DNA from: Actinophytocola oryzae | Lineage (GTDB): Bacteria > Actinomycetota > Actinomycetes > Mycobacteriales > Pseudonocardiaceae | Reading direction: 5' to 3' | DNA: 64,000 bases | NCBI RefSeq assembly: GCF_004364325.1 | Contig: NZ_SOCP01000016.1 | Span: 1-64,000 of the forward strand | Shown here: piece after piece, positions 1-64,000 of the stretch | Layout: each line of letters opens with the position of its first letter | Numbering within the stretch: position 1 is the first letter of the stretch | The notes under the pieces: generated by a model | The model's input: the letters and a program-made list of their open reading frames with translations, nothing else | Told to the model about the DNA's origin: nothing | Database searches by the model: none | Position numbers and translations under genes: made by a program

Positions 1-3000
1 CCCCGGCCGTGTCGTTCCACGACGCCAACAACCCACACTCGGACTCGCTCAACAGGTCCACACGACACACTGGGACGTCAGAATCGGCCGTGACGACCCG
101 CAGCAGCTGTGACCAGCGGCGCACGAGCGACTCGATGGTGCCCTGGTCGTACAGGTCGGTGGTGAAGGTGACCCGGCCGGTGATCCCGGCGGGACGGCCG
201 TCGGGGGCACGCCGTTCCCTGAGGTTGAAGGTCAGGTCGAAACGGGCGTTGGGGCGGGACAGGCGCTCCCGGGTGACGGTCAGCCCGGGCAGCTCGATCG
301 CGGTGTCCACGTTGTTCTGCAACACCAACATGACCTGGAACAACGGGTGATGCGCCAACGACCGGTGCGGGTTCAGCACGTCCACCAACCGCTCGAACGG
401 CACATCCTGATTGGCATACGCCGACAACGCCGTCTCCCGCACCCGACCCAGCAGCTCCGCGAACGACGGATCACCACCGGTATCCATCCGCAACACCAAC
501 GTGTTCACGAAGAACCCCACCAGGTCATCCAACGCCTCGTCGGTACGACCAGCCACCGGCGTGCCCACCGGGATGTCCGAGCCCGCACCCAACCTGCTCA
601 ACACCCCGGCCAAACCCGCCAGCAACACCATGAACACACTCGTCCCACTGCGGCGGGCGAGGTCGACGACGGCCTCGTGTGCGGCGGCGTCGAGCCGCAC
701 GTCCACGCTGCCACCCCGATGCGAGGCCACCACCGGGCGCGGCCGGTCGCCGGGCAGGCCGGCCTGTTCCGGCAGTCCTGCCAACGCCGTCGTCCAGTAG
801 TCGAGCTGACCGGCGACCTGGCTGTCCGAATCGGACAGATCGCCGAGCAGCTCCCGCTGCCACACCGCGTAGTCCGCGTACCGCACCGGCAACGGCGACC
901 AGTCCGGTGCCACACCGGCCACCCGCGCCGTGTAGGCCAGCGACAGGTCCCGCGACAACGGCGCCATCGACCAGCCGTCGGTCGCGGCGTGGTGTACCAC
1001 GAGCACGAGAACCCAGTCGCCCGTATCGGTCACGCGGAACAGTGACGCCCGTAGCGGCAGGTCCGCCGCGAGGTCGAACCGGTGGCCCACGACCTCGGTG
1101 ACCGCGGCCTCGAGCCTTCCGGAGTCCAGATCCGCGATCGGTAGGAACACCCGCACGCCATCCCGGATCGTCTGCGCGGGGTCGCCGTCGACGTCGGTGA
1201 ACGTGGTGCGCAGTGGTTCGTGCCGTGCCACGACGTCGTCCAGCGCCGACCGCAGCGACCCGACGTCGAGATCACCGGACATCCGCAGCACGAGCGGAAT
1301 GTTGTAGACCGGGTTCGGGCCCTCCAGCTGCTGAAGGAACCACAGCCGCTGCTGCGCGAACGACAGCGGAATCCGCTCGGGTGAGTCCACCGGCCGCAAA
1401 GCCGGGCGCACCAGGCCAGTGGCGTCGCGTACCCGTCGCGCCAGGCCCGCGACCGTGGGCGCCTCGAACACCGCCCGCACCGACAGCTCCACACCCATGA
1501 CCACACGCACCCGCGACACCAACCGCGTCGCCAACAGCGAATGCCCACCCAGATCGAAGAACCCGTCCGCCACACCGACCTCGGGCAACCCCAGCACCTC
1601 GGCGAACAACCCGCACAACAGCTCCTCCCGCGGATCCCGCGGGCCGCCGCCACTGCCGGCCTGTGCCGTGTAGTCCGGTGTGGGCAGTGCCCGGCGGTCG
1701 ACCTTGCCGTTGGCCGACAACGGAATTCGGTCCAGCGGCACGAACGCGGCGGGCACCAGGTAGTCCGGCAGGCGCTCACGCAGATACTCGCGCAGTTCGC
1801 CGGTCAGTCCGGTGGAGTCGCCGTGTGCGACCACATAGGCGACCAGCCGCGGCTCGCCGGGACGGTCCTCCCTGGCCACCACGACCGACTGCGCCGTCCT
1901 CGAATGCCCGGCGAGCACGGCCTCGACCTCGGCCGGTTCGACGCGAAACCCGCGGATCTTCACCTGGTCGTCGGTGCGCCCGAGGTACTCGAGGTTCCCG
2001 TCGTACCGCCACCGCACGACATCCCCGGTGCGGTACATCCGTTCACCGGCACCGAACGGGCAGGCCACGAACCGGTCCGCGGTCAGGCCGGGGCGGCGCA
2101 GGTAACCACGCGCCAGAGGTGTTCCGGCCAGGTACAGCTCCCCGGCCACACCGGGAGGAACCGGCCGCAGACGCCCGTCGAGCACGTAGACCCGCGTGTT
2201 GGTGATCGGTGCGCCGATCGGCGGTGCCTGTCCGTCCCCGTGCCCGCAGTCCCAGGCGGTGACGTCGATCGACGCCTCGGTCGGACCGTACAGGTTGTGC
2301 AGTCCGGCGGGCACCTTCGCGACGAACTCGTCCCGCAGGTCGCCGGACAGCGCCTCCCCGCTGCAGAACACCTGGCGCAGCGTCGGCACGGCCCCGGCGT
2401 CGAGGTTGCGGAGGAACTCCCGCAGCATCGAGGGGACGAAGTGGAGGATGGTGATCCGTTCCCGGCGGATGACGTCGACCAGGTACCCAGGCTCGCGGTG
2501 GCCGCCGGGCCGCGCCATGACGAGGGTGGCGCCGGAGGTCAGGGTGGCCAGGAACTCCCACACCGAGACGTCGAACCCGTACGGCGTCTTCTGGAGCACG
2601 CGGTCCGTGCCGGAGAAGCCGTACCGCCCGGTCATCCACGTGACCCGGTTGGCCAGGCCGGCATGGGTGACCACGGCACCCTTCGGCACGCCCGTCGTGC
2701 CCGACGTGTAGATCACGTACGCCGGGCCTGCCACGGTCAGCGGGCCGACGCGCTCCGCGTCCGTGACGTCGGTGCCGGACAGGCCGGCGGGTGCCGCGTG
2801 CACGTCCTCGGCCGTGACCACGCACACCGGCCGGGCGTCGGACTCCATGAACCGGACCCGTTCGGCCGGGTACTCCGGGTCGACCGGCACGTACGCGGCT
2901 CCCGACTTCAGCACGGCCAGGATCGCCACGACCATCTCGACGGACCGGGACAGCCGCAACGCGACCAGCCGCTCCGGCCCTGCCCCCCGGCCGATCAGGT

Positions 3001-6000
3001 GTCTCGCCAGCCGGTTGGCCCTCGCGTTCAGCTCGGCGTAGGTGACCGGTTCGCCGTCGGACACCACCGCCACCGCGTCGGGTGTCCGCGCCGCCTGCCG
3101 CTCGAACAACGCCGGCACCGGCACCACCGGCGGCTCACCCGCCGTGTCGTTCCAGTCGGCCAGCACCCGGCGGCGCTCGGCGTCGGACATCACGTCCACG
3201 CCGCCCGGACGGCGGCCCGTGTCGCCGGTCACCGCGTCCAGCAGCCGCAGCCACCGCGCCACCAGCGTCTCGACCGTGCCGCGGTCGTACAGGTCCGTGC
3301 TGTACTCGACCCGCCCGGACATCCCTGCCGGACCGCCGTCGGTGCCGCGGTGCTCCCGCAGGCTGAACGTCAGGTCGAACCGCGAGCCCCGGGCACGGAC
3401 CCGCTCGCGAACGGCCCGCACACCGGGCAGATCCAGCGTCACGTCCTCGTTGTTCTGCAACACCAGCATGATCTGGAACAGCGGGTGGTGCGCCAGTGAC
3501 CGCTGTGGGCTCACCACGTCCACGAGGCGTTCGAACGGCACGTCCTGGTTGGCGTAGGCCGACAGCGCCGTCTCCCGCACCCTCGCCACCAGCTCCGCGA
3601 AGGTCGGGTCGCCGCTGGTGTCGTTGCGCAGCACCAGCGTGTTGACGAAGAACCCCACCAGGGCGTCGAGTGACTCGTCGGTCCGGCCTGCGACCGGCAC
3701 GCCGACCGGGATGTCCGTGCCGGCACCCAGCCGTGTCAGCAGTCCCGCGAGTGCTGCCTGCAACACCATGAACACGCTGGCGCCGCAGTCACGGGCCACG
3801 TCCGCCACCTGTGCGTGCATGGCCGGGGTGAGGTCGAAACCGAGGCTCGCGCCCTCGTAGGTCGCGACCGAGGGCCTCGGCCGGTCGCCCGGCAGGCTGA
3901 CCTGTTCGGGTAGCCCGGCCAACGCGCTCGTCCAGTAGTCGAGCTGTCCGGCGATCCGACTGTCCGGATCGGACAGGTCGCCGAGCAGCTCCCGCTGCCA
4001 CACCGCGTAGTCCGCGTACTGCACCGGCAACGGCGGCCAGTCCGGCTCGGCGCCCGCGACCCTGGCCGCGTACGCCCGCGACAGGTCCCGCGACAACGGC
4101 GCCATCGACCAGCCGTCGGTCGCGACGTGGTGCACGACGAGCACGAAAACCCATCCGTCGCCGGTGCGGGACAGCGACGCCCGCACGGGCAGTTCGGTGG
4201 CGAGGTCGAAGCTGTGGTGCACGGCCTCGGCGACGAGGTCGGGCCCCCGGTCGTCCACGACCGGAACCGGCACAGTGACCTTCGCCAGGATCTGCTGCAC
4301 CGGCGTGCCATCGACCTCGGCGAGGACCGTACGCAACGGCTCGTGCCGATCGACGACGTCGTTCAGTGCCGCCGCGAAGGCGTCGGTGTCCAGGTCGCCG
4401 GTCATGCGGATCACCAGCGGGACGTTGTACAGCGGGTTCGGGCCCCGCAGGCGGTACAGGAACCACAGGCGCTGCTGCGCGAACGACAACGGCACCTGCC
4501 CGGGACGCGTGACCGGGGCCAGTGCCGGCCTGCGTACCCCCGCCGCTCGCCCTACCCGTCCGGCGAGACCGGCCACGGTCGGCGCCTCGAACACCGCCCG
4601 CACCGAAAGCTCCACGCCGAACACCGCACGCACCCGCGACACCAACCGCGTCGCCAGCAACGAATGCCCACCCAGGTCGAAGAAGCTGTCCGCCACCCCG
4701 ACCTCGGGCAGCCCCAGCACCTCGGCGAACAAGCCGCACAGCAGCTCCTCCTGCGGGTTGCGCGGCAGCATCCGGCCTGCCTCGGCGAACTCCGGTGCAG
4801 GCAGTGCGGCGCGGTCCACCTTCCCGCTCGACGTCAGGGGCAGGGCGGGAAGTGTCACGACAGCGGCAGGCACCAGGTAGTCGGGCAGCCGTTCCCGCAG
4901 GTACTCGCGCAGGTCGCCGAGAGGAGCGGCCGGAACGACGTAGGCGACCAGCTGGTGCTCGCCGGACCGGTCCTGCCTGGCGACCGCGGCGACGTGTGCC
5001 ACCGCCTCGTGCCTGGCGAGCACCACTTCCACCTCGGCGGGTTCCACCCGGACCCCGCGGATCTTCACCTGGTCGTCGGCCCGGCCCAGGTACTCGAGGT
5101 TCCCGTCGGCACGCCACCGCGCCACGTCACCGGTGCGGTACATCCGCTCACCCGAACCGAACGGGCACGCCACGAACCGGTTGGCCGTCAGCCTGACACG
5201 GCCGAGGTAGCCCCTGGCGACACCGGTACCGGCGACGTACAGCTCGCCGGAGACACCGGGTGGCACGAGCCGCAGGCGGTCGTCGAGGACGAACACCCGC
5301 ACGTTGTCCTGTGGCCTCCCGATCGGCACCGGCCGGCCGTCGCTGACCTCGCCGTCCGGGATCACGTAGTCCGTGCACCCGACCGTGGTCTCGGTGGGGC
5401 CGTAGTGGTTCACGACCGAGACACCGGGATGTGCCGCGCGCCAGCGGTCCAGGTCGGCGCCGCGTGCGGCCGAGCCGCCGACCATCAACTGTGACGTCGG
5501 CGCGACCTGGGCCGAGTGCTCGGTCATCGCGAACGCCAGGTGGGTCGGGGTCAGCTTCAGGAACGTGTAGGGGAGGCCGTGTCCGGCGGTCCGTTCGTCG
5601 AGGTCGCCGACATGCAGCAGCCCGCCGACGAGCAGCGGGCCGTACAGCGGCGGCACGGCGCCGTCGAACGTCACCGACGCGTGCAGCAGCGTCGCGCCGC
5701 CAAGGGCCGGGTACGCCGACCTGGCACGGACCAGGTAGTTGGTCAGCGACCGGTGCTCCACCACGACGCCCTTGGGGTGGCCGGTGGTGCCGGAGGTGTA
5801 GATGACGTAGGCGGGGTTGTGGGGTCGCAGCGGGCGGACCCGCTCGGCGTCGGTGATGTCGGCCGAGGAGTGACCCGTGGTGACCATGTCGTCCGGCGTG
5901 ACCACGCACACCGGTCGTGCGTCCTCGATCAGGAACCGGATCCGTTCGGCGGGGTGGTCCGGATCGATCGGCACGTAAGCAGCGCCCGCCTTGGCCACGG

Positions 6001-9000
6001 CCAGCAGCGCGACGATCAGCTCGGTCGACCTCGGCAGCGCGACCGCGACGTGGTCCTCGGGCCCGACGCCACGGGCGATGAGCTGCCGGGCGAACCGGTT
6101 CGCGCGGGCGTTGAGTTCGGTGTAGCTGACCGACTCGTTCCCGGACCGGACGGCGACGGCGTCCGGGGTCCGCTCGACCTGCTGTTCGAACAGTGCGGGC
6201 AGCGGCGAGGACGGTACCGCCGCCGCCGTGTCGTTCCACTGGGTCAGCAGCAGGTGGCGCTCGGCGTCGGTCAGCAGCGGGACGGCACCGAGCCGCTGGT
6301 CCGGCGCCGCGGTGACGCTGTCGAGAAGGCGCAGCCAGCGCCGCACCAGCGACTCGATCGTGCCCCGGTCGTAGAGGTCGGTGCTGTACTCGACCCGCCC
6401 GGTCATGCCCGCGGTGTCCGGCCGCTCGCGCACGCTGACCGTGAGATCGAACCGCGCGCTTCGTCCCAGCGCGCGTTCCCGAGTGGCACGAACACCGGGC
6501 AGTTCCAGGCTCGCCTCGACGTTGTTCTGCAACACCAGCATGACCTGGAACAACGGGTGGTGCGCCAACGACCGGTGCGGGTTCAGCACGTCCACCAACC
6601 GCTCGAACGGCACATCCTGATTGGCATACGCCGACAACGCCGTCTCCCGCACCCGACCCAGCAGCTCCGCGAACGACGGATCACCACCGGTATCCGTCCG
6701 CAACACCAACGTGTTCACGAAGAACCCGACCAGGTCATCCAACGCCTCGTCGGTACGACCAGCCACGGGCGAACCGATCGGCACGTCCGTGCCCGCCCCC
6801 GACCGCGTCAGCAACCCGGCCAAACCCGCCAGCAACACCATGAACACACTCGCGCCCGCGTCACGCGCCACCGCCACGATCCGCGCGTGCACCACCGGAT
6901 CGACCTCGAACCCGACCACGGCGCCGCGATGCGACGCCACGGCCGGACGAGGACGGTCACCCAGCAGGCTCACCTGCTCCGGCAACCCGGCGAGCCGGTG
7001 CGACCAGAACTCCACCTGCCGCGCCACCGCACTACCGGGATCGTCGAGACTCCCCAGCAGCTCCCGCTGCCACACCGCGTAGTCCGCGTACTGCACCGGC
7101 AACGGCGACCAACCCGGCGCCGCCCCAACGGCCCTGGCCGCATAGGCACGCGACAGGTCCCGCAACAACGGCGCCAACGACCAGCCATCGCCCGCGATGT
7201 GGTGCAACACCAGCACCAGCACGCATTCGTCTGCCGTGGCCCGCACCAGCGACGCCCGCAGCGGCGGCCCGGCCGCCAGGTCGAACGGATGCCACACCAC
7301 GTCGGCGACGGCGTCGGACACCCCGTCGGCGGCCACCTCCGCGATGGACATCTCGACGCCGCCACCGGCCGGCCGGATCCGCTGCATGGGGACGCCGTCG
7401 ACCTCGGTGTACACGGTGCGCAGCGCTTCGTGGCGGTCCACCACGTCCGCCAGGGCCGCTTTCAGCGCGTCCGGGTCAAGCTCCCCGGCTAGGCGCAGCA
7501 CCAGCGGCACGTTGTAGACGGGACTGGCACCCTCCAGCTGGTCGATGAACCACAGCCGCTGCTGCGCGAAGGACACCGGCAGGTACTCGGCACGCCGTAC
7601 CGGCCGCAGGACGGGCCTGCGGGCGTCGGACACGGCAGGCAACCGCCGGGCGAGCCCCGCCACCGTCGGCGACTCGAACACCGCACGCACCGGCAGCTCC
7701 ACGCCCAGCGCCGTGCGCAACCGGGACACGAGCCGGGTCGCCAGCAGCGAGTGCCCGCCCAGGTCGAAGAACCCGTCGTCGACACCGACCCCTGGCAACC
7801 CCAGCACCTCGGCGAACAGCCCGCACAGCAGCTCCTCCCGCTGGTCACGCGGAGCGCCGCCGCTGCCCGCGAGTGCCGCGAAGTCGGGTGCGGGCAACGC
7901 ACGCACGTCGATCTTGCCGACGGCCGTCAGCGGCATGGCCGCGAGCAGGACGATCGCCGACGGGACGAGGTAGTCCGGCAGCCGCTCCGCCAGGTGGTCG
8001 CGCAGCGGCGCCGGGTCCACCAGCTCCGGGTCCTCCGGCACGACGTAGGCGACGAGCCGCTGCTCACCCGGACGGTCCGCCCGTGCGGTGACCACGGCCT
8101 GCGCCACGAGGTGGTGCGCCGCGAGGACGGACTCGACCTCGCCCGGCTCGACGCGGAACCCGCGGATCTTGACCTGGTCGTCGGCCCGGCCCCGGTACTC
8201 GATCACCCCGTCCCGCCACCGCACCACGTCCCCGGTGCGGTACATCCGCTCCCCCGGACCGAACGGGCACGCCACGAACCGGTTCGCCGTCAGCCCGGCA
8301 CGGCCGAGGTAACCCCTGGCCACGCCGGTCCCGGCAACGTACAGCTCGCCGATCGCGCCGGGCGGCACCGGCCGCAGCCGGTCATCGAGCACGTAGGCCC
8401 GCATGTGGGTGATCGGGGCGCCGACCGGCACCGGGTCGGGCACCTCGTCCGGCGCCGCCATCGGATGGCTGGTGACGAACGTCGTGGTCTCGGTCGGACC
8501 GTACCCGTCGACCACGACGAGCCCCGGGCACGCCCGCAGGACCCGCCGGACCGCGCCCGCGGGCACGACGCCGCCACCCGCCCACACCTCCCGCAGCCCC
8601 GCGAAGCACTCCGGGTCCTCGTCCGCCAGCACCCGGAACAGGCCCGACGTCGCCCACATCGCCGTCACGCCGTGGTCGGCGACGGCACGCCGCACGGTCC
8701 GCGCGTCGACGTCGCCCGACGCGATGACCACCGTGCCGCCGGACAGCAGTGGCACCCACAGCTCGTAGGTCGACGCGTCGAACACGTACGGGGAGTGCAG
8801 CAGCACGCGCTCGTGCGCGCCGCCCGCGAAACAGGACGCCGACACCAGGCCGGCCACGTCCGCGTGCGTGACGACGACCCCTTTCGGCGCACCGGTCGTG
8901 CCCGAGGTGTACATGACGTAGGCCGTGTTTCCCGCGGTCGGCCGGGTGCGCCGTTCCCCGGGGGCCGCGCCGGGCAGGGCCGTGAGCTGGTCGAGCGCGT

Positions 9001-10960
9001 CGAGCACCAGTACCGGCCGCGCGTCGTCGATCATGAACCGGACGCGCTCGGCGGGATACGCGGGATCGATCGGCAGGTAGCCCGCGCCTGCCCTGAGCAC
9101 GGCGATGATCGCCACGACCATGTCCACCGAACGCGGCAACACCAGCGCCACCAGCCGCTCCGGTCCGGCGCCCCGGTCGGCCAACCGCCGGGCCAGCCGG
9201 CCGGCACGCGCGTTCAGCTCGGCGTAGGTGACCGATCCGCCGTCCCACTCGACGGCGACGGCGTCCGGCGTGGCGGCGGCCCGCTGCTCGAACAGCACCG
9301 GGAGCGGCAGTGTCGAGGGCGTGCCGGAGGTGACGTTCCACCCGGTCAGCACCTGGTGGCGTTCGGTGTCGGTGAGGATGTCCACATCGGCGACCCGGCG
9401 CCCGAGGTCGGCCGTCACCGCGTCCAGCAGCCGGACCCAGCGGTCGGCCAGTGCCACGACGGTCGCGTGGTCGTAGAGGTCCACGGCGTACTCCACGCGG
9501 CCGGTGCCGTCGTCGCGCACGGTGAAGGTGAGGTCGAACCGGGCGTTGCGCCCGGACACGCGGTCCCGCACGGCGGTGACGCCCGGCAGGTCGACCGTTG
9601 TCCCGGCGTTGTTCTGGAGCACCAGGGCGATCTGGAACAGCGGGTGGTGGGCCAGCGACCGGGCCGGGTTGAGCGCGTCCACGATCCGCTCGAACGGCAT
9701 GTCCTGGTGCGCGTAGGCGGCCAGTGCCGTCTCCCGCACCTGGGCCAGCAGGTCCGCGAACGTGGGGTCGCCCGAGGTGTCGGTCCGCAGGACCAGTGTG
9801 TTGACGAAGAACCCGACGAGGTCGTCCAGCGCCTCGTCGGCCCGGCCGGCCACCGGCGTGCCGATCGGGATGTCCGTCCCGGCGCCCAGCCGGGTCAGCA
9901 GTGCCGCCAGCGCGGCGTGCAGCACCATGAACACACTCGCCCTGGCCTCGCGGGCGACCCGGTCCACACGGGCGTAGAGCTCCGGGTCGATCTCGAATGC
10001 CACGGTGGCACCGCGATGCGACGCGACGGCGGGCCGCGGCCGGTCGCCCGGCAGGCCGACCTGGTCGGGCAGGCCTGCCAGCCGGGCGGACCAGTAGCCG
10101 ACCTGCCGGGCCGCGATGCTGTCCGGGTCGTCGAGGTCGCCGAGCAGTTCCCGTTGCCACGCCGCGTAGTCCGCGTACCGCACCGGCAGCGGCTGCCATG
10201 CCGGTGCGTTGCCCGCCAGCCGGGCGGTGTACGCCTCCGACAGGTCACGCGACAGCGGCGCCATCGACCAGCCGTCGCCGGCGATGTGGTGCATCAGCAC
10301 GGCCAGCACCCACGACCCGTCGTCGACGACCCGGCACAGCCAGGCTCGCAGCGGCGGCTCGGTGGCGAGGTCGAAGCAGTGCTCGACGACGCCGGAGAGC
10401 AGCCCCGGCAGCCGGTCCGACGCGGTGTCCACAAGGGACATCCGCACCGGGGTGTGGGCGGGCAGGATGCGTTGCACCGGAACGCCGTCCGACTCGCCGA
10501 ACACGGTCCGCAGTGCCTCGTGGCGCGCCATCACGTCGGACAGTGCCGCGCGCATGGCCGCCGGGTCGACCTCGCCCGCCAGCCGGAACACGATGGGAAG
10601 GTTGTAGACCGCGCTCGGTCCGTCCAGCTGGTGGAGGAACCACAGCCGCTGCTGGGCGAACGACACCGGCGCCGAGTCGCCGTGCGGTGTCGGGCGCAGC
10701 GGCGGTCGTACCGTGCCGGTGACCTCCTCGACCTCCCGGGCGAGGCCCGCCGCTGTCGGCGCCTCGAACACCGAGAGCACCGGCACCTCGATCCCCAGCA
10801 CCGCACGCATCCGCGACACCAGCCGCGTCGCCAGCAGCGAATGTCCGCCGAGTGCGAAGAAGTCGTCGGCAGGGGTCACGTGCGGCAGCCCGAGCACCTC
10901 GGCGAACAGCTCGCACAGCAGTTGTTCGTGTCGGCCACGATCAGCGGCACCGAGCACCAT
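1..10960 (-). CDS. Nonribosomal peptide synthetase, T-(C-A-T)x3-C..., 3' end outside window
   Basis: Multimodular NRPS, at least 3653 residues visible, open through the left edge. The ATG at 10960 is preceded by GGAGG 11 bases upstream, and the first carrier motif (LGGHSL, Ser41) follows at once, so the protein starts with a free-standing T domain. Approximate order by nucleotide: T0 10950-10720; C1 10690-9370 (HHIAGDG); A1 9330-7880; T1 7860-7640; C2 7600-6250 (HHIAGDG); A2 6220-4820; T2 4760-4570; C3 4510-3180 (HHVATDG); A3 3130-1690; T3 1650-1440; C4 1400-60 (HHAATDG). All C active sites and all TSGTTG loops are intact. No epimerisation, methylation or thioesterase domain is visible. Ten-residue pocket codes, aligned by eye to GrsA, are DAYWWGGTFK (valine-type), DGPKMGHVGK (nearest the Asp code DLTKVGHIGK) and DVWHFSLIDK (serine-type); the final Lys is assumed. 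Predicted chain: starter acid-Val-acidic residue-Ser-next. It is probably loaded by the ligase just upstream and helped by MbtH. Confidence 0.96.
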
Positions 10961-10997
10961 CTGTTGGCAACCCTCCAGGAATCGGCCGGCGTGTGCC

Positions 10998-12524
10998 TCA
11001 GCCGGCTGCGAGTTGGTCGGCGCAGAGCGCGGCGACGTCGGCGCGGCGCAGCTTGCCCTGCGGGCTGCGGGGCAGCGCGTCGACGACCAGGACCCGCTTC
11101 GGCACCTTGCTGGGGGTGAGCCGGTCGCGTGCGTAGCCGCGGACCTCGTCCGGTGTGGTGGCGTGGCCGTCCCGCAGCACGACGGCCGTGTGGACGTCCT
11201 CGCCGAGCAGCGCGTCGGGTGCGGCGAACGTCGCGCAGTCCACGACGTCCGGATGGCCGAGCAGCACGGAGTCCACCTCGGCCGGCGAGATCTTCTCACC
11301 GCCCCGGTTGATGATGTCCTTGATCCGCCCGGTGATCCACACGTAGCCGTCGGCGTCGACACGGCCGAGGTCGCCGGTGCGCAGCCATCCGTCGACGAAG
11401 GTGGCGTCCGGGTCCGGGTCGGCCCAGTAGCCGGTCATCACGTTCGGTCCCGCGATCAGCAGCTCGCCTTCGACGTCCGGCTCCCGCACGGGCCGTCCGG
11501 ACCGCTCGACCGCGACCTGCGATCCGGTGGCCACCCCGACGCTGCCCGGACGGCGCCGCCCGGGCGGCAGCGGGCTGGACGCGATCTGGTGTGCCTCGGT
11601 CATGCCGTAGGAGGTCACCACCGGCACGTCGAACGACCGCTCCACCCGTGCCAGCAGGTCCTCGGCCGCCGGGCCGGAGCCCGCCCTGATGAACCGGAGC
11701 GCCGGGCCCGGCACCAGGTCGTCCGGCGCGCTCGCGAGCAGCGCGGCCAGCATGGCGCTGCTACCGGAGTACCAGGTGACCCGGGGACCGGCGAGATGCG
11801 CCAGGACCAGGTCCGGGTCGAAGTGCGGCAGCACCAGGCACGACGATCCCGAGACCAGGGCCGCGACCACCGCACCCACCAGGCCCTGCACGTGGAACAA
11901 CGGCATGGCCGACAGCCGGCAGTCGGCAGGGCCGAGCCCGTAGGCCGTCGCGGTGGCCCTGGCCGCCGCGACGATGTTGTCCCGGGACAACTGCACGATC
12001 TTCGGACGGTCCGTGGAACCGGACGTGGCCAGCATCAGTCCGCGGTCGACGGCAGGCACGGGAGACGTCCTGCCACCCTCGCCCAGCGCGGCGCCGGTCA
12101 GCTCACCCCGTGCGGGCACGAGGTCGAACACCGGCAGCGACAGCTCGGCGCACACCGCGCGGAGCCGACCGCTGAGGCGACGCTGCAGCACCACCGCCCT
12201 CGGGGTCAGCAGCCGGAACAACCGCCGGTACTCGGCGGGTGCGAGCGTGGGGTTCAACGGCAGGCAGACCGCGACGTCGGTGACCGCCAGCATCGCGACC
12301 GCCGACACCGGTGCGTCCGGCAACGCGACGCAGACCACCTCCGACGGGCGGACCCCCAGGCGCACCAGGGAGTCCCGCAGTGCGCCGATCAACTCGCCGA
12401 CCTGGCCGTAGGTCACCGTCTCGCCCCGGTGGTCCATCAGTGCGGGACGGTCCCGCGCATCGCCTGCCGCTGTGCCTGCCGGCTCGGTCCAGTTCGTGGT
12501 GGTTCCGGACAGGTCCACCGTCAT
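10998..12524 (-). CDS. Stand-alone acyl-AMP ligase (ANL superfamily), probable starter-unit loader
   Basis: A 508-residue adenylate-forming enzyme. It shows the Ser/Gly-rich phosphate loop ([15 protein letters not shown], near residue 175), the YGMTEAH motif, the hinge segment [18 protein letters not shown] and the C-terminal catalytic Lys region [10 protein letters not shown]. The hinge and overall layout resemble oxalate/malonate or medium-chain acyl-CoA ligases more than amino-acid A domains: the A4/A5 pocket lacks the Asp235 that binds an alpha-amino group. It ends 37 bases before the NRPS, whose first domain is an unpaired carrier, so the likely role is to adenylate a carboxylic acid and load that carrier to start the peptide. 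An alternative is making an acyl-CoA. The start at 12524 has only a weak GGGGGTG ribosome site, and the gene lies 36 bases after the halogenase, so co-transcription is likely. Substrate cannot be read from the sequence. Confidence 0.9.
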
Positions 12525-12560
12525 CGCGACACCCCCGTGGTCGTCCGACGTGTGCCCGCG

Positions 12561-14153
12561 TCACTTGCCGTGTAACTGGCGCAGGTAGTCGTAGCAGGTC
12601 GGCACCGTGTCCAGGATCCGACGTTGCTCCTGTTTGACTCGCGCGAACAGCGGCTCGGCCTGGTCGGCCAGTTCCGGTCGTGCGGCCAGCATCGGCAGCG
12701 AGTGGTCCGGCAGGAAGTCCAGACCGGCCAGGATGCAGTAGTAGTTGCTGTTGCTCCAGAAGTTGCGGAACTCCGCCTCGAAGTTGTCGTAGTAGGTCTC
12801 CTCGCCGACCACCGGCATGCTGACCGGCAGTCCCGCCCGGTACATGGCGACCTTCTCGGCGATGGCGTCGGCGAGCGGGAGTTCCTTGCAGGCACGCCAG
12901 AACGGTGTGTCGTCCCGTGGCGCGAACGTGAAGTGGGCCTGCACGAAGTCCCGCGAGTCGTCGAACATCACCTCGATCTCGCGGTTGAACCGGTCACGCA
13001 TGACCGGCTCGAAGTTCTTGTCCGGGAAGTGTTTCACCAGCTGGTAGAGCGCGGCGTAGGCGAAGTAGATGCCCGTCGACTCCAGCGGTTCCAGGAAGCA
13101 GGACGCCAGGCCGACACTGACGACGTTGCGCACCCATGCCCGGCGGTTGCGGCCGACCCGGAACCGGATCTGGTTGAGCGTCTGCTCTTCCGGGTCGAGG
13201 CCCCACATCCGGCAGAACTCCAGGGTCGCCTCGTCCTGGTTGGCGAACCGGCTGGAGTAGACGTAGCCGCTGCCGAAACGGCCGAGCATCGGGATCTTCC
13301 AGGTCCAGCCCGACGACATCGCGATCGACGACGTGTACGGCTCGACGCCGTGCGCCTCGTCGTCGTGGGGGACGGCGGTCGCCACGGCACGGTCGTTGAG
13401 CAGGTGGTCGCTCATGTCCAGGAACGGCTCGCGCATCGCCTGGTTGATCAGCAACCCGCGGAATCCGGAGCAGTCGACGAACAGGTCGCCCTCGATCAGG
13501 CGGCCACCCTGGGTCCGCAGGCCCGTCACGTGGCCGCGCTGGTCGAGGACCGCCTCGGTCATCATGTCCTCGATGTGCACCGCGCCCTGTTTGTCCACGG
13601 CGAACTGGCGCAGGTAGTCGGCGACCAGCTGAGCGTCGAAGTGCCACGCGTAGTTGGTCCACCGGGTGCCGTCGGCGTTGCGGGGCGCCAGGTTCGCGTC
13701 CAGCGCGGGCGCCTGCGGGTAGCACGCCCGGTCGAACCGCTCAGCTGTCTCGCCTGCGAGTGCGCGGTGCGTCCAGTAGTGCGACAGCGGCAGGTTCTGG
13801 TAGGTGGGCAGCAGGCCGAACAGGTGGTAGAACTCGTCCGGCGCACCACTTCGCTGTCGTGACGTCGCCTCGCCCGCGCCGGGCGTGCGCCAGTTCACGT
13901 ACTTGATGCCCATCTTGAAGCTGGCGTTGCACGCCCGCATCCAGTCGTCCTCCGGCACGCCGAGGAAGTCGAACAACACCCTGTGCAGGTTCGGGATGGT
14001 CGCCTCACCCACCCCGATCCTCGGCACGGCAGGCGACTCCAGCACCGTGACCGACACCTGCTGACCGAGCGCCCGGCCGAGGTAGGCGGCACTCATCCAG
14101 CCCGCGGTCCCGCCACCGAGCACGACGATCTTCCGGATTCTGCGGTCGCCCAC
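12561..14153 (-). CDS. FAD-dependent tryptophan halogenase (RebH/PrnA type)
   Basis: 530 residues, the length of RebH. It carries the FAD motif GGGTAGWM (13-20), the flavin-halogenase signature SGWTWKIP, the catalytic Lys80 in FKMGIKY (PrnA Lys79) and the Glu of PLESTGIYF (PrnA Glu346). Family knowledge: FADH2 and O2 form HOCl, which travels to the Lys, and free tryptophan is halogenated. The overall sequence looks closer to the tryptophan 7-halogenases RebH, PrnA and KtzQ than to 5- or 6-halogenases, but regiochemistry is inferred. No flavin reductase, the usual partner, is visible in the window. Start is GTG at 14153 with AGGGGG 8 bases upstream. It is the first gene of the halogenase-ligase-NRPS run, so chlorotryptophan or a derivative is probably a building block. 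None of the three visible A domains has a tryptophan-like code. Confidence 0.96.
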
Positions 14154-14628
14154 AGTTCATACCCCCTAATGCCATTACGACGGACACACGAATACGTCGC
14201 CAATCCGTCATCGCAAGATATTCCGGCGTCTGAATTCCGACATTTCGACGTTATTCGCGAACGCCGGGGCCGGCAGTCGGCACGACGAACGTCCCTCTTA
14301 GCGCGTCGGCAGGCCGAATCGGCGCACGAGGCACGCGGCCGACCGCACGTGAGCAGCAAGTTCCGACTAGCAGTCGCCCGTTCTACACGGGCATTCAAGC
14401 TCCACCCCGATCCCCCAGAGATCGTTTTTGTGTGTCATCCCCAGAAAGCTGCGACCCGCATCCAGTCGTGGCTCCAAAGCAACTCTAACAAATCAGGCCC
14501 GCCGCGTCACGGATGTTGACGTCGGAGTTCTGCGCCAGATTCCTCCGATATTGTCGTTTTTGGGCTGTCCGAGGCCGCGGAACGCGCACGTCCGGCATCG
14601 TGACGACGGTGCGGAGACGTGTTCCGGG
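14154..14628. other. 475-base gap upstream of the halogenase operon
   Basis: No supported gene on either strand. Base composition is clearly lower in GC than the flanks, particularly 14160-14300 and 14400-14590, as expected for a promoter region. It should hold the promoter of the minus-strand halogenase-ligase-NRPS operon and the 3' end of the transporter transcript. I see no strong hairpin terminator and no convincing operator. Confidence 0.45.
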
Positions 14629-15288
14629 TCAGTCCCGGCGGGCGGCGACCAGCTGGGTCGCGGCGACGCTGAGGGCCATCAGCACGACGGCCACGGCCGC
14701 GTACCCGGTCGCGGAGGCCACGGTGTCACCGGTGACCGATCCGTTGCGGGTCAACAGTGTCATCGCCGGGTTGACGGGTGGGATCCACCGCACCAGTACG
14801 AACAACAGCAACAGCAACAGTGTCGTCAGCAGGCCGTAGCCGGGACGGCGGATCATCAGCCGGGAGGTAACCAGGCCGATCGCGACACCGACGCAGGCGC
14901 CGGTGAGCAGGGCTTCCGCCCCGGCGAACAACTCCAACCCGGTCACGTCGCGGAACCCGAAAACCAGCGGCACAGCGAGCAGGAGCGCACTCAGCACGGC
15001 ACAGCACGCGAGCACGACCCACGCCGTGGCGATCAGCAGCGAGCGCGACCGGCCCGCGTTCACCGCCGTGATGGTGCGCTGCACCGGATCCTCCACACCG
15101 ATCAGCGACACCGTCAGCCATGCCGCGAGCACCAGGGTGGCCACGGTCATCACACCGAAGATCGGCGCCACGGGCTGCGCATTGTCCCCATGCACCAGCA
15201 ACATCGCCACCACGCAGTACAACAACGTCGGCGGCAGGTAGCGCTGGGAGTGCAGCAGGATGGCCAGCGTGTAGCGGAACAACGCCAT
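14629..15288 (-). CDS. ABC transporter permease, ABC-2-like
   Basis: A 219-residue integral membrane protein with about six hydrophobic segments, for example around residues 15-35, 45-65, 85-110 and 160-180. Its ATG overlaps the stop of the preceding ATPase by one base (TGATG), so the two are translationally coupled and should form one transporter. The chosen start (MALFRYTLA) is this overlapping ATG; longer readings extend into the ATPase. Its place between MbtH/ATPase and the halogenase suggests export of, or self-resistance to, the peptide made by the NRPS. That role is inferred from position, because half-transporters of this kind are not diagnostic by sequence. Confidence 0.82.
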   Translation of the reverse strand: MALFRYTLAILLHSQRYLPPTLLYCVVAMLLVHGDNAQPVAPIFGVMTVATLVLAAWLTVSLIGVEDPVQRTITAVNAGRSRSLLIATAWVVLACCAVLSALLLAVPLVFGFRDVTGLELFAGAEALLTGACVGVAIGLVTSRLMIRRPGYGLLTTLLLLLLFVLVRWIPPVNPAMTLLTRNGSVTGDTVASATGYAAVAVVLMALSVAATQLVAARRD

Positions 15289-16172
15289 CACCGGACTTCT
15301 CCGGCATCGCCGTCGGACGCGGCCGTGATCCGTTCCGCCACGGCCTCGTCCACCCGCGCGACCGACCAACCATGTCGCAGGGCGGCCAGCAGCAGGCCGT
15401 CGGCGTCCGGTTTGCCCACCCGCACCAGGACGCGATCGCCTTCCCAGCGCGTGGAAATCGCCGACGCCAGCACGGCCTCGACATCATCGCGCGGCCAGCC
15501 GTCGACGCCGGACGGCGCCTCCAGCACCAGCCGCACCACCAGCGTCGCCTGCACCGCCTCGACATCGCCGGGGCGGACTCTGCCGTGGTCGATCCGGTAG
15601 ACACGTGTCGCGTTCGTCCGGACTGTCGCCTCGCGATGGTCGGTGAACACGACGGTGCCGCCGTTCGCGGCACACTCCGCCATCACCTCGGCGAGCACAC
15701 CGTGTGCCGAGCGGTCCAGGCCCGACCAGGGCTCGTCCAGCACCAGTAGTTCCGGTGGCACGACCAACGCCTGCGCCAGCCCCACCTTCTGCAGGTTTCC
15801 CTTGGACAGCCGGCGAAGCGCGGTGTCGAACCCGCCCGCGAGCGCGAACCGGTCCAGCAGTCGCTCGGCCGCGCGGCCGGCCTCCCGGCCGGAAAGCCCG
15901 CGGATCCGCCCCATGTGGGTCAGGTACGAACGCGCGGTCAGCCGCTCGTCGGACGGAAACCGTTCCGGCACATAGCCGACGCGTGCCGGCCGACCCGTGA
16001 CCGTGCCCGACGTCGGGCGGGTGACGCCGACGAGAATGCGCAGCAGCGTCGACTTGCCGGACCCGTTGCCGCCCGCGATCGCGGTGATGTCACCGGACTC
16101 GAGGTCCATGACCACATCGGAAAGCACCGTGCGGTCCCGGCCATAACGCTTGCTGACATCGCTCACTCGCAC
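15288..16172 (-). CDS. ABC transporter ATP-binding protein
   Basis: 294 residues with Walker A GGNGSGKST (about residues 34-42), the signature LSKGN, Walker B LLVLDEP and an H-loop region TDHRE. The signature is LSKGN rather than LSGGQ, as in several ABC-2-type exporters. After the nucleotide-binding domain comes an extension of about 90 residues without a clear motif. GTG start at 16172, with GAGG about 10 bases upstream. It is coupled to the downstream permease (TGATG overlap) and lies about 150 bases after MbtH on the same strand. Probable role: energising export of the cluster product. Confidence 0.9.
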   Translation of the reverse strand: MRVSDVSKRYGRDRTVLSDVVMDLESGDITAIAGGNGSGKSTLLRILVGVTRPTSGTVTGRPARVGYVPERFPSDERLTARSYLTHMGRIRGLSGREAGRAAERLLDRFALAGGFDTALRRLSKGNLQKVGLAQALVVPPELLVLDEPWSGLDRSAHGVLAEVMAECAANGGTVVFTDHREATVRTNATRVYRIDHGRVRPGDVEAVQATLVVRLVLEAPSGVDGWPRDDVEAVLASAISTRWEGDRVLVRVGKPDADGLLLAALRHGWSVARVDEAVAERITAASDGDAGEVR

Positions 16173-16321
16173 CGCAGAAGTCCTCGCGACTCGAAGTTCG
16201 CCAACTCATCGCATTCAACCGAACGCGGAGCATAACAAACTCGAGCGGTGCTGACCCACGGCACACAGGCCTGCCGAGCCCACCCTGTCAGGCGAGCAGG
16301 CTCCACCGGTCGATCACTGTT

Positions 16322-16555
16322 TCAGCTGCCGGAACGGCGGACCGCGTCGGCCTCCATCGCCTCGACGAGACTTCTTGGCCGCATGTCGGTCCAATGGGTC
16401 TCGACGTAGGCCAAACAGGTTTCGCGGTCACTCTCGGGCAGTTCGACTGTCCAACCCGGCGGCACGTCGGCGAAGCTGGGCCAGAGCGAGTACTGCCGCT
16501 CGTCGTTGGCCAGCACGAGAAAACGACCGTTTTCGTCATCGAACGGATTGCTCAT
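16322..16555 (-). CDS. MbtH-family NRPS accessory protein
   Basis: 77 residues beginning [12 protein letters not shown], with the family core: [10 protein letters not shown], the P-x-GW segment (VPPGWTVE), the CLAYVE region and a C-terminal TDMRPRSL. MbtH proteins bind adenylation domains and are often needed for their folding and activity, so this one probably serves the NRPS in this window. ATG at 16555 with AGGGG six bases upstream (GGGAGGGGAACCC). It is the first minus-strand gene of the cluster and is divergent from the PLP enzyme at 16717. Length and motifs match the family fully. Confidence 0.97.
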
Positions 16556-16716
16556 GGGTTCCCCTCCCAGGACGCCCGAACGCGATCCAGTCTGGCGTCG
16601 CGGGCCACCCACGACAACCACCCAAGGCAACTGTGACGACTATCACAACAAGTCCGGCGCATTCGTAAAAACGGACTTTCGATTGTTCCGGGCCACCGCA
16701 CGATTCGACCGAATGT
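16556..16716. promoter_or_regulatory. Divergent promoter region, mbtH / PLP enzyme
   Basis: 161 bases between divergent starts. The middle, 16630-16720, is lower in GC than the surroundings. It should carry promoters for both transcripts; I could not assign individual -10/-35 boxes or an operator with confidence. Confidence 0.4.
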
Positions 16717-18069
16717 ATGCTTGTCGTGAACTCGCATCCACTGGCCCCTTCATTCGCCACCCCCACCGCACGAAGGGTCCGTGCCTTGTTGAGCGTTGCC
16801 GAAACCAGTTCACATTACGTACTGCTGTGCCCCGTCTGCGGTTGGCGGGGTCCCGACGACGGTCTCCGGCTCGAATGCCCGCAACCGCACGCGCCGGGAC
16901 TGCTCCAGGTCGTGTACGCCACGAACGCCTTTCCCCGGCCACGCGGCGACGACGGTCTCTTCCGGTATCGCGACTGGCTCCCGGTCCGCAGAACGCTGAC
17001 CGGCGCCGTCCGGCCGGAGGTGTACCACGGTGCGGCGCTCGGCAGACGGCTCGGCCTGCCGAACCTGTGGATCGCGTTCAACGGCTACTGGCCGGAACGC
17101 GGGTGCGCGATGACAACGTCGACGTTCAAGGAACTCGAGGCGTACACGGCACTGGGCAGGCTGCCGCACGACGCGCCGACGCTGGTGGTGTCGTCGGCCG
17201 GGAACACGGCCGCCGCGTTCGCCGCGCTGGCATCCCGGTACGAGATGCCGTGCGTGATCGTCGTGCCCGCGGCGGCCACGGACCGGCTGATGTTCCAGCG
17301 GCCACTCGCCCCGTGCGTCCGGCTCGTCATGCTGGAACACGGCGACTACACCGATGCCATCGCCTTCGGCCAGTCCCTCGCGACGGCACTCGACGGGCAG
17401 GTGGAGGGCGGCGCGAAGAACGTGGCACGGCGCGCGGGCCTCGCGACGGTGTTGCTGGCCGCCGCGGAGGCGATGCCGGTCCTGCCGGACTACTACGTCC
17501 AGGCGGTCGGCAGTGGCGCGGGCGCGATCGCGGTGCACGAGGCGGCCCGCAGGCTGGTCGCCGCGGGCACGGCCGATCGGGTGCCGAAGTTGCTGCTGTG
17601 CCAGAACGAGTCGTTCGCGCCGCTCCACGACGCCTGGCGGCGCGAACGCGACGGCCGCGAGTGGCCACGCCCGACGGGGACCGCCGTCTTCGCGGACGAG
17701 CTGGTGAACCGCCTGCCACCGTACGGAGTCCTGGGCGGCGTGCGTGACTGCCTGCTGGAAAGTGACGGCGACATGCTCGTCGCGGACCGGCCCGCCGCAC
17801 TCGCGGCCCGGCGGTTGTTCCAGGACGTCGAGGGAATCGACATCGAACCGGCCGCGGCGGTCGCACTCGCGTGCCTGTGCGAAGCCGCCGCGACCGGCAT
17901 GGTCGACCGTGACGCGACACTGTTGTTGAACGTCACCGGCGGCGGTCGCCGCAGACTGGCCGAGACGACACCGCTCAGGCCGCCGGATCAGGTATTTTCT
18001 GTGTCACAGAACGACTTGCGCGACGGCACATTCCCTCGGGAACTGCTCCGGGCCCGCGCACTCAGCTGA
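16717..18069 (+). CDS. Threonine synthase/cysteate synthase-like PLP enzyme
   Basis: 450 residues, fold-type II PLP enzyme. Visible: an N-terminal cysteine-containing segment (CPVCGW then LECPQPH), an FNGYWP segment, the putative PLP lysine in TSTFKELEAY, the SSAGNTAAAFAAL phosphate/cofactor motif, AVGSGAGAI, and a C-terminal VTGGGRRR. Threonine synthases convert O-phosphohomoserine; cysteate synthases use O-phosphoserine and sulfite. The TFKELEA and FNGYWP features look to me more like cysteate synthase than housekeeping threonine synthase, a judgement from memory of the families. It is divergent from mbtH, so it probably makes a non-standard amino acid for the NRPS. The ATG at 16717 has no ribosome site; a TTG at 16786 or 16789 with AAGGG 8-11 bases upstream may be the true start, just before the conserved AETSSHYVLLCPVCG. 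Confidence 0.85.
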   Translation: MLVVNSHPLAPSFATPTARRVRALLSVAETSSHYVLLCPVCGWRGPDDGLRLECPQPHAPGLLQVVYATNAFPRPRGDDGLFRYRDWLPVRRTLTGAVRPEVYHGAALGRRLGLPNLWIAFNGYWPERGCAMTTSTFKELEAYTALGRLPHDAPTLVVSSAGNTAAAFAALASRYEMPCVIVVPAAATDRLMFQRPLAPCVRLVMLEHGDYTDAIAFGQSLATALDGQVEGGAKNVARRAGLATVLLAAAEAMPVLPDYYVQAVGSGAGAIAVHEAARRLVAAGTADRVPKLLLCQNESFAPLHDAWRRERDGREWPRPTGTAVFADELVNRLPPYGVLGGVRDCLLESDGDMLVADRPAALAARRLFQDVEGIDIEPAAAVALACLCEAAATGMVDRDATLLLNVTGGGRRRLAETTPLRPPDQVFSVSQNDLRDGTFPRELLRARALS

Positions 18070-18090
18070 CACCGCTCCCCCGCGCACCGG

Positions 18091-18747
18091 CTAGTCCTTC
18101 GCCCGGCCTACGCGGACCGGCAAGCGCCGGCGTGCGGCCGGGTCGCGCGTTCCGGCGACGAGCACACAGATCGCGGTGACCAGGATGGCCGACCACCTCA
18201 GGTGGGCCGGGGTCCATTCCGCCCCGAAGCCGACCATCATCGGCGCCTGTGGGATCGACGCCGTCGGCAGTAGCGCGGCCAGGAGCGCGGGGGTGGTGAT
18301 GATCCCGGGATGGTCGAAGCCGTGGCGACGGCCCCACACGGCCACGGCCCAGAGCACGGCGAGTGCCGCGGCGAACTCGACCGTGAGGCCCACGCCGAGG
18401 GCCCGGCGATCACCAGCCGGTGCCGTGGGGAGGTAGCGGGCCAGCACAATCGTCCACAGTGGACCTACCACGGCGCAGGCACAGCCGATCCGCAGCCAGA
18501 GCCTGCGGGCCAGGCTGTACGGGCTGGCCTGCAGGGTGACCGCCGCGCCGTCATCGAGCACGTACCCGCCACCCAGTGCCAGCAGCAGGCCCAGCACACG
18601 CGGGTCCCCGACGACGTCCTGCGTGTCGCCGCCGCGTACCGCCAGGAACGCCGCGCCGGCGACAGCGCCGATCGCGAACGGCGCCAGGCGCAGACTGCGC
18701 ACCAGGTGGCCGCTGCGAACCAGTTCCCATGCCACGGACGGTGTCAT
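18091..18747 (-). CDS. ABC transporter permease (second membrane subunit)
   Basis: 218 residues with several membrane segments (AFAIGAVAGAAFLAV-type stretch near residue 28, then about 50-70, 85-105, 120-145 and 185-205). The ATG at 18747 overlaps the stop of the upstream permease by four bases (ATGA), so it is the last gene of the sigma/anti-sigma/ABC operon. Not similar enough to any characterised subunit to assign a substrate; likely pairs with the 18744-19520 permease and the ATPase. Confidence 0.75.
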   Translation of the reverse strand: MTPSVAWELVRSGHLVRSLRLAPFAIGAVAGAAFLAVRGGDTQDVVGDPRVLGLLLALGGGYVLDDGAAVTLQASPYSLARRLWLRIGCACAVVGPLWTIVLARYLPTAPAGDRRALGVGLTVEFAAALAVLWAVAVWGRRHGFDHPGIITTPALLAALLPTASIPQAPMMVGFGAEWTPAHLRWSAILVTAICVLVAGTRDPAARRRLPVRVGRAKD

Positions 18748-19520
18748 GACAGTTGGAGCCAGCCGAGGACGAGCGTGGCGGCCAGGACCGGCCCGCCGAC
18801 GAGAGCCAGCCGGGACCGCTGTGCGCGGTAGACGGCCGCGACGGCGGCGCAGGCACAGAGCCCCGCCAGGTAGGCGGCATGCAGCCACGGTTCGCCCTGC
18901 ACCGGCGACCGGACCCCCAGGATTCTCTCCGTCGACCACCACATCCACCAGACGCCTGCGTCGAACCGCCCGAAGGCCACCAGACCGCCCAGGGTCGCGA
19001 GGACGAAGACGATCAGTACGCCGCCCGCGAAGGGCAGCCAGCGCGCGGCGAGCACGCCGAGCAGTCCGGCGCCCGCCAGGATGAACGGGAGCTGGGCCAG
19101 CTCGCCCGCGGTCAGCACGTCCTGCCGCGGGATGTCGTTGACGCTGTCGACGAGAGCCATGGCCACCGCCGCGACCGCGCCGACGCCGGCCGGTGGGAGC
19201 GCGATCCCCAGGCTCATCGCCCAGGTTCGAATGGTGTCCGCGGTCGGCGTGACGTCCAGCGCCTCCTCGGCGTGGCCGCGGCGGGCGCCGCTCGCGACCA
19301 GGTTCGCCGCGAAGAGGACGAACATGGGCGCGAAGAACGCGACGGCGACGAAGATGGTGCCGTACCAGTAACCCGCGGTCCGGCCGTCGCTGGCACTGTC
19401 CAAAGCGGAGGTCACCGCGATGACGGCGGGCAGCGGCCACAGCACGGGATGCCGGACGAGGTGGCGCGCTTCCCGGCCGATCAGCGGCGTCATGGCGGCC
19501 GCGGAGTCCACAGTGGTCAT
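18744..19520 (-). CDS. ABC transporter permease (ABC-2-like)
   Basis: 258 residues, about six hydrophobic segments (for example PLPAVIAVTSAL, FVAVAFFAPMFVLFAANLV, a long one near 130-160 and GVLIVFVLATLGG). The start overlaps the ATPase stop by ATGA, and its own stop overlaps the next permease by ATGA. The segment RGHAEEALDVTP resembles the coupling region of ABC-2 permeases. Function inferred as a membrane subunit of the adjacent ATPase; substrate unknown. Confidence 0.8.
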   Translation of the reverse strand: MTTVDSAAAMTPLIGREARHLVRHPVLWPLPAVIAVTSALDSASDGRTAGYWYGTIFVAVAFFAPMFVLFAANLVASGARRGHAEEALDVTPTADTIRTWAMSLGIALPPAGVGAVAAVAMALVDSVNDIPRQDVLTAGELAQLPFILAGAGLLGVLAARWLPFAGGVLIVFVLATLGGLVAFGRFDAGVWWMWWSTERILGVRSPVQGEPWLHAAYLAGLCACAAVAAVYRAQRSRLALVGGPVLAATLVLGWLQLS

Positions 19521-20377
19521 GAGTGGGTGACCTCCGGTTCGAACTCGCCCACCAGCAGCAGGTACGCGTCCTCCAGTGTCGGTGGGATCAGCTCGGCGCC
19601 CCGGGGTGGGTCGCCGACATTGCGGTAGGCGCCGTCACCGGTGCGCCACGCCGCGAGCGCGGCAGGCGAGCGCCGTGTGTCCGTCCACACGCGACCTTCG
19701 GCCCGCGCCGTCAGCTCCGCCGGAGTACCGGCGAACCGGGCCCGGCCCTGGTGGATCACGGCGATCCTGGTGCACAGCGCGGTGATGTCCTCGGTCTGGT
19801 GGCTGGACATGACCACCGTGCGCCCCTCGCCCGCCTGGGAGATCATCTCCCGGAACCGCAGCCGCTGCTCCGGGTCGAGGCCGACCGTCGGCTCGTCGAG
19901 GACGAGCAGGTCGGGATCGCCCAGCATGGCCTGCGCCAGGCCGACACGCCTGCGCATGCCGCCGGACAGGGCCCGGATCCGCTTCGCGCTGACGGACTCC
20001 AGCCCGGTCAGCGCGATGACCCGGCGGACCTCGTCGTGCCGGGGCCGCCGGTCGGTCATCTCCTTCAGGATCGCCACGTAGTCGACGAACTCGAAGACGG
20101 TGAAGCCCCGGTGGAAGCCCGCGTCCTGGGGCAGGTAGCCGAGGCGTTCGCGGATCCTGGTGCGGTCGTCGGGGCGCGACGGATCGCGGCCCAGCAGGGT
20201 CACCGTGCCCCGGTCCGGCGCCAGTACGGTGGCGATCGTGCGGAGCAGGGTCGTCTTGCCCGCCCCGTTCGGACCGAGCAGTCCGGTCACCCCGGGGTCG
20301 GCTTCGAGGTCGACGCTGTCCAGTGCCGTCGTGCGGCCGAAGGACTTGGTCGCGCCGCGCACACTCACCGTGGTCAT
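19517..20377 (-). CDS. ABC transporter ATP-binding protein
   Basis: 286 residues. Walker A GPNGAGKTT (about 40-48), Q-loop YLPQDAGF, signature LSGGMRRR, Walker B LLVLDEPTVGLDP and switch His in MSSHQTEDI, all intact; layout as in ABC-2/drug-resistance-type ATPases. ATG at 20377 shares ATGA with the upstream anti-sigma gene, and its stop shares ATGA with the downstream permease. The operon order sigma factor, anti-sigma, ATPase, two permeases suggests the transporter output is controlled by the ECF sigma factor. Confidence 0.93.
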   Translation of the reverse strand: MTTVSVRGATKSFGRTTALDSVDLEADPGVTGLLGPNGAGKTTLLRTIATVLAPDRGTVTLLGRDPSRPDDRTRIRERLGYLPQDAGFHRGFTVFEFVDYVAILKEMTDRRPRHDEVRRVIALTGLESVSAKRIRALSGGMRRRVGLAQAMLGDPDLLVLDEPTVGLDPEQRLRFREMISQAGEGRTVVMSSHQTEDITALCTRIAVIHQGRARFAGTPAELTARAEGRVWTDTRRSPAALAAWRTGDGAYRNVGDPPRGAELIPPTLEDAYLLLVGEFEPEVTHS

Positions 20378-21192
20378 GCGTTTCTCCCCAGCCTGATCGT
20401 GAAGGTGTCGCGGGTGACGGCGAGCCAGGTGGCGGCGCCGACGGCCACGGCGAGCCAGAAGACCTGGGCGCCGCCGCCGAAGGCGAGGTCGAGGTGACCC
20501 GCGATGGTGGTCGGTGCGGTCAGCAGCGTCCAGGCCGTGGCCACGACGCCGACCGCGACGACAGGCGTCACGCGGGCGGACAGGGCCAGCGCGGCGCAGG
20601 TGAGCCCGGCGGTGGGCAGTAGCCAGGCGGCAGGCCAGTTCGGGCCGGGTAACGCGAACCCGGCGGCGGCCACGATCGGCACCGTCACGGTCAGGACGGC
20701 GACCGTTCGGACCAGCAGCAGTCGCAGCCCCGGGTACGGGGCGGCGAGGCCGATCTCCCTGGTCGGGTCGAGGCCGCCTGCGAAGGCCACCGCGACACCG
20801 GCCAGCGGCCCGAGCGGGGCGACCACGAGAAACCGCTCCGGGAGACGCTCGTCGACCTGGGCCGCCCACGCAGCGAGCGCGAGCACCCCCGCGACGGCCA
20901 GCAGCCACGGCCCTCGCAGGGTCGGCGTCGCGGCGACGAGGCGTGCCGTGGCCTCGCCGACGCCGAGCCGGGTCAGCATCCGTTCGAGCCCGCGCAGGCG
21001 GGGTGCGTCGACCCGGTCGACCACCTCGTGCCAGATCGCCTCGGCCCGCCCGACGTCCACGTGGGACGAGATCGCGCCCCGGCAGGCCGCGCACCTCATC
21101 AGGTGCGCCTCGACGGACGCGGCCAGATCCGGCGGGGCGTCCCCCCGCGAGTACCGGCGGATCGCCTCCGGATCCAGGTGCCAGACGGTCAT
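20374..21192 (-). CDS. Membrane anti-sigma factor with zinc-finger (ZAS-like) N-terminus
   Basis: 272 residues. The N-terminal 45 residues carry the HxxxCxxC arrangement of ZAS anti-sigma domains (VEAHLMRCAACRG, residues about 27-39). Six or so membrane segments follow from about residue 95 to the end. The gene starts 13 bases after the stop of an ECF sigma factor and overlaps the ABC ATPase. Likely role: holds the sigma factor at the membrane and releases it on a signal sensed in or at the membrane. Having many membrane helices rather than one is less usual for this class; the C-terminal part could instead function with the transporter. Confidence 0.82.
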   Translation of the reverse strand: MTVWHLDPEAIRRYSRGDAPPDLAASVEAHLMRCAACRGAISSHVDVGRAEAIWHEVVDRVDAPRLRGLERMLTRLGVGEATARLVAATPTLRGPWLLAVAGVLALAAWAAQVDERLPERFLVVAPLGPLAGVAVAFAGGLDPTREIGLAAPYPGLRLLLVRTVAVLTVTVPIVAAAGFALPGPNWPAAWLLPTAGLTCAALALSARVTPVVAVGVVATAWTLLTAPTTIAGHLDLAFGGGAQVFWLAVAVGAATWLAVTRDTFTIRLGRNA

Positions 21193-21205
21193 GCCGACCT
21201 CCCCG

Positions 21206-21745
21206 TCATGCCAGCCGCTCCCGCAACAGGGCGCGGGCGCGCATCATCCGTGTCTTGACCGTGCCGGGCGGGATGCCCAGCAGCCGGGCGGCCTCCCGGG
21301 TCGTCAGTCCGTCGAGGACAGTGGCCTGCACGACGGCACGCAGCTCCGGTGACAGGCTCGTGAGTGCCGCGCCGAGGTCGCCGTACTGGACGGCGAGCAG
21401 CACGTGCTCCTCGGCCGAGTTCTCGACGCCCGCGAACCTCGTCAGCTCGTCGACGGGCGGACGGCTGCGACGCAGCGCGTCGACCAGACGACGGATGCCG
21501 ATCCCCCAGATCCACGCGGCGACCTCGCCCCGGCGATCCCACCGCCCGGCCGACCGCCAGACCGCCACGAACGTGTCCTGCACGACCTCGTCGACGATCT
21601 CCGGCGACGAGCACCGCCGCCCCAGGCGCACCAACAGCCACGGCAGGTGCCGCCGGTACAGCTCGGCGAACGCCGCCCGGTCACCGTCGGTGATCGCCGC
21701 GAGGAGCTGGGCGTCCTCTCGCGGGTCCGGCGGCCCTGTCAGCAT
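21206..21745 (-). CDS. ECF-type RNA polymerase sigma factor
   Basis: 179 residues with sigma region 2 (FAELYRRHLPWLL, then VDEVVQDTFVAVWR and AAWIWGIGIRRLVDALRR) and region 4 (LSPELRAVVQATVLDGLTTREAARLLGIPPGTVKTR, helix-turn-helix). Length is standard for ECF sigma factors without extra domains. First gene of a five-gene operon with the anti-sigma factor and an ABC transporter, so auto-regulation of this operon is likely. ATG at 21745; the ribosome site is weak. Only 50 bases separate it from the MMPL gene upstream on the same strand, so the promoter must be short or shared. Confidence 0.95.
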   Translation of the reverse strand: MLTGPPDPREDAQLLAAITDGDRAAFAELYRRHLPWLLVRLGRRCSSPEIVDEVVQDTFVAVWRSAGRWDRRGEVAAWIWGIGIRRLVDALRRSRPPVDELTRFAGVENSAEEHVLLAVQYGDLGAALTSLSPELRAVVQATVLDGLTTREAARLLGIPPGTVKTRMMRARALLRERLA

Positions 21746-21795
21746 GCGTAGCTACCATCCATGCCCTGTTCGTCGCACCGAGCGGGGCAAACGGT

Positions 21796-23916
21796 TCATG
21801 TGCGCTCGGCGGCCGTGGCCACGACGGGTTCGGACCTGGGCTCCGCTACGGGGGTGGCGTGGTCGAGCACGTGCGGGAGCAGCCGGTCCAGCGGGCGGGG
21901 TAGCCACCAGTTCCAGCGGCCGAGCAGGACCATGGTCGCGGGTACGAGCAGGCAGCGGACGATGGTCGCGTCGACGACGATCGCGCTGGCCAGGCCGAGG
22001 CCGAAGATCTTGATGGTCGGGTTGTCGACCAGTACGAAGCTCGCGAACACGCAGACCATGATCAACGCCGCGGAGGTGATCACGCCGCCCGTCTCGGCGA
22101 GGCCGCGGCGGACCGCGACCAGGTTGTCGCCGGTGCGGACCCAGTGCTCCCGGACCGAGGTCAGCAGGAACACCTCGTAGTCCATGGACAGCCCGAACAG
22201 GACGGCGAACAACACCATGGGCACGTAGCTGTCGATCGGCACCGGGCCGTCGAGCCCCAGCAGCGTCGCGCCCCAGCCCCACTGGAACACCGCCGTGACC
22301 ACCCCGTAGGCGGCACACACCGACACGATGTTCATCAGCGCCGCCTTGACCGGCAGCAGCAGTGACCGGAACGCCAGCAGCAACAGCACGCACGCCACGC
22401 CGACGACGGCCAGGATGAGCCACGGCAGCCGCTCCGTGATGCGGTTCGCGAGGTCGATGCGGGTTGCCGTGCCACCGCCGACGTGGGCGTCGTCGAATCT
22501 CGGCAGCACGTGGTCCCGCAGCCGCGCGACCAGGGCGTCCGTGGCCGTGTCGGACGGTCCGGTGGTCGGCACGACCCGCAGCGCCACCGCGCCCGAGGGC
22601 AGCGGGCGGGGCGGCGACACCGTCTCGACCCCTGCCGTCTTCTCGATGGCCGCCGACGCGGGCCCGGCCTGGGCGGGATCGGTCAGCACCACGGTGAGCG
22701 GCCCGTTCTCGCCGGGCCCCCACGCCGCCGCGACCGCCTCGAAGTGCAGGCCCGTCTGGTGGTCCGGGCCCCGGTCGCCCGCGTCGGTCTGGCCGAGCCG
22801 CAGTGCGAGCGCGGGCGCGCCGAGTCCGAGTAACAGGACCGCGCTGGCGACCGCGACGGTCACGGGTCGGCGGGCGGTGAAGGATGCGAACCCGCCCCAG
22901 GCGCTCCGGTCGAGGTCCTCGTCGGTGGCGGCGGCCGGCCTGCCGCGGCCGAGGCGGGTGCCGGCGACGGCGAGCAGCGCGGGGGCGAGTGTGACGGCCG
23001 AGAGCACGGCACCCGCGACCAGCAGCGCGCTGCTCCAGCCGAGCCAGGACACGAAGCCGACGCCGGTGAGCATGAGCCCGCTGATCGCCACGATGACCGT
23101 GGCGCCCGCGAACACGACCGCGGTGCCCGCCGACCGCGCTGTGCGGACCACCGCGTCCGATGGGGACAGTCCGGCGGCGAGCAGCCTGCGCTGCCGGTTG
23201 ACCAGGAAGAGCGTGTAGTCCACGCCGACCCCGAGTCCGATCATCGCGGCGAGTGTCGGTGCGACGTCCGGGATGGCGACCGCGCTCTTCAGCATGTCCA
23301 GCCCGGCGAGCCCGCCGACGACCACGATCAGCGCGGTGACCACCGGCAGCAACGCCGCGACGGCCGACCCGAACGCGAGCAGCAACACCACCAGCGCGGC
23401 CACGATGCCGATGATCTCGCTGGTCCGGGAGTCGAGCGCGGACAGCCGCTGGCCGAGCACGCCACCGAGCGCGACGGCCATGCTCGCGTCGCGCGCGGGC
23501 TCGGCGGCGTCGAGCACCTCCTGTCCCAGCGCCTTGTCGGCGGTGACCCCGGGGGCGAGCGTGACGGTGAACCGCACGGCGGTCCCGTCCGGACTCGGCT
23601 CGACCTTCGCGGGCACCGTGCCGATGCCTGGCACCGCCGACACCGCGTCGACGGTGTCGGCCACCGCGGCCCGGAGCGCGGGCGTGTCGACGCGCTCGCC
23701 GCGGCCCGCGGTGAGCACCAGTTCCGAGCGCTCCTGGCCGGACGCGTCCGCCGTTGACAGCTGCGCGTTGGCCGCCGCGCTGTCGCTGCCGGACACCGTG
23801 ACGTCGTCGGCCGTGTCGCCCTCGACCACGCGTGCTCCCGCCAGCAGCCCCGCGGCCAGCAGGACCCACAGCACGACCACCAGTGTGCGGTGACGTCCGC
23901 ACCACCTCGCGAGCAT
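21796..23916 (-). CDS. MMPL/RND-family membrane exporter
   Basis: 706 residues, two MMPL repeats: one membrane segment at the N-terminus, a large extracytoplasmic loop (about 30-165), a five-helix block (about 170-330), a second loop and a second helix block (about 510-660). Motif GLGVGVDYTLFLVNRQRR in repeat one and its counterpart GLSMDYEVFLLTSVRE in repeat two are the family hallmarks. RND-type proton-driven exporters in actinomycetes move lipids or hydrophobic drugs. The ATG at 23916 has AGGAG six bases upstream and is preferred over a TTG two codons earlier. Alone on its transcript apart from the following ECF operon; substrate unknown. Confidence 0.93.
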   Translation of the reverse strand: MLARWCGRHRTLVVVLWVLLAAGLLAGARVVEGDTADDVTVSGSDSAAANAQLSTADASGQERSELVLTAGRGERVDTPALRAAVADTVDAVSAVPGIGTVPAKVEPSPDGTAVRFTVTLAPGVTADKALGQEVLDAAEPARDASMAVALGGVLGQRLSALDSRTSEIIGIVAALVVLLLAFGSAVAALLPVVTALIVVVGGLAGLDMLKSAVAIPDVAPTLAAMIGLGVGVDYTLFLVNRQRRLLAAGLSPSDAVVRTARSAGTAVVFAGATVIVAISGLMLTGVGFVSWLGWSSALLVAGAVLSAVTLAPALLAVAGTRLGRGRPAAATDEDLDRSAWGGFASFTARRPVTVAVASAVLLLGLGAPALALRLGQTDAGDRGPDHQTGLHFEAVAAAWGPGENGPLTVVLTDPAQAGPASAAIEKTAGVETVSPPRPLPSGAVALRVVPTTGPSDTATDALVARLRDHVLPRFDDAHVGGGTATRIDLANRITERLPWLILAVVGVACVLLLLAFRSLLLPVKAALMNIVSVCAAYGVVTAVFQWGWGATLLGLDGPVPIDSYVPMVLFAVLFGLSMDYEVFLLTSVREHWVRTGDNLVAVRRGLAETGGVITSAALIMVCVFASFVLVDNPTIKIFGLGLASAIVVDATIVRCLLVPATMVLLGRWNWWLPRPLDRLLPHVLDHATPVAEPRSEPVVATAAERT

Positions 23917-24119
23917 CGGCAACTCCTGTCGGGCGGTCGACCGCGTACCTGGTGACGGTCGCGGAGGTAGCGAGCACCGTAGCGGAGGCCGTGCCCGCGT
24001 CGGAGTTGCCGACCTGATTTCGTGGTGCCCGCTTCGCTCCTCGCCGATACTTCGCCTTTCGACACGGCTCGCGACGCGTGACGGGGCACCTGCCGCAGGC
24101 CAGACAGTGGGGAGAACCG

Positions 24120-25211
24120 ATGCAGCCGTCCGAAAGACCTCGCGCGCGTGCCGCGACCGTCGTCACCGCGGCGATGGGGCTCACCGCCCTGTTTCCGGCA
24201 ACGGCCGCCGCCGCACCGCCCGGCAACGACTCCTTCGCAGGCGCCGCACCGCTCACGTCGGTGCCCGCCGTCGGCGAGGTCGCACTGGCCGAGGCGACCG
24301 CGGAACCGGGTGAGCCCGACCCGTCCTGCGGCTCGTACAGCGCAGCGCCGTCGGCGTGGTTCGCCTTCACCGCGCCACGCACGGAGTCGATCACGTTGGC
24401 GCGCACCAGCTTCGAGTGGGACACCGTCCTCGCCGTGTACACCGGGGACTCGCTCGGCGGCCTGACCGAGGTCTTCTGCCGCACCTACGACCGCCGGATC
24501 CTCAACGTCACCGCCGGGCAGACCTACCGCATCCAGGTGAGCAACTGGCGCCCCGACACGCAAACCACCCGCATCGAGCTGGGACTGGCACCCACCCTCA
24601 AGACGGACCTCTACACGTCGGTGTTCGACCCGTCGACGCTCGACACGATCACCTTCTCCCAGTACGCCTACGACACCGTCGGCGAGGTGATCACCAGTGT
24701 GGAGTGGGACTTCGGCGACGGAACCACGGGAAGCGGCACTCCCGGTACGCACCGCTACCCGGCCGACGGGGACTACGTCGCCCGGGTGAACATCACCTCC
24801 GCCGACGGGCGCACCGCCACCGCGACGCGAGCCGTCACCGTGCGGACCCACGACGTGCGGATCGCCGGGTTCACCACCCCTGCCGCGGGCCGGGTGAACC
24901 AGACGAAGCCGATCGAGGTAAAGGTCGCCAACGAGCGGCTCCCGGAGAACGCCACCGTCGTCCTCTACCGGAGCACGCCTGGTGGTTTCGAGGAGATCGC
25001 CCGCGCCACGCAGTACGTGCCCGCGCGGCCGAACCGCACCGTGGCGTTCCCGTTCAACTACACCTTCACCCCGGAGGACGCCACGTTCGGCAAGGTGACG
25101 TTCCGGGCCGAGGTCACGCTTCCCCAGGGCGCGCGCGATGTCCGGCTCGTCGACAACGAGGTCATCGCGTCGGCGACGACCGTTCGACCCGGCACCGACG
25201 AGGTGAGCTGA
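24120..25211 (+). CDS. Secreted protein with PKD domain, paralogue of next gene
   Basis: 363 residues. A signal peptide is evident (RARAATVVTAAMGLTALF...ATAAAA, cleavage near residue 35), followed by APPGNDSFAGAAPL and a beta-rich domain (about 37-165). A PKD-like domain follows, with the diagnostic WDFGDGTTG (about residue 200) and HRYPADGDYVARV, then a CARDB-like beta domain to the end. Family knowledge: such proteins are cell-surface or extracellular, and PKD domains mediate protein or carbohydrate contacts. ATG at 24120 follows GGGGAGAACCG. The next gene begins two bases after this stop and is a clear paralogue. No catalytic motif is seen. The exact role is unknown. Confidence 0.85.
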   Translation: MQPSERPRARAATVVTAAMGLTALFPATAAAAPPGNDSFAGAAPLTSVPAVGEVALAEATAEPGEPDPSCGSYSAAPSAWFAFTAPRTESITLARTSFEWDTVLAVYTGDSLGGLTEVFCRTYDRRILNVTAGQTYRIQVSNWRPDTQTTRIELGLAPTLKTDLYTSVFDPSTLDTITFSQYAYDTVGEVITSVEWDFGDGTTGSGTPGTHRYPADGDYVARVNITSADGRTATATRAVTVRTHDVRIAGFTTPAAGRVNQTKPIEVKVANERLPENATVVLYRSTPGGFEEIARATQYVPARPNRTVAFPFNYTFTPEDATFGKVTFRAEVTLPQGARDVRLVDNEVIASATTVRPGTDEVS

Positions 25212-25213
25212 CC

Positions 25214-26665
25214 ATGCGACCGAACCTGATCCGCCCCACCCGCGCCGCAGTGGTGGCGATCGTCGCCGCGGTGGTCGCGGTGCTGCTGCCCGGGGTGGCG
25301 CACGCCGAGCCGCCGTCCAACGACGACATCGACAACGCAACCGAACTGACCCTGCCGTTCACCGAGAACGTCGACCTGCCACAGGCGAGCGCCGCACCCG
25401 ACGACCCGGACCGTTGCATCGCGCCGGGCGACCGAACGGTCTGGTACTCCTACACCGCGACCGAGGACGTCACGCTGCGGTTCGACACGGACAACACCAT
25501 GACCAGCGCGATCTTCACCGGCTCCAGGGGCGCGCTGCGGTTCGTCCCGGGGACGTGTGCCACCGACTGGTACCCGAGAAGCTTCCCGGCACATGCCGGT
25601 ACCACCTACTACGTGGTGCTCGCGGGAGCCGACTGGTACTCCCGGGTCCAGTTCTCCGCGGCGGTCGTGCCACCGCCGGTCAACGACCACTTCGACGCCG
25701 CGCAGCCCATCGGCACGCTGCCGTTCACCAGTCGTCTCACGCTGGCCGCGGCGACGTCCGAGGCAGGCGAGCCGTCGGCGAGCTGTGACCTCAACCCGGG
25801 TTCGCCGTCGGTCTGGTACAGCTTCACGCCCGAGGAGAGCGGGGCGTTCGTGGTGGACGCGGACTCGTTCGGCGGCAACTACACCCCGCGCGTCGGGGCA
25901 TACACGGGCACGTCGCTCGCCGACCTGACCGAGGTGGCGTGCATCGCCGGCCAGAACGTGGTCCGCTTCGACGCGAACCGCACGGTGTACCTCCAGTTCA
26001 CCGCGGCGGGCACGGGTGCGAGGGACCTGAGTTTCGGCGTGTGGCCGGCACGTCCACTGGAGCCGAATCTGCAGGTGTCCCCCGCGGCGCCGTCCGTGTT
26101 CGACGACGTCCGGTTCGACGGGTACTCCTGGGATCCCGAGGGCGACGGGACCAGCATCGAGGAGCTGGATCTCGGTGACGGCACGGTGGCCCATCCCCAA
26201 TCGTCCTATGTGTACCACCGGTACACCGCCGACGGCGACTACACGGTCCGGTTGGACATCCGGGGGTCGGGCGGGCGTACGGCCACGATCAGCAAGGTCG
26301 TGTCGGTCCGCACGCACGACGTCGCGGTCACGGGCTTCGCCGCGCCGGCCACGGGCCGGGTCGGGATGACCAGGCAGGTGTCGGTCGACGTGGCGAACAC
26401 CCGCTACGCCGAGAACGTGACGGTCACCCTCTACCGGGGCGACTCGACGGGTTACCAAGCGGTCAGGGCGCTCACCGGACCGGTGCCCGCCCAAGCGGGT
26501 CGCACGACACGGTTCACGTTCGACTACACGTTCACCGACGCCGACCTCGCGGAAGGCACCGTGGTGTTCAAGGCGGTCGCCGAGGCAGGCGGTGTCCGCG
26601 ACGCGCTGCCGTCCGACAACACGGTGATCGCGCCGGCGACCAGGGTGCGCCCCGCGACGAGCTGA
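25214..26665 (+). CDS. Secreted protein with PKD domain, duplicated beta domains
   Basis: 483 residues. Signal peptide (AAVVAIVAAVVAVLLPGVAHA, cut near residue 31), then two consecutive copies of the N-terminal domain seen once in the gene before (each starts with a PPSNDDIDNA or PPVNDHFDAA type motif), a PKD-like domain with degenerate core (LDLGDGTVAH, then YHRYTADGDYTVRL) and a C-terminal domain starting VRTHDVAVTGF that parallels VRTHDVRIAGF in the neighbour. So the pair arose by tandem duplication and one copy gained an extra repeat. Translation is coupled to the previous gene (two-base gap). Probably surface-exposed; no enzyme motif. Confidence 0.85.
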   Translation: MRPNLIRPTRAAVVAIVAAVVAVLLPGVAHAEPPSNDDIDNATELTLPFTENVDLPQASAAPDDPDRCIAPGDRTVWYSYTATEDVTLRFDTDNTMTSAIFTGSRGALRFVPGTCATDWYPRSFPAHAGTTYYVVLAGADWYSRVQFSAAVVPPPVNDHFDAAQPIGTLPFTSRLTLAAATSEAGEPSASCDLNPGSPSVWYSFTPEESGAFVVDADSFGGNYTPRVGAYTGTSLADLTEVACIAGQNVVRFDANRTVYLQFTAAGTGARDLSFGVWPARPLEPNLQVSPAAPSVFDDVRFDGYSWDPEGDGTSIEELDLGDGTVAHPQSSYVYHRYTADGDYTVRLDIRGSGGRTATISKVVSVRTHDVAVTGFAAPATGRVGMTRQVSVDVANTRYAENVTVTLYRGDSTGYQAVRALTGPVPAQAGRTTRFTFDYTFTDADLAEGTVVFKAVAEAGGVRDALPSDNTVIAPATRVRPATS

Positions 26666-26671
26666 CCGCAG

Positions 26672-26702
26672 GTGTGCGGGGGCCGGGCCGGCTCCCGCAC
26701 AC
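26672..26702 (+). terminator. GC-rich hairpin after the PKD gene pair
   Basis: Nine-base perfect arms GTGTGCGGG / CCCGCACAC around a GC-rich loop that can pair further, seven bases after the stop. No T-run follows, as is usual in actinomycetes. Probable terminator of the two-gene PKD transcript. Confidence 0.6.
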
Positions 26703-26711
26703 TCTCCGACA

Positions 26712-26729
26712 ATCTGCCTTTCGGCAGAT
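26712..26729. terminator. Second small hairpin
   Basis: Seven-base perfect arms ATCTGCC / GGCAGAT with a TTTC loop directly after the larger hairpin. Could add to termination; weaker evidence alone. Confidence 0.4.
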
Positions 26730-26804
26730 GGTCCACGGGTCGGCGGTGCGGAACAGTCACGGTCGAGGCGATCAGGTCGACCGGGCTGCAGAGGAGCACG
26801 ACCA

Positions 26805-27266
26805 GTGGAAACAGGTTCCCGCAGGCGAACGGTCCGCCTCGTCGCAGCCGTGCTCTGCTCGCTCGCCGGTGCGACGGCGCTGGTGTCGAGCGCGTTCGGC
26901 GAGTGGGCCGACCGCCGGGACGGCATCGACATCCCGCTCGACGCCCTGTGGCAGCGGCTCGGTTCCGATGCGACCGAGCCGTTGGCGTCGTTGTTCGTGC
27001 CGTTGGCGGTCGCGGCCGTGCTGGCGCTCGTCGGCGTGGGCACCGGAGTTCGTGTCGTGGTGGCACTCGCCATGCTGGTCGGACTGGCCACGGCAGGCCT
27101 GTTCCTCCTCGAGCAGAGCCGCGGGGCGACCGCGTTCGACCAGTTCCACCAGGGGTTGACGAACGCGGCAGGCGGCACCCTGTTGCTGTTCGTCTCGGTG
27201 CTGCTCCTGCCAGGCCGCGCGTACAGGTCGGTTCCGAGTGGATCAGCCGGCCCCGGTCAGCGGTGA
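26805..27266 (+). CDS. Small four-helix membrane protein
   Basis: 153 residues with four hydrophobic segments (about 10-30, 60-80, 84-103 and 117-138), the first preceded by a basic ETGSRRRTVR stretch. GTG at 26805 preceded by GAGGAG nine bases upstream. No family recognised; resembles DUF-type actinomycete inner-membrane proteins. Stands alone after the hairpins that end the PKD genes. Confidence 0.7.
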   Translation: METGSRRRTVRLVAAVLCSLAGATALVSSAFGEWADRRDGIDIPLDALWQRLGSDATEPLASLFVPLAVAAVLALVGVGTGVRVVVALAMLVGLATAGLFLLEQSRGATAFDQFHQGLTNAAGGTLLLFVSVLLLPGRAYRSVPSGSAGPGQR

Positions 27267-27331
27267 CCATCCGCCGCCCGAGGGTCGCGCTGCTCGTCGT
27301 GGGGTGGGTTGACCAGCGGAGGAAACATGTC

Positions 27332-27676
27332 ATGGTGGAGGCGACCGGGACGGGCAACTTCCTTGATCCCGATGGATATCTTGATCTGTTGCCCCACTCT
27401 GGTCGGCGTCTTCTGCCTGGCTTCCGCCACAACTGCTGGAAGCACGAAGAAGACCTGAGCCTTCGCTATGTCGGCGTCGGCAGTCTCAGCCTGGACGCGG
27501 ACAACCAGTCCGACTGGGCCAGCTTCGGTGCGGTCACGTTGGATGAGATTCTGCCCCACGAGCACGGATGCAGCCGCGAAATCGGCTTCCTCGACGGATC
27601 GCTCATCGTCGTCAGTCGTGAGTTGATTTCGATCTGGACCGAAGCAGACTGCCCGGACAGGCTGCCGAGTAGCTGA
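27332..27676 (+). CDS. Hypothetical protein of lower GC
   Basis: 114 residues. ATG at 27332 with GGAGG nine bases upstream. No signal peptide or membrane segment; rich in aromatic and acidic residues (for example HNCWKHEEDLSLRY, SDWASFGAVTLDEIL). The codons are markedly less GC-rich at third positions than the neighbours (ATT, GAT, CTT are frequent), suggesting recent acquisition. The size and composition resemble small immunity-type proteins but I recognise no family, so this is only a guess. Reality as a gene is supported by the ribosome site and a sensible amino-acid pattern. Confidence 0.55.
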   Translation: MVEATGTGNFLDPDGYLDLLPHSGRRLLPGFRHNCWKHEEDLSLRYVGVGSLSLDADNQSDWASFGAVTLDEILPHEHGCSREIGFLDGSLIVVSRELISIWTEADCPDRLPSS

Positions 27677-28135
27677 CCTCATCGCTTTGTTCGCCGACGA
27701 TTGGGCTGTTTGCGCCCTGTTCCCTTCCTGACCTACTGCCGAGGTACATCAGGAACGTGATGCTCGGATGGATGGCGTGAGTCTCCACCAACCGCATCCT
27801 GGCCAGAGCGGCGATTTGCACTCGCCAGTTGATCCGGCCTCTCTCACAGAGCTTCACCGGGGTGCCTGTTGGTGATCGCCGGGATCTCAGGCAGTACGTC
27901 GCGCTGGTAGTTGGCTGTCCCGACGGGTACCCGCCTGGAAACGTGCGAGGTCGGGTAGGCGGGCCATGGTCCTCCTTGTCCAGATTGGCGGCACTTGATC
28001 GTAGAGCAGGCTCATTCAGCTGATGACGGTCGCGATCGTTCAATGAGGCGGCGTAGGGCGTGACTCGCCCGGAAGCAGGCTGAGTATCGTGGTGCCGCGC
28101 AACCTGGGGTTGAGTGATCAATCGGAGTGTGACTG
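27677..28135. other. Low-GC gap without a convincing gene
   Basis: 459 bases with more A/T than the surroundings. Short broken reading frames occur on both strands; a minus-strand stretch near 27845-27960 reads VGTANYQRDVLPEIPAITN before a stop, which may be a remnant of a lost gene. No intact gene, RNA or mobile-element end could be supported. The promoter of the NACHT gene should lie at its right end. Confidence 0.4.
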
Positions 28136-31100
28136 TTGCGAAATATTCCGGTGCGGCGGGTGCTGGCCGTGGTGGTGGCATTTGTCGGCCTGTTGTTCGT
28201 CGTGGTGGCGATCATGATGGTCGGCCATGGCGCCGAGCACAATGACGTCCTGGCCAGTGTCGTTTCCGCCTTTGTCGGTCTGGGTGCGTTGATCGTCGCC
28301 CTCGTGGCTCTCCTTCCGCCGAAACGGTCGACGCGGAGTGCGGAGGAGTTGGCCGCCGACCTCACGAACACCGTGCTCGCCGAATGGTGGGAGGAGGCGG
28401 GGTCGCGCAAACTGCGTGATCCCAGGGTGTTGCCGTTGACGTGGTCGACCGGGCGCATGGACGGCCGGTTCGACGAGGCTTCCCGGCGGTTGGCCGAAAC
28501 CTATCGGGAGATCCGCAGCGGACGCCTCGTGATGCTGGGTGAGCCGGGGTCCGGCAAGACGGTCCTGGCGATGATGCTGGCCATCGGGTTGGCGAGCGAT
28601 CGCACCGAGGGCGGACAGGTGCCGGTACTGCTGTCCGCCTCGTCGTGGGACCCGGTCCGCGAACCGCTGGACGACTGGCTCGTGCACACGCTGGCCGGGG
28701 CGTACTACAACGGCCGGACCGACACGCCGAGGATGCTGCTGAACCGAGGGCTCGTGCTGCCGATCCTCGACGGGCTGGACGAGATCCCCGAGGTGGCCCG
28801 CCTGCACGCGATACACCGGATCAACGCCGCGGTCGGTGCGGAACGACCGATCGTGGTGACCTGCCGGGCAGTCGAGTACGACGACCTCATCGAGGCGGGT
28901 TCGCCCGCGTTGCGCCACGCTCCCGTGCAACGCATCGCGCCGATCGGGGTCGGGGACGTCGTCGTCCATCTCGCCGCCGTGCCCGACTGGCCTCCCGCCA
29001 CGTCCTGGACGACGGTGTTCGACAGCCTTCGCGGCGCACCCGACGGTCCCGTCGCGGCCGCACTGTCCACCCCGCTGATGATCTCCCTCGCGGTGGCCGG
29101 CTACCGACACGGTGGCGACCCTGCCGAACTGGTCGACCCACAGCGGTTCCCGAGCCGGCACAGCGTCGAGAACCACCTGCTGGACCGCACGATCGACACC
29201 GCGTTCGCGCCGGACCTCCAGCGCGGCGGAACGAGCCGGTGGAGTAGCGACGAGGGCCGGCAGTGGTTGACCTTCCTCGCCCGCCACCTGCACGACCACC
29301 GGGAACGGGACCTGGCCTGGTGGCTACTCGCCGACCGGCTCCTCTCGGCCTGGGTCGCCCCGATCCTGGGCATCGCCGCAGGCGCGGTGGTGGGTCTGGC
29401 CATCGGGGTCGTCTCGGCGGTGACGGGCATGACGGAGCCCGGCCAGAGCTCGTCGATCGGAATCACGGCAGGCGTCCTCCTGGCCGTTCTGACGACGATG
29501 CTCTGGTACTGCTCGTCCGGCCGGACGCCCGGCAGGGTCGGCTTCGTGCGGGACGGCTCCCTTGACCGACTGCGCCGCGGCTTCCGCACCGGCGCGGCCC
29601 TCGTCTCGCTCGTCGGCGTACCCGTACTGATCATCGTCGTCACCGTCTTCCTCATCGAGGACGTCGCCTTCTCCACCGTCCAGGCCTTCGGAACGGGCGT
29701 GGGCATCGGCGTCACCGTGCTCTGCGTGGTGGGTTGCGCGGTCGCCGCCCACCACTGGCTGGACGCGATCCCCGACCACGCGGACAAGGCCACCCCGCTG
29801 GACTTCGTGCGGCGGGACCGCACCGCCTCGATCGTCGGCGCCGCGGTGGCCGGCCTCGTCGCGGCGGCTCTCGTCTGGCCGTTCCTGGTCACGATGCTGT
29901 TCCTGGGCAACGTGCTCAGCCAGGGCGTCGCCGGGTCGTACGGACTCGTGGGAGTCGCCGAGTTCCCGAGCCCCGCCGAAGAGCTGGACATCGACGGCGT
30001 GTGGCCGATGATCGGGACCGTGGCCGTCGTGCCGTTCCTCAGCGTGGCGTCGCTGACGTTGTCGACCAGGGCGTGGCCGCGGTTCGTCGTCGCCAGGGTC
30101 GTCCTCGCGGCCACCGGGCGGCTGCCGTGGCGCCTCCTGGCGTTCCTCGCCGACTCCAGGAAGCTGGGCCTGCTGCGCCAGTCCGGCGGCACCTACCAGT
30201 TCCGGCATGTCCGGCTGCAGCAACGACTCGCCCTGCCATCGGAGGACGAGTCCGACCCACACTCCGGTCCGACACGTCACCCGACCCGCCGGCGCCGGGT
30301 GGTCGCCGCCGCCGCGGTGATGGCGCTCGCCGCCACCGGAGTCGTCACCCTGGTCACGTACAACCATCTGCGGTGTGCGCCGGCGTTCTCGACCGGCAGC
30401 GAGGTCGACCAGCGCCGGGTCAGCGGTGGCGTCGACGAGTGCGTCGGGGTCGTCCCGGAGACCGTGCTGAACGGGATGGCCGCCACGTACCCGGAGATCG
30501 GCCTGCTGCTGAAGGAGAATCGCGCGGCGCGGACCTCTGCCGAGCACCAGACGGTCGCGGTGTTCCTTCGGCTCGGGACGGCACCGAGTGAGCGGACGCG
30601 GTCGATCATCGTCGGGACCGCCCTCGCGCAACACGAGAGCGCGCTGCGGGGACACCCGACCGTGGCCATGGTCGTCGAGACCGCCGACGCCCATCGGTCC
30701 GTCGCCCTCGGCCTCCAGGCCGACTTCAGCTCACGCACCCGCACACCGGTCAGGGCGCGAGTGATGTACCCGGAGCCCGACACCGACGTGAGCCTGATGG
30801 TTCACAACGACCTTCCGTTCGACGCCTACGTGTACGGAAGGTCCCCACAGACGCCGGTAGTGTTGGAACACATGCTCTCGGTGGCCACCTCGTCCGGTAC
30901 ACCCTGGTCCGAAATCCGCGACGATGCTCCGACCTACGACGACTGTTCATACAGCGGCCTGGATGTGGGACCGAACTTCTCCGAGATGCCGCCGGACAGG
31001 TCGGAATGGGTCGTGTACCACTCCAACTGCTTGCCCGATCTCACCGGGTTCGTCACGGAAAGGGCACTGGCTGACTATCTGAAGAAGCAACCCGGCATTC

Positions 31101-31285
31101 CTTATCAGACCTTCTACTACCCCGGCGCGGACACGTCGCCGGCTCGGGCGTACGCCGACGTGGTCAGGGGCTCGGACCTCCGGGTCGCCACGGATCGCGT
31201 TGCCGAGAACGCCTATCAACTGATGGTCCACGCGACCGGGACCCCCACCTACAAGATCGAGAAGTGGACGGCGTCGGACCGGTGA
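28136..31285 (+). CDS. Membrane-embedded NACHT-domain NTPase
   Basis: 1049 residues. Layout: two membrane segments (about 8-30 and 38-60), then a cytoplasmic NACHT NTPase with Walker A GEPGSGKT (135-142) and Walker B LPILDGLDEI (about 207-216), then about six membrane segments (about 405-640), a further soluble stretch, one more membrane segment (about 720-745), and a C-terminal domain of roughly 300 residues that should lie outside the cell. This domain has several cysteines and mixed alpha/beta character. NACHT proteins are STAND-type switches in signalling and, in bacteria, some act in phage defence. The membrane arrangement suggests sensing outside and nucleotide switching inside. TTG start at 28136 with CGGAG upstream; a stop precedes it in frame. 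Monocistronic; ligand unknown. Confidence 0.88.
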   Translation: MRNIPVRRVLAVVVAFVGLLFVVVAIMMVGHGAEHNDVLASVVSAFVGLGALIVALVALLPPKRSTRSAEELAADLTNTVLAEWWEEAGSRKLRDPRVLPLTWSTGRMDGRFDEASRRLAETYREIRSGRLVMLGEPGSGKTVLAMMLAIGLASDRTEGGQVPVLLSASSWDPVREPLDDWLVHTLAGAYYNGRTDTPRMLLNRGLVLPILDGLDEIPEVARLHAIHRINAAVGAERPIVVTCRAVEYDDLIEAGSPALRHAPVQRIAPIGVGDVVVHLAAVPDWPPATSWTTVFDSLRGAPDGPVAAALSTPLMISLAVAGYRHGGDPAELVDPQRFPSRHSVENHLLDRTIDTAFAPDLQRGGTSRWSSDEGRQWLTFLARHLHDHRERDLAWWLLADRLLSAWVAPILGIAAGAVVGLAIGVVSAVTGMTEPGQSSSIGITAGVLLAVLTTMLWYCSSGRTPGRVGFVRDGSLDRLRRGFRTGAALVSLVGVPVLIIVVTVFLIEDVAFSTVQAFGTGVGIGVTVLCVVGCAVAAHHWLDAIPDHADKATPLDFVRRDRTASIVGAAVAGLVAAALVWPFLVTMLFLGNVLSQGVAGSYGLVGVAEFPSPAEELDIDGVWPMIGTVAVVPFLSVASLTLSTRAWPRFVVARVVLAATGRLPWRLLAFLADSRKLGLLRQSGGTYQFRHVRLQQRLALPSEDESDPHSGPTRHPTRRRRVVAAAAVMALAATGVVTLVTYNHLRCAPAFSTGSEVDQRRVSGGVDECVGVVPETVLNGMAATYPEIGLLLKENRAARTSAEHQTVAVFLRLGTAPSERTRSIIVGTALAQHESALRGHPTVAMVVETADAHRSVALGLQADFSSRTRTPVRARVMYPEPDTDVSLMVHNDLPFDAYVYGRSPQTPVVLEHMLSVATSSGTPWSEIRDDAPTYDDCSYSGLDVGPNFSEMPPDRSEWVVYHSNCLPDLTGFVTERALADYLKKQPGIPYQTFYYPGADTSPARAYADVVRGSDLRVATDRVAENAYQLMVHATGTPTYKIEKWTASDR

Positions 31286-31517
31286 CGGCCGGTGATCATC
31301 GACGACGGTCCGGTGCGGACCCGACCGGACCAGTCCCGTCTTCCCACCGGACCAGCAGACGGTCGTCATTCGGGCTCTCGTAGCGGTATGAAACAACCCA
31401 GCAACAGGATCTGCTGGATTTTTTCACAAGCCGGCCATACGCTGCCGATCGCTCGGCAGCCGCCGAGGCTCCACTGTGGCTTGGGCGCGAGGCCCGTTTC
31501 GAGTGAGGCAGCCAGAC

Positions 31518-34313
31518 TTGACCAGATCAAGACGCATCGCCGCGGTCGTGGCCGTGGTGCTCGGCCTGTCCGTCCCCGGAGGTACCGCCGCCGCGGCGCC
31601 CGACACCACGGTGGCCGCGGGCACACAGTGGACCGTCACCCGTGTCGCGGGCGGGTTCCGGGTGACCCTCCGCCTGGACCGGGACCTTCCCGTCACCTCG
31701 GGCGCCCCGACGCTGTCGGTCGACGGTCGATTATTGGGTCCTGCCACCGAGTCCGCCGACGGCCGGTCGCTCTCGCTCGTCACCAACGACCCGTCGGTGG
31801 CGGGCGCGGGGACCGTCACGACCGACGCCTTCGGCCCGGAACCAGAGCCCGCCGCCCGGCGCGCGACCACGCCACGGACCGACCTCCCCCGGCTCACGCC
31901 CGAGACGTTGCGCACCGACCCGTCGACCCCCGGCCCGTACCGGGTCGCGGAGGCCGTGTACGACTTCGGCGACCAGGCGGTCCCGATGCTCAACATCGGC
32001 GGCCTCCGAGGCGAGATGACCGGCAAGCTCTACCTGCCCGCCGGCCGTGGCCGCGTTCCGGTCGTGGTCTTCATGCACGGCCGCCACACCTCCTGCTACG
32101 GGTCCGGCGCCGCCAACCCCGCGCGCTGGCCGTGCCGCGCCACCCCGGACAGCCCCGAGCAACGCTTCACGATCCCCAGCTACCTCGGCTACGAGGCGCC
32201 CGCCCGCGCGCTCGCGAGCAACGGCTACGCCGTGATCTCCGTGTCCGCCAACGCGATCAACGCCAACGACAACCAGCTCGCCGCCGACTACGGCGCGCAG
32301 GCACGCGGTCAGCTGATCCTGGACACCCTGGAGATGCTGAGGAAGGCCGACGCAGGCACACCCGTCGTCTTCCACGACGCGTTCACCGACCGCGACGTCG
32401 ACCTCCGCGCCGCGCTCACCGGTGACCTCACGCCCGCCGCGCTGAGGGGCCGGCTCGACCTCCGCGACATCGGCATCATGGGCCACTCACGCGGCGGCGA
32501 GGGTGTGGTGGCCGCCTCGACGCTCAACGACGCGCTCCCCGTCGGCAGGCAGTTCGGGATCAGGGCCGTGCTCCCGCTCGCGCCGGTCGACTACGACCGC
32601 ATCTCCCTGCCGAACGTGGCGACGGCGACGGTGCTGCCCTACTGCGACGGTGACGTGGAGAACCTGATGGGCCAGCACATCGTCGACGACTCACGGCACG
32701 GCTTCGCCGACGACGTGCTCCGCTCGGCCGTCCTCGTGATGGGCGGCAACCACAACTTCTTCAACTCCGTCTGGACGCCGGGCGGCTGGCCCGCGGGCAC
32801 CGGCGACGACTGGCTCGCCGCCTCGGGTGCCGACGACCCCGTCTGCGCTCCCGCCTCCCCCACCACGACGCGGCTGACCCCCGCCCAGCAGATGCAGGTC
32901 GGCACCACCTACCTGGCGGGCTTCTTCCGGCTGACGCTCGGCGGTGAGAAGGCGTTCCTGCCGCTGTTCGACGGTTCGAACGTGATGGTGCCGTCGACGT
33001 CGTTCGCGCACATCACCTCGACGGCGACCCAGCCCGCGCGGTCGCGGGTGGACATCACGACGTTCGAACGTCCCGACGGCGCCGTCCGCGCCGCCGGTGA
33101 CGCCACCGCCGAGGTGTGTGCGAGCATGGGCGGCGACGGCGGGGTCACGGTGCCCCAGCCGATGCCGTTCTGCACGACCACGCTCAACCAGGCGGCCGTG
33201 CCGCACTGGTCGCCCGCCACGTGGGCGTTCGACAGCCCGTCCTCGCCGATGCTGCACCTGCGGTGGACCTCGCCGAGCGGACGCGTGACCGTCGCCGTGC
33301 CGCCGGCCGCCCGCGACGTCCGTCGCTTTCAGCAACTGTCCGTGAAGATGGCCGCCGACGAGACCGTGTCCACCGCGACCGACCTCACCGTCACCGTCGT
33401 CGACCGCAGGGGACGCACGTGGTCCTCGCCGGTCACGGCACTCAACCCCGCGGCGGTGACCCGCATGCCCGGCGTCAGCTCCCCGTGGCTGCGCAAGGTG
33501 ATCCTGCAGCAGGTGACGATCCCGGTGCGGGCACTGTCCGGACTGGACACCGGCGACCTCCGCGAGGTGCGGTTCACCGCGGGCGCCCCGACCGGCGGTG
33601 TCTACCTGTCCGACCTGTCGGTGGAGAACCGCGCGGTCGGCGCACGCGTGCCCGCGCGGCAGGCGACCGTCGACGTGGTGCCCGCCAACGTCGAGGAGGG
33701 TTCGGCAGCCGGGACCACCGAGGTCGCGGCCGTGCTCTCGGAGCGGGTCGGGCACCCGGTCGTCGCGTACGTCAGCGTGTTCGGGGCCGCCACCGGCAGG
33801 GCGGGCGTCACCATGCGCAAGGTGACCTTCGCCCCCGGCCAGACGTGCGTGGCCGTGCCGGTCCCGACCTACGGCGACACACTGCCGAGCGCCACCCCGA
33901 CCACGTCGTTCAAGGTCTCCGCGACCAACGTGTCCGGCGCGGTGATGGGCGACAACGGTTTCGGCACCCTCACCGTCCGCGAGGACGACGGCGTCACCAC
34001 CGGCACGCCGGCACCCGAGGTCGGCGTGCCGGGGGACGTGTGCGCCGAGTACGCGAGGGCCCCGGGCCGGCTGGAGGTCGTCGGCACCACCGCAGGCCGC
34101 CCGACCACCCTGTCCGCAGGCGGCTACCGCCCCGGCGAGAGCGTCGACTTCCGCCTGGCGTCGACCTCCCTCGGCCGCACGGCCGCCGACGCACGGGGAC
34201 GGGTCACCCTCACGACCACCGTCCCCGCCGACACCCCGCGCGGCAGGGCACAGGTCTCCGCCACCGGCGCGGGTTCCCGCCACACGACCACGGCGACGGT
34301 CGTGTTCCGCTGA
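31518..34313 (+). CDS. Secreted alpha/beta hydrolase with C-terminal beta domains
   Basis: 931 residues from the proposed TTG start. Signal peptide: TRSRRIAAVVAVVLGLSVPGG then AAAAP. An alpha/beta-hydrolase domain includes VVVFMHGRH (oxyanion region), the nucleophile elbow GIMGHSRGGEG (Ser), and a late His in GGNHNFF. The C-terminal half holds beta-sandwich regions, including a Calx-beta-like segment (VDVVPANVEEGSAAGTTEVAAVLSE) and a final Ig-like part. Probably an extracellular esterase, lipase or peptidase; substrate unknown. The start at 31518 has GAGG nine bases upstream and puts the basic signal-peptide end first; a GTG at 31476 would add 14 residues. A strong hairpin follows the stop. 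Confidence 0.86.
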   Translation: MTRSRRIAAVVAVVLGLSVPGGTAAAAPDTTVAAGTQWTVTRVAGGFRVTLRLDRDLPVTSGAPTLSVDGRLLGPATESADGRSLSLVTNDPSVAGAGTVTTDAFGPEPEPAARRATTPRTDLPRLTPETLRTDPSTPGPYRVAEAVYDFGDQAVPMLNIGGLRGEMTGKLYLPAGRGRVPVVVFMHGRHTSCYGSGAANPARWPCRATPDSPEQRFTIPSYLGYEAPARALASNGYAVISVSANAINANDNQLAADYGAQARGQLILDTLEMLRKADAGTPVVFHDAFTDRDVDLRAALTGDLTPAALRGRLDLRDIGIMGHSRGGEGVVAASTLNDALPVGRQFGIRAVLPLAPVDYDRISLPNVATATVLPYCDGDVENLMGQHIVDDSRHGFADDVLRSAVLVMGGNHNFFNSVWTPGGWPAGTGDDWLAASGADDPVCAPASPTTTRLTPAQQMQVGTTYLAGFFRLTLGGEKAFLPLFDGSNVMVPSTSFAHITSTATQPARSRVDITTFERPDGAVRAAGDATAEVCASMGGDGGVTVPQPMPFCTTTLNQAAVPHWSPATWAFDSPSSPMLHLRWTSPSGRVTVAVPPAARDVRRFQQLSVKMAADETVSTATDLTVTVVDRRGRTWSSPVTALNPAAVTRMPGVSSPWLRKVILQQVTIPVRALSGLDTGDLREVRFTAGAPTGGVYLSDLSVENRAVGARVPARQATVDVVPANVEEGSAAGTTEVAAVLSERVGHPVVAYVSVFGAATGRAGVTMRKVTFAPGQTCVAVPVPTYGDTLPSATPTTSFKVSATNVSGAVMGDNGFGTLTVREDDGVTTGTPAPEVGVPGDVCAEYARAPGRLEVVGTTAGRPTTLSAGGYRPGESVDFRLASTSLGRTAADARGRVTLTTTVPADTPRGRAQVSATGAGSRHTTTATVVFR

Positions 34314-34320
34314 TTCAGCG

Positions 34321-34357
34321 GGAACCGGCGCGGGAACGACCTTCCCGCGCCGGTTCC
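34321..34357. terminator. Perfect bidirectional hairpin between convergent genes
   Basis: Two 16-base arms (GGAACCGGCGCGGGAA and its exact complement) with a five-base loop, between the hydrolase stop at 34313 and the regulator stop at 34363. Well placed to end both converging transcripts. Confidence 0.85.
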
Positions 34358-34362
34358 GGCGG

Positions 34363-37020
34363 TCACGGTGCGGGGTGGAGCAGTTCGGCCAGGATCTGGT
34401 CCGCTTCGGCGTAGCCCAGGCGTCGGTAGCGGGTCATGGCCGCTGTCAGGGCCTTCTCGGCGCCCTGTGCGTCGCCAAGGCGGCGACGGACCCTGCCCAG
34501 CAGCCGCAACGACTCCGCCTCGTCCAGTTCCGCGCCCTTGTCGTGGAAGAAGGCGATCGCCCGGGTCAGGTGGTCGGCACTGGTCGGGAGCTCACCCAGG
34601 GCCTCGTAGGCCAGGCCCAGTACCCGCGACGACGCGCCGTGCGGGACCTGGTCGTACGCACGCGCCGCCTCGGTCACCGCCCGGTCGGGGCGCCCCGCCA
34701 ACAGGTAGGCCTCGGCCAGGTTGTTCAACGTGATCGCGCGCTTGTCGGGGGTCGCGGCCCGGCCGGCCAGCATCGCCTGGCGTGCCGCACGCAGGGCCGC
34801 GCGGTACCGGCCCACACGTTGGTAGGGAAGGATGAGGTTGTCCAGCGCCGCCCGCTCCCCGGCCCGGTCGCCGAGGCGCCGTGCGATGGTGACGCGCTCC
34901 TCGAAGCACTCGATGGCCTCGCCGTACCGGCCAAGCCGAGCCCTCACCACTCCCAGGCCGTTGACCATGTAGCCGATCGCGTGGGGGTCGTTCAGCCTGC
35001 GGGCCGCCGCCAGGCCCGCCGTGTGGGTCGCCAGCAGGTCGGTGAGGTTGCCTGCCGCACCCAGGAACGGCTGCAGCAGCCGGGTCAGCTGCCATGCCTG
35101 GCGGTCGTGACCGTGAGCCGCCGCGTAGCGCACCCCGGCGACCGCGTTGCCCCACTCGCGCTCGAACCACTCCGTGGCGGCCTGGCTGTCCCCCAGTTCC
35201 ACGGTCGGCTCGATGTCGATGCCCGCCAGGTTGCTGTGCGGGTAGAACAGCTGGAACGCCGCGAGTGCGGCACCCGTGTACCAGTCCAGTGCCGCGGTGG
35301 CGCCCTCGTCGCCGAGCAGCTCCGCCGCGTACTCCCGCAGCAGGTCGTGGAACTGGTAGCGGTGGGGCTCGAGCTGTTCCAGCAGGTGCGCGCGGACCAG
35401 CTCGCCGAGCAGGAACCTCGCGCGCTCCGCCGACTCGCCGAGCAGCCCGCAGGCCACCCCCACGCCGAAGTCGGGGCCCGGGTGCCCGCCGAGCAGCCGG
35501 AACAGCAGGGCCGCCGACTCGCACAGTGCCTCGTAGGACGGTGCGAACACCGCGCGCAGGTCCGTCTCGTCGTCGTCGGACAGGTCGAAGCCCGACAGGC
35601 CCGCGGGCAGGAACTCGGACAGGAACCTCGACAGCGGCATCGACCCGAAGCGGCTGGCACGCTCCCCCAGCACGCGGATGGCCAGGGGCAGGTGGGCGCA
35701 GCGGGCCAGGAACTCGTCCGCACCCGCCGGGTCGGCCCCCACCCGCTCCTCGCCGACCGCCTCGGCCAGCAGCGCACGGGCGTCGTCCCGCGCCATGCGG
35801 GTCAGGGTCAGCCTGCGGGCGCCCTCGCGGGCCACCAGGCCGCGTAGTTCGGTGCGGCTCGTCACCAGCACGAGGCTGCCCGGGCCCGGCAGCAGCGGAC
35901 GGACCTGGGTGGTGCTGCGTGCGTTGTCCAGCACGACGATCATCCGACGACCGGTGGTGCGGGAACGCCACAGCGACTCCCGCGCGCCCACGTCCGCCGG
36001 GAGCTGGTCGGGCCGCAAGCCGACCGACTGCAACAGCAGGTCCAGCGACGAGTGCCGCTCCCTCGGCTCGCCCGGCCCGTAGCCACGCAGGTTCAGGTAG
36101 ACCTGCCCGTCGGGGAACGCGTCCGCGACCCGGTGCGCGAGGTGCACCACCAGCGACGTCTTGCCCACGCCTGCCGTGCCCTCGACCACGACCAGCCCGG
36201 GGTCGGTGGGCAGCGCGGCCAGCTCGGCGACCCGGCCGGTGAAGCCGACGACGTCGTTGGGCAGCTGGTGCGGGACGACCCGGCCGTCGGTCGCCGGGGC
36301 GGCCGTCGGCGAGACGAGGACGTCACCGGCCAGCACCCGCTCCTGCAGCGCACGCAGTGCGGGGCCCGGGTCCAGACCGGTCTCCTCGGCGAGCACGGCG
36401 GCGGCCCTGCGGTACGCGGCCAGCGCGTCGGCCTGCCTGCCGGACCGGTGCAGCGCGAGCACGAGCTGCTCCCAGAACCGCTCGCGCAGCGGGTGCGCGG
36501 CGGTGAGCCTGCGCAGCTCGCCGACCGGCGTCTCGCCCTTCGCGAGCAGGGTGTCGACCAGCCGCTCCCACGCGTCGAGGTGCTGCTCGACGAGCCGGGG
36601 CACCTCGTCGCGCTCCAGCGCGTCGGACGTGACGCCCGCCAGTGCCGGGCCACGCCACAGCTCGACCGCCTCGGTCAGCGACCGCGCGTCGCCGCGGGCC
36701 ACGAGCGACTCGAACCGCAGCAGGTCCAGGCTCGACTCGTCGGCGTCCACCCGGTACCCGCCGGCCACCGTGCGGACGACGCGGTCGTCGCCGAACGCCC
36801 GCCGCAGCCGCATGACATACGTCTGGATCGCGTTCTTCGCCCGTTTCGGCGCGGTGTCGTCGCTGTCCCACAGCCACTGTTCGATCCGGCCGATCGACAC
36901 CGTGGTGTTGGCGTGCACGAGCAGTCCGCCGAGCAGTGTCAGCGGTTGACCCGTCACCGAAACGGGCGTTCCATCCACAGTGGCCTCAACCGGACCGAGT
37001 ATCCGGAAGTCCAGTGCCAT
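34363..37020 (-). CDS. AfsR-like SARP regulator with NB-ARC and TPR domains
   Basis: 885 residues from the chosen ATG (37020). Order: OmpR-like winged-helix DNA-binding domain (FRILGPVEATVDG..., about 1-90), bacterial transcriptional activation domain (about 95-240, ending ETGLDPGPALRALQERVL), NB-ARC ATPase with P-loop GTAGVGKTS (about 282), Walker B region RRMIVVLDNA, and a C-terminal TPR region (about 640-880). This is the AfsR/SARP architecture used to activate secondary metabolism and development in actinomycetes. An upstream ATG at 37038 would add six residues; neither start has a strong ribosome site. It faces away from the type VII-like operon with a short shared upstream region. It could act on the NRPS cluster, but it lies 20 kb away and this is unproven. 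Confidence 0.93.
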   Translation of the reverse strand: MALDFRILGPVEATVDGTPVSVTGQPLTLLGGLLVHANTTVSIGRIEQWLWDSDDTAPKRAKNAIQTYVMRLRRAFGDDRVVRTVAGGYRVDADESSLDLLRFESLVARGDARSLTEAVELWRGPALAGVTSDALERDEVPRLVEQHLDAWERLVDTLLAKGETPVGELRRLTAAHPLRERFWEQLVLALHRSGRQADALAAYRRAAAVLAEETGLDPGPALRALQERVLAGDVLVSPTAAPATDGRVVPHQLPNDVVGFTGRVAELAALPTDPGLVVVEGTAGVGKTSLVVHLAHRVADAFPDGQVYLNLRGYGPGEPRERHSSLDLLLQSVGLRPDQLPADVGARESLWRSRTTGRRMIVVLDNARSTTQVRPLLPGPGSLVLVTSRTELRGLVAREGARRLTLTRMARDDARALLAEAVGEERVGADPAGADEFLARCAHLPLAIRVLGERASRFGSMPLSRFLSEFLPAGLSGFDLSDDDETDLRAVFAPSYEALCESAALLFRLLGGHPGPDFGVGVACGLLGESAERARFLLGELVRAHLLEQLEPHRYQFHDLLREYAAELLGDEGATAALDWYTGAALAAFQLFYPHSNLAGIDIEPTVELGDSQAATEWFEREWGNAVAGVRYAAAHGHDRQAWQLTRLLQPFLGAAGNLTDLLATHTAGLAAARRLNDPHAIGYMVNGLGVVRARLGRYGEAIECFEERVTIARRLGDRAGERAALDNLILPYQRVGRYRAALRAARQAMLAGRAATPDKRAITLNNLAEAYLLAGRPDRAVTEAARAYDQVPHGASSRVLGLAYEALGELPTSADHLTRAIAFFHDKGAELDEAESLRLLGRVRRRLGDAQGAEKALTAAMTRYRRLGYAEADQILAELLHPAP

Positions 37021-37114
37021 CCGTCCAGTGTCACCCATGTGACAGCGGCCTGTGAGTGGTTTCGGCTTTGCTCCTCCGGGTCAGGGGAACCGAGCCGGGG
37101 GGAGACACCAGGGG

Positions 37115-37444
37115 ATGGCGGACATAGACGTCGTCGCGGACGAGCTGCGGAACTACGCGCTCTACCTGCGGCACGAGCCGTCGAGCCAGGACATCGGGAC
37201 GACGGTCAGGAACCAGGCGACGCGGCAGGGGTGCGACGAGGCCGGGTTCACGGGCCTGCTCGAGCCGCTCACGATCGCCATGCGCTTCCTGCGTGAGCAG
37301 GTCGGCAGGGTCTGCGACATCGCGCAGCAGCGGCTCAACGTGATGGGTGACGCCCTGATCGCGACCGCCGACGACTACCAGCACGTCGACCACGAGAACC
37401 AGACCAGGATCCAGGACTCGCCGAGGGAGACGTCGGCGTCATGA
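37115..37444 (+). CDS. Small helical protein, likely type VII secretion-related
   Basis: 109 residues, almost wholly helical (ADELRNYALYLRHEP, FTGLLEPLTIAMRFLREQVGRVCDI), size and pattern like the EspC/WXG100-type partners of type VII (ESX) systems in actinobacteria. Start at 37115 (MADIDVV). Its stop overlaps the next gene by ATGA. No signal peptide, as expected. The canonical WXG motif is not visible, so this is a family-level guess supported by the partner gene. Confidence 0.72.
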   Translation: MADIDVVADELRNYALYLRHEPSSQDIGTTVRNQATRQGCDEAGFTGLLEPLTIAMRFLREQVGRVCDIAQQRLNVMGDALIATADDYQHVDHENQTRIQDSPRETSAS

Positions 37445-38313
37445 CCGAGTACCACAACCCGGTCCCGGTCACGGCGGCGCCGATCAACCCGCAGCCCGGC
37501 GACATCAACGCGATCCTCAAGGACGACAAGCGCTTCGCGGGGCAGGCCGTCGACTGGGTGGTGTCCCAGTTCGGCGACCTGCTCGGGTTCGGGGACCAGG
37601 GGCTCTACGACTACCTCGTGCGGCCGCTCGCCGGGGACTACAGCCGCATCAAGGCCAACGGCCAGGCGTGGGCCGACTGCGGCACGATGCTCCGGACGGT
37701 GCAGACGAACCTGGTCAGGACGTCGGTGCAGCTGGTCACGAGCGACTGGAAGGGCAAGGCGGCGACCGCCTTCGCGAGCCACGTCGACGTCGTGTTCGGG
37801 GCGGGCATGTACGCGGCCGAGAAGGGCTGCGACTACGTCGGGAAGGGCTTCGACAAGCTGTCCGAGCTGTCGGTCAGGATCGCCCAGAAGTGCGTCACGC
37901 TGCTGAACATCGTCATCGACAAGATCATCAAGCTGTTCGGGAAGATGATCCCCGGGTTCGGCACGGTGTGGTCGATCGTCGAGTGGGTCGCGAGCGGCTT
38001 CGACAAGGCGCCCTACATCTCCGACGTCGAGGAGATCGTCGAGCTGGTGAACCAGGTGCGGACCCTGCACCAGACCCTCACCAAGCTCGTCACGGACGTG
38101 ACCGACTACTTCGAGGGCGTCCAGGCGATGGTGCAGGCGGTGGCGGGCATCCCCGAGGTGGACTCGACGAGCAAGGCGGCGGAGATCGCCAAGCAGTTCG
38201 GCGAGGGCAGGGACAAGGCGAAGAAGGCCAGGGCGGACGCCGACAAGCAGGCCGCGTCCGCGCAGCGGCAGCTCGACCAGATCGCCCAACCCGTCGACGT
38301 GGCAACGAGGTGA
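37441..38313 (+). CDS. WXG100-like/ESX-type secreted effector or partner
   Basis: 290 residues, helical. A WXG-like turn (TSDWKGKAATAF, about residue 102) sits between long helices, as in WXG100/LXG proteins. A hydrophobic stretch follows (TLLNIVIDKIIKLFGKMIPGFG), and a lysine/alanine-rich tail (KKARADADKQAASAQRQL). ATGA overlap with the preceding gene and GTGA overlap with the next, so three products are made together. Possibly a secreted toxin scaffold or a structural partner; no catalytic motif visible. Confidence 0.75.
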   Translation: MTEYHNPVPVTAAPINPQPGDINAILKDDKRFAGQAVDWVVSQFGDLLGFGDQGLYDYLVRPLAGDYSRIKANGQAWADCGTMLRTVQTNLVRTSVQLVTSDWKGKAATAFASHVDVVFGAGMYAAEKGCDYVGKGFDKLSELSVRIAQKCVTLLNIVIDKIIKLFGKMIPGFGTVWSIVEWVASGFDKAPYISDVEEIVELVNQVRTLHQTLTKLVTDVTDYFEGVQAMVQAVAGIPEVDSTSKAAEIAKQFGEGRDKAKKARADADKQAASAQRQLDQIAQPVDVATR

Positions 38314-38657
38314 CACGAGTGGACCTGGACGCGTTGGACGACGTGGTCGACGCCGACCTCGCGGCGGCGGACCGGACGGTGGCGGAGGTCCGGCGGCGGA
38401 CCGAGGGGCGGCTGCGCGCCGAGGCCGAGCGGTGGCGGGAGTTCGCCACCGGCCCGGACGCGGCGCCGGAGTGGCGGCGGGTCGTGGAGCGGGTCGGTAC
38501 CGGGGAGCTCTGCTGGTACGACCTGGCCGCGGGCGAGCTCTGGGCGGACGAGGACGTCGCGGCCGCACGGGCCGCGAGCATGGCGACGCGACAGGCCGCG
38601 GCGCTGCCCGACGACCTCGACGAGGAGCCGGCGGACTCGCCGCTGCGTCGCGACTGA
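38310..38657 (+). CDS. Small acidic protein, third gene of type VII-like operon
   Basis: 115 residues from the GTG overlapping the previous stop (GTGA). Highly charged (DALDDVVDADLAAADRTVAEVRRR), predicted helical, no signal peptide. A second GTG lies three codons later. By position it may be a chaperone or immunity partner of the WXG100-like protein; no family recognised. Confidence 0.7.
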   Translation: MTRVDLDALDDVVDADLAAADRTVAEVRRRTEGRLRAEAERWREFATGPDAAPEWRRVVERVGTGELCWYDLAAGELWADEDVAAARAASMATRQAAALPDDLDEEPADSPLRRD

Positions 38658-38688
38658 GCGTCGAGGGGTCGCTCAGTACGGCGCCCGG

Positions 38689-39588
38689 TCAGTCCTGTTC
38701 GAGGAAGCGGGCGACGTCGTCCCGGCCGAAGTAGCGAGCCCAGCCCGCCGGGTCCAGGTGGAACTGGGTGTCGAGCGCGTCGCGGTCCGCGCCGTGCTCG
38801 ACGAGCAGCCGCACTACCGGCAGCGCACCGGCCCCGGCGGCGTAGTGCAGCGCGCTGGTACCGGCGGAGACGTCGACCTCGAAGCCGAGGTCGACGAGGA
38901 GCCGGACCGAGGGCCAGTGCTGCCTGCCCGCCATCTGCGCGACCAGTCCGGCATGCCGGTCGCGCAGCGCGGGGTCCGCCGCCAGCATCGACCGGGCGGC
39001 CGAGGCGTCCGCGTCCAGGCAGGCCCGCACGAACGGCTCGACCGGCCGGGTCGCCTGGTAGAGGTCCCGCATGGTCGCGACCTCGGCGCCGTGGTGGACC
39101 AGCTCGTCCAGCTCGTGGAGCACGAAGGCCGCCCGCGTGTCGTCGGCGTACACGCCGGCGACCGACCCCATCGCCGCGGTCAGCCCGGCCGGGTCGGTGG
39201 CCGCGACGTGGGTCCGGAACAGCGTGAACGCCTGCTCGAGCCGGTCGGTCGCCTCGGCGGCCGTGCCGGGCTCACCGTCGCGGTCGAGACGTCCCGTCGG
39301 CTCGACACCGAGCCAGGTCGCGTTCCGCTCGCCCGCGAGCACGTCGATGATGTGGCACAGCCGCCACGCGATGGTCGTCAACGGCGCCGGTGCGGGCGGC
39401 ACGGGTGAGCCGTCGGCGCGGAACGTGCCGTCCTCGGTCGCCCGCACCGACCAGCAGCCGTCGACGGGCTCCCAGAAGTACTCCTCGTCGGTGAGCCCGC
39501 CGACGCGTTCACGCAGCCGGCGGAACGCGAAGTCCACCGCGTCGAGCAAGTCCTGCCTGACGCGTTCCAGCTCGGTCGGTCCGTGCAC
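38689..39588 (-). CDS. DinB-like domain fused to ankyrin repeats
   Basis: 299 residues from a GTG at 39588. The N-terminal half (about 1-170) is a DinB/mycothiol-dependent maleylpyruvate isomerase-like four-helix domain: TELERVRQDLLDAVDFAFRRL, WSVRATEDG, a typical TIAWRLCHI motif with the metal-binding His, and HELDELVHHG. The C-terminal part holds ankyrin-type repeats (GTSALHYAAGAGALPVVRLLVEHGAD). The fusion suggests a thiol- or metal-dependent activity or a binding role. A longer start at 39663 would run into the glycosylase gene, so the GTG at 39588, which leaves a 22-base gap, is preferred. Confidence 0.83.
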   Translation of the reverse strand: MHGPTELERVRQDLLDAVDFAFRRLRERVGGLTDEEYFWEPVDGCWSVRATEDGTFRADGSPVPPAPAPLTTIAWRLCHIIDVLAGERNATWLGVEPTGRLDRDGEPGTAAEATDRLEQAFTLFRTHVAATDPAGLTAAMGSVAGVYADDTRAAFVLHELDELVHHGAEVATMRDLYQATRPVEPFVRACLDADASAARSMLAADPALRDRHAGLVAQMAGRQHWPSVRLLVDLGFEVDVSAGTSALHYAAGAGALPVVRLLVEHGADRDALDTQFHLDPAGWARYFGRDDVARFLEQD

Positions 39589-39610
39589 CTGCCCGACGAT
39601 AGCCCCGAGC

Positions 39611-40402
39611 TCACCCGCGGGCCGCGGGTTGGCAGTGTGGACACCACACGGTGCCGCGCCCACCGACCCGGCCGTGGTGCAGCGGGGTTGCGCAGCGTGG
39701 GCAGGTGCCGTCCGGGTCGTCGCGGTGTCCGGTCAGCCAGTTCCTCCTCGGCGGGACCCGGCCGTCCTTGACCGCCTGCCTGAGCACGGCGCCCATCGCG
39801 GTGTGCAGGCCTCCCAGCTCGCGCCGGCCGAGCCGGGCGCACGAGCACCGGGGATGGACGCGGGCCCGCCACAGGATCTCGTCGGCCAGCAGGTTGCCGA
39901 GCCCGGCGACCAGCTCCTGGTCGACCAGCGCCGTCTTCACGGTCCGGCGCAGCCCGCCGACGGTCTCGACGAACTCCTCGCGGGACACGTCGAGGGCGTC
40001 CGGCCCCAGACCGGACAGGAGACGGTCGAGCGCGGCCTCGTCCGCGACGAGCCGGACGCCCTGCAGCTTGCGCATGTCGCGGTAGCGCAGTTCGCCCTCG
40101 TCGAAGGTGAGGACGACCCGGTCGTGCCGGTGCCGGTCCTCGCCGTCGGTCGCCCAGCGCAGTGAGCCGGTCATCCCGAAGTGCAGGACGAGCACGGGTC
40201 CGTCCACGGTGGGCGCGACGAGCCACTTGCCGTGCCTGCGCGGCTGCTCGAACCGCCTGCCACGCAACACCGTGCGCAACCGCCTGGTGCCGACGTCCCG
40301 CAACACGCCGGGGTCGGCGACCTCGACCCGCCGGATCGGACGGTCGACGGCATGACGTGCCAGCACGCGGCGGAACGTCTCGACATCGGGTAGCTCCGGC
40401 AT
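39611..40402 (-). CDS. Formamidopyrimidine/endonuclease VIII-type DNA glycosylase
   Basis: 263 residues. Starts MPELPDVE: after Met removal, Pro1 is the Schiff-base nucleophile and Glu2 the catalytic acid of the Fpg/Nei family. The helix-two-turns-helix region (LVAGLGNLLADEILWRARVHP) and the C-terminal zinc finger (CPRCATPLHHGR...WCPHC, two CxxC pairs) are complete. Removes oxidised bases and nicks the strand in base-excision repair. Nei versus Fpg subtype is not settled by eye. It is divergent from the LigD-type polymerase across 74 bases, so the two repair genes could share a control region. Confidence 0.93.
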   Translation of the reverse strand: MPELPDVETFRRVLARHAVDRPIRRVEVADPGVLRDVGTRRLRTVLRGRRFEQPRRHGKWLVAPTVDGPVLVLHFGMTGSLRWATDGEDRHRHDRVVLTFDEGELRYRDMRKLQGVRLVADEAALDRLLSGLGPDALDVSREEFVETVGGLRRTVKTALVDQELVAGLGNLLADEILWRARVHPRCSCARLGRRELGGLHTAMGAVLRQAVKDGRVPPRRNWLTGHRDDPDGTCPRCATPLHHGRVGGRGTVWCPHCQPAARG

Positions 40403-40476
40403 GGTCCCGGCGTACCCGCCGGAGTGCGGGGTGAACCAGCCGGTTTCCGGGGTCGCCTGCCGGGTACGCGCTCGCC

Positions 40477-41391
40477 ATGGCACACGACGGCAGGCAGGCG
40501 GCCACGACCGAACACGACATCGAACTGTCCAACCCGGACAAGGTGCTCTATCCCGGCGAAGGGCTGACCAAGGGCGACGTGGCCGAGTACTACCGGGCGG
40601 TCGCCGACGCGATGCTGCCCCACCTCGCCGGCCGGCCCCTCGTGCTGCACCGGTTCCCGGACGGGGTCAACACGAAGGGCTTCGTACAGCAGGACATCGG
40701 CGACCACGCCCCCGACTGGGTGCGCACGGCCGACCTGCCCCGGCGCGGCAGGGAGGGGACGGTGCGGCACGTGGTCTGCGAGGACGCCGACACCCTGGTG
40801 TACCTGGCGAACCAGGCCGCGCTGGAGCTGCACGCCTGGCCGTCCAGAGTGGACCGTCCGGAGCACCCGGACCGGCTGGTCGTCGACCTCGACCCGCCCG
40901 AGGGCACCGACGTGGCGACCCTGCGCACCATCGCCCGCCAGGTGCGCGACCTCTACCGCGAGGTCGGACTGGAGCCGTTCGTGCAGGCGACCGGCAGCCG
41001 CGGCTTCCACGTCGTCGCGCCACTGGACCACGGCGCCGACTACGAGTTCGTGCGTGAGCTGGCGGCCGACCTCGCCGACCAGCTCGCCGCGGCGCATCCC
41101 GACGCGCTCACCACCGCGCACCGCAAGCAGAAGCGCGGCGACCGGGTGTACCTGGACGTCGACCGCAACGCCTACGGGCAGACGTTCGTGGTGCCGTACT
41201 CGCTGCGCGCGCGGCCGGGAGCGCCTGCCGCGGCCCCGCTCGACTGGGCGGAGCTGGGCCGTGCGACGCCTGCCGGGCACACCATCCACACCATGGCGAA
41301 ACGCCTGTCGCGCAAGCAGGATCCGTGGTCGTCGATGGGTGCGGGCGCGTCACCGCGCGACGTCAGGGCCGCGCTCGACGCCCTGCGGTGA
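40477..41391 (+). CDS. LigD-type polymerase domain protein (NHEJ)
   Basis: 304 residues covering one polymerase (PolDom/AEP primase-like) module only; no ligase or nuclease domain is attached. Visible: ELSNPDKVLYPGEGLTKGDVAEYY near the start, the catalytic DLDPPEG (about residue 147), the TGSRGFHV motif and a downstream RKQKRGDRVYLD. In bacterial end-joining this domain adds ribonucleotides or deoxynucleotides at Ku-bound ends. A ligase and Ku must lie elsewhere. ATG at 40477 follows a short leader; the region of 74 bases to the glycosylase holds both promoters. Confidence 0.9.
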   Translation: MAHDGRQAATTEHDIELSNPDKVLYPGEGLTKGDVAEYYRAVADAMLPHLAGRPLVLHRFPDGVNTKGFVQQDIGDHAPDWVRTADLPRRGREGTVRHVVCEDADTLVYLANQAALELHAWPSRVDRPEHPDRLVVDLDPPEGTDVATLRTIARQVRDLYREVGLEPFVQATGSRGFHVVAPLDHGADYEFVRELAADLADQLAAAHPDALTTAHRKQKRGDRVYLDVDRNAYGQTFVVPYSLRARPGAPAAAPLDWAELGRATPAGHTIHTMAKRLSRKQDPWSSMGAGASPRDVRAALDALR

Positions 41392-41606
41392 CGGTCCGGT
41401 CGATCCTGGTCAGGCCGCCACGTCGAGCACGGTCGCGACCCGGCCCTCCTCGCGGCGGTCGGAGGCTCGTACGCCTCGACGGCGGCGGTGGGCTCCTCGA
41501 GATTGAGGTCGACCGTCTCGGCCCTGGCCGGGGCGACCGTGAACCGCCCGCCCGCGCCGAGCACCGCCAGCGAGTCACCGGTACCGACCTCCGCCGCGGT
41601 GTTCGA
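41392..41606. other. Short gap with possible gene remnant
   Basis: 215 bases between convergent genes. The minus strand reads AGGRFTVAPARAETVDLNLE without a start in a suitable place, and another minus frame ends VATVLDVAA before a stop. This could be a decayed gene. No terminator hairpin recognised. Confidence 0.3.
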
Positions 41607-42383
41607 CTAGGTGGGGTTCAGCGCCGTGGGGTTGGCGGCCAGGGTCTCCGCGAGCTCACGCAGTTTGACGTTGTTGTCCTGGGAGGTCCGGCGCAGGACG
41701 TCGAACGCCTCGGCGGCGGACAGGTTGCGCCTGGCCATGAGGATGCCCTTGGCCTGTCCGATCACGTCCCGGCTCGCCACGGCGTGGCGCAGGTGCTGGA
41801 GCTCCAGTTCGCTCCTGGTGACGGCCTCGGTCATCGCCACGGCGAGGGACGCGTGCGTGGCGAACAGCAGCAGCACGTCGCGGTCGCGGTTCGTGAAGGC
41901 CGTGAGCCGGCGGGAGTACACGTTGAGCGCACCCGAGAGCCGAGGAGGCACCGCGTCGGGCAGCAGGGCGGTCGACAGCAGCGAGCGGAAGCCCCTCTCG
42001 GCCGCCGCCGGGCCGAACCTGCGCCAGCGCGGGTCCGCGGCCAGGTCGGTGCTGACGGCCATCGCCGGGCCGTCCGGTCGCGCCGCCTCCACGCAGGCGC
42101 CCTCGCCGAACTCGTACTGCAGCTGGTCCAGCTCGGTGGCGATGGCGTCGGTCTCCACCGGGGTGTGGAAGGTACCGTCGGGACTACGCAGGGTGACGCT
42201 CACGACGTCGGCGGGTGCCACCGTGTCCCGCGCCGCGCGGATCACCCGCTCCAACGCGTCGAAGACCGAGCGCACGCCGAGCAGCGCCTGTGTCAGCGAC
42301 GCGAACCCGGCGGCCAACCCCGCAGCGGGCTCGTCGTCGAGTCCCACATCCACCGCGCCGCCGCGGCCGACGATGTCGTCCAC
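41607..42383 (-). CDS. GAF-ANTAR regulatory protein
   Basis: 258 residues. GAF-type sensor (about 30-175, including ELDQLQYEFGEGACVEA) and a C-terminal ANTAR RNA-binding domain (about 190-250: SRDVIGQAKGILMARRNLSAAEAFDVLRRTSQ). ANTAR proteins stop transcription termination by binding paired hairpins. The GAF ligand is unknown. GTG start at 42383. Divergent from a close paralogue 160 bases away, and a third related gene follows that one, so this is a small expanded family locus. No partner kinase is visible nearby. Confidence 0.92.
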   Translation of the reverse strand: MDDIVGRGGAVDVGLDDEPAAGLAAGFASLTQALLGVRSVFDALERVIRAARDTVAPADVVSVTLRSPDGTFHTPVETDAIATELDQLQYEFGEGACVEAARPDGPAMAVSTDLAADPRWRRFGPAAAERGFRSLLSTALLPDAVPPRLSGALNVYSRRLTAFTNRDRDVLLLFATHASLAVAMTEAVTRSELELQHLRHAVASRDVIGQAKGILMARRNLSAAEAFDVLRRTSQDNNVKLRELAETLAANPTALNPT

Positions 42384-42543
42384 TCCTCGCCCCCCATCCC
42401 CTACCCGTCCCGATGACCACCCCAGGTTAGCTCCGGCGGCCGTCGGCGGACGGGAGCCGTGCCCCGGTGGACTCCCCCCGGTCGGGGTAACTTGTGGACG
42501 AGTGGCCGTCGACCCCTTCCCGAACCGGAAACGGAGTCTTCAC

Positions 42544-43356
42544 GTGCAGGACGACTGGAGCCGCGACAGGGCCGCGTTCGTCGCCGAACCGGCCGACGGC
42601 CCCCACCCGGCGGACGGTGACGAGATCCGCAGCCCTCTCGCCGCGCAGTTCGCGACGCTGACGAGGGCACTGCTGCGCACCGGGAGCGTGGCCGACGTCC
42701 TGGACGTCGTGGTGCAGGCGACGCACGCGGTCATCCCGACCGCGGACCTGGTCAGCCTCACGGTGCGGACGCCGGACGGGAAACTGCACACCCCGCTGGA
42801 GACCGATCCGCTGGGCACGGAGCTCGACGAGCTGCAGTACGAGTTCGACGAGGGGCCGTGCCTGGAGGCCGCCCGCGAGGAGGGCATCGCCTACACCCAC
42901 AGCGGTGACCTCGCCGCGTCGCCCGACTGGCCGAGGTTCGGCCCGGCGGCTGCCGACCGCGGCTACGTCTCCGTGCTCTCCACGGCTCTCGTGTCCTCGG
43001 ACCAGCCACCCCGGCTGCGCGGCGCCATGAACATCTACTCCCGCGAACCCGGCGCGCTCGGTGACGAGATGACCCGCGACCACGCGCTCCTGCTCGCCAC
43101 CCACGCCTCGCTGGCGCTGGCGCACACCGAGGCGGTCCGGCTGGCCGAGCTGCGCGAGACGCAACTGCGCAGGGCACTCGAGTCCCGCGACGTCATCGGG
43201 CAGGCCAAGGGCATCCTCATGAACCGGCGCGGCATCGACGCCGACGAGGCGTTCGACCTGCTGCGCCGCACCTCCCAGGACCTCAACGTCAGGCTCGCCC
43301 AGCTCGCGGACACGCTCGCGTCCCGCCACACCGAGCTCGGCCTGCCCGACCGGTAG
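42544..43356 (+). CDS. GAF-ANTAR regulatory protein (paralogue)
   Basis: 270 residues. GAF region (GTELDELQYEFDEGPCLEA) and ANTAR (SRDVIGQAKGILMNRRGIDADEAFDLLRRTSQDLNV) match the divergent neighbour closely, even in the linker. GTG at 42544 with GGAG seven bases upstream is preferred; a GTG at 42502 is possible. Function as for its paralogue: signal-controlled antitermination. The short leading sequence upstream holds the shared divergent promoter. Confidence 0.92.
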   Translation: MQDDWSRDRAAFVAEPADGPHPADGDEIRSPLAAQFATLTRALLRTGSVADVLDVVVQATHAVIPTADLVSLTVRTPDGKLHTPLETDPLGTELDELQYEFDEGPCLEAAREEGIAYTHSGDLAASPDWPRFGPAAADRGYVSVLSTALVSSDQPPRLRGAMNIYSREPGALGDEMTRDHALLLATHASLALAHTEAVRLAELRETQLRRALESRDVIGQAKGILMNRRGIDADEAFDLLRRTSQDLNVRLAQLADTLASRHTELGLPDR

Positions 43357-43443
43357 CACCCACGCGGTCGGCATCCGTTCCCGCGTTGGGCGATGATGGA
43401 CAACCGACGGAGCACGGGATCGAACGCGGAGGTACGTGAGGCG

Positions 43444-44145
43444 GTGGATGGTGAACGCCATCAGCGGCTGTTGCGGCTCCTCGCCGAACGGGCGCACGGC
43501 GAACGCCCCGCCTGGGCACGGCTGGTCTGCGAGGTCGCGGTCACGCACCTCGGCGTCGACGGCGCGGCGATCTCGCTGCGGACCTCGGGCCGCGCCCAGG
43601 AGCTGGTCGCGGACACCGGCACGTGGGCGCGAGGGCTGGAGGAGTTGCAGTACACCCTGGGCGAGGGACCCGCGGTGGAGGCGTTCGGGACGGCGGGCCC
43701 GGTCCTGGTCTCCGACCTGTCCGACGCCGGAGCGCGCTGGCCCGGGTTCGTGGACTCGGCGGGCGCGCACGGCCTGTGCGCGGTGTTCGCCCTGCCGATC
43801 CAGGGTGGCGCGGTCCGGCTGGGAACGCTGTGCCTGTACCGCCGTCGCCCGCGCGGCCTGTCCCCCGAGGAGCTGGGCGACGCGGCCGTCCTGAGCGACC
43901 TCGCCACCTCGGCGCTGCTGACCGACGTGAAGGCGAACACGGCGTCGTGGACACAGGCCGAGTTACCGGGGCACTACGACGACGTCAACATCGCCACCGG
44001 CATGCTCGCCGCCGAGCTGCGCATCAGCATCGCCGACGCGTTCCTGCGGTTGCGTGCGCACGCGTTCGGGACGGGCAGCCCGCTGCTCGAGGTCGCACGC
44101 GCGGTGCTCACCCGGCAACTCGGTGCCCACGCGTTCCAGGAGTGA
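43444..44145 (+). CDS. GAF-domain protein with degenerate ANTAR-like end
   Basis: 233 residues from the GTG at 43444 (GGAGG 11 bases upstream); an ATG at 43393 would add 17. GAF part is similar to the two neighbours (GLEELQYTLGEGPAVEAF). The C-terminal domain resembles ANTAR in outline (DDVNIATGMLAAELRISIADAFLRLRAHAF) but lacks the conserved IGQAKGILM motif, so RNA binding may differ or be lost. Follows the second paralogue by about 90 bases and may be co-transcribed. Confidence 0.82.
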   Translation: MDGERHQRLLRLLAERAHGERPAWARLVCEVAVTHLGVDGAAISLRTSGRAQELVADTGTWARGLEELQYTLGEGPAVEAFGTAGPVLVSDLSDAGARWPGFVDSAGAHGLCAVFALPIQGGAVRLGTLCLYRRRPRGLSPEELGDAAVLSDLATSALLTDVKANTASWTQAELPGHYDDVNIATGMLAAELRISIADAFLRLRAHAFGTGSPLLEVARAVLTRQLGAHAFQE

Positions 44146-44455
44146 GACCGTCGCCGCCATCACTCCGAGCTGCTGCAGCCGCGGATGACGAAGGCCCGTG
44201 TCTGCACTGCGTCGACGGCAGCGGCGGTGGAGCCCAGGATCTCCTTGGCCTGCTCGGCACCCCCGCGGCTCTCAGCCTGGGCGCGGCTGAGAAGTCGGCG
44301 ATGTCGCTACCCGCTGTCACGCTCGTCCTGGCGGGGATGGTGCGCGACCGGCCGGTCGTCATCACCACGACGACGTGGGGGTTGTCATCGGATGGATGAC
44401 ATGTTAGAACTGTCGTGCGTGTTGACACCGATCCCGACACAGGAGGTGGAACCCC
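44146..44455. other. Upstream region of hsp20
   Basis: 310 bases. Short open frames exist but none has a start, a ribosome site and a protein-like pattern together. The right half carries the hsp20 control region, with a near-palindrome at 44398-44414 and an AGGAGG site before the start. Confidence 0.5.
44398..44414. promoter_or_regulatory. Near-palindrome upstream of hsp20
   Basis: GACATGTTAGAACTGTC is an inverted repeat (GACA-GTT / AAC-TGTC) with one extra base. It lies about 45 bases before the ATG, near where a repressor of a small heat-shock gene would act. Not a match to any specific operator I can name. Confidence 0.3.
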
Positions 44456-44884
44456 ATGTTGATGCGCACCGACTCGTTCCGTGAGCTGGACCGGTTCGCC
44501 CAGCGGATGCTCGGCGCCGCGACCCCCGGAACGTGGTCACGACCTGCGACGATGCCCATGGACGCCTACCGCGCGGGCAACGAGTTCGTCGTCTGTTTCG
44601 ACCTGCCCGGCGTCTCCCCCGACGCCATCGAGATCGACGTCGAACGCAACGTCCTGACGGTCAGGGCCGAACGTCGCCCACTCCCCGGGGACGTGCAGAT
44701 GCAGGTCTCCGAGCGCCCCCTCGGCGTCTTCTCCCGGCAGTTGTTCCTCGGTGACACCCTCGACACCGACAACATCACCGCCGACCACGACTCCGGGGTG
44801 CTGACGCTGCGCATCCCGGTCGCCGAGAAGGCCAAGCCCCGGCGCATCACGGTCGGCAACGCCCCCGAGGCGATCAACGCCTGA
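44456..44884 (+). CDS. Small heat-shock protein, Hsp20/alpha-crystallin family
   Basis: 142 residues with a complete alpha-crystallin domain (about 35-130): [31 protein letters not shown] and the later GVLTLRIPV, the I-x-I/V-like end motif. It binds unfolding proteins without ATP. ATG at 44456, preceded by AGGAGG. Length and domain pattern match actinobacterial Hsp18-type proteins. Followed by a strong perfect hairpin; likely monocistronic and induced by heat or stress. Confidence 0.95.
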
Positions 44885-44886
44885 CC

Positions 44887-44930
44887 AGCGCGGCCGTGTG
44901 GGACCGGCGCCGGTCCCACACGGCCGCGCT
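44887..44930. terminator. Perfect 44-base inverted repeat after hsp20
   Basis: Arms of 22 bases that are exact reverse complements, starting three bases after the hsp20 stop, with only a minimal loop possible. No T-run. By place and strength it is the hsp20 terminator; it also separates the hsp20 and STAS genes. Confidence 0.85.
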
Positions 44931-44994
44931 CAGGTGGGAGCTACCCGTGATGACTACTGTTTCGACCAACTCTGTGTATGTGTGGAGGTGACCC

Positions 44995-45351
44995 ATGAGC
45001 TCCGGCGAACTGCTGACCGTGCGCAAGGACCTGCGAGACGAGGCACTGGTCGTCCACGTCGCGGGCGAGGTCGATCTCGCGACCACACTGTCACTCGGGG
45101 AGGAGCTGGCAGGCGTCGAGCACACCGTGTCGCCACCGGCGCGGATCGTGGTCGACACGACGGACGTCACGTTCCTGGCGTCGGCCGGCCTCTCCCTGCT
45201 CATGGACCTGCACCAGCGGTGCGCGGGCGCCGGGGTGGAGCTGCGGGTCGTCGCAGGCAACAGGGTGGTCCGGCGCACCCTCGACCTCTCGGGGCTGACC
45301 CCGATCCTGAACGTCGTCGACGACATGGACGCCGCGCTCGCCCCCGCGTGA
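44995..45351 (+). CDS. Anti-sigma factor antagonist, STAS domain
   Basis: 118 residues, one STAS domain with the conserved phospho-site region DVTFLASAGLSLLMDL (Ser near residue 63 or so). Such proteins bind and free a sigma factor from its anti-sigma kinase when dephosphorylated. GGAGGTGACCC sits directly before ATG 44995. The next small gene overlaps its end by GTGA. No anti-sigma kinase is adjacent, so the partner is elsewhere. Located right after hsp20, suggesting a stress-response neighbourhood. Confidence 0.92.
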   Translation: MSSGELLTVRKDLRDEALVVHVAGEVDLATTLSLGEELAGVEHTVSPPARIVVDTTDVTFLASAGLSLLMDLHQRCAGAGVELRVVAGNRVVRRTLDLSGLTPILNVVDDMDAALAPA

Positions 45352-45602
45352 ACAGCGCGACGGCGGCCGGTGACAAGGTTGGCGGCAGCCACCAGGGGTC
45401 CGCCCTCCACGACGTCGACACACCCGTCCGCACCCGGGTCGCGGTCCTGCCACGGCCTCGGGTGGCCGCGATCGAGTGGCTGGACCTGATCTGGCCTGCC
45501 GGACACCGGGTGCGGACGGTGGCCGAGCTCCTCGACGACGACCCGGTCCTGCGCGACGTAGGCCCTCCCGCGAGCCCCGCCGAGGCACGCCGGATCAGGT
45601 AG
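45348..45602 (+). CDS. Small hypothetical protein
   Basis: 84 residues from a GTG overlapping the STAS gene stop. Contains RTVAELLDDDPVLRDV, reminiscent of a segment [14 protein letters not shown] in the FhuF-like protein at 46914. No membrane segment. Probably real because of the coupling to the STAS gene; function unknown. Confidence 0.55.
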   Translation: MNSATAAGDKVGGSHQGSALHDVDTPVRTRVAVLPRPRVAAIEWLDLIWPAGHRVRTVAELLDDDPVLRDVGPPASPAEARRIR

Positions 45603-45654
45603 CCGAGCCGCGGTATGGGATTCGCCCCGAGGGCGTCGGCCGCGACCCGGGCAC

Positions 45655-45815
45655 GATTGACGTGCGCGTACCCGGCACGTAGCGTTCTGAGCGCATGACG
45701 GTTTCCCGAAGCCGGTGAGAATCCGGCGCGGTCGCGCCACTGTGTACCCGCCGTCCAGGTGGGTGAGTCAGGTCGAGGTGCCGTCGTCGTTTCGCCCGTA
45801 CCAGGGACGCGAAAT
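45655..45815 (+). promoter_or_regulatory. Cobalamin (B12) riboswitch
   Basis: The core is clear: GAAGCCGGTGAGAATCCGG at about 45708-45726, then GCGGTCGCGCCACTGTG at about 45727-45743 (the B12 box is GCCACTG). A GAGTCAGG motif at 45764-45771 stands for the usual GAGCCAGG. Sequences CGTACCCGG near the start and CCCGTACC near the end could form the closing helix. The 5' boundary is approximate. It precedes the cobalt/cobalamin operon, and the SD of cbtB can fold into a short hairpin (GGAG/CTCC at 45823-45833), compatible with translational control. High adenosylcobalamin should lower expression. Confidence 0.93.
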
Positions 45816-45833
45816 CCCGAAGGGAGTCACTCC

Positions 45834-46043
45834 GTGGCCAGTATCCCCGCCGACTCGTCCACTCCGGTCGTCCTGCCAGTCTCCAAGGCCGCCCTGTTGC
45901 TCGGCCTGACCGTGCTGGTGGCGTTGCTGATCTACTACTTCGTCGGCATCGACCAGGGAGCCACGTCGCTGTTCGGCGACGACTCGCACGTGCACGAGTT
46001 CGTGCACGACGCCAGGCACTTCCTCGGCTTCCCCTGCCACTGA
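45834..46043 (+). CDS. cbtB: Cobalt transporter subunit CbtB
   Basis: 69 residues, one membrane segment (ALLLGLTVLVALLIYYFVG, about 22-40) and a C-terminal His-rich metal-binding tail (DDSHVHEFVHDARHFLGFPCH), the CbtB hallmark. GTG start at 45834 after AGGGAG, under the riboswitch. With CbtA it forms a predicted cobalt uptake channel controlled by B12 elements. Confidence 0.94.
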   Translation: MASIPADSSTPVVLPVSKAALLLGLTVLVALLIYYFVGIDQGATSLFGDDSHVHEFVHDARHFLGFPCH

Positions 46044-46065
46044 GCCACGGAACGGACAACCGAAG

Positions 46066-46917
46066 ATGGAGACGAAGCTCATCCTGCGCGGCGCACTCAC
46101 CGGCGCGCTGGGCGGTCTGCTCGCGTTCGTGTTCGCGCGGATCTTCGCCGAACCGCGGATCCAGGCCGCCATCGACTACGAGTCCGGGCGCGACGCCGCA
46201 CAGGCCGCACTGGACGAGGCGGCAGGTAGGCCCGCCGCCGCCGAGGGCATGGAGATCTTCAGCCGCGGCATCCAGGCCAACCTCGGGATCGGCGTGGGCA
46301 TGGTGGCGTTCGGCCTCGCCATGGGCGCGTTGTTCGCCGTCGTCTACACGGTCTCGCTCGGCCGGGTGGGCCGCGTTCGGGCGCGGGTGCTCGCGCTGCT
46401 GATCGCGGGTGCCGGGCTGCTGACCATGTACCTCGTACCGTTCGCGAAGTACCCCGCCAACCCGCCCGCGGTCGGGCACGAGGAGACCATCGGCGCCCGC
46501 AGCGGGCTCTACCTGGTCATGGTCGCCGGCTCGATCCTGTTCCTGCTCGGCGCGCTGTGGCTGGGCAGGAAACTGGCGCCACGCCTGGGTGTCTGGAACG
46601 CCACCCTGGTCGCCGCGGCCGGGTTCGCCGTCCTGACGGCGATCCTGATGGCGGTACTGCCGCCACTCGGCCACCTTTCGGCCAACGTCAACGAGTACGG
46701 GGTCCAGGCGACCGAGACACCGCTGCCGTTGAAGGACCCGGACGGCACGATCGTGTTCCCCGGCTTCCCGGCCGACACCCTCTTCGAGTTCCGCTTCTAC
46801 TCGGTGATCGCCCAGGTGATCCTCTGGGGCACGATCGGGCTCGTCTTCGGACCGCTCGCCGAGCGCGTTCTCGGTGGTGCCAGGGAAGGAACCGCCCGCG
46901 TCACGGCGGACGCGTGA
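46066..46917 (+). CDS. cbtA: Cobalt transporter subunit CbtA
   Basis: 283 residues with about six membrane segments (the first starts ILRGALTGALGGLLAFVFARIFAEP) and the CbtA pattern of Gly-rich helices, an N-terminal motif with Glu near residue 30, and a final NVNEYGVQATETP loop. Follows cbtB by 22 bases. Predicted cobalt uptake for cobalamin synthesis. The stop overlaps the start of the next gene by GTGA. Confidence 0.92.
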   Translation: METKLILRGALTGALGGLLAFVFARIFAEPRIQAAIDYESGRDAAQAALDEAAGRPAAAEGMEIFSRGIQANLGIGVGMVAFGLAMGALFAVVYTVSLGRVGRVRARVLALLIAGAGLLTMYLVPFAKYPANPPAVGHEETIGARSGLYLVMVAGSILFLLGALWLGRKLAPRLGVWNATLVAAAGFAVLTAILMAVLPPLGHLSANVNEYGVQATETPLPLKDPDGTIVFPGFPADTLFEFRFYSVIAQVILWGTIGLVFGPLAERVLGGAREGTARVTADA

Positions 46918-47633
46918 CGGCCGGCACCCTGCTGTCCGGGCTGGGACCGTTCTTCGACGTCGGCTTCCACGGTGACGACCTGCCCGTCGCGCCGTGGCGG
47001 CCGCTGGCCGAGGTCCTCGACGACGGTCCGGTCCTGCGCGACCGGGTCGCCTACGTCCGGCGCTTCCTCGCCCAGGGCGGCGGGCAACCCGACGAGGCGG
47101 TGGAGCCGCGGGTCGCCGCGTCGGTGACGCATCTCGGGATGGTCGCCCGGCTGTGTTCACCCGTACTCGCCGTGGCCGCGGGCTCCGGCGAGGTGCTCGA
47201 CCTCGACGGCAGCTGGTGGCAGCCGGTCGTCGGCGGCGCCGTGCCGTTGTCCGTGCCCGAGCGGCACACGCGGGTTCCCGACGACCTCGCGGCGGCCGTG
47301 TGCACGAGCCTGGTCGATGGACCGCTGCGGCGGCTCGACACCGCGATCGCCCGGTTCTCGGTGTCGAGCCACGTGCGCTGGGGCAACGTGGCGTCCGCGC
47401 TCAACGGCGCCACGACGATGCTCACCACCGCGCGGCCGGAGTGGACGACGAGGGTCCGCGCGCTGACCGCGGCCCTGTACGCCGTGCCGCCGCTGCGCGG
47501 GACGGCCGCCACCGTGAACGGCCGGTTCCGGCGAAACAGCTGCTGCCTGATCTACCGCGCCGCACCCGGGCACGCCGGCCCGAAGTGCGGCGACTGCGTG
47601 CTGACCGCCGGGCAAGAGAGCGGACCGCGGTGA
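46914..47633 (+). CDS. FhuF-like 2Fe-2S protein in a cobalamin operon
   Basis: 239 residues. The C-terminal motif SCCLIYR...GPKCGDCVL gives the four-cysteine 2Fe-2S site of the FhuF family, which reduces ferric-siderophores. The rest is consistent with the family fold. The GTG at 46914 overlaps cbtA, and the stop overlaps cobK by GTGA, so it is made in step with cobalt uptake and corrin genes. Possible role: reducing a cobalt or cobalt-corrin species, which would be new for this family. A siderophore role is equally possible. Confidence 0.8.
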
Positions 47634-48379
47634 CGGTGCTCGTCCTCGGCGGGACGGCGGAGGCACGTGAGCTGGCCGCCCTGCTCCACGACAACGGGGT
47701 GGACTTCGTGTCCTCTCTGGCCGGTCGGGTGGCCCGGCCACGCCTGCCGGTCGGCCCGGTGCGGCTCGGCGGGTTCGGTGGCGTCGCCGGGCTGGTCGAC
47801 TACCTGGCCGAGCACGCGGTCAGCTCGGTGGTCGACGCGACCCACCCCTTCGCCGAGGGCATGACCGCGAACGCCGTCGCCGCCTGCGCCGCGTCCCGGA
47901 CCCCGTTGCTGCGGCTGGAACGGCCGGGCTGGTCGAACGCCCCCGGCGCCGAGCGCTGGCACTGGGTCGACGACCACGCCGAGGCGGCCGACCGCGTGGC
48001 GTGCCTGGGTGAGCGGCCGTTCCTGACCGTCGGACGCCAGGAGCTGGGGACGTTCACGGGTCCGCTGTCCACGCACGCGGCGCTGGTGCGGGTGGTGGAC
48101 GTGCCCGGCATCGACCTGCCCGCCCGGTGGACGCTGGTGACCGGCCGCGGCCCCTACCACCCGGAAGGCGAACGAGCGCTGATGACCGGCCACCGCGTGG
48201 ACTCCGTGGTGACCAAGGACTCCGGCGGCACCTACACCTGGCCGAAACTGCGGGTGGCGGACGAGCTTGGCCTCCCGGTGGTCGTGATCCGCAGACGGCC
48301 GTCGCCAGGCGAGGTCCCGACGGTCGGCGACCCCGCCGAGGCGGCGGCCTGGGTGCACGCAAGAGGCTGTGGCGCGTGA
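47630..48379 (+). CDS. cobK: Precorrin-6A reductase
   Basis: 249 residues. N-terminal [19 protein letters not shown] nucleotide-binding fold, the [14 protein letters not shown] motif, and later [13 protein letters not shown] and VTKDSGG, all typical of CobK. It reduces precorrin-6A with NADPH in the aerobic cobalamin route. GTG at 47630 overlaps the FhuF-like gene. Confidence 0.93.
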
Positions 48380-48405
48380 CGCCCGAACCCCGCGAGGAGA
48401 ACCGC

Positions 48406-51400
48406 ATGCCCACCGTCGCGTTGCTGTCCACATCGGACACCGACCTGTTGTCCGCACGCGCGTCCGACGCCGGCTACCGCTGGGCGAACCCGGCGCGGCT
48501 CGACCTCGCCGACCTGCCGTCGGCCGTCGCGGGCGCCAGCATCGTCGTGGTGCGGCTGCTCGGCACGCCGGAGTCGTGGCGGGAGGGGTTCGCCGCGCTG
48601 CGGGCGACCGGTCTGCCGCTGGTGGTGCTCGGTGGTGAGCAGGCGCCGGACGCGGAGCTGATGCGGCTGTCCACGGTGCCCGCCGGGATCGCGGCGGACG
48701 CGCACCGGTACCTCGCCGAAGGTGGCCCGGCGAACCTGGCGCAGCTGCACGCGTTCCTGTCCGACACGGTCCTGCTGACCGGCGAGGGCTTCGAACCGCC
48801 GGTGACCGTGCCCGCCTGGGGCCTCGCCGAGCGCGGAGTCCCCGGCGAGAACCGGCCCAGGATCGGCATCCTCTACTACCGGGCGCACGAGACCAGCGGC
48901 AACACCGACTTCGCACACGCTCTCGCGGACGCCGTCGACTCGACCGGACAGGCCGTGGGCATACCGGTCTTCTCCACCTCGCTGCGCTCGGCGCCGGACG
49001 AGCTGTTCACCGCGCTCGGCACGCTCGACGCCCTGGTGGTCACCGTCCTCGCGGCGGGCGGCGTCACCCCGGCCGAGGCAGGCGCGGGCGGCGACGACGA
49101 GTCGTGGGACGTGGCCCGCATCCGCGCCCTGGACATCCCCGTCCTGCAGGGCCTGTGCCTGACCTCCAGCCGGACGGAGTGGCTGGCCTCCGGCGAGGGG
49201 GTGACCCCGCTGGACTCCGCGACCCAGATCGCGATCCCCGAGTTCGACGGCCGCATCATCACCGCGCCGTTCTCGTTCAAGGAGATCGACGCCGACGGCC
49301 TCCCCCGCTACGTCGCCGACCCCGAACGCTGCGCCCGCGTCGCGGGCATCGCCGTCGCCCACGCCCGGCTGCGGCACACCCCCCCGGCACAGCGGCGGAT
49401 CGCGCTGATGCTCTCGGCGTACCCGACCAAGCACAGCCGAGTCGGCAACGCGGTCGGCCTGGACACCCCGGTGTCCGCGGTCCGGCTGCTGCGCCGCATG
49501 CGCGACGCGGGCTACCACGTCGGCGACCCGCCGGGCCTGGACCTCGAGGACGACACCGAGGCGGGCAACGCCCTCATCCACGCGCTGATCGCGGCGGGCG
49601 GGCAGGACGAGGAGTGGCTCACCGAAGCCCAGCTCGACGAGGCACACGTGCGGATCCCGGCGCGGGACTACGAACACTGGTTCGCCGCCCTCGACCCCGC
49701 CCTGCGGGCGTCGGTCACCGAGGCGTGGGGCGAGCCGCCCGGCGCCCTGTTCGTCAACGAGGCGGGCGAGATCGTGCTCGCGACGATCCAGTCGGGCAAC
49801 GTCCTGCTGCTCATCCAGCCGCCACGCGGGTTCGGGGAGAACCCGGTCGCGATCTACCACGACCCCGACCTCGCGCCGTCCCACCACTACCTGGCCGCGT
49901 ACCGCTGGCTGGAGCACGGTTTCGGGGCGCACGCCGTGGTGCACCTCGGCAAGCACGGGTCGATGGAGTGGCTGCCCGGGAAGAACGCCGCGTTGTCGGC
50001 GGCCTGCGGGAGCGACGCGGCCATCGGCAACATGCCGCTGGTGTACCCGTTCCTGGTCAACGACCCCGGCGAGGGCGCGCAGGCGAAACGCCGCGCGCAC
50101 GCCACGATCGTCGACCACCTGGTGCCGCCGATGGCCCGCGCGGAGAGCTACGGCGACATCGCCCGGCTCGAACAGCTCCTCGACGAGCACGCCAACATCG
50201 CGGCGATGGACCCGGCGAAGCTGCCCGCGATCCGCGCCGAGATCTGGACCCTCATGCAGGCCGCGCACATGCACCGCGACCTCGGCCTCGACGAACGCCC
50301 CGACGACGAGGAGTTCGACGACTTCGTCCTCCACGTGGACGGCTGGCTGTGCGAGATCAAGGACGCCCAGATCCGCGACGGCCTGCACGTCCTCGGCCAG
50401 GCACCAACCGGGCAGCAGCGGGTGGACCTGGTCCTCGCGATCCTGCGTGCCCAACAGGTCTGGGGCGGGGAGACCGCCGCCGTGCCCGGCCTGCGCACGG
50501 CGCTGGGACTGCGGGAGGACGACGGGCAGTCCGGCGCCGTCGACGCGGTCGAGGCACAGGCGCGCGCGCTCGTCGAGGCCATGGAGAAGCGGGACTGGGA
50601 CCCGGCCGCGGCGCGCGGCCTGCACGAGGACCCGGTGGTCGTGCGGGTGCTGGAGTTCGCCGCCGCCGAGGTCGTGCCCCGGCTGACCCGCACCAGCGAC
50701 GAGCTGGACGCGGTCCTGCACGCGCTCGACGGCGGCTACGTCCCGGCCGGACCGTCCGGCTCGCCGCTGCGTGGCCTCGTGAACGTCCTGCCGACCGGCC
50801 GCAACTTCTACACCGTCGACCCGAGGGCGGTGCCCTCACGGCTCGCCTACGAGACCGGTGTCGCGATGGCCGACTCGCTGCTGGCCCGCCACCTCGACGA
50901 GACCGGCGAGTACCCGGCGTCGGTCGGGCTGTCGGTGTGGGGCACCTCGGCCATGCGCACCTCCGGCGACGACATCGCGGAGGTGTTGGCGCTGCTGGGT
51001 GTCCGGCCGGTGTGGGACGAGGCGTCGCGGCGTGTGCGGGAGCTGGAGGTACTGCCGCTGACCGAACTGGGCCGCCCCCGCATCGACGTGACCGTCCGCA
51101 TCTCGGGCTTCTTCCGCGACGCCTTCCCCCACGTGGTCGCGATGCTCGACGACGCCGTCGGACTGGTCGCCGCGCTCGACGAGCCGGCGGAACAGAACTA
51201 CGTCCGCGCCCACGTGTCGAGGGACCTCGCGTCGCACGGCGACGAACGCCGGGCGACGACCCGGATCTTCGGCTCCGCCCCAGGCTCCTACGGCGCGGGC
51301 ATCCTCCAGGTGGTCGAGTCCGGCACCTGGCGCGACGACAACGACCTGGCCGAGGTGTACACCGCCTGGGGCGGCTTCGCCTACGGCAGAGGGCTCGACG

Positions 51401-51987
51401 GCAGGCCCGCCGCCGACGACATGCGTGCCAACTACAGCCGCATCCAGGTCGCCGCGAAGAACATCGACACCCGTGAACACGACATCGCCGACTCCGACGA
51501 CTACTTCCAGTACCACGGCGGCATGATCGCCACCGTCCGCGCCCTGACGGGGTCCGACCCGAAGGCCTATGTCGGCGACTCCACCACCCCGGACGCCGTC
51601 CGCACCCGCACCTTGCAGGAGGAGACCAACCGGGTCTTCCGGTCCCGGGTGGTGAACCCGCGCTGGATCGGCGCCATGCAGCGGCACGGCTACAAGGGCG
51701 CGTTCGAGCTGGCGGCCACTGTGGACTACCTCTTCGGCTTCGACGCCACCACCGGCGTCGTGCACGACTGGATGTACGAGCGGCTGGCCCGGGAGTACGT
51801 ACTGGACAGGAAGAACCAGGAGTTCATGCGCGAGGCCAACCCGTGGGCACTGCGCGGCATCGTGGAACGACTGCACGAGGCCGCAGAACGAGGACTGTGG
51901 GCCGAGCCCGACCCCGACGTGCTCGCGGAGATGCGGAGCGTCTACCTGTCACTCGAAGCCGATCTCGAGGACGGCGCGACGACCTGA
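48406..51987 (+). CDS. cobN: Cobaltochelatase subunit CobN
   Basis: 1193 residues, full-length for the large subunit of the ATP-dependent, aerobic-type cobaltochelatase. Recognised by HLGKHGSMEWLPGKNAALS, GDGQSG..., the NFYTVDPRAVPSRLAYETG segment, VRISGFFRDAFPHV and DDYFQYHGGMIATVRALTG. It inserts Co2+ into hydrogenobyrinic acid diamide together with CobS/CobT or ChlID-type partners, which are not seen here. ATG at 48406 with GAGGAG seven bases upstream. The riboswitch upstream controls the whole run, from cobalt entry to insertion. Confidence 0.96.
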   Translation: MPTVALLSTSDTDLLSARASDAGYRWANPARLDLADLPSAVAGASIVVVRLLGTPESWREGFAALRATGLPLVVLGGEQAPDAELMRLSTVPAGIAADAHRYLAEGGPANLAQLHAFLSDTVLLTGEGFEPPVTVPAWGLAERGVPGENRPRIGILYYRAHETSGNTDFAHALADAVDSTGQAVGIPVFSTSLRSAPDELFTALGTLDALVVTVLAAGGVTPAEAGAGGDDESWDVARIRALDIPVLQGLCLTSSRTEWLASGEGVTPLDSATQIAIPEFDGRIITAPFSFKEIDADGLPRYVADPERCARVAGIAVAHARLRHTPPAQRRIALMLSAYPTKHSRVGNAVGLDTPVSAVRLLRRMRDAGYHVGDPPGLDLEDDTEAGNALIHALIAAGGQDEEWLTEAQLDEAHVRIPARDYEHWFAALDPALRASVTEAWGEPPGALFVNEAGEIVLATIQSGNVLLLIQPPRGFGENPVAIYHDPDLAPSHHYLAAYRWLEHGFGAHAVVHLGKHGSMEWLPGKNAALSAACGSDAAIGNMPLVYPFLVNDPGEGAQAKRRAHATIVDHLVPPMARAESYGDIARLEQLLDEHANIAAMDPAKLPAIRAEIWTLMQAAHMHRDLGLDERPDDEEFDDFVLHVDGWLCEIKDAQIRDGLHVLGQAPTGQQRVDLVLAILRAQQVWGGETAAVPGLRTALGLREDDGQSGAVDAVEAQARALVEAMEKRDWDPAAARGLHEDPVVVRVLEFAAAEVVPRLTRTSDELDAVLHALDGGYVPAGPSGSPLRGLVNVLPTGRNFYTVDPRAVPSRLAYETGVAMADSLLARHLDETGEYPASVGLSVWGTSAMRTSGDDIAEVLALLGVRPVWDEASRRVRELEVLPLTELGRPRIDVTVRISGFFRDAFPHVVAMLDDAVGLVAALDEPAEQNYVRAHVSRDLASHGDERRATTRIFGSAPGSYGAGILQVVESGTWRDDNDLAEVYTAWGGFAYGRGLDGRPAADDMRANYSRIQVAAKNIDTREHDIADSDDYFQYHGGMIATVRALTGSDPKAYVGDSTTPDAVRTRTLQEETNRVFRSRVVNPRWIGAMQRHGYKGAFELAATVDYLFGFDATTGVVHDWMYERLAREYVLDRKNQEFMREANPWALRGIVERLHEAAERGLWAEPDPDVLAEMRSVYLSLEADLEDGATT

Positions 51988-52128
51988 CGTGACCTGCCGG
52001 GGTGGCACGCCGAGCCCGAGCACGGCCCGTGGGGCGGCTCGCAGGGCGGTGCCGAGGTCGAATGTAGTCCACCCAGCTACCGCGAACGGGCGACGACGCA
52101 GGCCACCAGGCAGGCGCAGGGGGACCAG

Positions 52129-53553
52129 TTGCTGTTCCTGCACCGCTACCCCACGACGTTCGCCGCGGGCGGGGTCGCCGAGCAGGACCCCGCCGACTGG
52201 TGGCGTGCCGTGTGCACGGCCACCCGACTGCTGCTGACCCGCACCGGCGTCGCGGCCGACGAGGTCGTGGCCGTCGGGTTCGGCGCGCAGATGATGGGCG
52301 CGGTCCTGCTGGACGCGGCCCACGAACCGGTGCGGCCTGCCATGATCTGGGCGGACCACCGCAGCACGGCGCAGGCCGACCGTCTCAACGAGACCGTCGG
52401 CGCCCGGCACGCCTACCGCACGCTGGGCCACCGCGTCCACCCGACGTACTCGCTCGCGAAGGTCGTGTGGGTCCGCGACCACGAGCCGGACGTGTTCGCG
52501 CGGGTGCGGCACCTGTGCCTGGCCAAGGACTACGTCGTGCTGCAGATGACCGGGCGGCTGCTGACCGACCACTCCGACGCGTCGTCGACCAACGCCTACG
52601 ACCAGCACGCGGGCAAGTGGTCGACGGACCTGCTCGCGGCGGCCGGGCTCTCGGCCGACCTGTTCCCGCCGATCGTCCCGTCCGCGACGGTCGCGGGCGG
52701 TCTGCTGCCCGCCGTGGCCGCCGAGATGGGCCTGCGGACCGGCACCCCGATCGTGCTGGGTGGCGGCGACGGACCGCTCGCCGCGCTGGGTGCCGGCGTG
52801 CTCGACCCGTCCGACGGCGCGTACGTCTACCTCGGCTCGTCGTCGTGGGTGTCCGTGTCGGCGCCGAAGCCCCTGCACGACGCGCACATGCGGACCATGA
52901 CGTTCGACCACGTGGTGCCCGGCCGCTACGTGCCGACGGCGACGATGCAGGCGGGTGGGGCGTCACTCGACTGGGTGGCGGAGGTGCTCAGCCCGTCGGT
53001 CACCGAGCCGCTGCCGGACCTGCTGGCCGCGGCGGCCGACGCCGACACGACCGGCCTGTACTTCCTGCCGCACCTGCTGGGTGAACGGTCACCGCACTGG
53101 AACGCGAGCGCACGCGGCGCGTTCCTCGGCCTCGCCCGCCACCACGGCCCCGCCGAGCTGACCCGCGCCGTCCTGGAGGGGGTGGCGTTCAACCTGGCGA
53201 CCTGCGTGACGGCGTTCCGCGAGGCGGGCATCCCGGTGGACAGCGTCGACGCGATCGGCGGCGGCGCGGCGAGCGACCTGTGGCTGCGGATCCTCGCCGA
53301 CGTCTGGGGCGCGACCGTCCGGCGCCGCACGATCGTCGAGGAGGCCAACAGCCTCGGCGCGGCCGTCACGACCGCGGTGGCCGTCGGCCTGGTTGACGAC
53401 TTCGGCGTCGCACGTGGACTGTCCACCGTGACCGCCGAGTTCACCCCCGACCCGGGCCGCCACACCGACTACCGGCGCAGGCACGCCACGTTCGCCGACG
53501 CCTACCGCCGCCTGGAGCCGTGGTTCACGACACAGGGCGACCCGGGCGGCTGA
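52129..53553 (+). CDS. FGGY-family carbohydrate kinase lacking its N-terminus; possible pseudogene
   Basis: 474 residues from a weak TTG start. The body is a normal FGGY sugar kinase: AEQDPADWWRAV, WADHRS, the catalytic Asp region GGGDGPLAALGAG, YLGSSSW, and GGGAASDLWLRILADV in the ATP-binding lobe. What is missing is the first about 30 residues with the phosphate-binding DxGTxxxK loop. The reading frame is open back to the CobN stop at 51987, but the upstream residues (for example HGPWGGSQGGAEVECSPPS) do not look like a kinase start, and there is no ribosome site. Probably a truncated, inactive copy, or a deletion made during rearrangement at this junction. The substrate is probably xylulose or a similar sugar if active. 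Confidence 0.78.
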   Translation: MLFLHRYPTTFAAGGVAEQDPADWWRAVCTATRLLLTRTGVAADEVVAVGFGAQMMGAVLLDAAHEPVRPAMIWADHRSTAQADRLNETVGARHAYRTLGHRVHPTYSLAKVVWVRDHEPDVFARVRHLCLAKDYVVLQMTGRLLTDHSDASSTNAYDQHAGKWSTDLLAAAGLSADLFPPIVPSATVAGGLLPAVAAEMGLRTGTPIVLGGGDGPLAALGAGVLDPSDGAYVYLGSSSWVSVSAPKPLHDAHMRTMTFDHVVPGRYVPTATMQAGGASLDWVAEVLSPSVTEPLPDLLAAAADADTTGLYFLPHLLGERSPHWNASARGAFLGLARHHGPAELTRAVLEGVAFNLATCVTAFREAGIPVDSVDAIGGGAASDLWLRILADVWGATVRRRTIVEEANSLGAAVTTAVAVGLVDDFGVARGLSTVTAEFTPDPGRHTDYRRRHATFADAYRRLEPWFTTQGDPGG

Positions 53554-53568
53554 AGGCACCACCCCGGG

Positions 53569-53997
53569 TCAGGCACCGCCGTGCATGAAGCGTTCGAACG
53601 CGCGCTGGGTGGCCGCCGTGCGGGTCGCGGCGGCCATGACGGTCTCGGCGAGCATCCACAGCCAGGTGTCGAGGTCGACCCTGGTGCGGCTGATCACCAC
53701 CCCGCCGACGACGTGGCGCACCTCGGTGTCGACGCCGCTTCGGTCGCTCTCGCGCAGGCTGAGGTCCTGTTCGGCGCCGTGGACGACCACGGAGACCGGT
53801 CGCGGGTCCCTGCCCGCGAGGCGGCCCGCGAACCCGCGCCGGTACTCGACCTCGACCATGCCCGCGGGCAGTGCCTCGGCCAGGGCGCCGGTGAGCACCC
53901 TGGCGAAGGACCGCACGTCGGCCTCGTCGGTACGCAGCATCGCGGCGACCACCTGCACGTCGCCGAGTGGGCCGAGGCCGCTGGGTTCGTTCGCCAT
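53569..53997 (-). CDS. Hypothetical protein, end of YbjQ-like operon
   Basis: 142 residues, beginning ANEPSGLGPLGDVQVVAAMLRTDEADVRSFARVLTGALAEALP. Soluble, mixed alpha/beta, no catalytic motif seen. Starts one base after the stop of the second YbjQ-like gene, so it is the third gene of a transcript beginning near 55689. No family recognised. Confidence 0.75.
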   Translation of the reverse strand: MANEPSGLGPLGDVQVVAAMLRTDEADVRSFARVLTGALAEALPAGMVEVEYRRGFAGRLAGRDPRPVSVVVHGAEQDLSLRESDRSGVDTEVRHVVGGVVISRTRVDLDTWLWMLAETVMAAATRTAATQRAFERFMHGGA

Positions 53998-53998
53998 C

Positions 53999-54823
53999 TC
54001 AGTCGGTGAGGGGCAGCACGAGCTGTGGCACCGGGATGTGGTGGTCGGCGCGCAGTGCCCGCACGGCGGTGCCGATGGCGAAGAACTCGGTGGTGTGCCC
54101 GCCCCACCGGTGCCCGTGGGACCGCAGGTCGACCCCGACGATGCCCTCGGCGTGCAGCTGCTCCGCCTCGGCCTGCATACGGCTCATCGCCAGCTCGCGG
54201 GCGTCGTAGAGCGCCTCGGTGAACTGCGGCAGCTCCACGTTCTGCCCGATGTTGCCCATCGCCTGCCAGAACCGCTGGTGGGTGACGTGGTAGACGCAGG
54301 TGCCCATCACCATGCCCAGCGGCGCGTAGCCGGCCTGGATCAGCGTCCAGAAGTCCTGACCGGACAGGTCCGAGGTGAACGGCAGCCCCTTGTTGTTGCG
54401 CCACGGCGTGCCGGTGCTCTCCTCGGCGGTGACGGCGGTGCCGACGGCGATGAACTCGGCCAGGTCGCTGCCGAACTCCTTGAACTCGATCTCCAGCCGG
54501 ACCCCGACGATCCCGTCCGCACCCAGCTGGTCGGCCTCGGCCTCCATCCTGGTCATCGCCAGCTCGCGGGCGTGGTACATCGCCTGGGACAGGGTGGTCA
54601 GCTCCTGGTTGCGGTTCCACCTGCCCATCTGGAAGCCCACGTGGTAGATGCTCGAGCCGAGCACCAGGCCCACCGGCCGGAAGCCCGCCTCCCGGACCAG
54701 CAGGAACTCGTTCACCGACAGGTCGGAGGTGAACAGGCTCGTCGCCTGGCCGGGACGCATCTCGGCGAGGCGACGCATGGCGTCCGCCGGCACCCCGGTC
54801 GGGTTGTTCTCGAGTGCGGTCAT
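53999..54823 (-). CDS. Two-domain YbjQ/DUF74-type heavy-metal-binding-like protein
   Basis: 274 residues containing two tandem copies of a domain with the pattern LVLGSSIYHVGFQ...ARELAMTRMEAEADQLGADGIVGVRLE...TAV (about residues 30-140) and the same pattern again (about 145-255). The YbjQ family forms pentamers; its role is unclear, with metal binding proposed. Its ATG overlaps the stop of the upstream gene by ATGA. Clearly related to that gene, so the locus arose by duplication. Confidence 0.85.
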   Translation of the reverse strand: MTALENNPTGVPADAMRRLAEMRPGQATSLFTSDLSVNEFLLVREAGFRPVGLVLGSSIYHVGFQMGRWNRNQELTTLSQAMYHARELAMTRMEAEADQLGADGIVGVRLEIEFKEFGSDLAEFIAVGTAVTAEESTGTPWRNNKGLPFTSDLSGQDFWTLIQAGYAPLGMVMGTCVYHVTHQRFWQAMGNIGQNVELPQFTEALYDARELAMSRMQAEAEQLHAEGIVGVDLRSHGHRWGGHTTEFFAIGTAVRALRADHHIPVPQLVLPLTD

Positions 54824-55689
54824 GACCTGCTCCTGGAGTCGTTCTGTCGCAACGGAAGGAACGTGAGCGACCGGGCGGCGGTCGGTGCCGGTGCGAAGCG
54901 TGCGACGGCGGTGCCGAAGACGAGGGACTCCGCGACGTGGTCGCGGTGGTTCTCCGACGGCTCGATCGACCACATCCGCAGGGGCATCGACGACACGATC
55001 GCCCCGTCGGCGCCGGTCTGGCGGACGTGCCGGGTGAACCGCGAGCGGGCCTCGGCGCGGGTGTGCACGAGGAGCTGGGTGTAGCCGCCGACCTCGGTGT
55101 TGCCCGCGCCCCAGGACGCCTGCGCCCGGGTCTGCCAGTCGTCGTGGCGGACCGCGACCGCGACCCCGAAGACGAGGGCGGCGGGCAGCCAGCCCGCGCC
55201 CATGAGCTTGGCGACGTCCTGGCCGGGCAGCGCGGTGGTGAACAGCCTGCCGGGCCTTGCCGCACTCCGCGCCCGCACCGCGGTGCCCAGCGCGGTGAAC
55301 TCGACGACCCCGTTGCCGACGGGGGCGGTGGTGAGGTCGATGCCGACGACACCGTCGGCGCCGATCGCCCCGGCCTCCTGGCCCAGCCGGTCCATCGCGG
55401 TGGCGTAGCCCCGGCGCAGGGCCTCGGCGTAGGCGTCGAACCCGGTGCGGTTGACCGTGACGAACCCCGGGCCGCCGAACCCGGGGCCGTACATGCCGCA
55501 GCTGGCGCCGGTGACGCTCATCTGCTGCACCATGGAGCCCATCACCTCGCCGACGGGCTCCAGCCCGGCCACCCGAAGTCCCGCGGCGGCGGGCGTGGAC
55601 AGCAGCGAGGTCCAGACGCCGTTCTCGGCTGCCCGGTGCACGCGTCGCGCGGCCACCGGCGGGAGCCCCCGCCCGTCCCAGTCGGTCAT
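54820..55689 (-). CDS. YbjQ/DUF74-type heavy-metal-binding-like protein
   Basis: 289 residues with the YbjQ pattern MDRLGQEAGAIGADGVVGIDLTT and EFTALGTAVRA in the first half, and a weaker repeat in the second half (VRQTGADGAIVSSMP). First gene of a three-gene run. The ATG at 55689 has no strong ribosome site; a short reading MSADLP begins just upstream and ends at the same spot, which might be a leader. Function unknown. Confidence 0.82.
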   Translation of the reverse strand: MTDWDGRGLPPVAARRVHRAAENGVWTSLLSTPAAAGLRVAGLEPVGEVMGSMVQQMSVTGASCGMYGPGFGGPGFVTVNRTGFDAYAEALRRGYATAMDRLGQEAGAIGADGVVGIDLTTAPVGNGVVEFTALGTAVRARSAARPGRLFTTALPGQDVAKLMGAGWLPAALVFGVAVAVRHDDWQTRAQASWGAGNTEVGGYTQLLVHTRAEARSRFTRHVRQTGADGAIVSSMPLRMWSIEPSENHRDHVAESLVFGTAVARFAPAPTAARSLTFLPLRQNDSRSRS

Positions 55690-55920
55690 GGCAGATCCGC
55701 ACTCATGAGTCGTCCTCTCCGCCCCCAGCCTGCGCCGCCGGGGTGAGAGGCACCTGAGTAAAGGCTGAGCATCGGCGATGAATGCAGGTCAGCGCCGTGC
55801 CATATGTCGCAGTTGTGCGATCCCGCAGACGATCCAGCTCCCAGCCCGTACGACGGTGCACGGACAACTCCTCCCCCGTCGGCGGAATGCGCCGGTTCGC
55901 CCGGGTGTTGGTCGTGGGTG

Positions 55921-56289
55921 ATGGATCCCAGGTTGATGCCGCCGGAGGAGTTCGAGCCGCTGGTGGTCGACGCGTTGGACGCCCTGCCCGAGTGGGTCGT
56001 GCCGATCGTCTCCGAGATCGTGGTGCTCGTCGAGGACCAACAGCCCGCCGCCGAGGCGACTCCAGGGGTCATGCTGCTCGGCCTCTACCGGGGGTTTCCC
56101 CGCACGCGGTACTCCGGCAGGCCGTCGGGCTCGCTCCCGGACACGATCACCCTGTACCGGATCCCGATCCTGCTCACCTCCCCGAGCCCGGAGGACGTGC
56201 CCGGCCGCGTACTCAAAGTCCTCGGCCACGAGGTCGGCCACGCACTCGGCCTGTCCGAGGCCCGGCTGAGAGAACTCGGCTGGTTCTAG
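55921..56289 (+). CDS. Minimal zinc metallopeptidase-like protein (DUF1025-type)
   Basis: 122 residues. Carries HEVGHALGLSE (HExxH with Glu, about residues 105-115) near the end, the hallmark of the small MtfA/DUF1025-like metallopeptidase family, preceded by VRPSGSLP-type loops and IVVLVEDQQP. Start at ATG 55921 (MDPRLMPPEEFE). The stop TAG lies in the CTAG shared with the convergent gene. Likely a soluble zinc-dependent peptidase or chaperone; substrate unknown. Confidence 0.85.
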   Translation: MDPRLMPPEEFEPLVVDALDALPEWVVPIVSEIVVLVEDQQPAAEATPGVMLLGLYRGFPRTRYSGRPSGSLPDTITLYRIPILLTSPSPEDVPGRVLKVLGHEVGHALGLSEARLRELGWF

Positions 56290-56531
56290 CTCGCGCCTCG
56301 CTCGTCGTCGAGTGCTCGGGCAGCGGCGGGATGCTCGACGAGGGCGAGGACCTTGCCGGCCATGAAGCGCGCCGTACGGACCGGTGCGCCGTTGCGGGTG
56401 ACCTCGACGACCTCGACCACACCACGCCCGATGCTGATCTCCACCCGCCGCCCGGCGCGAGTCGCCCCCACGTCGTACGTGCGGACCGTGTCCCCGGCGT
56501 CGACGACGATCTCCACTCGGTCGCCCTTCAT
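56286..56531 (-). CDS. Small hypothetical protein, likely SOS-induced
   Basis: 81 residues, compact and beta-rich (KGDRVEIVVDAGDTVRTYDVG, RRVEISIGRGVVEVVEVTRNG), basic then acidic. Its stop overlaps that of the convergent metallopeptidase by four bases (CTAG). Upstream is a near-perfect LexA-type SOS box and a TAGAAT -10-like sequence, so it is probably induced by DNA damage. ATG at 56531 with GGGAGG about nine bases upstream. No family recognised. Confidence 0.72.
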   Translation of the reverse strand: MKGDRVEIVVDAGDTVRTYDVGATRAGRRVEISIGRGVVEVVEVTRNGAPVRTARFMAGKVLALVEHPAAARALDDERGAS

Positions 56532-56559
56532 GGTTCGCCTCCCGTCGAACCCATTCTAA

Positions 56560-56573
56560 CGAACTTGTGTTCG
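56560..56573. promoter_or_regulatory. LexA/SOS box
   Basis: Read on the minus strand the site is TCGAACACAAGTTCGT, 11 of 12 fixed positions of the mycobacterial/actinobacterial SOS consensus TCGAAC-N4-GTTCGA; the 14-base core CGAAC-N4-GTTCG is exact. A TAGAAT sequence follows it on the same strand, about 25 bases before the small gene's ATG. LexA would repress this gene until DNA damage. Confidence 0.8.
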
Positions 56574-56625
56574 AATGGCGATCACGCGGACGTCTCGGTC
56601 ATGGCGGGGGGAATCGCGAGAACTC

Positions 56626-57243
56626 CTACGTGAGCAGCGCCGCGGCTTCGGCGCGGTTGGCGACGTGCAGTTTCCCGAACAGGTTGTTCGCGTGGGTCTT
56701 CACGGTGGCCACGCTGATGTAGAGGCTGTCGGCGATCGCGCGATTGCTCTTGCCGCGCGCCATCAGGGCCAGCACCTTCGCCTCCTGGTCGGTCAGCTGG
56801 TACCGCTGCGTCAGCTCCTCGAGCCTGGTGCGCGCGGACAGTCCTTTCACGACGGTCCGGGCCACCTCGGGTCCGAAGGTGCTGTGCCCGGCCGCCGTCG
56901 CGGTGATCGCGGCGACGATCTGCTCCCGCCCCGCGCTCTTGGTGAGGTACCCGGCGGCACCCGCCTGCAGTGCCGCGACGATGGACGCGTCGTCGGAGTA
57001 GGTGGTGAGCACCAGCACCGCGGGACCGGAGATGGCGGCCGTCGCGGCGACGCCGTCCATGCCGGGCATCCGCAGGTCCATGAGCACGACGTCCGGGTCG
57101 AGTTCCTCGGCGAGCCGCACCGCCTGGACGCCGTCCTCGGCCACGCCCGCCACGGCGATGCCCGGCGCGTGCTCGATGATCGTGACCAGCCCGTCGCGCA
57201 CGGCGGCCTGGTCGTCGGCGACCAGCACCCTGATGTCAGGCAC
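56626..57243 (-). CDS. NarL/LuxR-family response regulator
   Basis: 205 residues. Receiver: VLVADDQ at the start, phospho-Asp in [13 protein letters not shown], and the later LTTYSDDAS and GYLTKSA. A C-terminal LuxR helix-turn-helix follows ([42 protein letters not shown]). GTG at 57243 overlaps the upstream sensor kinase stop by eight bases. Forms a pair with that kinase. Target unknown, possibly the membrane gene divergent from the kinase. Confidence 0.95.
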
Positions 57244-58339
57244 GGGGTACCTCGCAGCGAACGACCCAGTTCGCGCCGACCGGGCCCGCGGTGAGGGTGC
57301 TCCCGACCAGCTCAGCCCGTTCCCGCATGCCCCGCAAGCCATGCCCACCCCGGGTCGGCGGCCCGGTCAGGGGGTTCTCGACGTGCAGGGCGACGGCAGT
57401 GCCGCCGCCGCACAGCTCGACCCGAACCGGTTGCCCCGGCGCGTGTTTGCGGGTGTTCGTCAACGCTTCCACGGCGATCGACGCCAGCACGTCGGCGACC
57501 GTCGCGGGGACGTCCGTGTCGCCGGTGACGGTCAGCCGCACCGGGGTGCCGGTCGCCATGCCGGCCTGGTCCACAAGGGAAGCCAGAGTCACGTCGAGCG
57601 GGTCGTCGAACGAACGCAGGGCGTCGACCGCCTTCTTGGCCTCGTCCAGGCCACCGGCGGCCATCGCCCGTGCGCGCCGCACCCTGGTCGCCACCTCGGC
57701 GTCGTCCCGGGTGGACACGACGGCGTCGAGCGCGTCCAGCTGCAGCACCAGGCCACCGAGTGTGTGCGCCAGCACGTCGTGCAGGTCGCGGGCGATGCGG
57801 GCGCGTTCACCCAGCACCGCCGCGTCGGCCCGGCGCCTCGCCAGCGCCTGCTCGGTGCGGCGCTCCAGCGTGCCGTTCCGGCTCAGGAACCCGATCACGG
57901 CCGCGATCGCCACGGTGAACAGCACCGCGAACGGGTCGCCGGTCCCGTGGAACGCGGGGATCGCCAGGCTGACGAAGTACGCCACGACGGCGACCGGCAG
58001 CACACCCGCGGTCAACGGCACCGCGACATCCACAGCGGACACGACAGCGAGCACTCCCGCCGACACCAGGATCGGACTCGACGTCACACCCGCGCCGACA
58101 CACATCGCACCGATCGTCAGCACCAGCGCCCAGCCGAGCATCCGCCACGGCTGCGCCAGCCCGCGACCCAGGACGGCGAGCACGACCCAGACCGCCAGCG
58201 CGGCCACCACCAGAACGGACCCGGCCGCGGGCGTCCGGTGGTGCGGCAGCACGAACTCCAGCGACACGACCATCCCGATGCCGACAGCGTGCAGGCACAA
58301 CCGCAACACCCGCTCACGCACTCCCATACCGTCCATCAT
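57236..58339 (-). CDS. Sensor histidine kinase, HisKA_3 type
   Basis: 367 residues from ATG 58339 (a further ATG at 58327 is possible). Six or so membrane segments in the first 170 residues, then the HisKA_3 motif [17 protein letters not shown] with the phospho-His, and a C-terminal HATPase with [12 protein letters not shown] and the G-box [16 protein letters not shown]. Pairs with the response regulator it overlaps. Divergent from a small membrane protein gene 93 bases away. The signal is likely sensed in the membrane. Confidence 0.94.
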
Positions 58340-58432
58340 CACCGCCCGCAGGCGCCGCGCCCAGCATCTCCACCCGAATCTCCACCCATCGGGCTGATCC
58401 ACACGACGGCCGAGTCCCGCATCGTCGAAACC

Positions 58433-58909
58433 ATGAACAACCCGGCTCCGCTCAACATCGCGATCACCGTGGTGGTCCTGGCCTTGCTGCTGGCCCGCCA
58501 GCTCACCGCCCGCCCGTTACGGGACAAACCGACGATCGGCGTCATCCTGGTCGTCTTCGGACTGGTGGAGTCCGCGCGGTTCTTCACGGACCACCACCCG
58601 AACGTGGGCGACGTCGCACTGATGGTGCTGAGCCTCGCCATCGGCTCCGCACTGGCCGCGGTGCGCGCCCTCTTCACGATCCGCATCTGGTCACAGAACG
58701 GCCGGCCCATGCGTCAGGGCAACGCACTGACGGCAGTGCTGTGGCTGGTGAGCCTCGGCCAGCACCTCCTGACCGACCAGTTCGTCATGGCGGGTGCGGG
58801 CACGGCGACGATCCTGTGCTACTTCGGCGTGGTGCTCATCGTGCAGCGCGCGGTCCTGCTCACCCGCGCCCGCAGGACCGGGTTGCGCCACGCTGACGTC
58901 ACCACGTGA
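58433..58909 (+). CDS. Small membrane protein divergent from the two-component system
   Basis: 158 residues with about four membrane segments (LNIAITVVVLALLLARQ, TIGVILVVFGLV, ALMVLSLAIGSALAAVRALF, and a final one TATILCYFGVVLIVQ). Similar in outline to actinomycete DUF-type membrane proteins beside NarL pairs. Its position suggests control by the adjacent regulator. ATG at 58433 has no clear ribosome site. Confidence 0.75.
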   Translation: MNNPAPLNIAITVVVLALLLARQLTARPLRDKPTIGVILVVFGLVESARFFTDHHPNVGDVALMVLSLAIGSALAAVRALFTIRIWSQNGRPMRQGNALTAVLWLVSLGQHLLTDQFVMAGAGTATILCYFGVVLIVQRAVLLTRARRTGLRHADVTT

Positions 58910-58949
58910 CTGGCAGGGCGGCGAGTGCGCGAGCCGGGGTGCCTTCCCG

Positions 58950-59573
58950 CTAGCGCACGCCGGTGAGGAACGTCTCGAGGTGCGCCAGTGTGACGTTCAT
59001 GGCCGCCTCGAGTGGTTCGACGTCGAGCACGGTCTGTGCGAGCAGCACGCCGCCCTGCAGTGCGGACAGCAGCGCGAACGCGAGTTGCTCGAGGTCGGCG
59101 TCGGTCCGGAGGTCGCCCCGGTCGCGCATGGCTCGCAGGCCGTTGAGGATCAGGTCCTTCCACTGCAGGAAGCCGGTGGCCAGGTCGCCTCGGGTCTCCT
59201 CGTCGCTGACGGCCAGCTCGCCTGCCAGTGAGCCGAGGCTGCATCCCCGGCAGCCGGTCTGTCGTTGCTGGTCGATCGCCGCGTCGGCCCAGGCACGCAG
59301 TGCGTCGAAGCTGTCCAGCGCGGAGATCCGCGGCCTGCCCGAATCGAGGAACGACTCGGCCTGACGGGTGATGACCGCCCTGATCAGGGCCTGCTTGCTG
59401 TCGAAGTAGTGGTAGAGCTGCGAACCGCTCACGTCCGCGGCCGCCCGCACGTCCTCGATGCTCGTCCCCGCGACGCCCTGTCTCGCGATGAGCGCGATCG
59501 CGGCTTCGAGGATGCGTTCCCTGGTGGCCCGCCCCTTCGGAGTCAGGCGACGCGGCTGTGTTGCTTCCACCAC
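58950..59573 (-). CDS. TetR-family transcriptional repressor
   Basis: 207 residues. N-terminal helix-turn-helix: RERILEAAIALIARQGVAGTSIEDVRAAADVSGSQLYHYFDSKQALI. A ligand-binding helical domain follows, including an unusual CRGCSLGS motif near residue 110 that might sense a reactive compound or bind a ligand. GTG start at 59573. Divergent from an SDR-hydrolase-epimerase operon, with two matching palindromes between them, so it probably represses that operon and itself. Confidence 0.94.
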   Translation of the reverse strand: MVEATQPRRLTPKGRATRERILEAAIALIARQGVAGTSIEDVRAAADVSGSQLYHYFDSKQALIRAVITRQAESFLDSGRPRISALDSFDALRAWADAAIDQQRQTGCRGCSLGSLAGELAVSDEETRGDLATGFLQWKDLILNGLRAMRDRGDLRTDADLEQLAFALLSALQGGVLLAQTVLDVEPLEAAMNVTLAHLETFLTGVR

Positions 59574-59592
59574 GACCCGAGCCTACCAAAAG

Positions 59593-59608
59593 TGGGTTGC
59601 ACAATCCA
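59593..59608. promoter_or_regulatory. TetR operator 1
   Basis: TGGGTTGCACAATCCA, a palindrome of form TGGRTTG-N2-CAAYCCA, in the divergent region. Nearly identical in reverse orientation to the second site 32 bases away. The closest to the tetR start. Confidence 0.75.
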
Positions 59609-59624
59609 GTTTGTGGTGTAGTTT

Positions 59625-59640
59625 TGGATTGATCAACCCA
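59625..59640. promoter_or_regulatory. TetR operator 2
   Basis: TGGATTGATCAACCCA, the same palindromic form as operator 1, with centres 32 bases apart, about three helical turns, so two dimers could bind on one DNA face. Lies 14 bases before the SDR gene start. Confidence 0.75.
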
Positions 59641-59654
59641 GAAAGTGAGGCTCG

Positions 59655-60392
59655 ATGTCCACCCGAACTGCTCTGGTGACCGGCGCGACCGCCGGCATCG
59701 GCCGCGCGGTCGCGCTGCGGCTGGCGGCCGACGGTCTCCACGTGGTCGCGCACGGCCGCGACCCCGAACGCGGCGCCAAGCTGACGAAGGAGATCACCGC
59801 GAGTGGCGGCACCGCCCGCTTCCTGACCGCGGACCTCGCGAACGCCGACGAGGTCACCGCACTCGCGAGGGCGGCTGGCGAGGTGGACGTCCTGGTGAAC
59901 AACGCCGGGATCTACGCGTTGACCAGCACGCCCGACACCACGGTCGAGAGCTTCGACCGGCACTTCGCCGTCAACACGCGGGCTCCGTTCCTGCTCGTCG
60001 GCGCGCTCGCCCCGGCCATGGCCGAACGCGGACACGGCGCCATCGTCAACATCACGGCCTCCTCGGCGACGTCACCGGCACCGGTCGGCGCCGCCTACGG
60101 CGCGTCGAAGGCCGCGATGGAACTGCTGACCCGCTCGTGGGCCGCCGAGTTCGGCGCGCGCGGGGTCCGCGTCAACGGGGTCTCCCCCGGCCCGGTCCGG
60201 ACCGCGGGCACCAGCGCGTTGTTCGGCGAGGCCATCGAGGCGGTCGGCCAGGCCAACCTGCGCTCGCGGATCGGCGAACCCGAGGAGATCGCCGGGATCG
60301 TGCGGTTCCTGGTCGACGACGACAGCAGCTACGTCAACGGCACCGTCGTGCTCGCCAACGGCGGCGTACGCAGCGCCATGCCCGCCGCCTGA
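59655..60392 (+). CDS. Short-chain dehydrogenase/reductase
   Basis: 245 residues, complete SDR: TGATAGIG cofactor loop (10-17), NNAG, Ser in NITASSA, catalytic YGASK (Tyr/Lys), and PGPVRTAG. NAD(P)(H)-dependent oxidoreductase; substrate unknown. First gene of the TetR-controlled operon with the hydrolase and epimerase-like genes; GTGAGG ribosome site. Confidence 0.95.
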   Translation: MSTRTALVTGATAGIGRAVALRLAADGLHVVAHGRDPERGAKLTKEITASGGTARFLTADLANADEVTALARAAGEVDVLVNNAGIYALTSTPDTTVESFDRHFAVNTRAPFLLVGALAPAMAERGHGAIVNITASSATSPAPVGAAYGASKAAMELLTRSWAAEFGARGVRVNGVSPGPVRTAGTSALFGEAIEAVGQANLRSRIGEPEEIAGIVRFLVDDDSSYVNGTVVLANGGVRSAMPAA

Positions 60393-60417
60393 CCCACGTT
60401 CACCGGAGGTAACCACC

Positions 60418-61326
60418 ATGCCCGACACACTGCGCGAACACGACACCGCCTACGCCTGGCTCCCCGCGGGCTTCGAGGTCCACACCGCCACCACCAACGG
60501 AACCCGGCTCTCGGCGGCGGTGGGCGGCCACGGACCGACGATGGTGCTCCTGCACGGCTGGCCCCAGACCGGCCGCGCCTGGGCCAGGGTCATGCCCGCC
60601 CTCGCCGAGCACCACACGCTCGTCGTCCCCGACCTGCGTGGCACCGGCGCCAGCGACCGCCCGGCCGACGGCTACGCCAAACGCGACCAGGTCGAGGACG
60701 TGCGCGGCCTCCTCGCCGCCCTCGGCCGCACCGGTCCGGTCGTCGTGGTCGGCCACGACATCGGCAGCATGATCGCCTTCGCCTGGGCGGTGCACCGGCC
60801 CGAGGACCTCGCGGCCGTCGTGCTGCTCGACGCCTACCAGCCGGGTGTCGACCTGGAACAGTCGATGAACGTCGTCACCGGCGGCTCGTGGCACTTCGGG
60901 TTCTTCATGGCACCGGGCATCCCCGAGATGCTCTTCGCGGGCCACGAACAGGAGTTCGTCGAGACGACCTTCACCGCCCTGAGCGCGTCACCGACCTTCA
61001 CCGAGGAGGAGCTGGCCTACTACGCCCACGCCTACTCGGGGCCCGATCGTCTGCGCGGCGGTTTCGGGCACTACCGCACGCTTCTCGACGACGGCCGCGA
61101 GAACCGGGCGGCACTGGAGTCCCACCGGATCACCGTGCCGATCCTGTCCGTCGGCGGCAGGAACTCCGTCGGGGACCAGACGACCGAGGCGCTCCGACCC
61201 CACGCCGACAACCTGACCGGACTGGTCGCGCCCACCGGGCACTTCGTCGCGGAGGAGGCCCCGGACTGGCTGGTGCGGACCGTGCGGACCTACCTCCACG
61301 ACCTCGGCACCGTGGGGACCGCGTGA
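60418..61326 (+). CDS. Alpha/beta hydrolase (epoxide hydrolase/dehalogenase-like)
   Basis: 302 residues. Oxyanion region VLLHGWPQTG, PDLRGTGASDRP, nucleophile Asp in VVVGHDIGSMIA (GHD, as in epoxide hydrolases and haloalkane dehalogenases), and a late catalytic His in APTGHFVAEEAP. ATG follows GGAGG. Overlaps the next gene by GTGA. Likely acts on a small toxic or signal compound that also inactivates TetR; the substrate is unknown. Confidence 0.93.
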   Translation: MPDTLREHDTAYAWLPAGFEVHTATTNGTRLSAAVGGHGPTMVLLHGWPQTGRAWARVMPALAEHHTLVVPDLRGTGASDRPADGYAKRDQVEDVRGLLAALGRTGPVVVVGHDIGSMIAFAWAVHRPEDLAAVVLLDAYQPGVDLEQSMNVVTGGSWHFGFFMAPGIPEMLFAGHEQEFVETTFTALSASPTFTEEELAYYAHAYSGPDRLRGGFGHYRTLLDDGRENRAALESHRITVPILSVGGRNSVGDQTTEALRPHADNLTGLVAPTGHFVAEEAPDWLVRTVRTYLHDLGTVGTA

Positions 61327-62207
61327 AGGTCCTGATCCTCGGCGCGACCGGCTTCGTGGGCAACGGCCTCGCCCGTCACCTCACCGCGCAAGGCCACCAC
61401 GTCACCGGCCTGGCCCGCACCGCGGAGGCGGCAGAAGCCCTGGCGGCACAAGGCATCACGCCGCTGCTGGGCGACCTGACGACGAGCCGGGCCGCCGCCG
61501 CGGCGGCCGACACCGTCATCTACGCGGCCCAACCGGACCCGCGGACCGAGGAGGAGGTCGTGGCAGGCATCCTCGATGCGCTCGCGGGCAGTGGGAAGAC
61601 CTTCGTGTTCACCTCCGGCACCGGCGTGCTCATGCAGCGCACGGCCGGCGCGTGGAGCGAGGACTGTTTCGCCGAGGACGACCCGTTCACCGTCGAACCA
61701 CTGGCGGCAGGCCGGCTGGCCGTCGAGAACCTCGTCCGGGCCGCGAACACCGCCGGCCTGCGCACGATCGTCGTCCGGCCGGGCCTGATCTGGGGTCCCG
61801 GCGACCACGGGCACGTGTCGATGATCTACCGCGCCGCGGCGCGGACCGGCGCGGCCTGTTACGTCGGCGAGGGGTTGAACACCTACTCCCATGTCCACCT
61901 CGACGACGTCACCCGGCTGTTCACCCTCGCGATGGCGAACGGTACCGGCGGCGCGCTCTACCACGCGGTCGCGGGCGAGGTCCCGAACCGGTGGATAGCC
62001 GAAGCGGTCGCGCGGGACCTGGGCTGTCCCACCAGAAGCCTGACCCCGGACGAGGCGGCGACCGTCTGGGGCGAGTTCGACGCGCTCCTGCTCGGCGCGT
62101 CGAGCCGCAGCCGCGCACCACGTTCGCGTCAGGAACTCGGCTGGACGCCCCGCCACACCGACATGCTCACCATGATCGGCGAACCCCGGCTGCGACAAGG
62201 GGTTTAG
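61323..62207 (+). CDS. NAD-dependent epimerase/dehydratase-like protein
   Basis: 294 residues, Rossmann fold start VKVLILGATGFVGNGLARHL (GxxGxxG), TGTGVLM near the active-site region, and RPGLIWGPGDHG typical of extended SDRs. The usual YxxxK is not evident, so it may act as an atypical reductase or NAD-binding regulator. GTG at 61323 overlaps the hydrolase. Third gene of the TetR operon. Confidence 0.88.
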   Translation: MKVLILGATGFVGNGLARHLTAQGHHVTGLARTAEAAEALAAQGITPLLGDLTTSRAAAAAADTVIYAAQPDPRTEEEVVAGILDALAGSGKTFVFTSGTGVLMQRTAGAWSEDCFAEDDPFTVEPLAAGRLAVENLVRAANTAGLRTIVVRPGLIWGPGDHGHVSMIYRAAARTGAACYVGEGLNTYSHVHLDDVTRLFTLAMANGTGGALYHAVAGEVPNRWIAEAVARDLGCPTRSLTPDEAATVWGEFDALLLGASSRSRAPRSRQELGWTPRHTDMLTMIGEPRLRQGV

Positions 62208-62219
62208 GCGCGTCGTCGC

Positions 62220-62918
62220 TCACCCGGTTCGCAGCGCCACCGTCGCGTTCTGGGCGTACTGCACGCAGTCCGCGTTGACCCAGACCTGGCGGCCGCCGTC
62301 GCCGTCGAACCTCGACTGGTGGGAGCGGCCCGTGGTCGAGTCGATGAGGAACATCGTCGCGGCGGCGCCGATGCCCTGGATGCGGTCGGCCGGGTCCCTG
62401 GTCGTGTTGACCACGGTCACGTGGGCGAAGTCCTCGGCGAACCGGACCGCGACGAACTCGTCGACGTCGGCCTTCACCCTGGTCCAGTACCTGCGCGCGG
62501 CCGGCCTGCAGTAGAACCTGGTGAGCCGCAGGAACGCCTGGGGCCTGCCGTTGTCCGGCAGCGGCGCGTCGTTGAGGCCGCCGCCGTCTACCGGCATCCG
62601 CACGCCGCCGATGAAGGCCGTGATCCGGGCGGTCGGGCGGCCCTGGGTGATCGTGGCGGTGATGTGGTCGGCGTCGCGGCCCGACACGAAACGGATCACC
62701 GCCGGGCCCTGGCCCCCGGGGGTGCCCGGCACGGTCACGGTCACCGGCTCGTTGCCGGGGGTGCGCGACCAGGTGATGGTGACCTCGGTAGACGTGCCGT
62801 CGACGGCCGTGTTGTAGAGGAAGACGCCGTAGAGCTGCGCGTGGTCCAGTTCGCCCAGCTCCGCGGTGTCACCCGGGAGGAGCGTGACGACCTGTCCGTC
62901 GCACCAGTCGATAGCCAT
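62220..62918 (-). CDS. Hypothetical protein
   Basis: 232 residues, beta-rich, soluble, beginning AIDWCDGQVVTLLPGDTAELGELDHAQLYG. No signal peptide, membrane segment or known motif. Lies between the convergent epimerase and a LuxR regulator. ATG at 62918 preceded by GAGAGGC. Looks like a real, unrecognised gene. Confidence 0.75.
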   Translation of the reverse strand: MAIDWCDGQVVTLLPGDTAELGELDHAQLYGVFLYNTAVDGTSTEVTITWSRTPGNEPVTVTVPGTPGGQGPAVIRFVSGRDADHITATITQGRPTARITAFIGGVRMPVDGGGLNDAPLPDNGRPQAFLRLTRFYCRPAARRYWTRVKADVDEFVAVRFAEDFAHVTVVNTTRDPADRIQGIGAAATMFLIDSTTGRSHQSRFDGDGGRQVWVNADCVQYAQNATVALRTG

Positions 62919-62997
62919 GTCTCTGCCTCTCCGGTTCGGGAAGAGGGAACACAGCCGAGGTTAGGAAGGCGCGGCGGGACCATCATCGGGGAAACCC

Positions 62998-64000
62998 CTA
63001 CAAGGAACCCGCGTCTTTGAGGGTGCCGTCCGAGGCGGTCAGCTGAGTGGCCAGCTCGGTCCTCGACCGGACGCCGAGCTTGCGGAACACGCGACTCAGG
63101 TGGGCCTCGACGGTCTTCTCGCTGACGAACAGCCGCTCGGCGATCTCGCGGTTCGTCAGCGCCTCCCTGGCCAGCCGCGCCACCCGCCGCTCGGACGGCG
63201 TCAGCGCGGGCAGGCCCGCGACCCGCGGCCTCCTCGGCCGGCCACCGCCGCGGGCCTGCCCGGTCCGCAACCGCTCGGCCAGCCGCGGCGCGTGGCACTC
63301 GGCCGCGAGTTCCGCCGCCCGACCCGCGGTGGCCCGCGCCGTGCCCCGGTCGCCGTCCCGCAGCTGCAGCTCGCTCAGCTCCGCCAGCGTGTGGGCCAGG
63401 TCCAACCGACCCTGTCCGCGCTGCAACAGGTCGACCGCCTCGGTCAGCCACCGGTGCCGGTCCGTGCCGTCGGCCAGTCCCGCCAGTGCCCGCAGCGCGG
63501 TCGCGACGTGGCGGGGGACGGCGAGCTGTCGTGCCAGCCGCAGCTGTTGCTCGGCCAGGGCCACGGCCTCGGTGTGCCGGCCTGCCTCCCGGTGTGCTTC
63601 CGCGGCCAGCAGGCGCCACGGCACGTCCCAGACGCCCGAGACGCCCCACCGCTCGTGCGACTGTCCACCCAGGACGGCGTCGGCCAGTGCGTCGGCGTGC
63701 TCGCCGCGGGCGAGGCGCAGTCTCGTGCGTGCCTCCAGCAGCCACATGTGGACGGACGCCGTCGGTGCCCGGTCACCGGACAGCACGCCCTTGTCCAGCA
63801 CGGCCTGGGCTTCCCGCAGCCGTCCCTGTTCGAGGTGGAGGTGCACGGCCGTGGACTCCAGCAGCGGCAGCCCGATGTTCGGCGCCGGCGCCGCGGCGGT
63901 GCCCAGCTCGACGTGCTCCTCGGCCTGCGCGAGGTCACCGCGCTGCAGTGCGATCCTGGCCAGGAAGCCGCGGACGATGCCGACGGGGAACAGCAGGCCG
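62998..64000 (-). CDS. LuxR-family (LAL-type) regulator, N-terminal part outside window
   Basis: At least 333 residues visible, open through the right edge. The C-terminal LuxR helix-turn-helix is LTPSERRVARLAREALTNREIAERLFVSEKTVEAHLSRVFRKLGV. Upstream lie TPR-like helical repeats (HLHLEQGRLREAQAVLD, RTRLRLARGEHADALAD), the arrangement of large ATP-binding LuxR (LAL) regulators. The P-loop, if present, is beyond the window. Function: transcriptional activator, target unknown. Confidence 0.92.
   Translation of the reverse strand, partial: GLLFPVGIVRGFLARIALQRGDLAQAEEHVELGTAAAPAPNIGLPLLESTAVHLHLEQGRLREAQAVLDKGVLSGDRAPTASVHMWLLEARTRLRLARGEHADALADAVLGGQSHERWGVSGVWDVPWRLLAAEAHREAGRHTEAVALAEQQLRLARQLAVPRHVATALRALAGLADGTDRHRWLTEAVDLLQRGQGRLDLAHTLAELSELQLRDGDRGTARATAGRAAELAAECHAPRLAERLRTGQARGGGRPRRPRVAGLPALTPSERRVARLAREALTNREIAERLFVSEKTVEAHLSRVFRKLGVRSRTELATQLTASDGTLKDAGSL

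Follow-up and report, generated by a model that had tools for sequence, protein, structure and literature searches.

A cysteate synthase gene and putative cysteate-activating modules in a ten-module NRPS cluster of Actinophytocola oryzae

The 64,000-nucleotide stretch of Actinophytocola oryzae DNA analyzed here (the window) appears to hold the 5' part of a ten-module nonribosomal peptide synthetase (NRPS) cluster for a sulfonated peptide, in which cysteate made by a synthase encoded in the cluster would be loaded by the adenylation (A) domains A2, A4, and A10. We give this reading a probability of roughly 0.6. Judged from the sequence, cysteate is probably inserted by up to three modules. Its loading by A2, the domain on which the first-pass annotation had centered, is well supported as a hypothesis, and A2 is the least certain cysteate site of the three; it may be weakly active or have changed its substrate.

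The NRPS line and its neighboring genes

The open frame at 2-11362 (3787 aa) contains four C, three A, and four T domains according to Pfam, and all three A domains, A2 being the second, are complete. Each of the three copies matches PF00501 and PF13193, and the core motifs and K517 could be read in the translation. The NRPS gene starts at the ATG at 10960, preceded by GGAGGG, and its domain order is T0-C-A1-T-C-A2-T-C-A3-T-C, then onward into contig C40. The contigs were placed in the order C16→C40→C7, where C16 is the contig of the window, because overlaps of 95 bp common to the contig ends force such joining; a direct C16-C7 join was rejected, as the remaining pairing of the shared ends would join C40 to itself. 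Joining produces an NRPS line of ten modules with three acidic, related A domains: A2 (DGPKMGHVG) and, beyond the window, A4 on C40 and A10 on C7 (both DATKMGHVG). These sister domains led us to discard A2 as the only cysteate module. The line begins T0, Val-type, A2, Ser-type, A4, Pro-type. The code of A1 is also found at the Val position of cysteoamide-type clusters, and we infer Val for A1 from this and from the published composition of cysteoamide. The code of A3 is one that we take to be Ser-type by established codes.

Table 1. Features of the cluster located in the window.
Feature	Position	Strand	Code or evidence
NRPS gene 1, 5' part (truncated at contig end)	1..10960	-	ORF, Pfam, ATG, 95-bp contig-end overlaps
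A3 domain	1667..2990	-	DVWHFSLID, presumably Ser-type
A2 domain, putative cysteate-activating	about 4787..6220	-	DGPKMGHVG(K)
A2 pocket region, A3 to past A5	5366..5782	-	used in search profile A1
A1 domain	7880..9200	-	DAYWWGGTF, Val-type
Stand-alone AMP ligase, oxalate/fatty acid-CoA ligase-like	10998..12524	-	PF00501, PF13193
Flavin-dependent tryptophan halogenase	12561..14153	-	PF04820, 544 bits, full-length family match
Putative ABC transporter membrane protein	14629..15369	-	conserved beside ABC ATPase in L009, L104, and L008
ABC transporter ATPase	15288..16172	-	PF00005; orthologues in L008, L009, and L104
MbtH-like protein	16322..16630	-	PF03621
Cysteate synthase (PLP)	16717..18069	+	TIGR03844, PDB 9k3c, motifs, tree

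The nearest solved relative of the stand-alone AMP ligase is oxalyl-CoA synthetase, and its position suggests that it probably loads the starter T0 domain. The halogenase most resembles the Thal-type tryptophan 6-halogenases (6ib5, 836 bits over the full length) but is not a clear-cut case, with RebH (Trp-7) nearly equal at 816 bits; it is best described as putatively Trp-6/7-type, these scores being too close to fix the ring position. A Pfam search of the product of 14629-15369 gave no match. A thioesterase is encoded on C7.

The PLP gene, about 10 kb from A2 in the same cluster and adjoining the MbtH and ABC transporter genes, had been called threonine/cysteate synthase-like, and all available sequence tests settle on cysteate synthase. 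It is not a threonine synthase, because it scores 383.1 bits against the TIGR03844 equivalog model (cut-off 324.9) and comes closest, among solved structures, to “Cysteate synthase” 9k3c (E 1.6e-90). The model scores and the tree also ruled out threonine synthase, as the best such model, with a cut-off of 303 bits, gave 66.6 and the threonine synthase-like paralogues L005-L007 fell outside the cysteate synthase group. The phosphate-loop and PLP-lysine motifs are kept (TFKELEA with the PLP-lysine, SAGNTA, and TGGGRRR). The gene is thus predicted to make L-cysteate from O-phosphoserine and sulfite. In methanogens, cysteate synthase works in coenzyme M biosynthesis according to Graham 2009, as cited in PMC12713407. 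The window enzyme belongs to the same family, above the curated cut-off, and resembles the methanogen enzyme in the FKELEA/FKDLES and SAGNTA motifs. The actinobacterial synthases, unlike the methanogen enzyme, form a separate branch and lie mostly within NRPS clusters.

The A2 pocket and what it may accept

Pocket codes were read by alignment to GrsA PheA, with the code of GrsA itself correctly recovered as a control (DAWTIAAIC). For A2 the alignment reads D-G-P-K-M-G-H-V-G; core motifs A3, A5, A7, and A8 are unbroken, and K517 is present in core motif A10 (SSGKVDR). Like Asp-activating A domains (DLTKMGHVG and DLTKVGHIG type), A2 has D235, K278, G301, H322, and G331, as the first-pass annotation had proposed. 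The three replaced pocket residues that it reported were also recovered: relative to DLTKVGHIG, clear differences are found at 236 (Leu to Gly), 239 (Thr to Pro), and 299 (Val to Met), next to a conservative Ile to Val at 330. A2 therefore keeps the K278 of Asp-activating domains but not their Leu/Met236 and Thr239; in A4 and A10, Leu236 is replaced by Ala. The altered positions had been taken as divergence, but one of them, the loss of Leu236, is the very trait that cysteate-linked domains have in common. This group, defined here and corresponding to no published family, comprises A domains with a small residue or Ile instead of Leu/Met at 236, K278 kept, and the synthase in the genome; A2, with a small residue at 236, falls into it.

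In the tree, A2 clades with DATKMGHVG domains from synthase-carrying clusters, among them A4 and A10 from the same line (SH-aLRT 99). Its branch is the longest in this clade (0.58), and the pair Gly236/Pro239 was seen in no domain besides A2 among the K278-type domains read. As the cysteate site put forward initially, A2 is thus not the best one, since A4 and A10 have the consensus DATKMGHVG.

These peculiarities leave some room, in our view about one chance in a handful, for A2 taking L-aspartate and only A4 and A10 taking cysteate, in which case the peptide would have Asp once and cysteate twice. The K278, H322, and G331 of Asp pockets that A2 keeps, its departure at 236 and 239 from the consensus of the cysteate domains, and its long branch all point that way, as do two related clusters, G358 and G365, in which cysteate-like and Asp/Asn-like domains are mixed: each has, in one NRPS cluster, the sister domains DATKVGAVN and DLTKVGAVN, whose codes differ only at 236. 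However, Leu236 is not restored in A2 but replaced by the even smaller Gly, and its place in one clade with the DATKMGHVG domains A4 and A10 speaks against aspartate. We consider it less likely still that A2 has moved to an acid with a larger side chain, such as beta-hydroxy-Asp, O-phosphoserine, or another sulfonate, by means of the space left by Gly236 and the turn introduced by Pro239. Such a change would fit the uniqueness of the pair, but among the assigned genes in 1-24000 none was recognized as coding for a hydroxylase or other tailoring enzyme that would act on a residue of this kind.

Association of A-domain type with cysteate synthase

Cysteate synthase was found in 24 of 393 Streptomyces genomes. 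Hits of profile A1 above 220 bits were present in 16 of the 393, and all 16 genomes were among those 24 (Fisher p 6e-23, kinship ignored). It is the A-domain type, chiefly DATKMGHVG, that goes with the synthase, and not A2's own code. One of the codes D[A/I]TKMGHVG, DATKIGAVN, DATKVGAVN, or DSTKIGHVG was read in 22/24 synthase genomes, mostly in the synthase's own cluster. The codes read in synthase-free genomes were D[L/M]TK..., with two exceptions (DITKMGHVG in G387 and DITKIAHCG in G349). Position 236 is Ala, Ser, Ile, or Gly in cysteate-synthase clusters and Leu or Met in Asp/Asn domains elsewhere. After clustering at 70% identity, 8/10 of the non-Leu/Met clusters were synthase-linked versus 8/30 of the Leu/Met ones, with a p value of 0.007 that, like the others for this association, is inflated by family structure. 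When profile columns were ranked by synthase association, 236 came second and no other pocket position was in the top 20. On its starred branches the tree yields only two contrasts that are independent, too few for a phylogenetic test to reach significance.

That the synthase serves some other pathway (coenzyme M-like or sulfonolipid) and stands beside an NRPS by chance is very improbable: around the synthases of L011 (Saccharothrix) and G713 (the window's own family) the DNA that was read shows no NRPS A domain, and the methanogen enzyme does serve coenzyme M, but in the window and its relatives (S. dioscori, S. specialis, and G122) the synthase gene lies with genes for MbtH and an ABC transporter, it overlaps the NRPS gene by 4 bp in L037, and it is very strongly linked to the DATKMGHVG type across genomes.

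Known cysteate peptides and the proposed biosynthesis

Cysteoamide from Streptomyces lincolnensis is described as composed of phenylacetate, Val, cysteate, Thr, beta-hydroxyleucine, and beta-alanine (Wang 2018, doi 10.1021/acs.joc.8b00044), and for the JBIR-78/JBIR-95 cluster an NRPS that loads cysteate has been reported (Takeda 2017, doi 10.1021/acschembio.7b00314). We found matching clusters (L013, L018, and L037) in which cysteate synthase lies beside A domains with Val-type and then DATKMGHVG codes, followed by a Thr-type domain in the two clusters read further (G006 and G013). L013 also carries a 2-oxoacid dehydrogenase. The probable match of L013-type clusters to cysteoamide gives the link between A-domain type and synthase a chemical anchor. 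The window shares the predicted loading of cysteate by an NRPS with these systems but differs in its ten modules, the predicted ligase-loaded T0, the order Val-A2-Ser-A4-Pro-type, the three cysteate-clade domains, and the Trp halogenase. In place of the Val-Cya-Thr order and acyl-CoA-using starter C domain of that family, it has T0 first and a stand-alone AMP ligase; no 2-oxoacid dehydrogenase pair was recognized beside the window NRPS. In the discodermin cluster (dsc) of “Entotheonella monilis”, an Asp-predicted A domain stands where the product has cysteic acid, and the authors found no cysteate biosynthesis gene (PMC12858407). The window would encode a different peptide and, in contrast to dsc, carries a synthase gene.

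A sulfonated peptide with chlorotryptophan had been expected to be novel. Cysteate-containing actinobacterial peptides such as cysteoamide are already known, and Cya enzymes have been described before, so this holds only for the arrangement: up to three cysteates and a Trp-6/7-type halogenase in one line look new, as does the position-236 signature, and our literature search returned no paper pairing cysteic acid with chlorotryptophan.

The genes, codes, domain and contig order, A2 clade, and synthase association are computed; what follows about substrates, residue 236, the starter, the place of Trp, and the product is our inference. The synthase would convert O-phosphoserine and sulfite to L-cysteate, which A2, A4, and A10 would adenylate and load at positions 2, 4, and 10. 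The pocket would remain Asp-type, D235 holding the amino group and K278 and H322 the acid, and the change of the bulky Leu236 to Ala or Gly would let it accommodate the larger sulfonate. The stand-alone ligase would put the starter on T0, the halogenase would supply chlorotryptophan, and the thioesterase on C7 would release the peptide. More tentatively, at somewhat worse than even odds, this one line makes a peptide with all three cysteic acids (2, 4, and 10) plus a chlorinated Trp, and position 236 is an Asp-to-cysteate switch that evolved more than once.

Cysteate peptides may be missed because substrate predictors may label such domains aspartate, as for the discodermin Cya module. If position 236 does report cysteate, sulfonated peptides could be recognized from genome sequence, and G358 and G365, with their paired sister domains, offer a natural test case for this position. 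Multiply sulfonated, chlorinated peptides would represent an unusual chemotype.

The assembly line and its acidic modules

The window covers the first 64 kb of contig C16 in a host genome of 10.7 Mb, and a 3787-aa minus-strand open frame extends past the contig start. Its Pfam domains are arranged as T-C-A1-T-C-A2-T-C-A3-T-C, and the NRPS gene probably starts directly after the ligase gene, at an ATG with GGAGGG ahead of it. Alignment to GrsA PheA gave the pocket codes of A1 to A3 and bore out the code and coordinates that the first-pass annotation had reported for A2.

The C16 start and the right end of contig C40 have their last 95 bp in common, and the left ends of C40 and C7 their first 95 bp; these shared ends are the assembler's trace of a collapsed repeat. 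Since C40 cannot be joined to itself, the contigs were ordered C16, C40, C7. This inferred join would give a line of ten modules, three of the same acidic type, with around 450 bases of A domain absent at each junction as estimated from module spacing. Lower-scoring condensation-family matches that follow A8 and A9 resemble epimerisation domains. On the complete chromosome of a relative, G122, the core is shared (Ser, DATKMGHVG, Pro-type, DAATV., DIWTLGGVG, DAYWWGGTF, DAL...), but there is a single acidic module instead of three; neither the halogenase nor the stand-alone ligase turned up in the parts of that chromosome that were read.

Features discussed, with pocket codes of adenylation domains
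Feature	Location	Strand	Code or remark
A1	window	minus	DAYWWGGTF
A2	window, 4787-6220	minus	DGPKMGHVG
A3	window	minus	DVWHFSLID
A4	C40/C7		DATKMGHVG
A5	C40/C7		DVQFIAHVA, Pro-type
A6	C40/C7		DAATVVGVG
A7	C40/C7		DIWTLGGVG
A8	C40/C7		DAYWWGGTF
A9	C40/C7		DALLIGAVV
A10	C40/C7		DATKMGHVG; then T and thioesterase
NRPS start (probable)	window, 10960	minus	ATG
PLP (synthase) gene	window, 16717-18069	plus
Sigma factor region	window, 20374-23922
Second PLP enzyme, L005	G000:C7:234907-236028
L016	1173-11203
L019	3119-11236
L017	10001-11161
L011, Saccharothrix	10052-11350

The candidate cysteate synthase

Genes for an AMP ligase, a Trp halogenase, an ABC pair and an MbtH protein lie upstream of the NRPS on the same strand, and the PLP gene is divergent from them. 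The PLP protein clears the cysteate synthase equivalog (cut-off 325) with 383 bits; its score against the best threonine synthase model is 67 bits (cut-off 303). Its top solved relative was ‘Cysteate synthase’ 9k3c (E 1.6e-90), followed by threonine synthases at 5e-14 or worse. In a tree of 48 proteins, it groups with proteins of S. dioscori, S. specialis and G122, and the host's own threonine synthase-like paralogues fall outside its branch. Judged from sequence, the enzyme very probably produces cysteate. The halogenase is nearest to Thal Trp-6 halogenases, with RebH (Trp-7) nearly equal.

The host has a second PLP enzyme of this superfamily at another locus (L005); it is divergent, scoring 115 bits against TIGR03844, under the cut-off, and lies in an 896-aa frame adjoining NRPS condensation domains. 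Just past the likely cluster edge, an ECF sigma factor sits beside a zinc-finger anti-sigma-like protein and an MMPL transporter.

Association of the synthase with A-domain codes

Cysteoamide is assembled from phenylacetate, Val, cysteate, Thr, beta-hydroxyleucine and beta-alanine, and JBIR-78/95 begin with phenylacetyl-CoA and L-Val. Locus L013 encodes a 2-oxoacid dehydrogenase E1-alpha and an E1-beta/E2 fusion plus the synthase, and its A codes run DAYWWGGTF, DATKMGHVG, DFWNVGMVH (Thr-type). Because this gene content and code order match cysteoamide/JBIR-78/95, DATKMGHVG was taken as the cysteate code, an assignment by cluster match. Independently, PMC12858407 reports that an Asp-predicted A domain of Entotheonella corresponds to Cya in discodermins.

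A GTDB scan found 32 loci encoding synthase relatives, 10 of them actinobacterial; an A domain with DATKMGHVG, DITKMGHVG or DATKMGHVA was present in 8 of the 10 actinobacterial synthase genomes. The synthase directly precedes the NRPS in L013, L018 and L037, the two genes overlapping by 4 bp in L037. With a pocket profile built from six such domains from synthase genomes (threshold 220 bits), matches were obtained in 16 of 393 Streptomyces genomes, all within the 24 that encode the synthase. Weaker matches and synthase-near regions yielded DATKMGHVG (G129), DATKIGAVN (G036), DATKVGAVN (G358, G365) and DSTKIGHVG (G316, G361), giving 22/24, a count that is not symmetric since these six additions were sought in the neighbourhood of the synthase. 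In synthase-free genomes, codes were read for some of the matches and, apart from those of G387 and G349, followed the pattern D[L/M]TK.... Association p values ignore shared ancestry; the clustered version gave p 0.007.

Among 379 genomes of the window's order, the synthase occurred only in the host and G713, no genome but the host had a match above 184 bits, and all codes read carry Leu236. Provisionally, no A domain was seen in the 75 kb read around the synthase (L182) of G713, a genome of the host's own family. Saccharothrix L011 also encodes a cysteate synthase, flanked by small genes of acyltransferase-like and carrier-like type, and here too no NRPS A domain was seen in the vicinity; these two loci may represent a different cysteate pathway. 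High-scoring cysteate synthases (450-467 bits) were found in Acidobacteria and a cyanobacterium (L016, L019, L017). In the two Acidobacteria loci, the A codes of a nearby NRPS (DPWYIGSIA, DLYNNALTY, DIWEITADD) have no K278, so cysteate use there may follow a different route. In Kitasatospora (L064 in G007; L066 and L067 in G008), every cluster pairs two DATKM-type domains with codes of Dpg/Hpg-like type; a chalcone synthase-like gene (L014) is also present, suggesting dihydroxyphenylglycine-cysteate peptides.

Position 236 and the proposed pathway

When all profile columns were ranked by mutual information with synthase presence across 46 representatives, position 236 came second, behind the column two residues before K278, and no other pocket position was in the top 20. 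Residues other than Leu/Met at 236 require five changes on the tree, two forced by starred branches. G365 (L121) and G358 (L124) each have an NRPS cluster in which DATKVGAVN and DLTKVGAVN sister domains occur together, their codes distinguished at 236 alone, a natural test pair for a switch at this position. A2 has Gly236 and a code of its own, and lies in a six-member clade (support 99) drawn entirely from its own cluster family. Known A-domain pocket geometry suggests that the pocket at 236 is enlarged for the sulfonate.

In the proposed pathway, the synthase would make cysteate, which A4 and A10 would activate, and probably A2 too, with assistance from the MbtH protein. At least one of A4 and A10 very likely uses cysteate; for A2, we put the probability at roughly 0.6. 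The stand-alone ligase would charge T0 with the starter, the halogenase would supply chlorotryptophan, perhaps for A9, and the thioesterase would release or cyclise the peptide.
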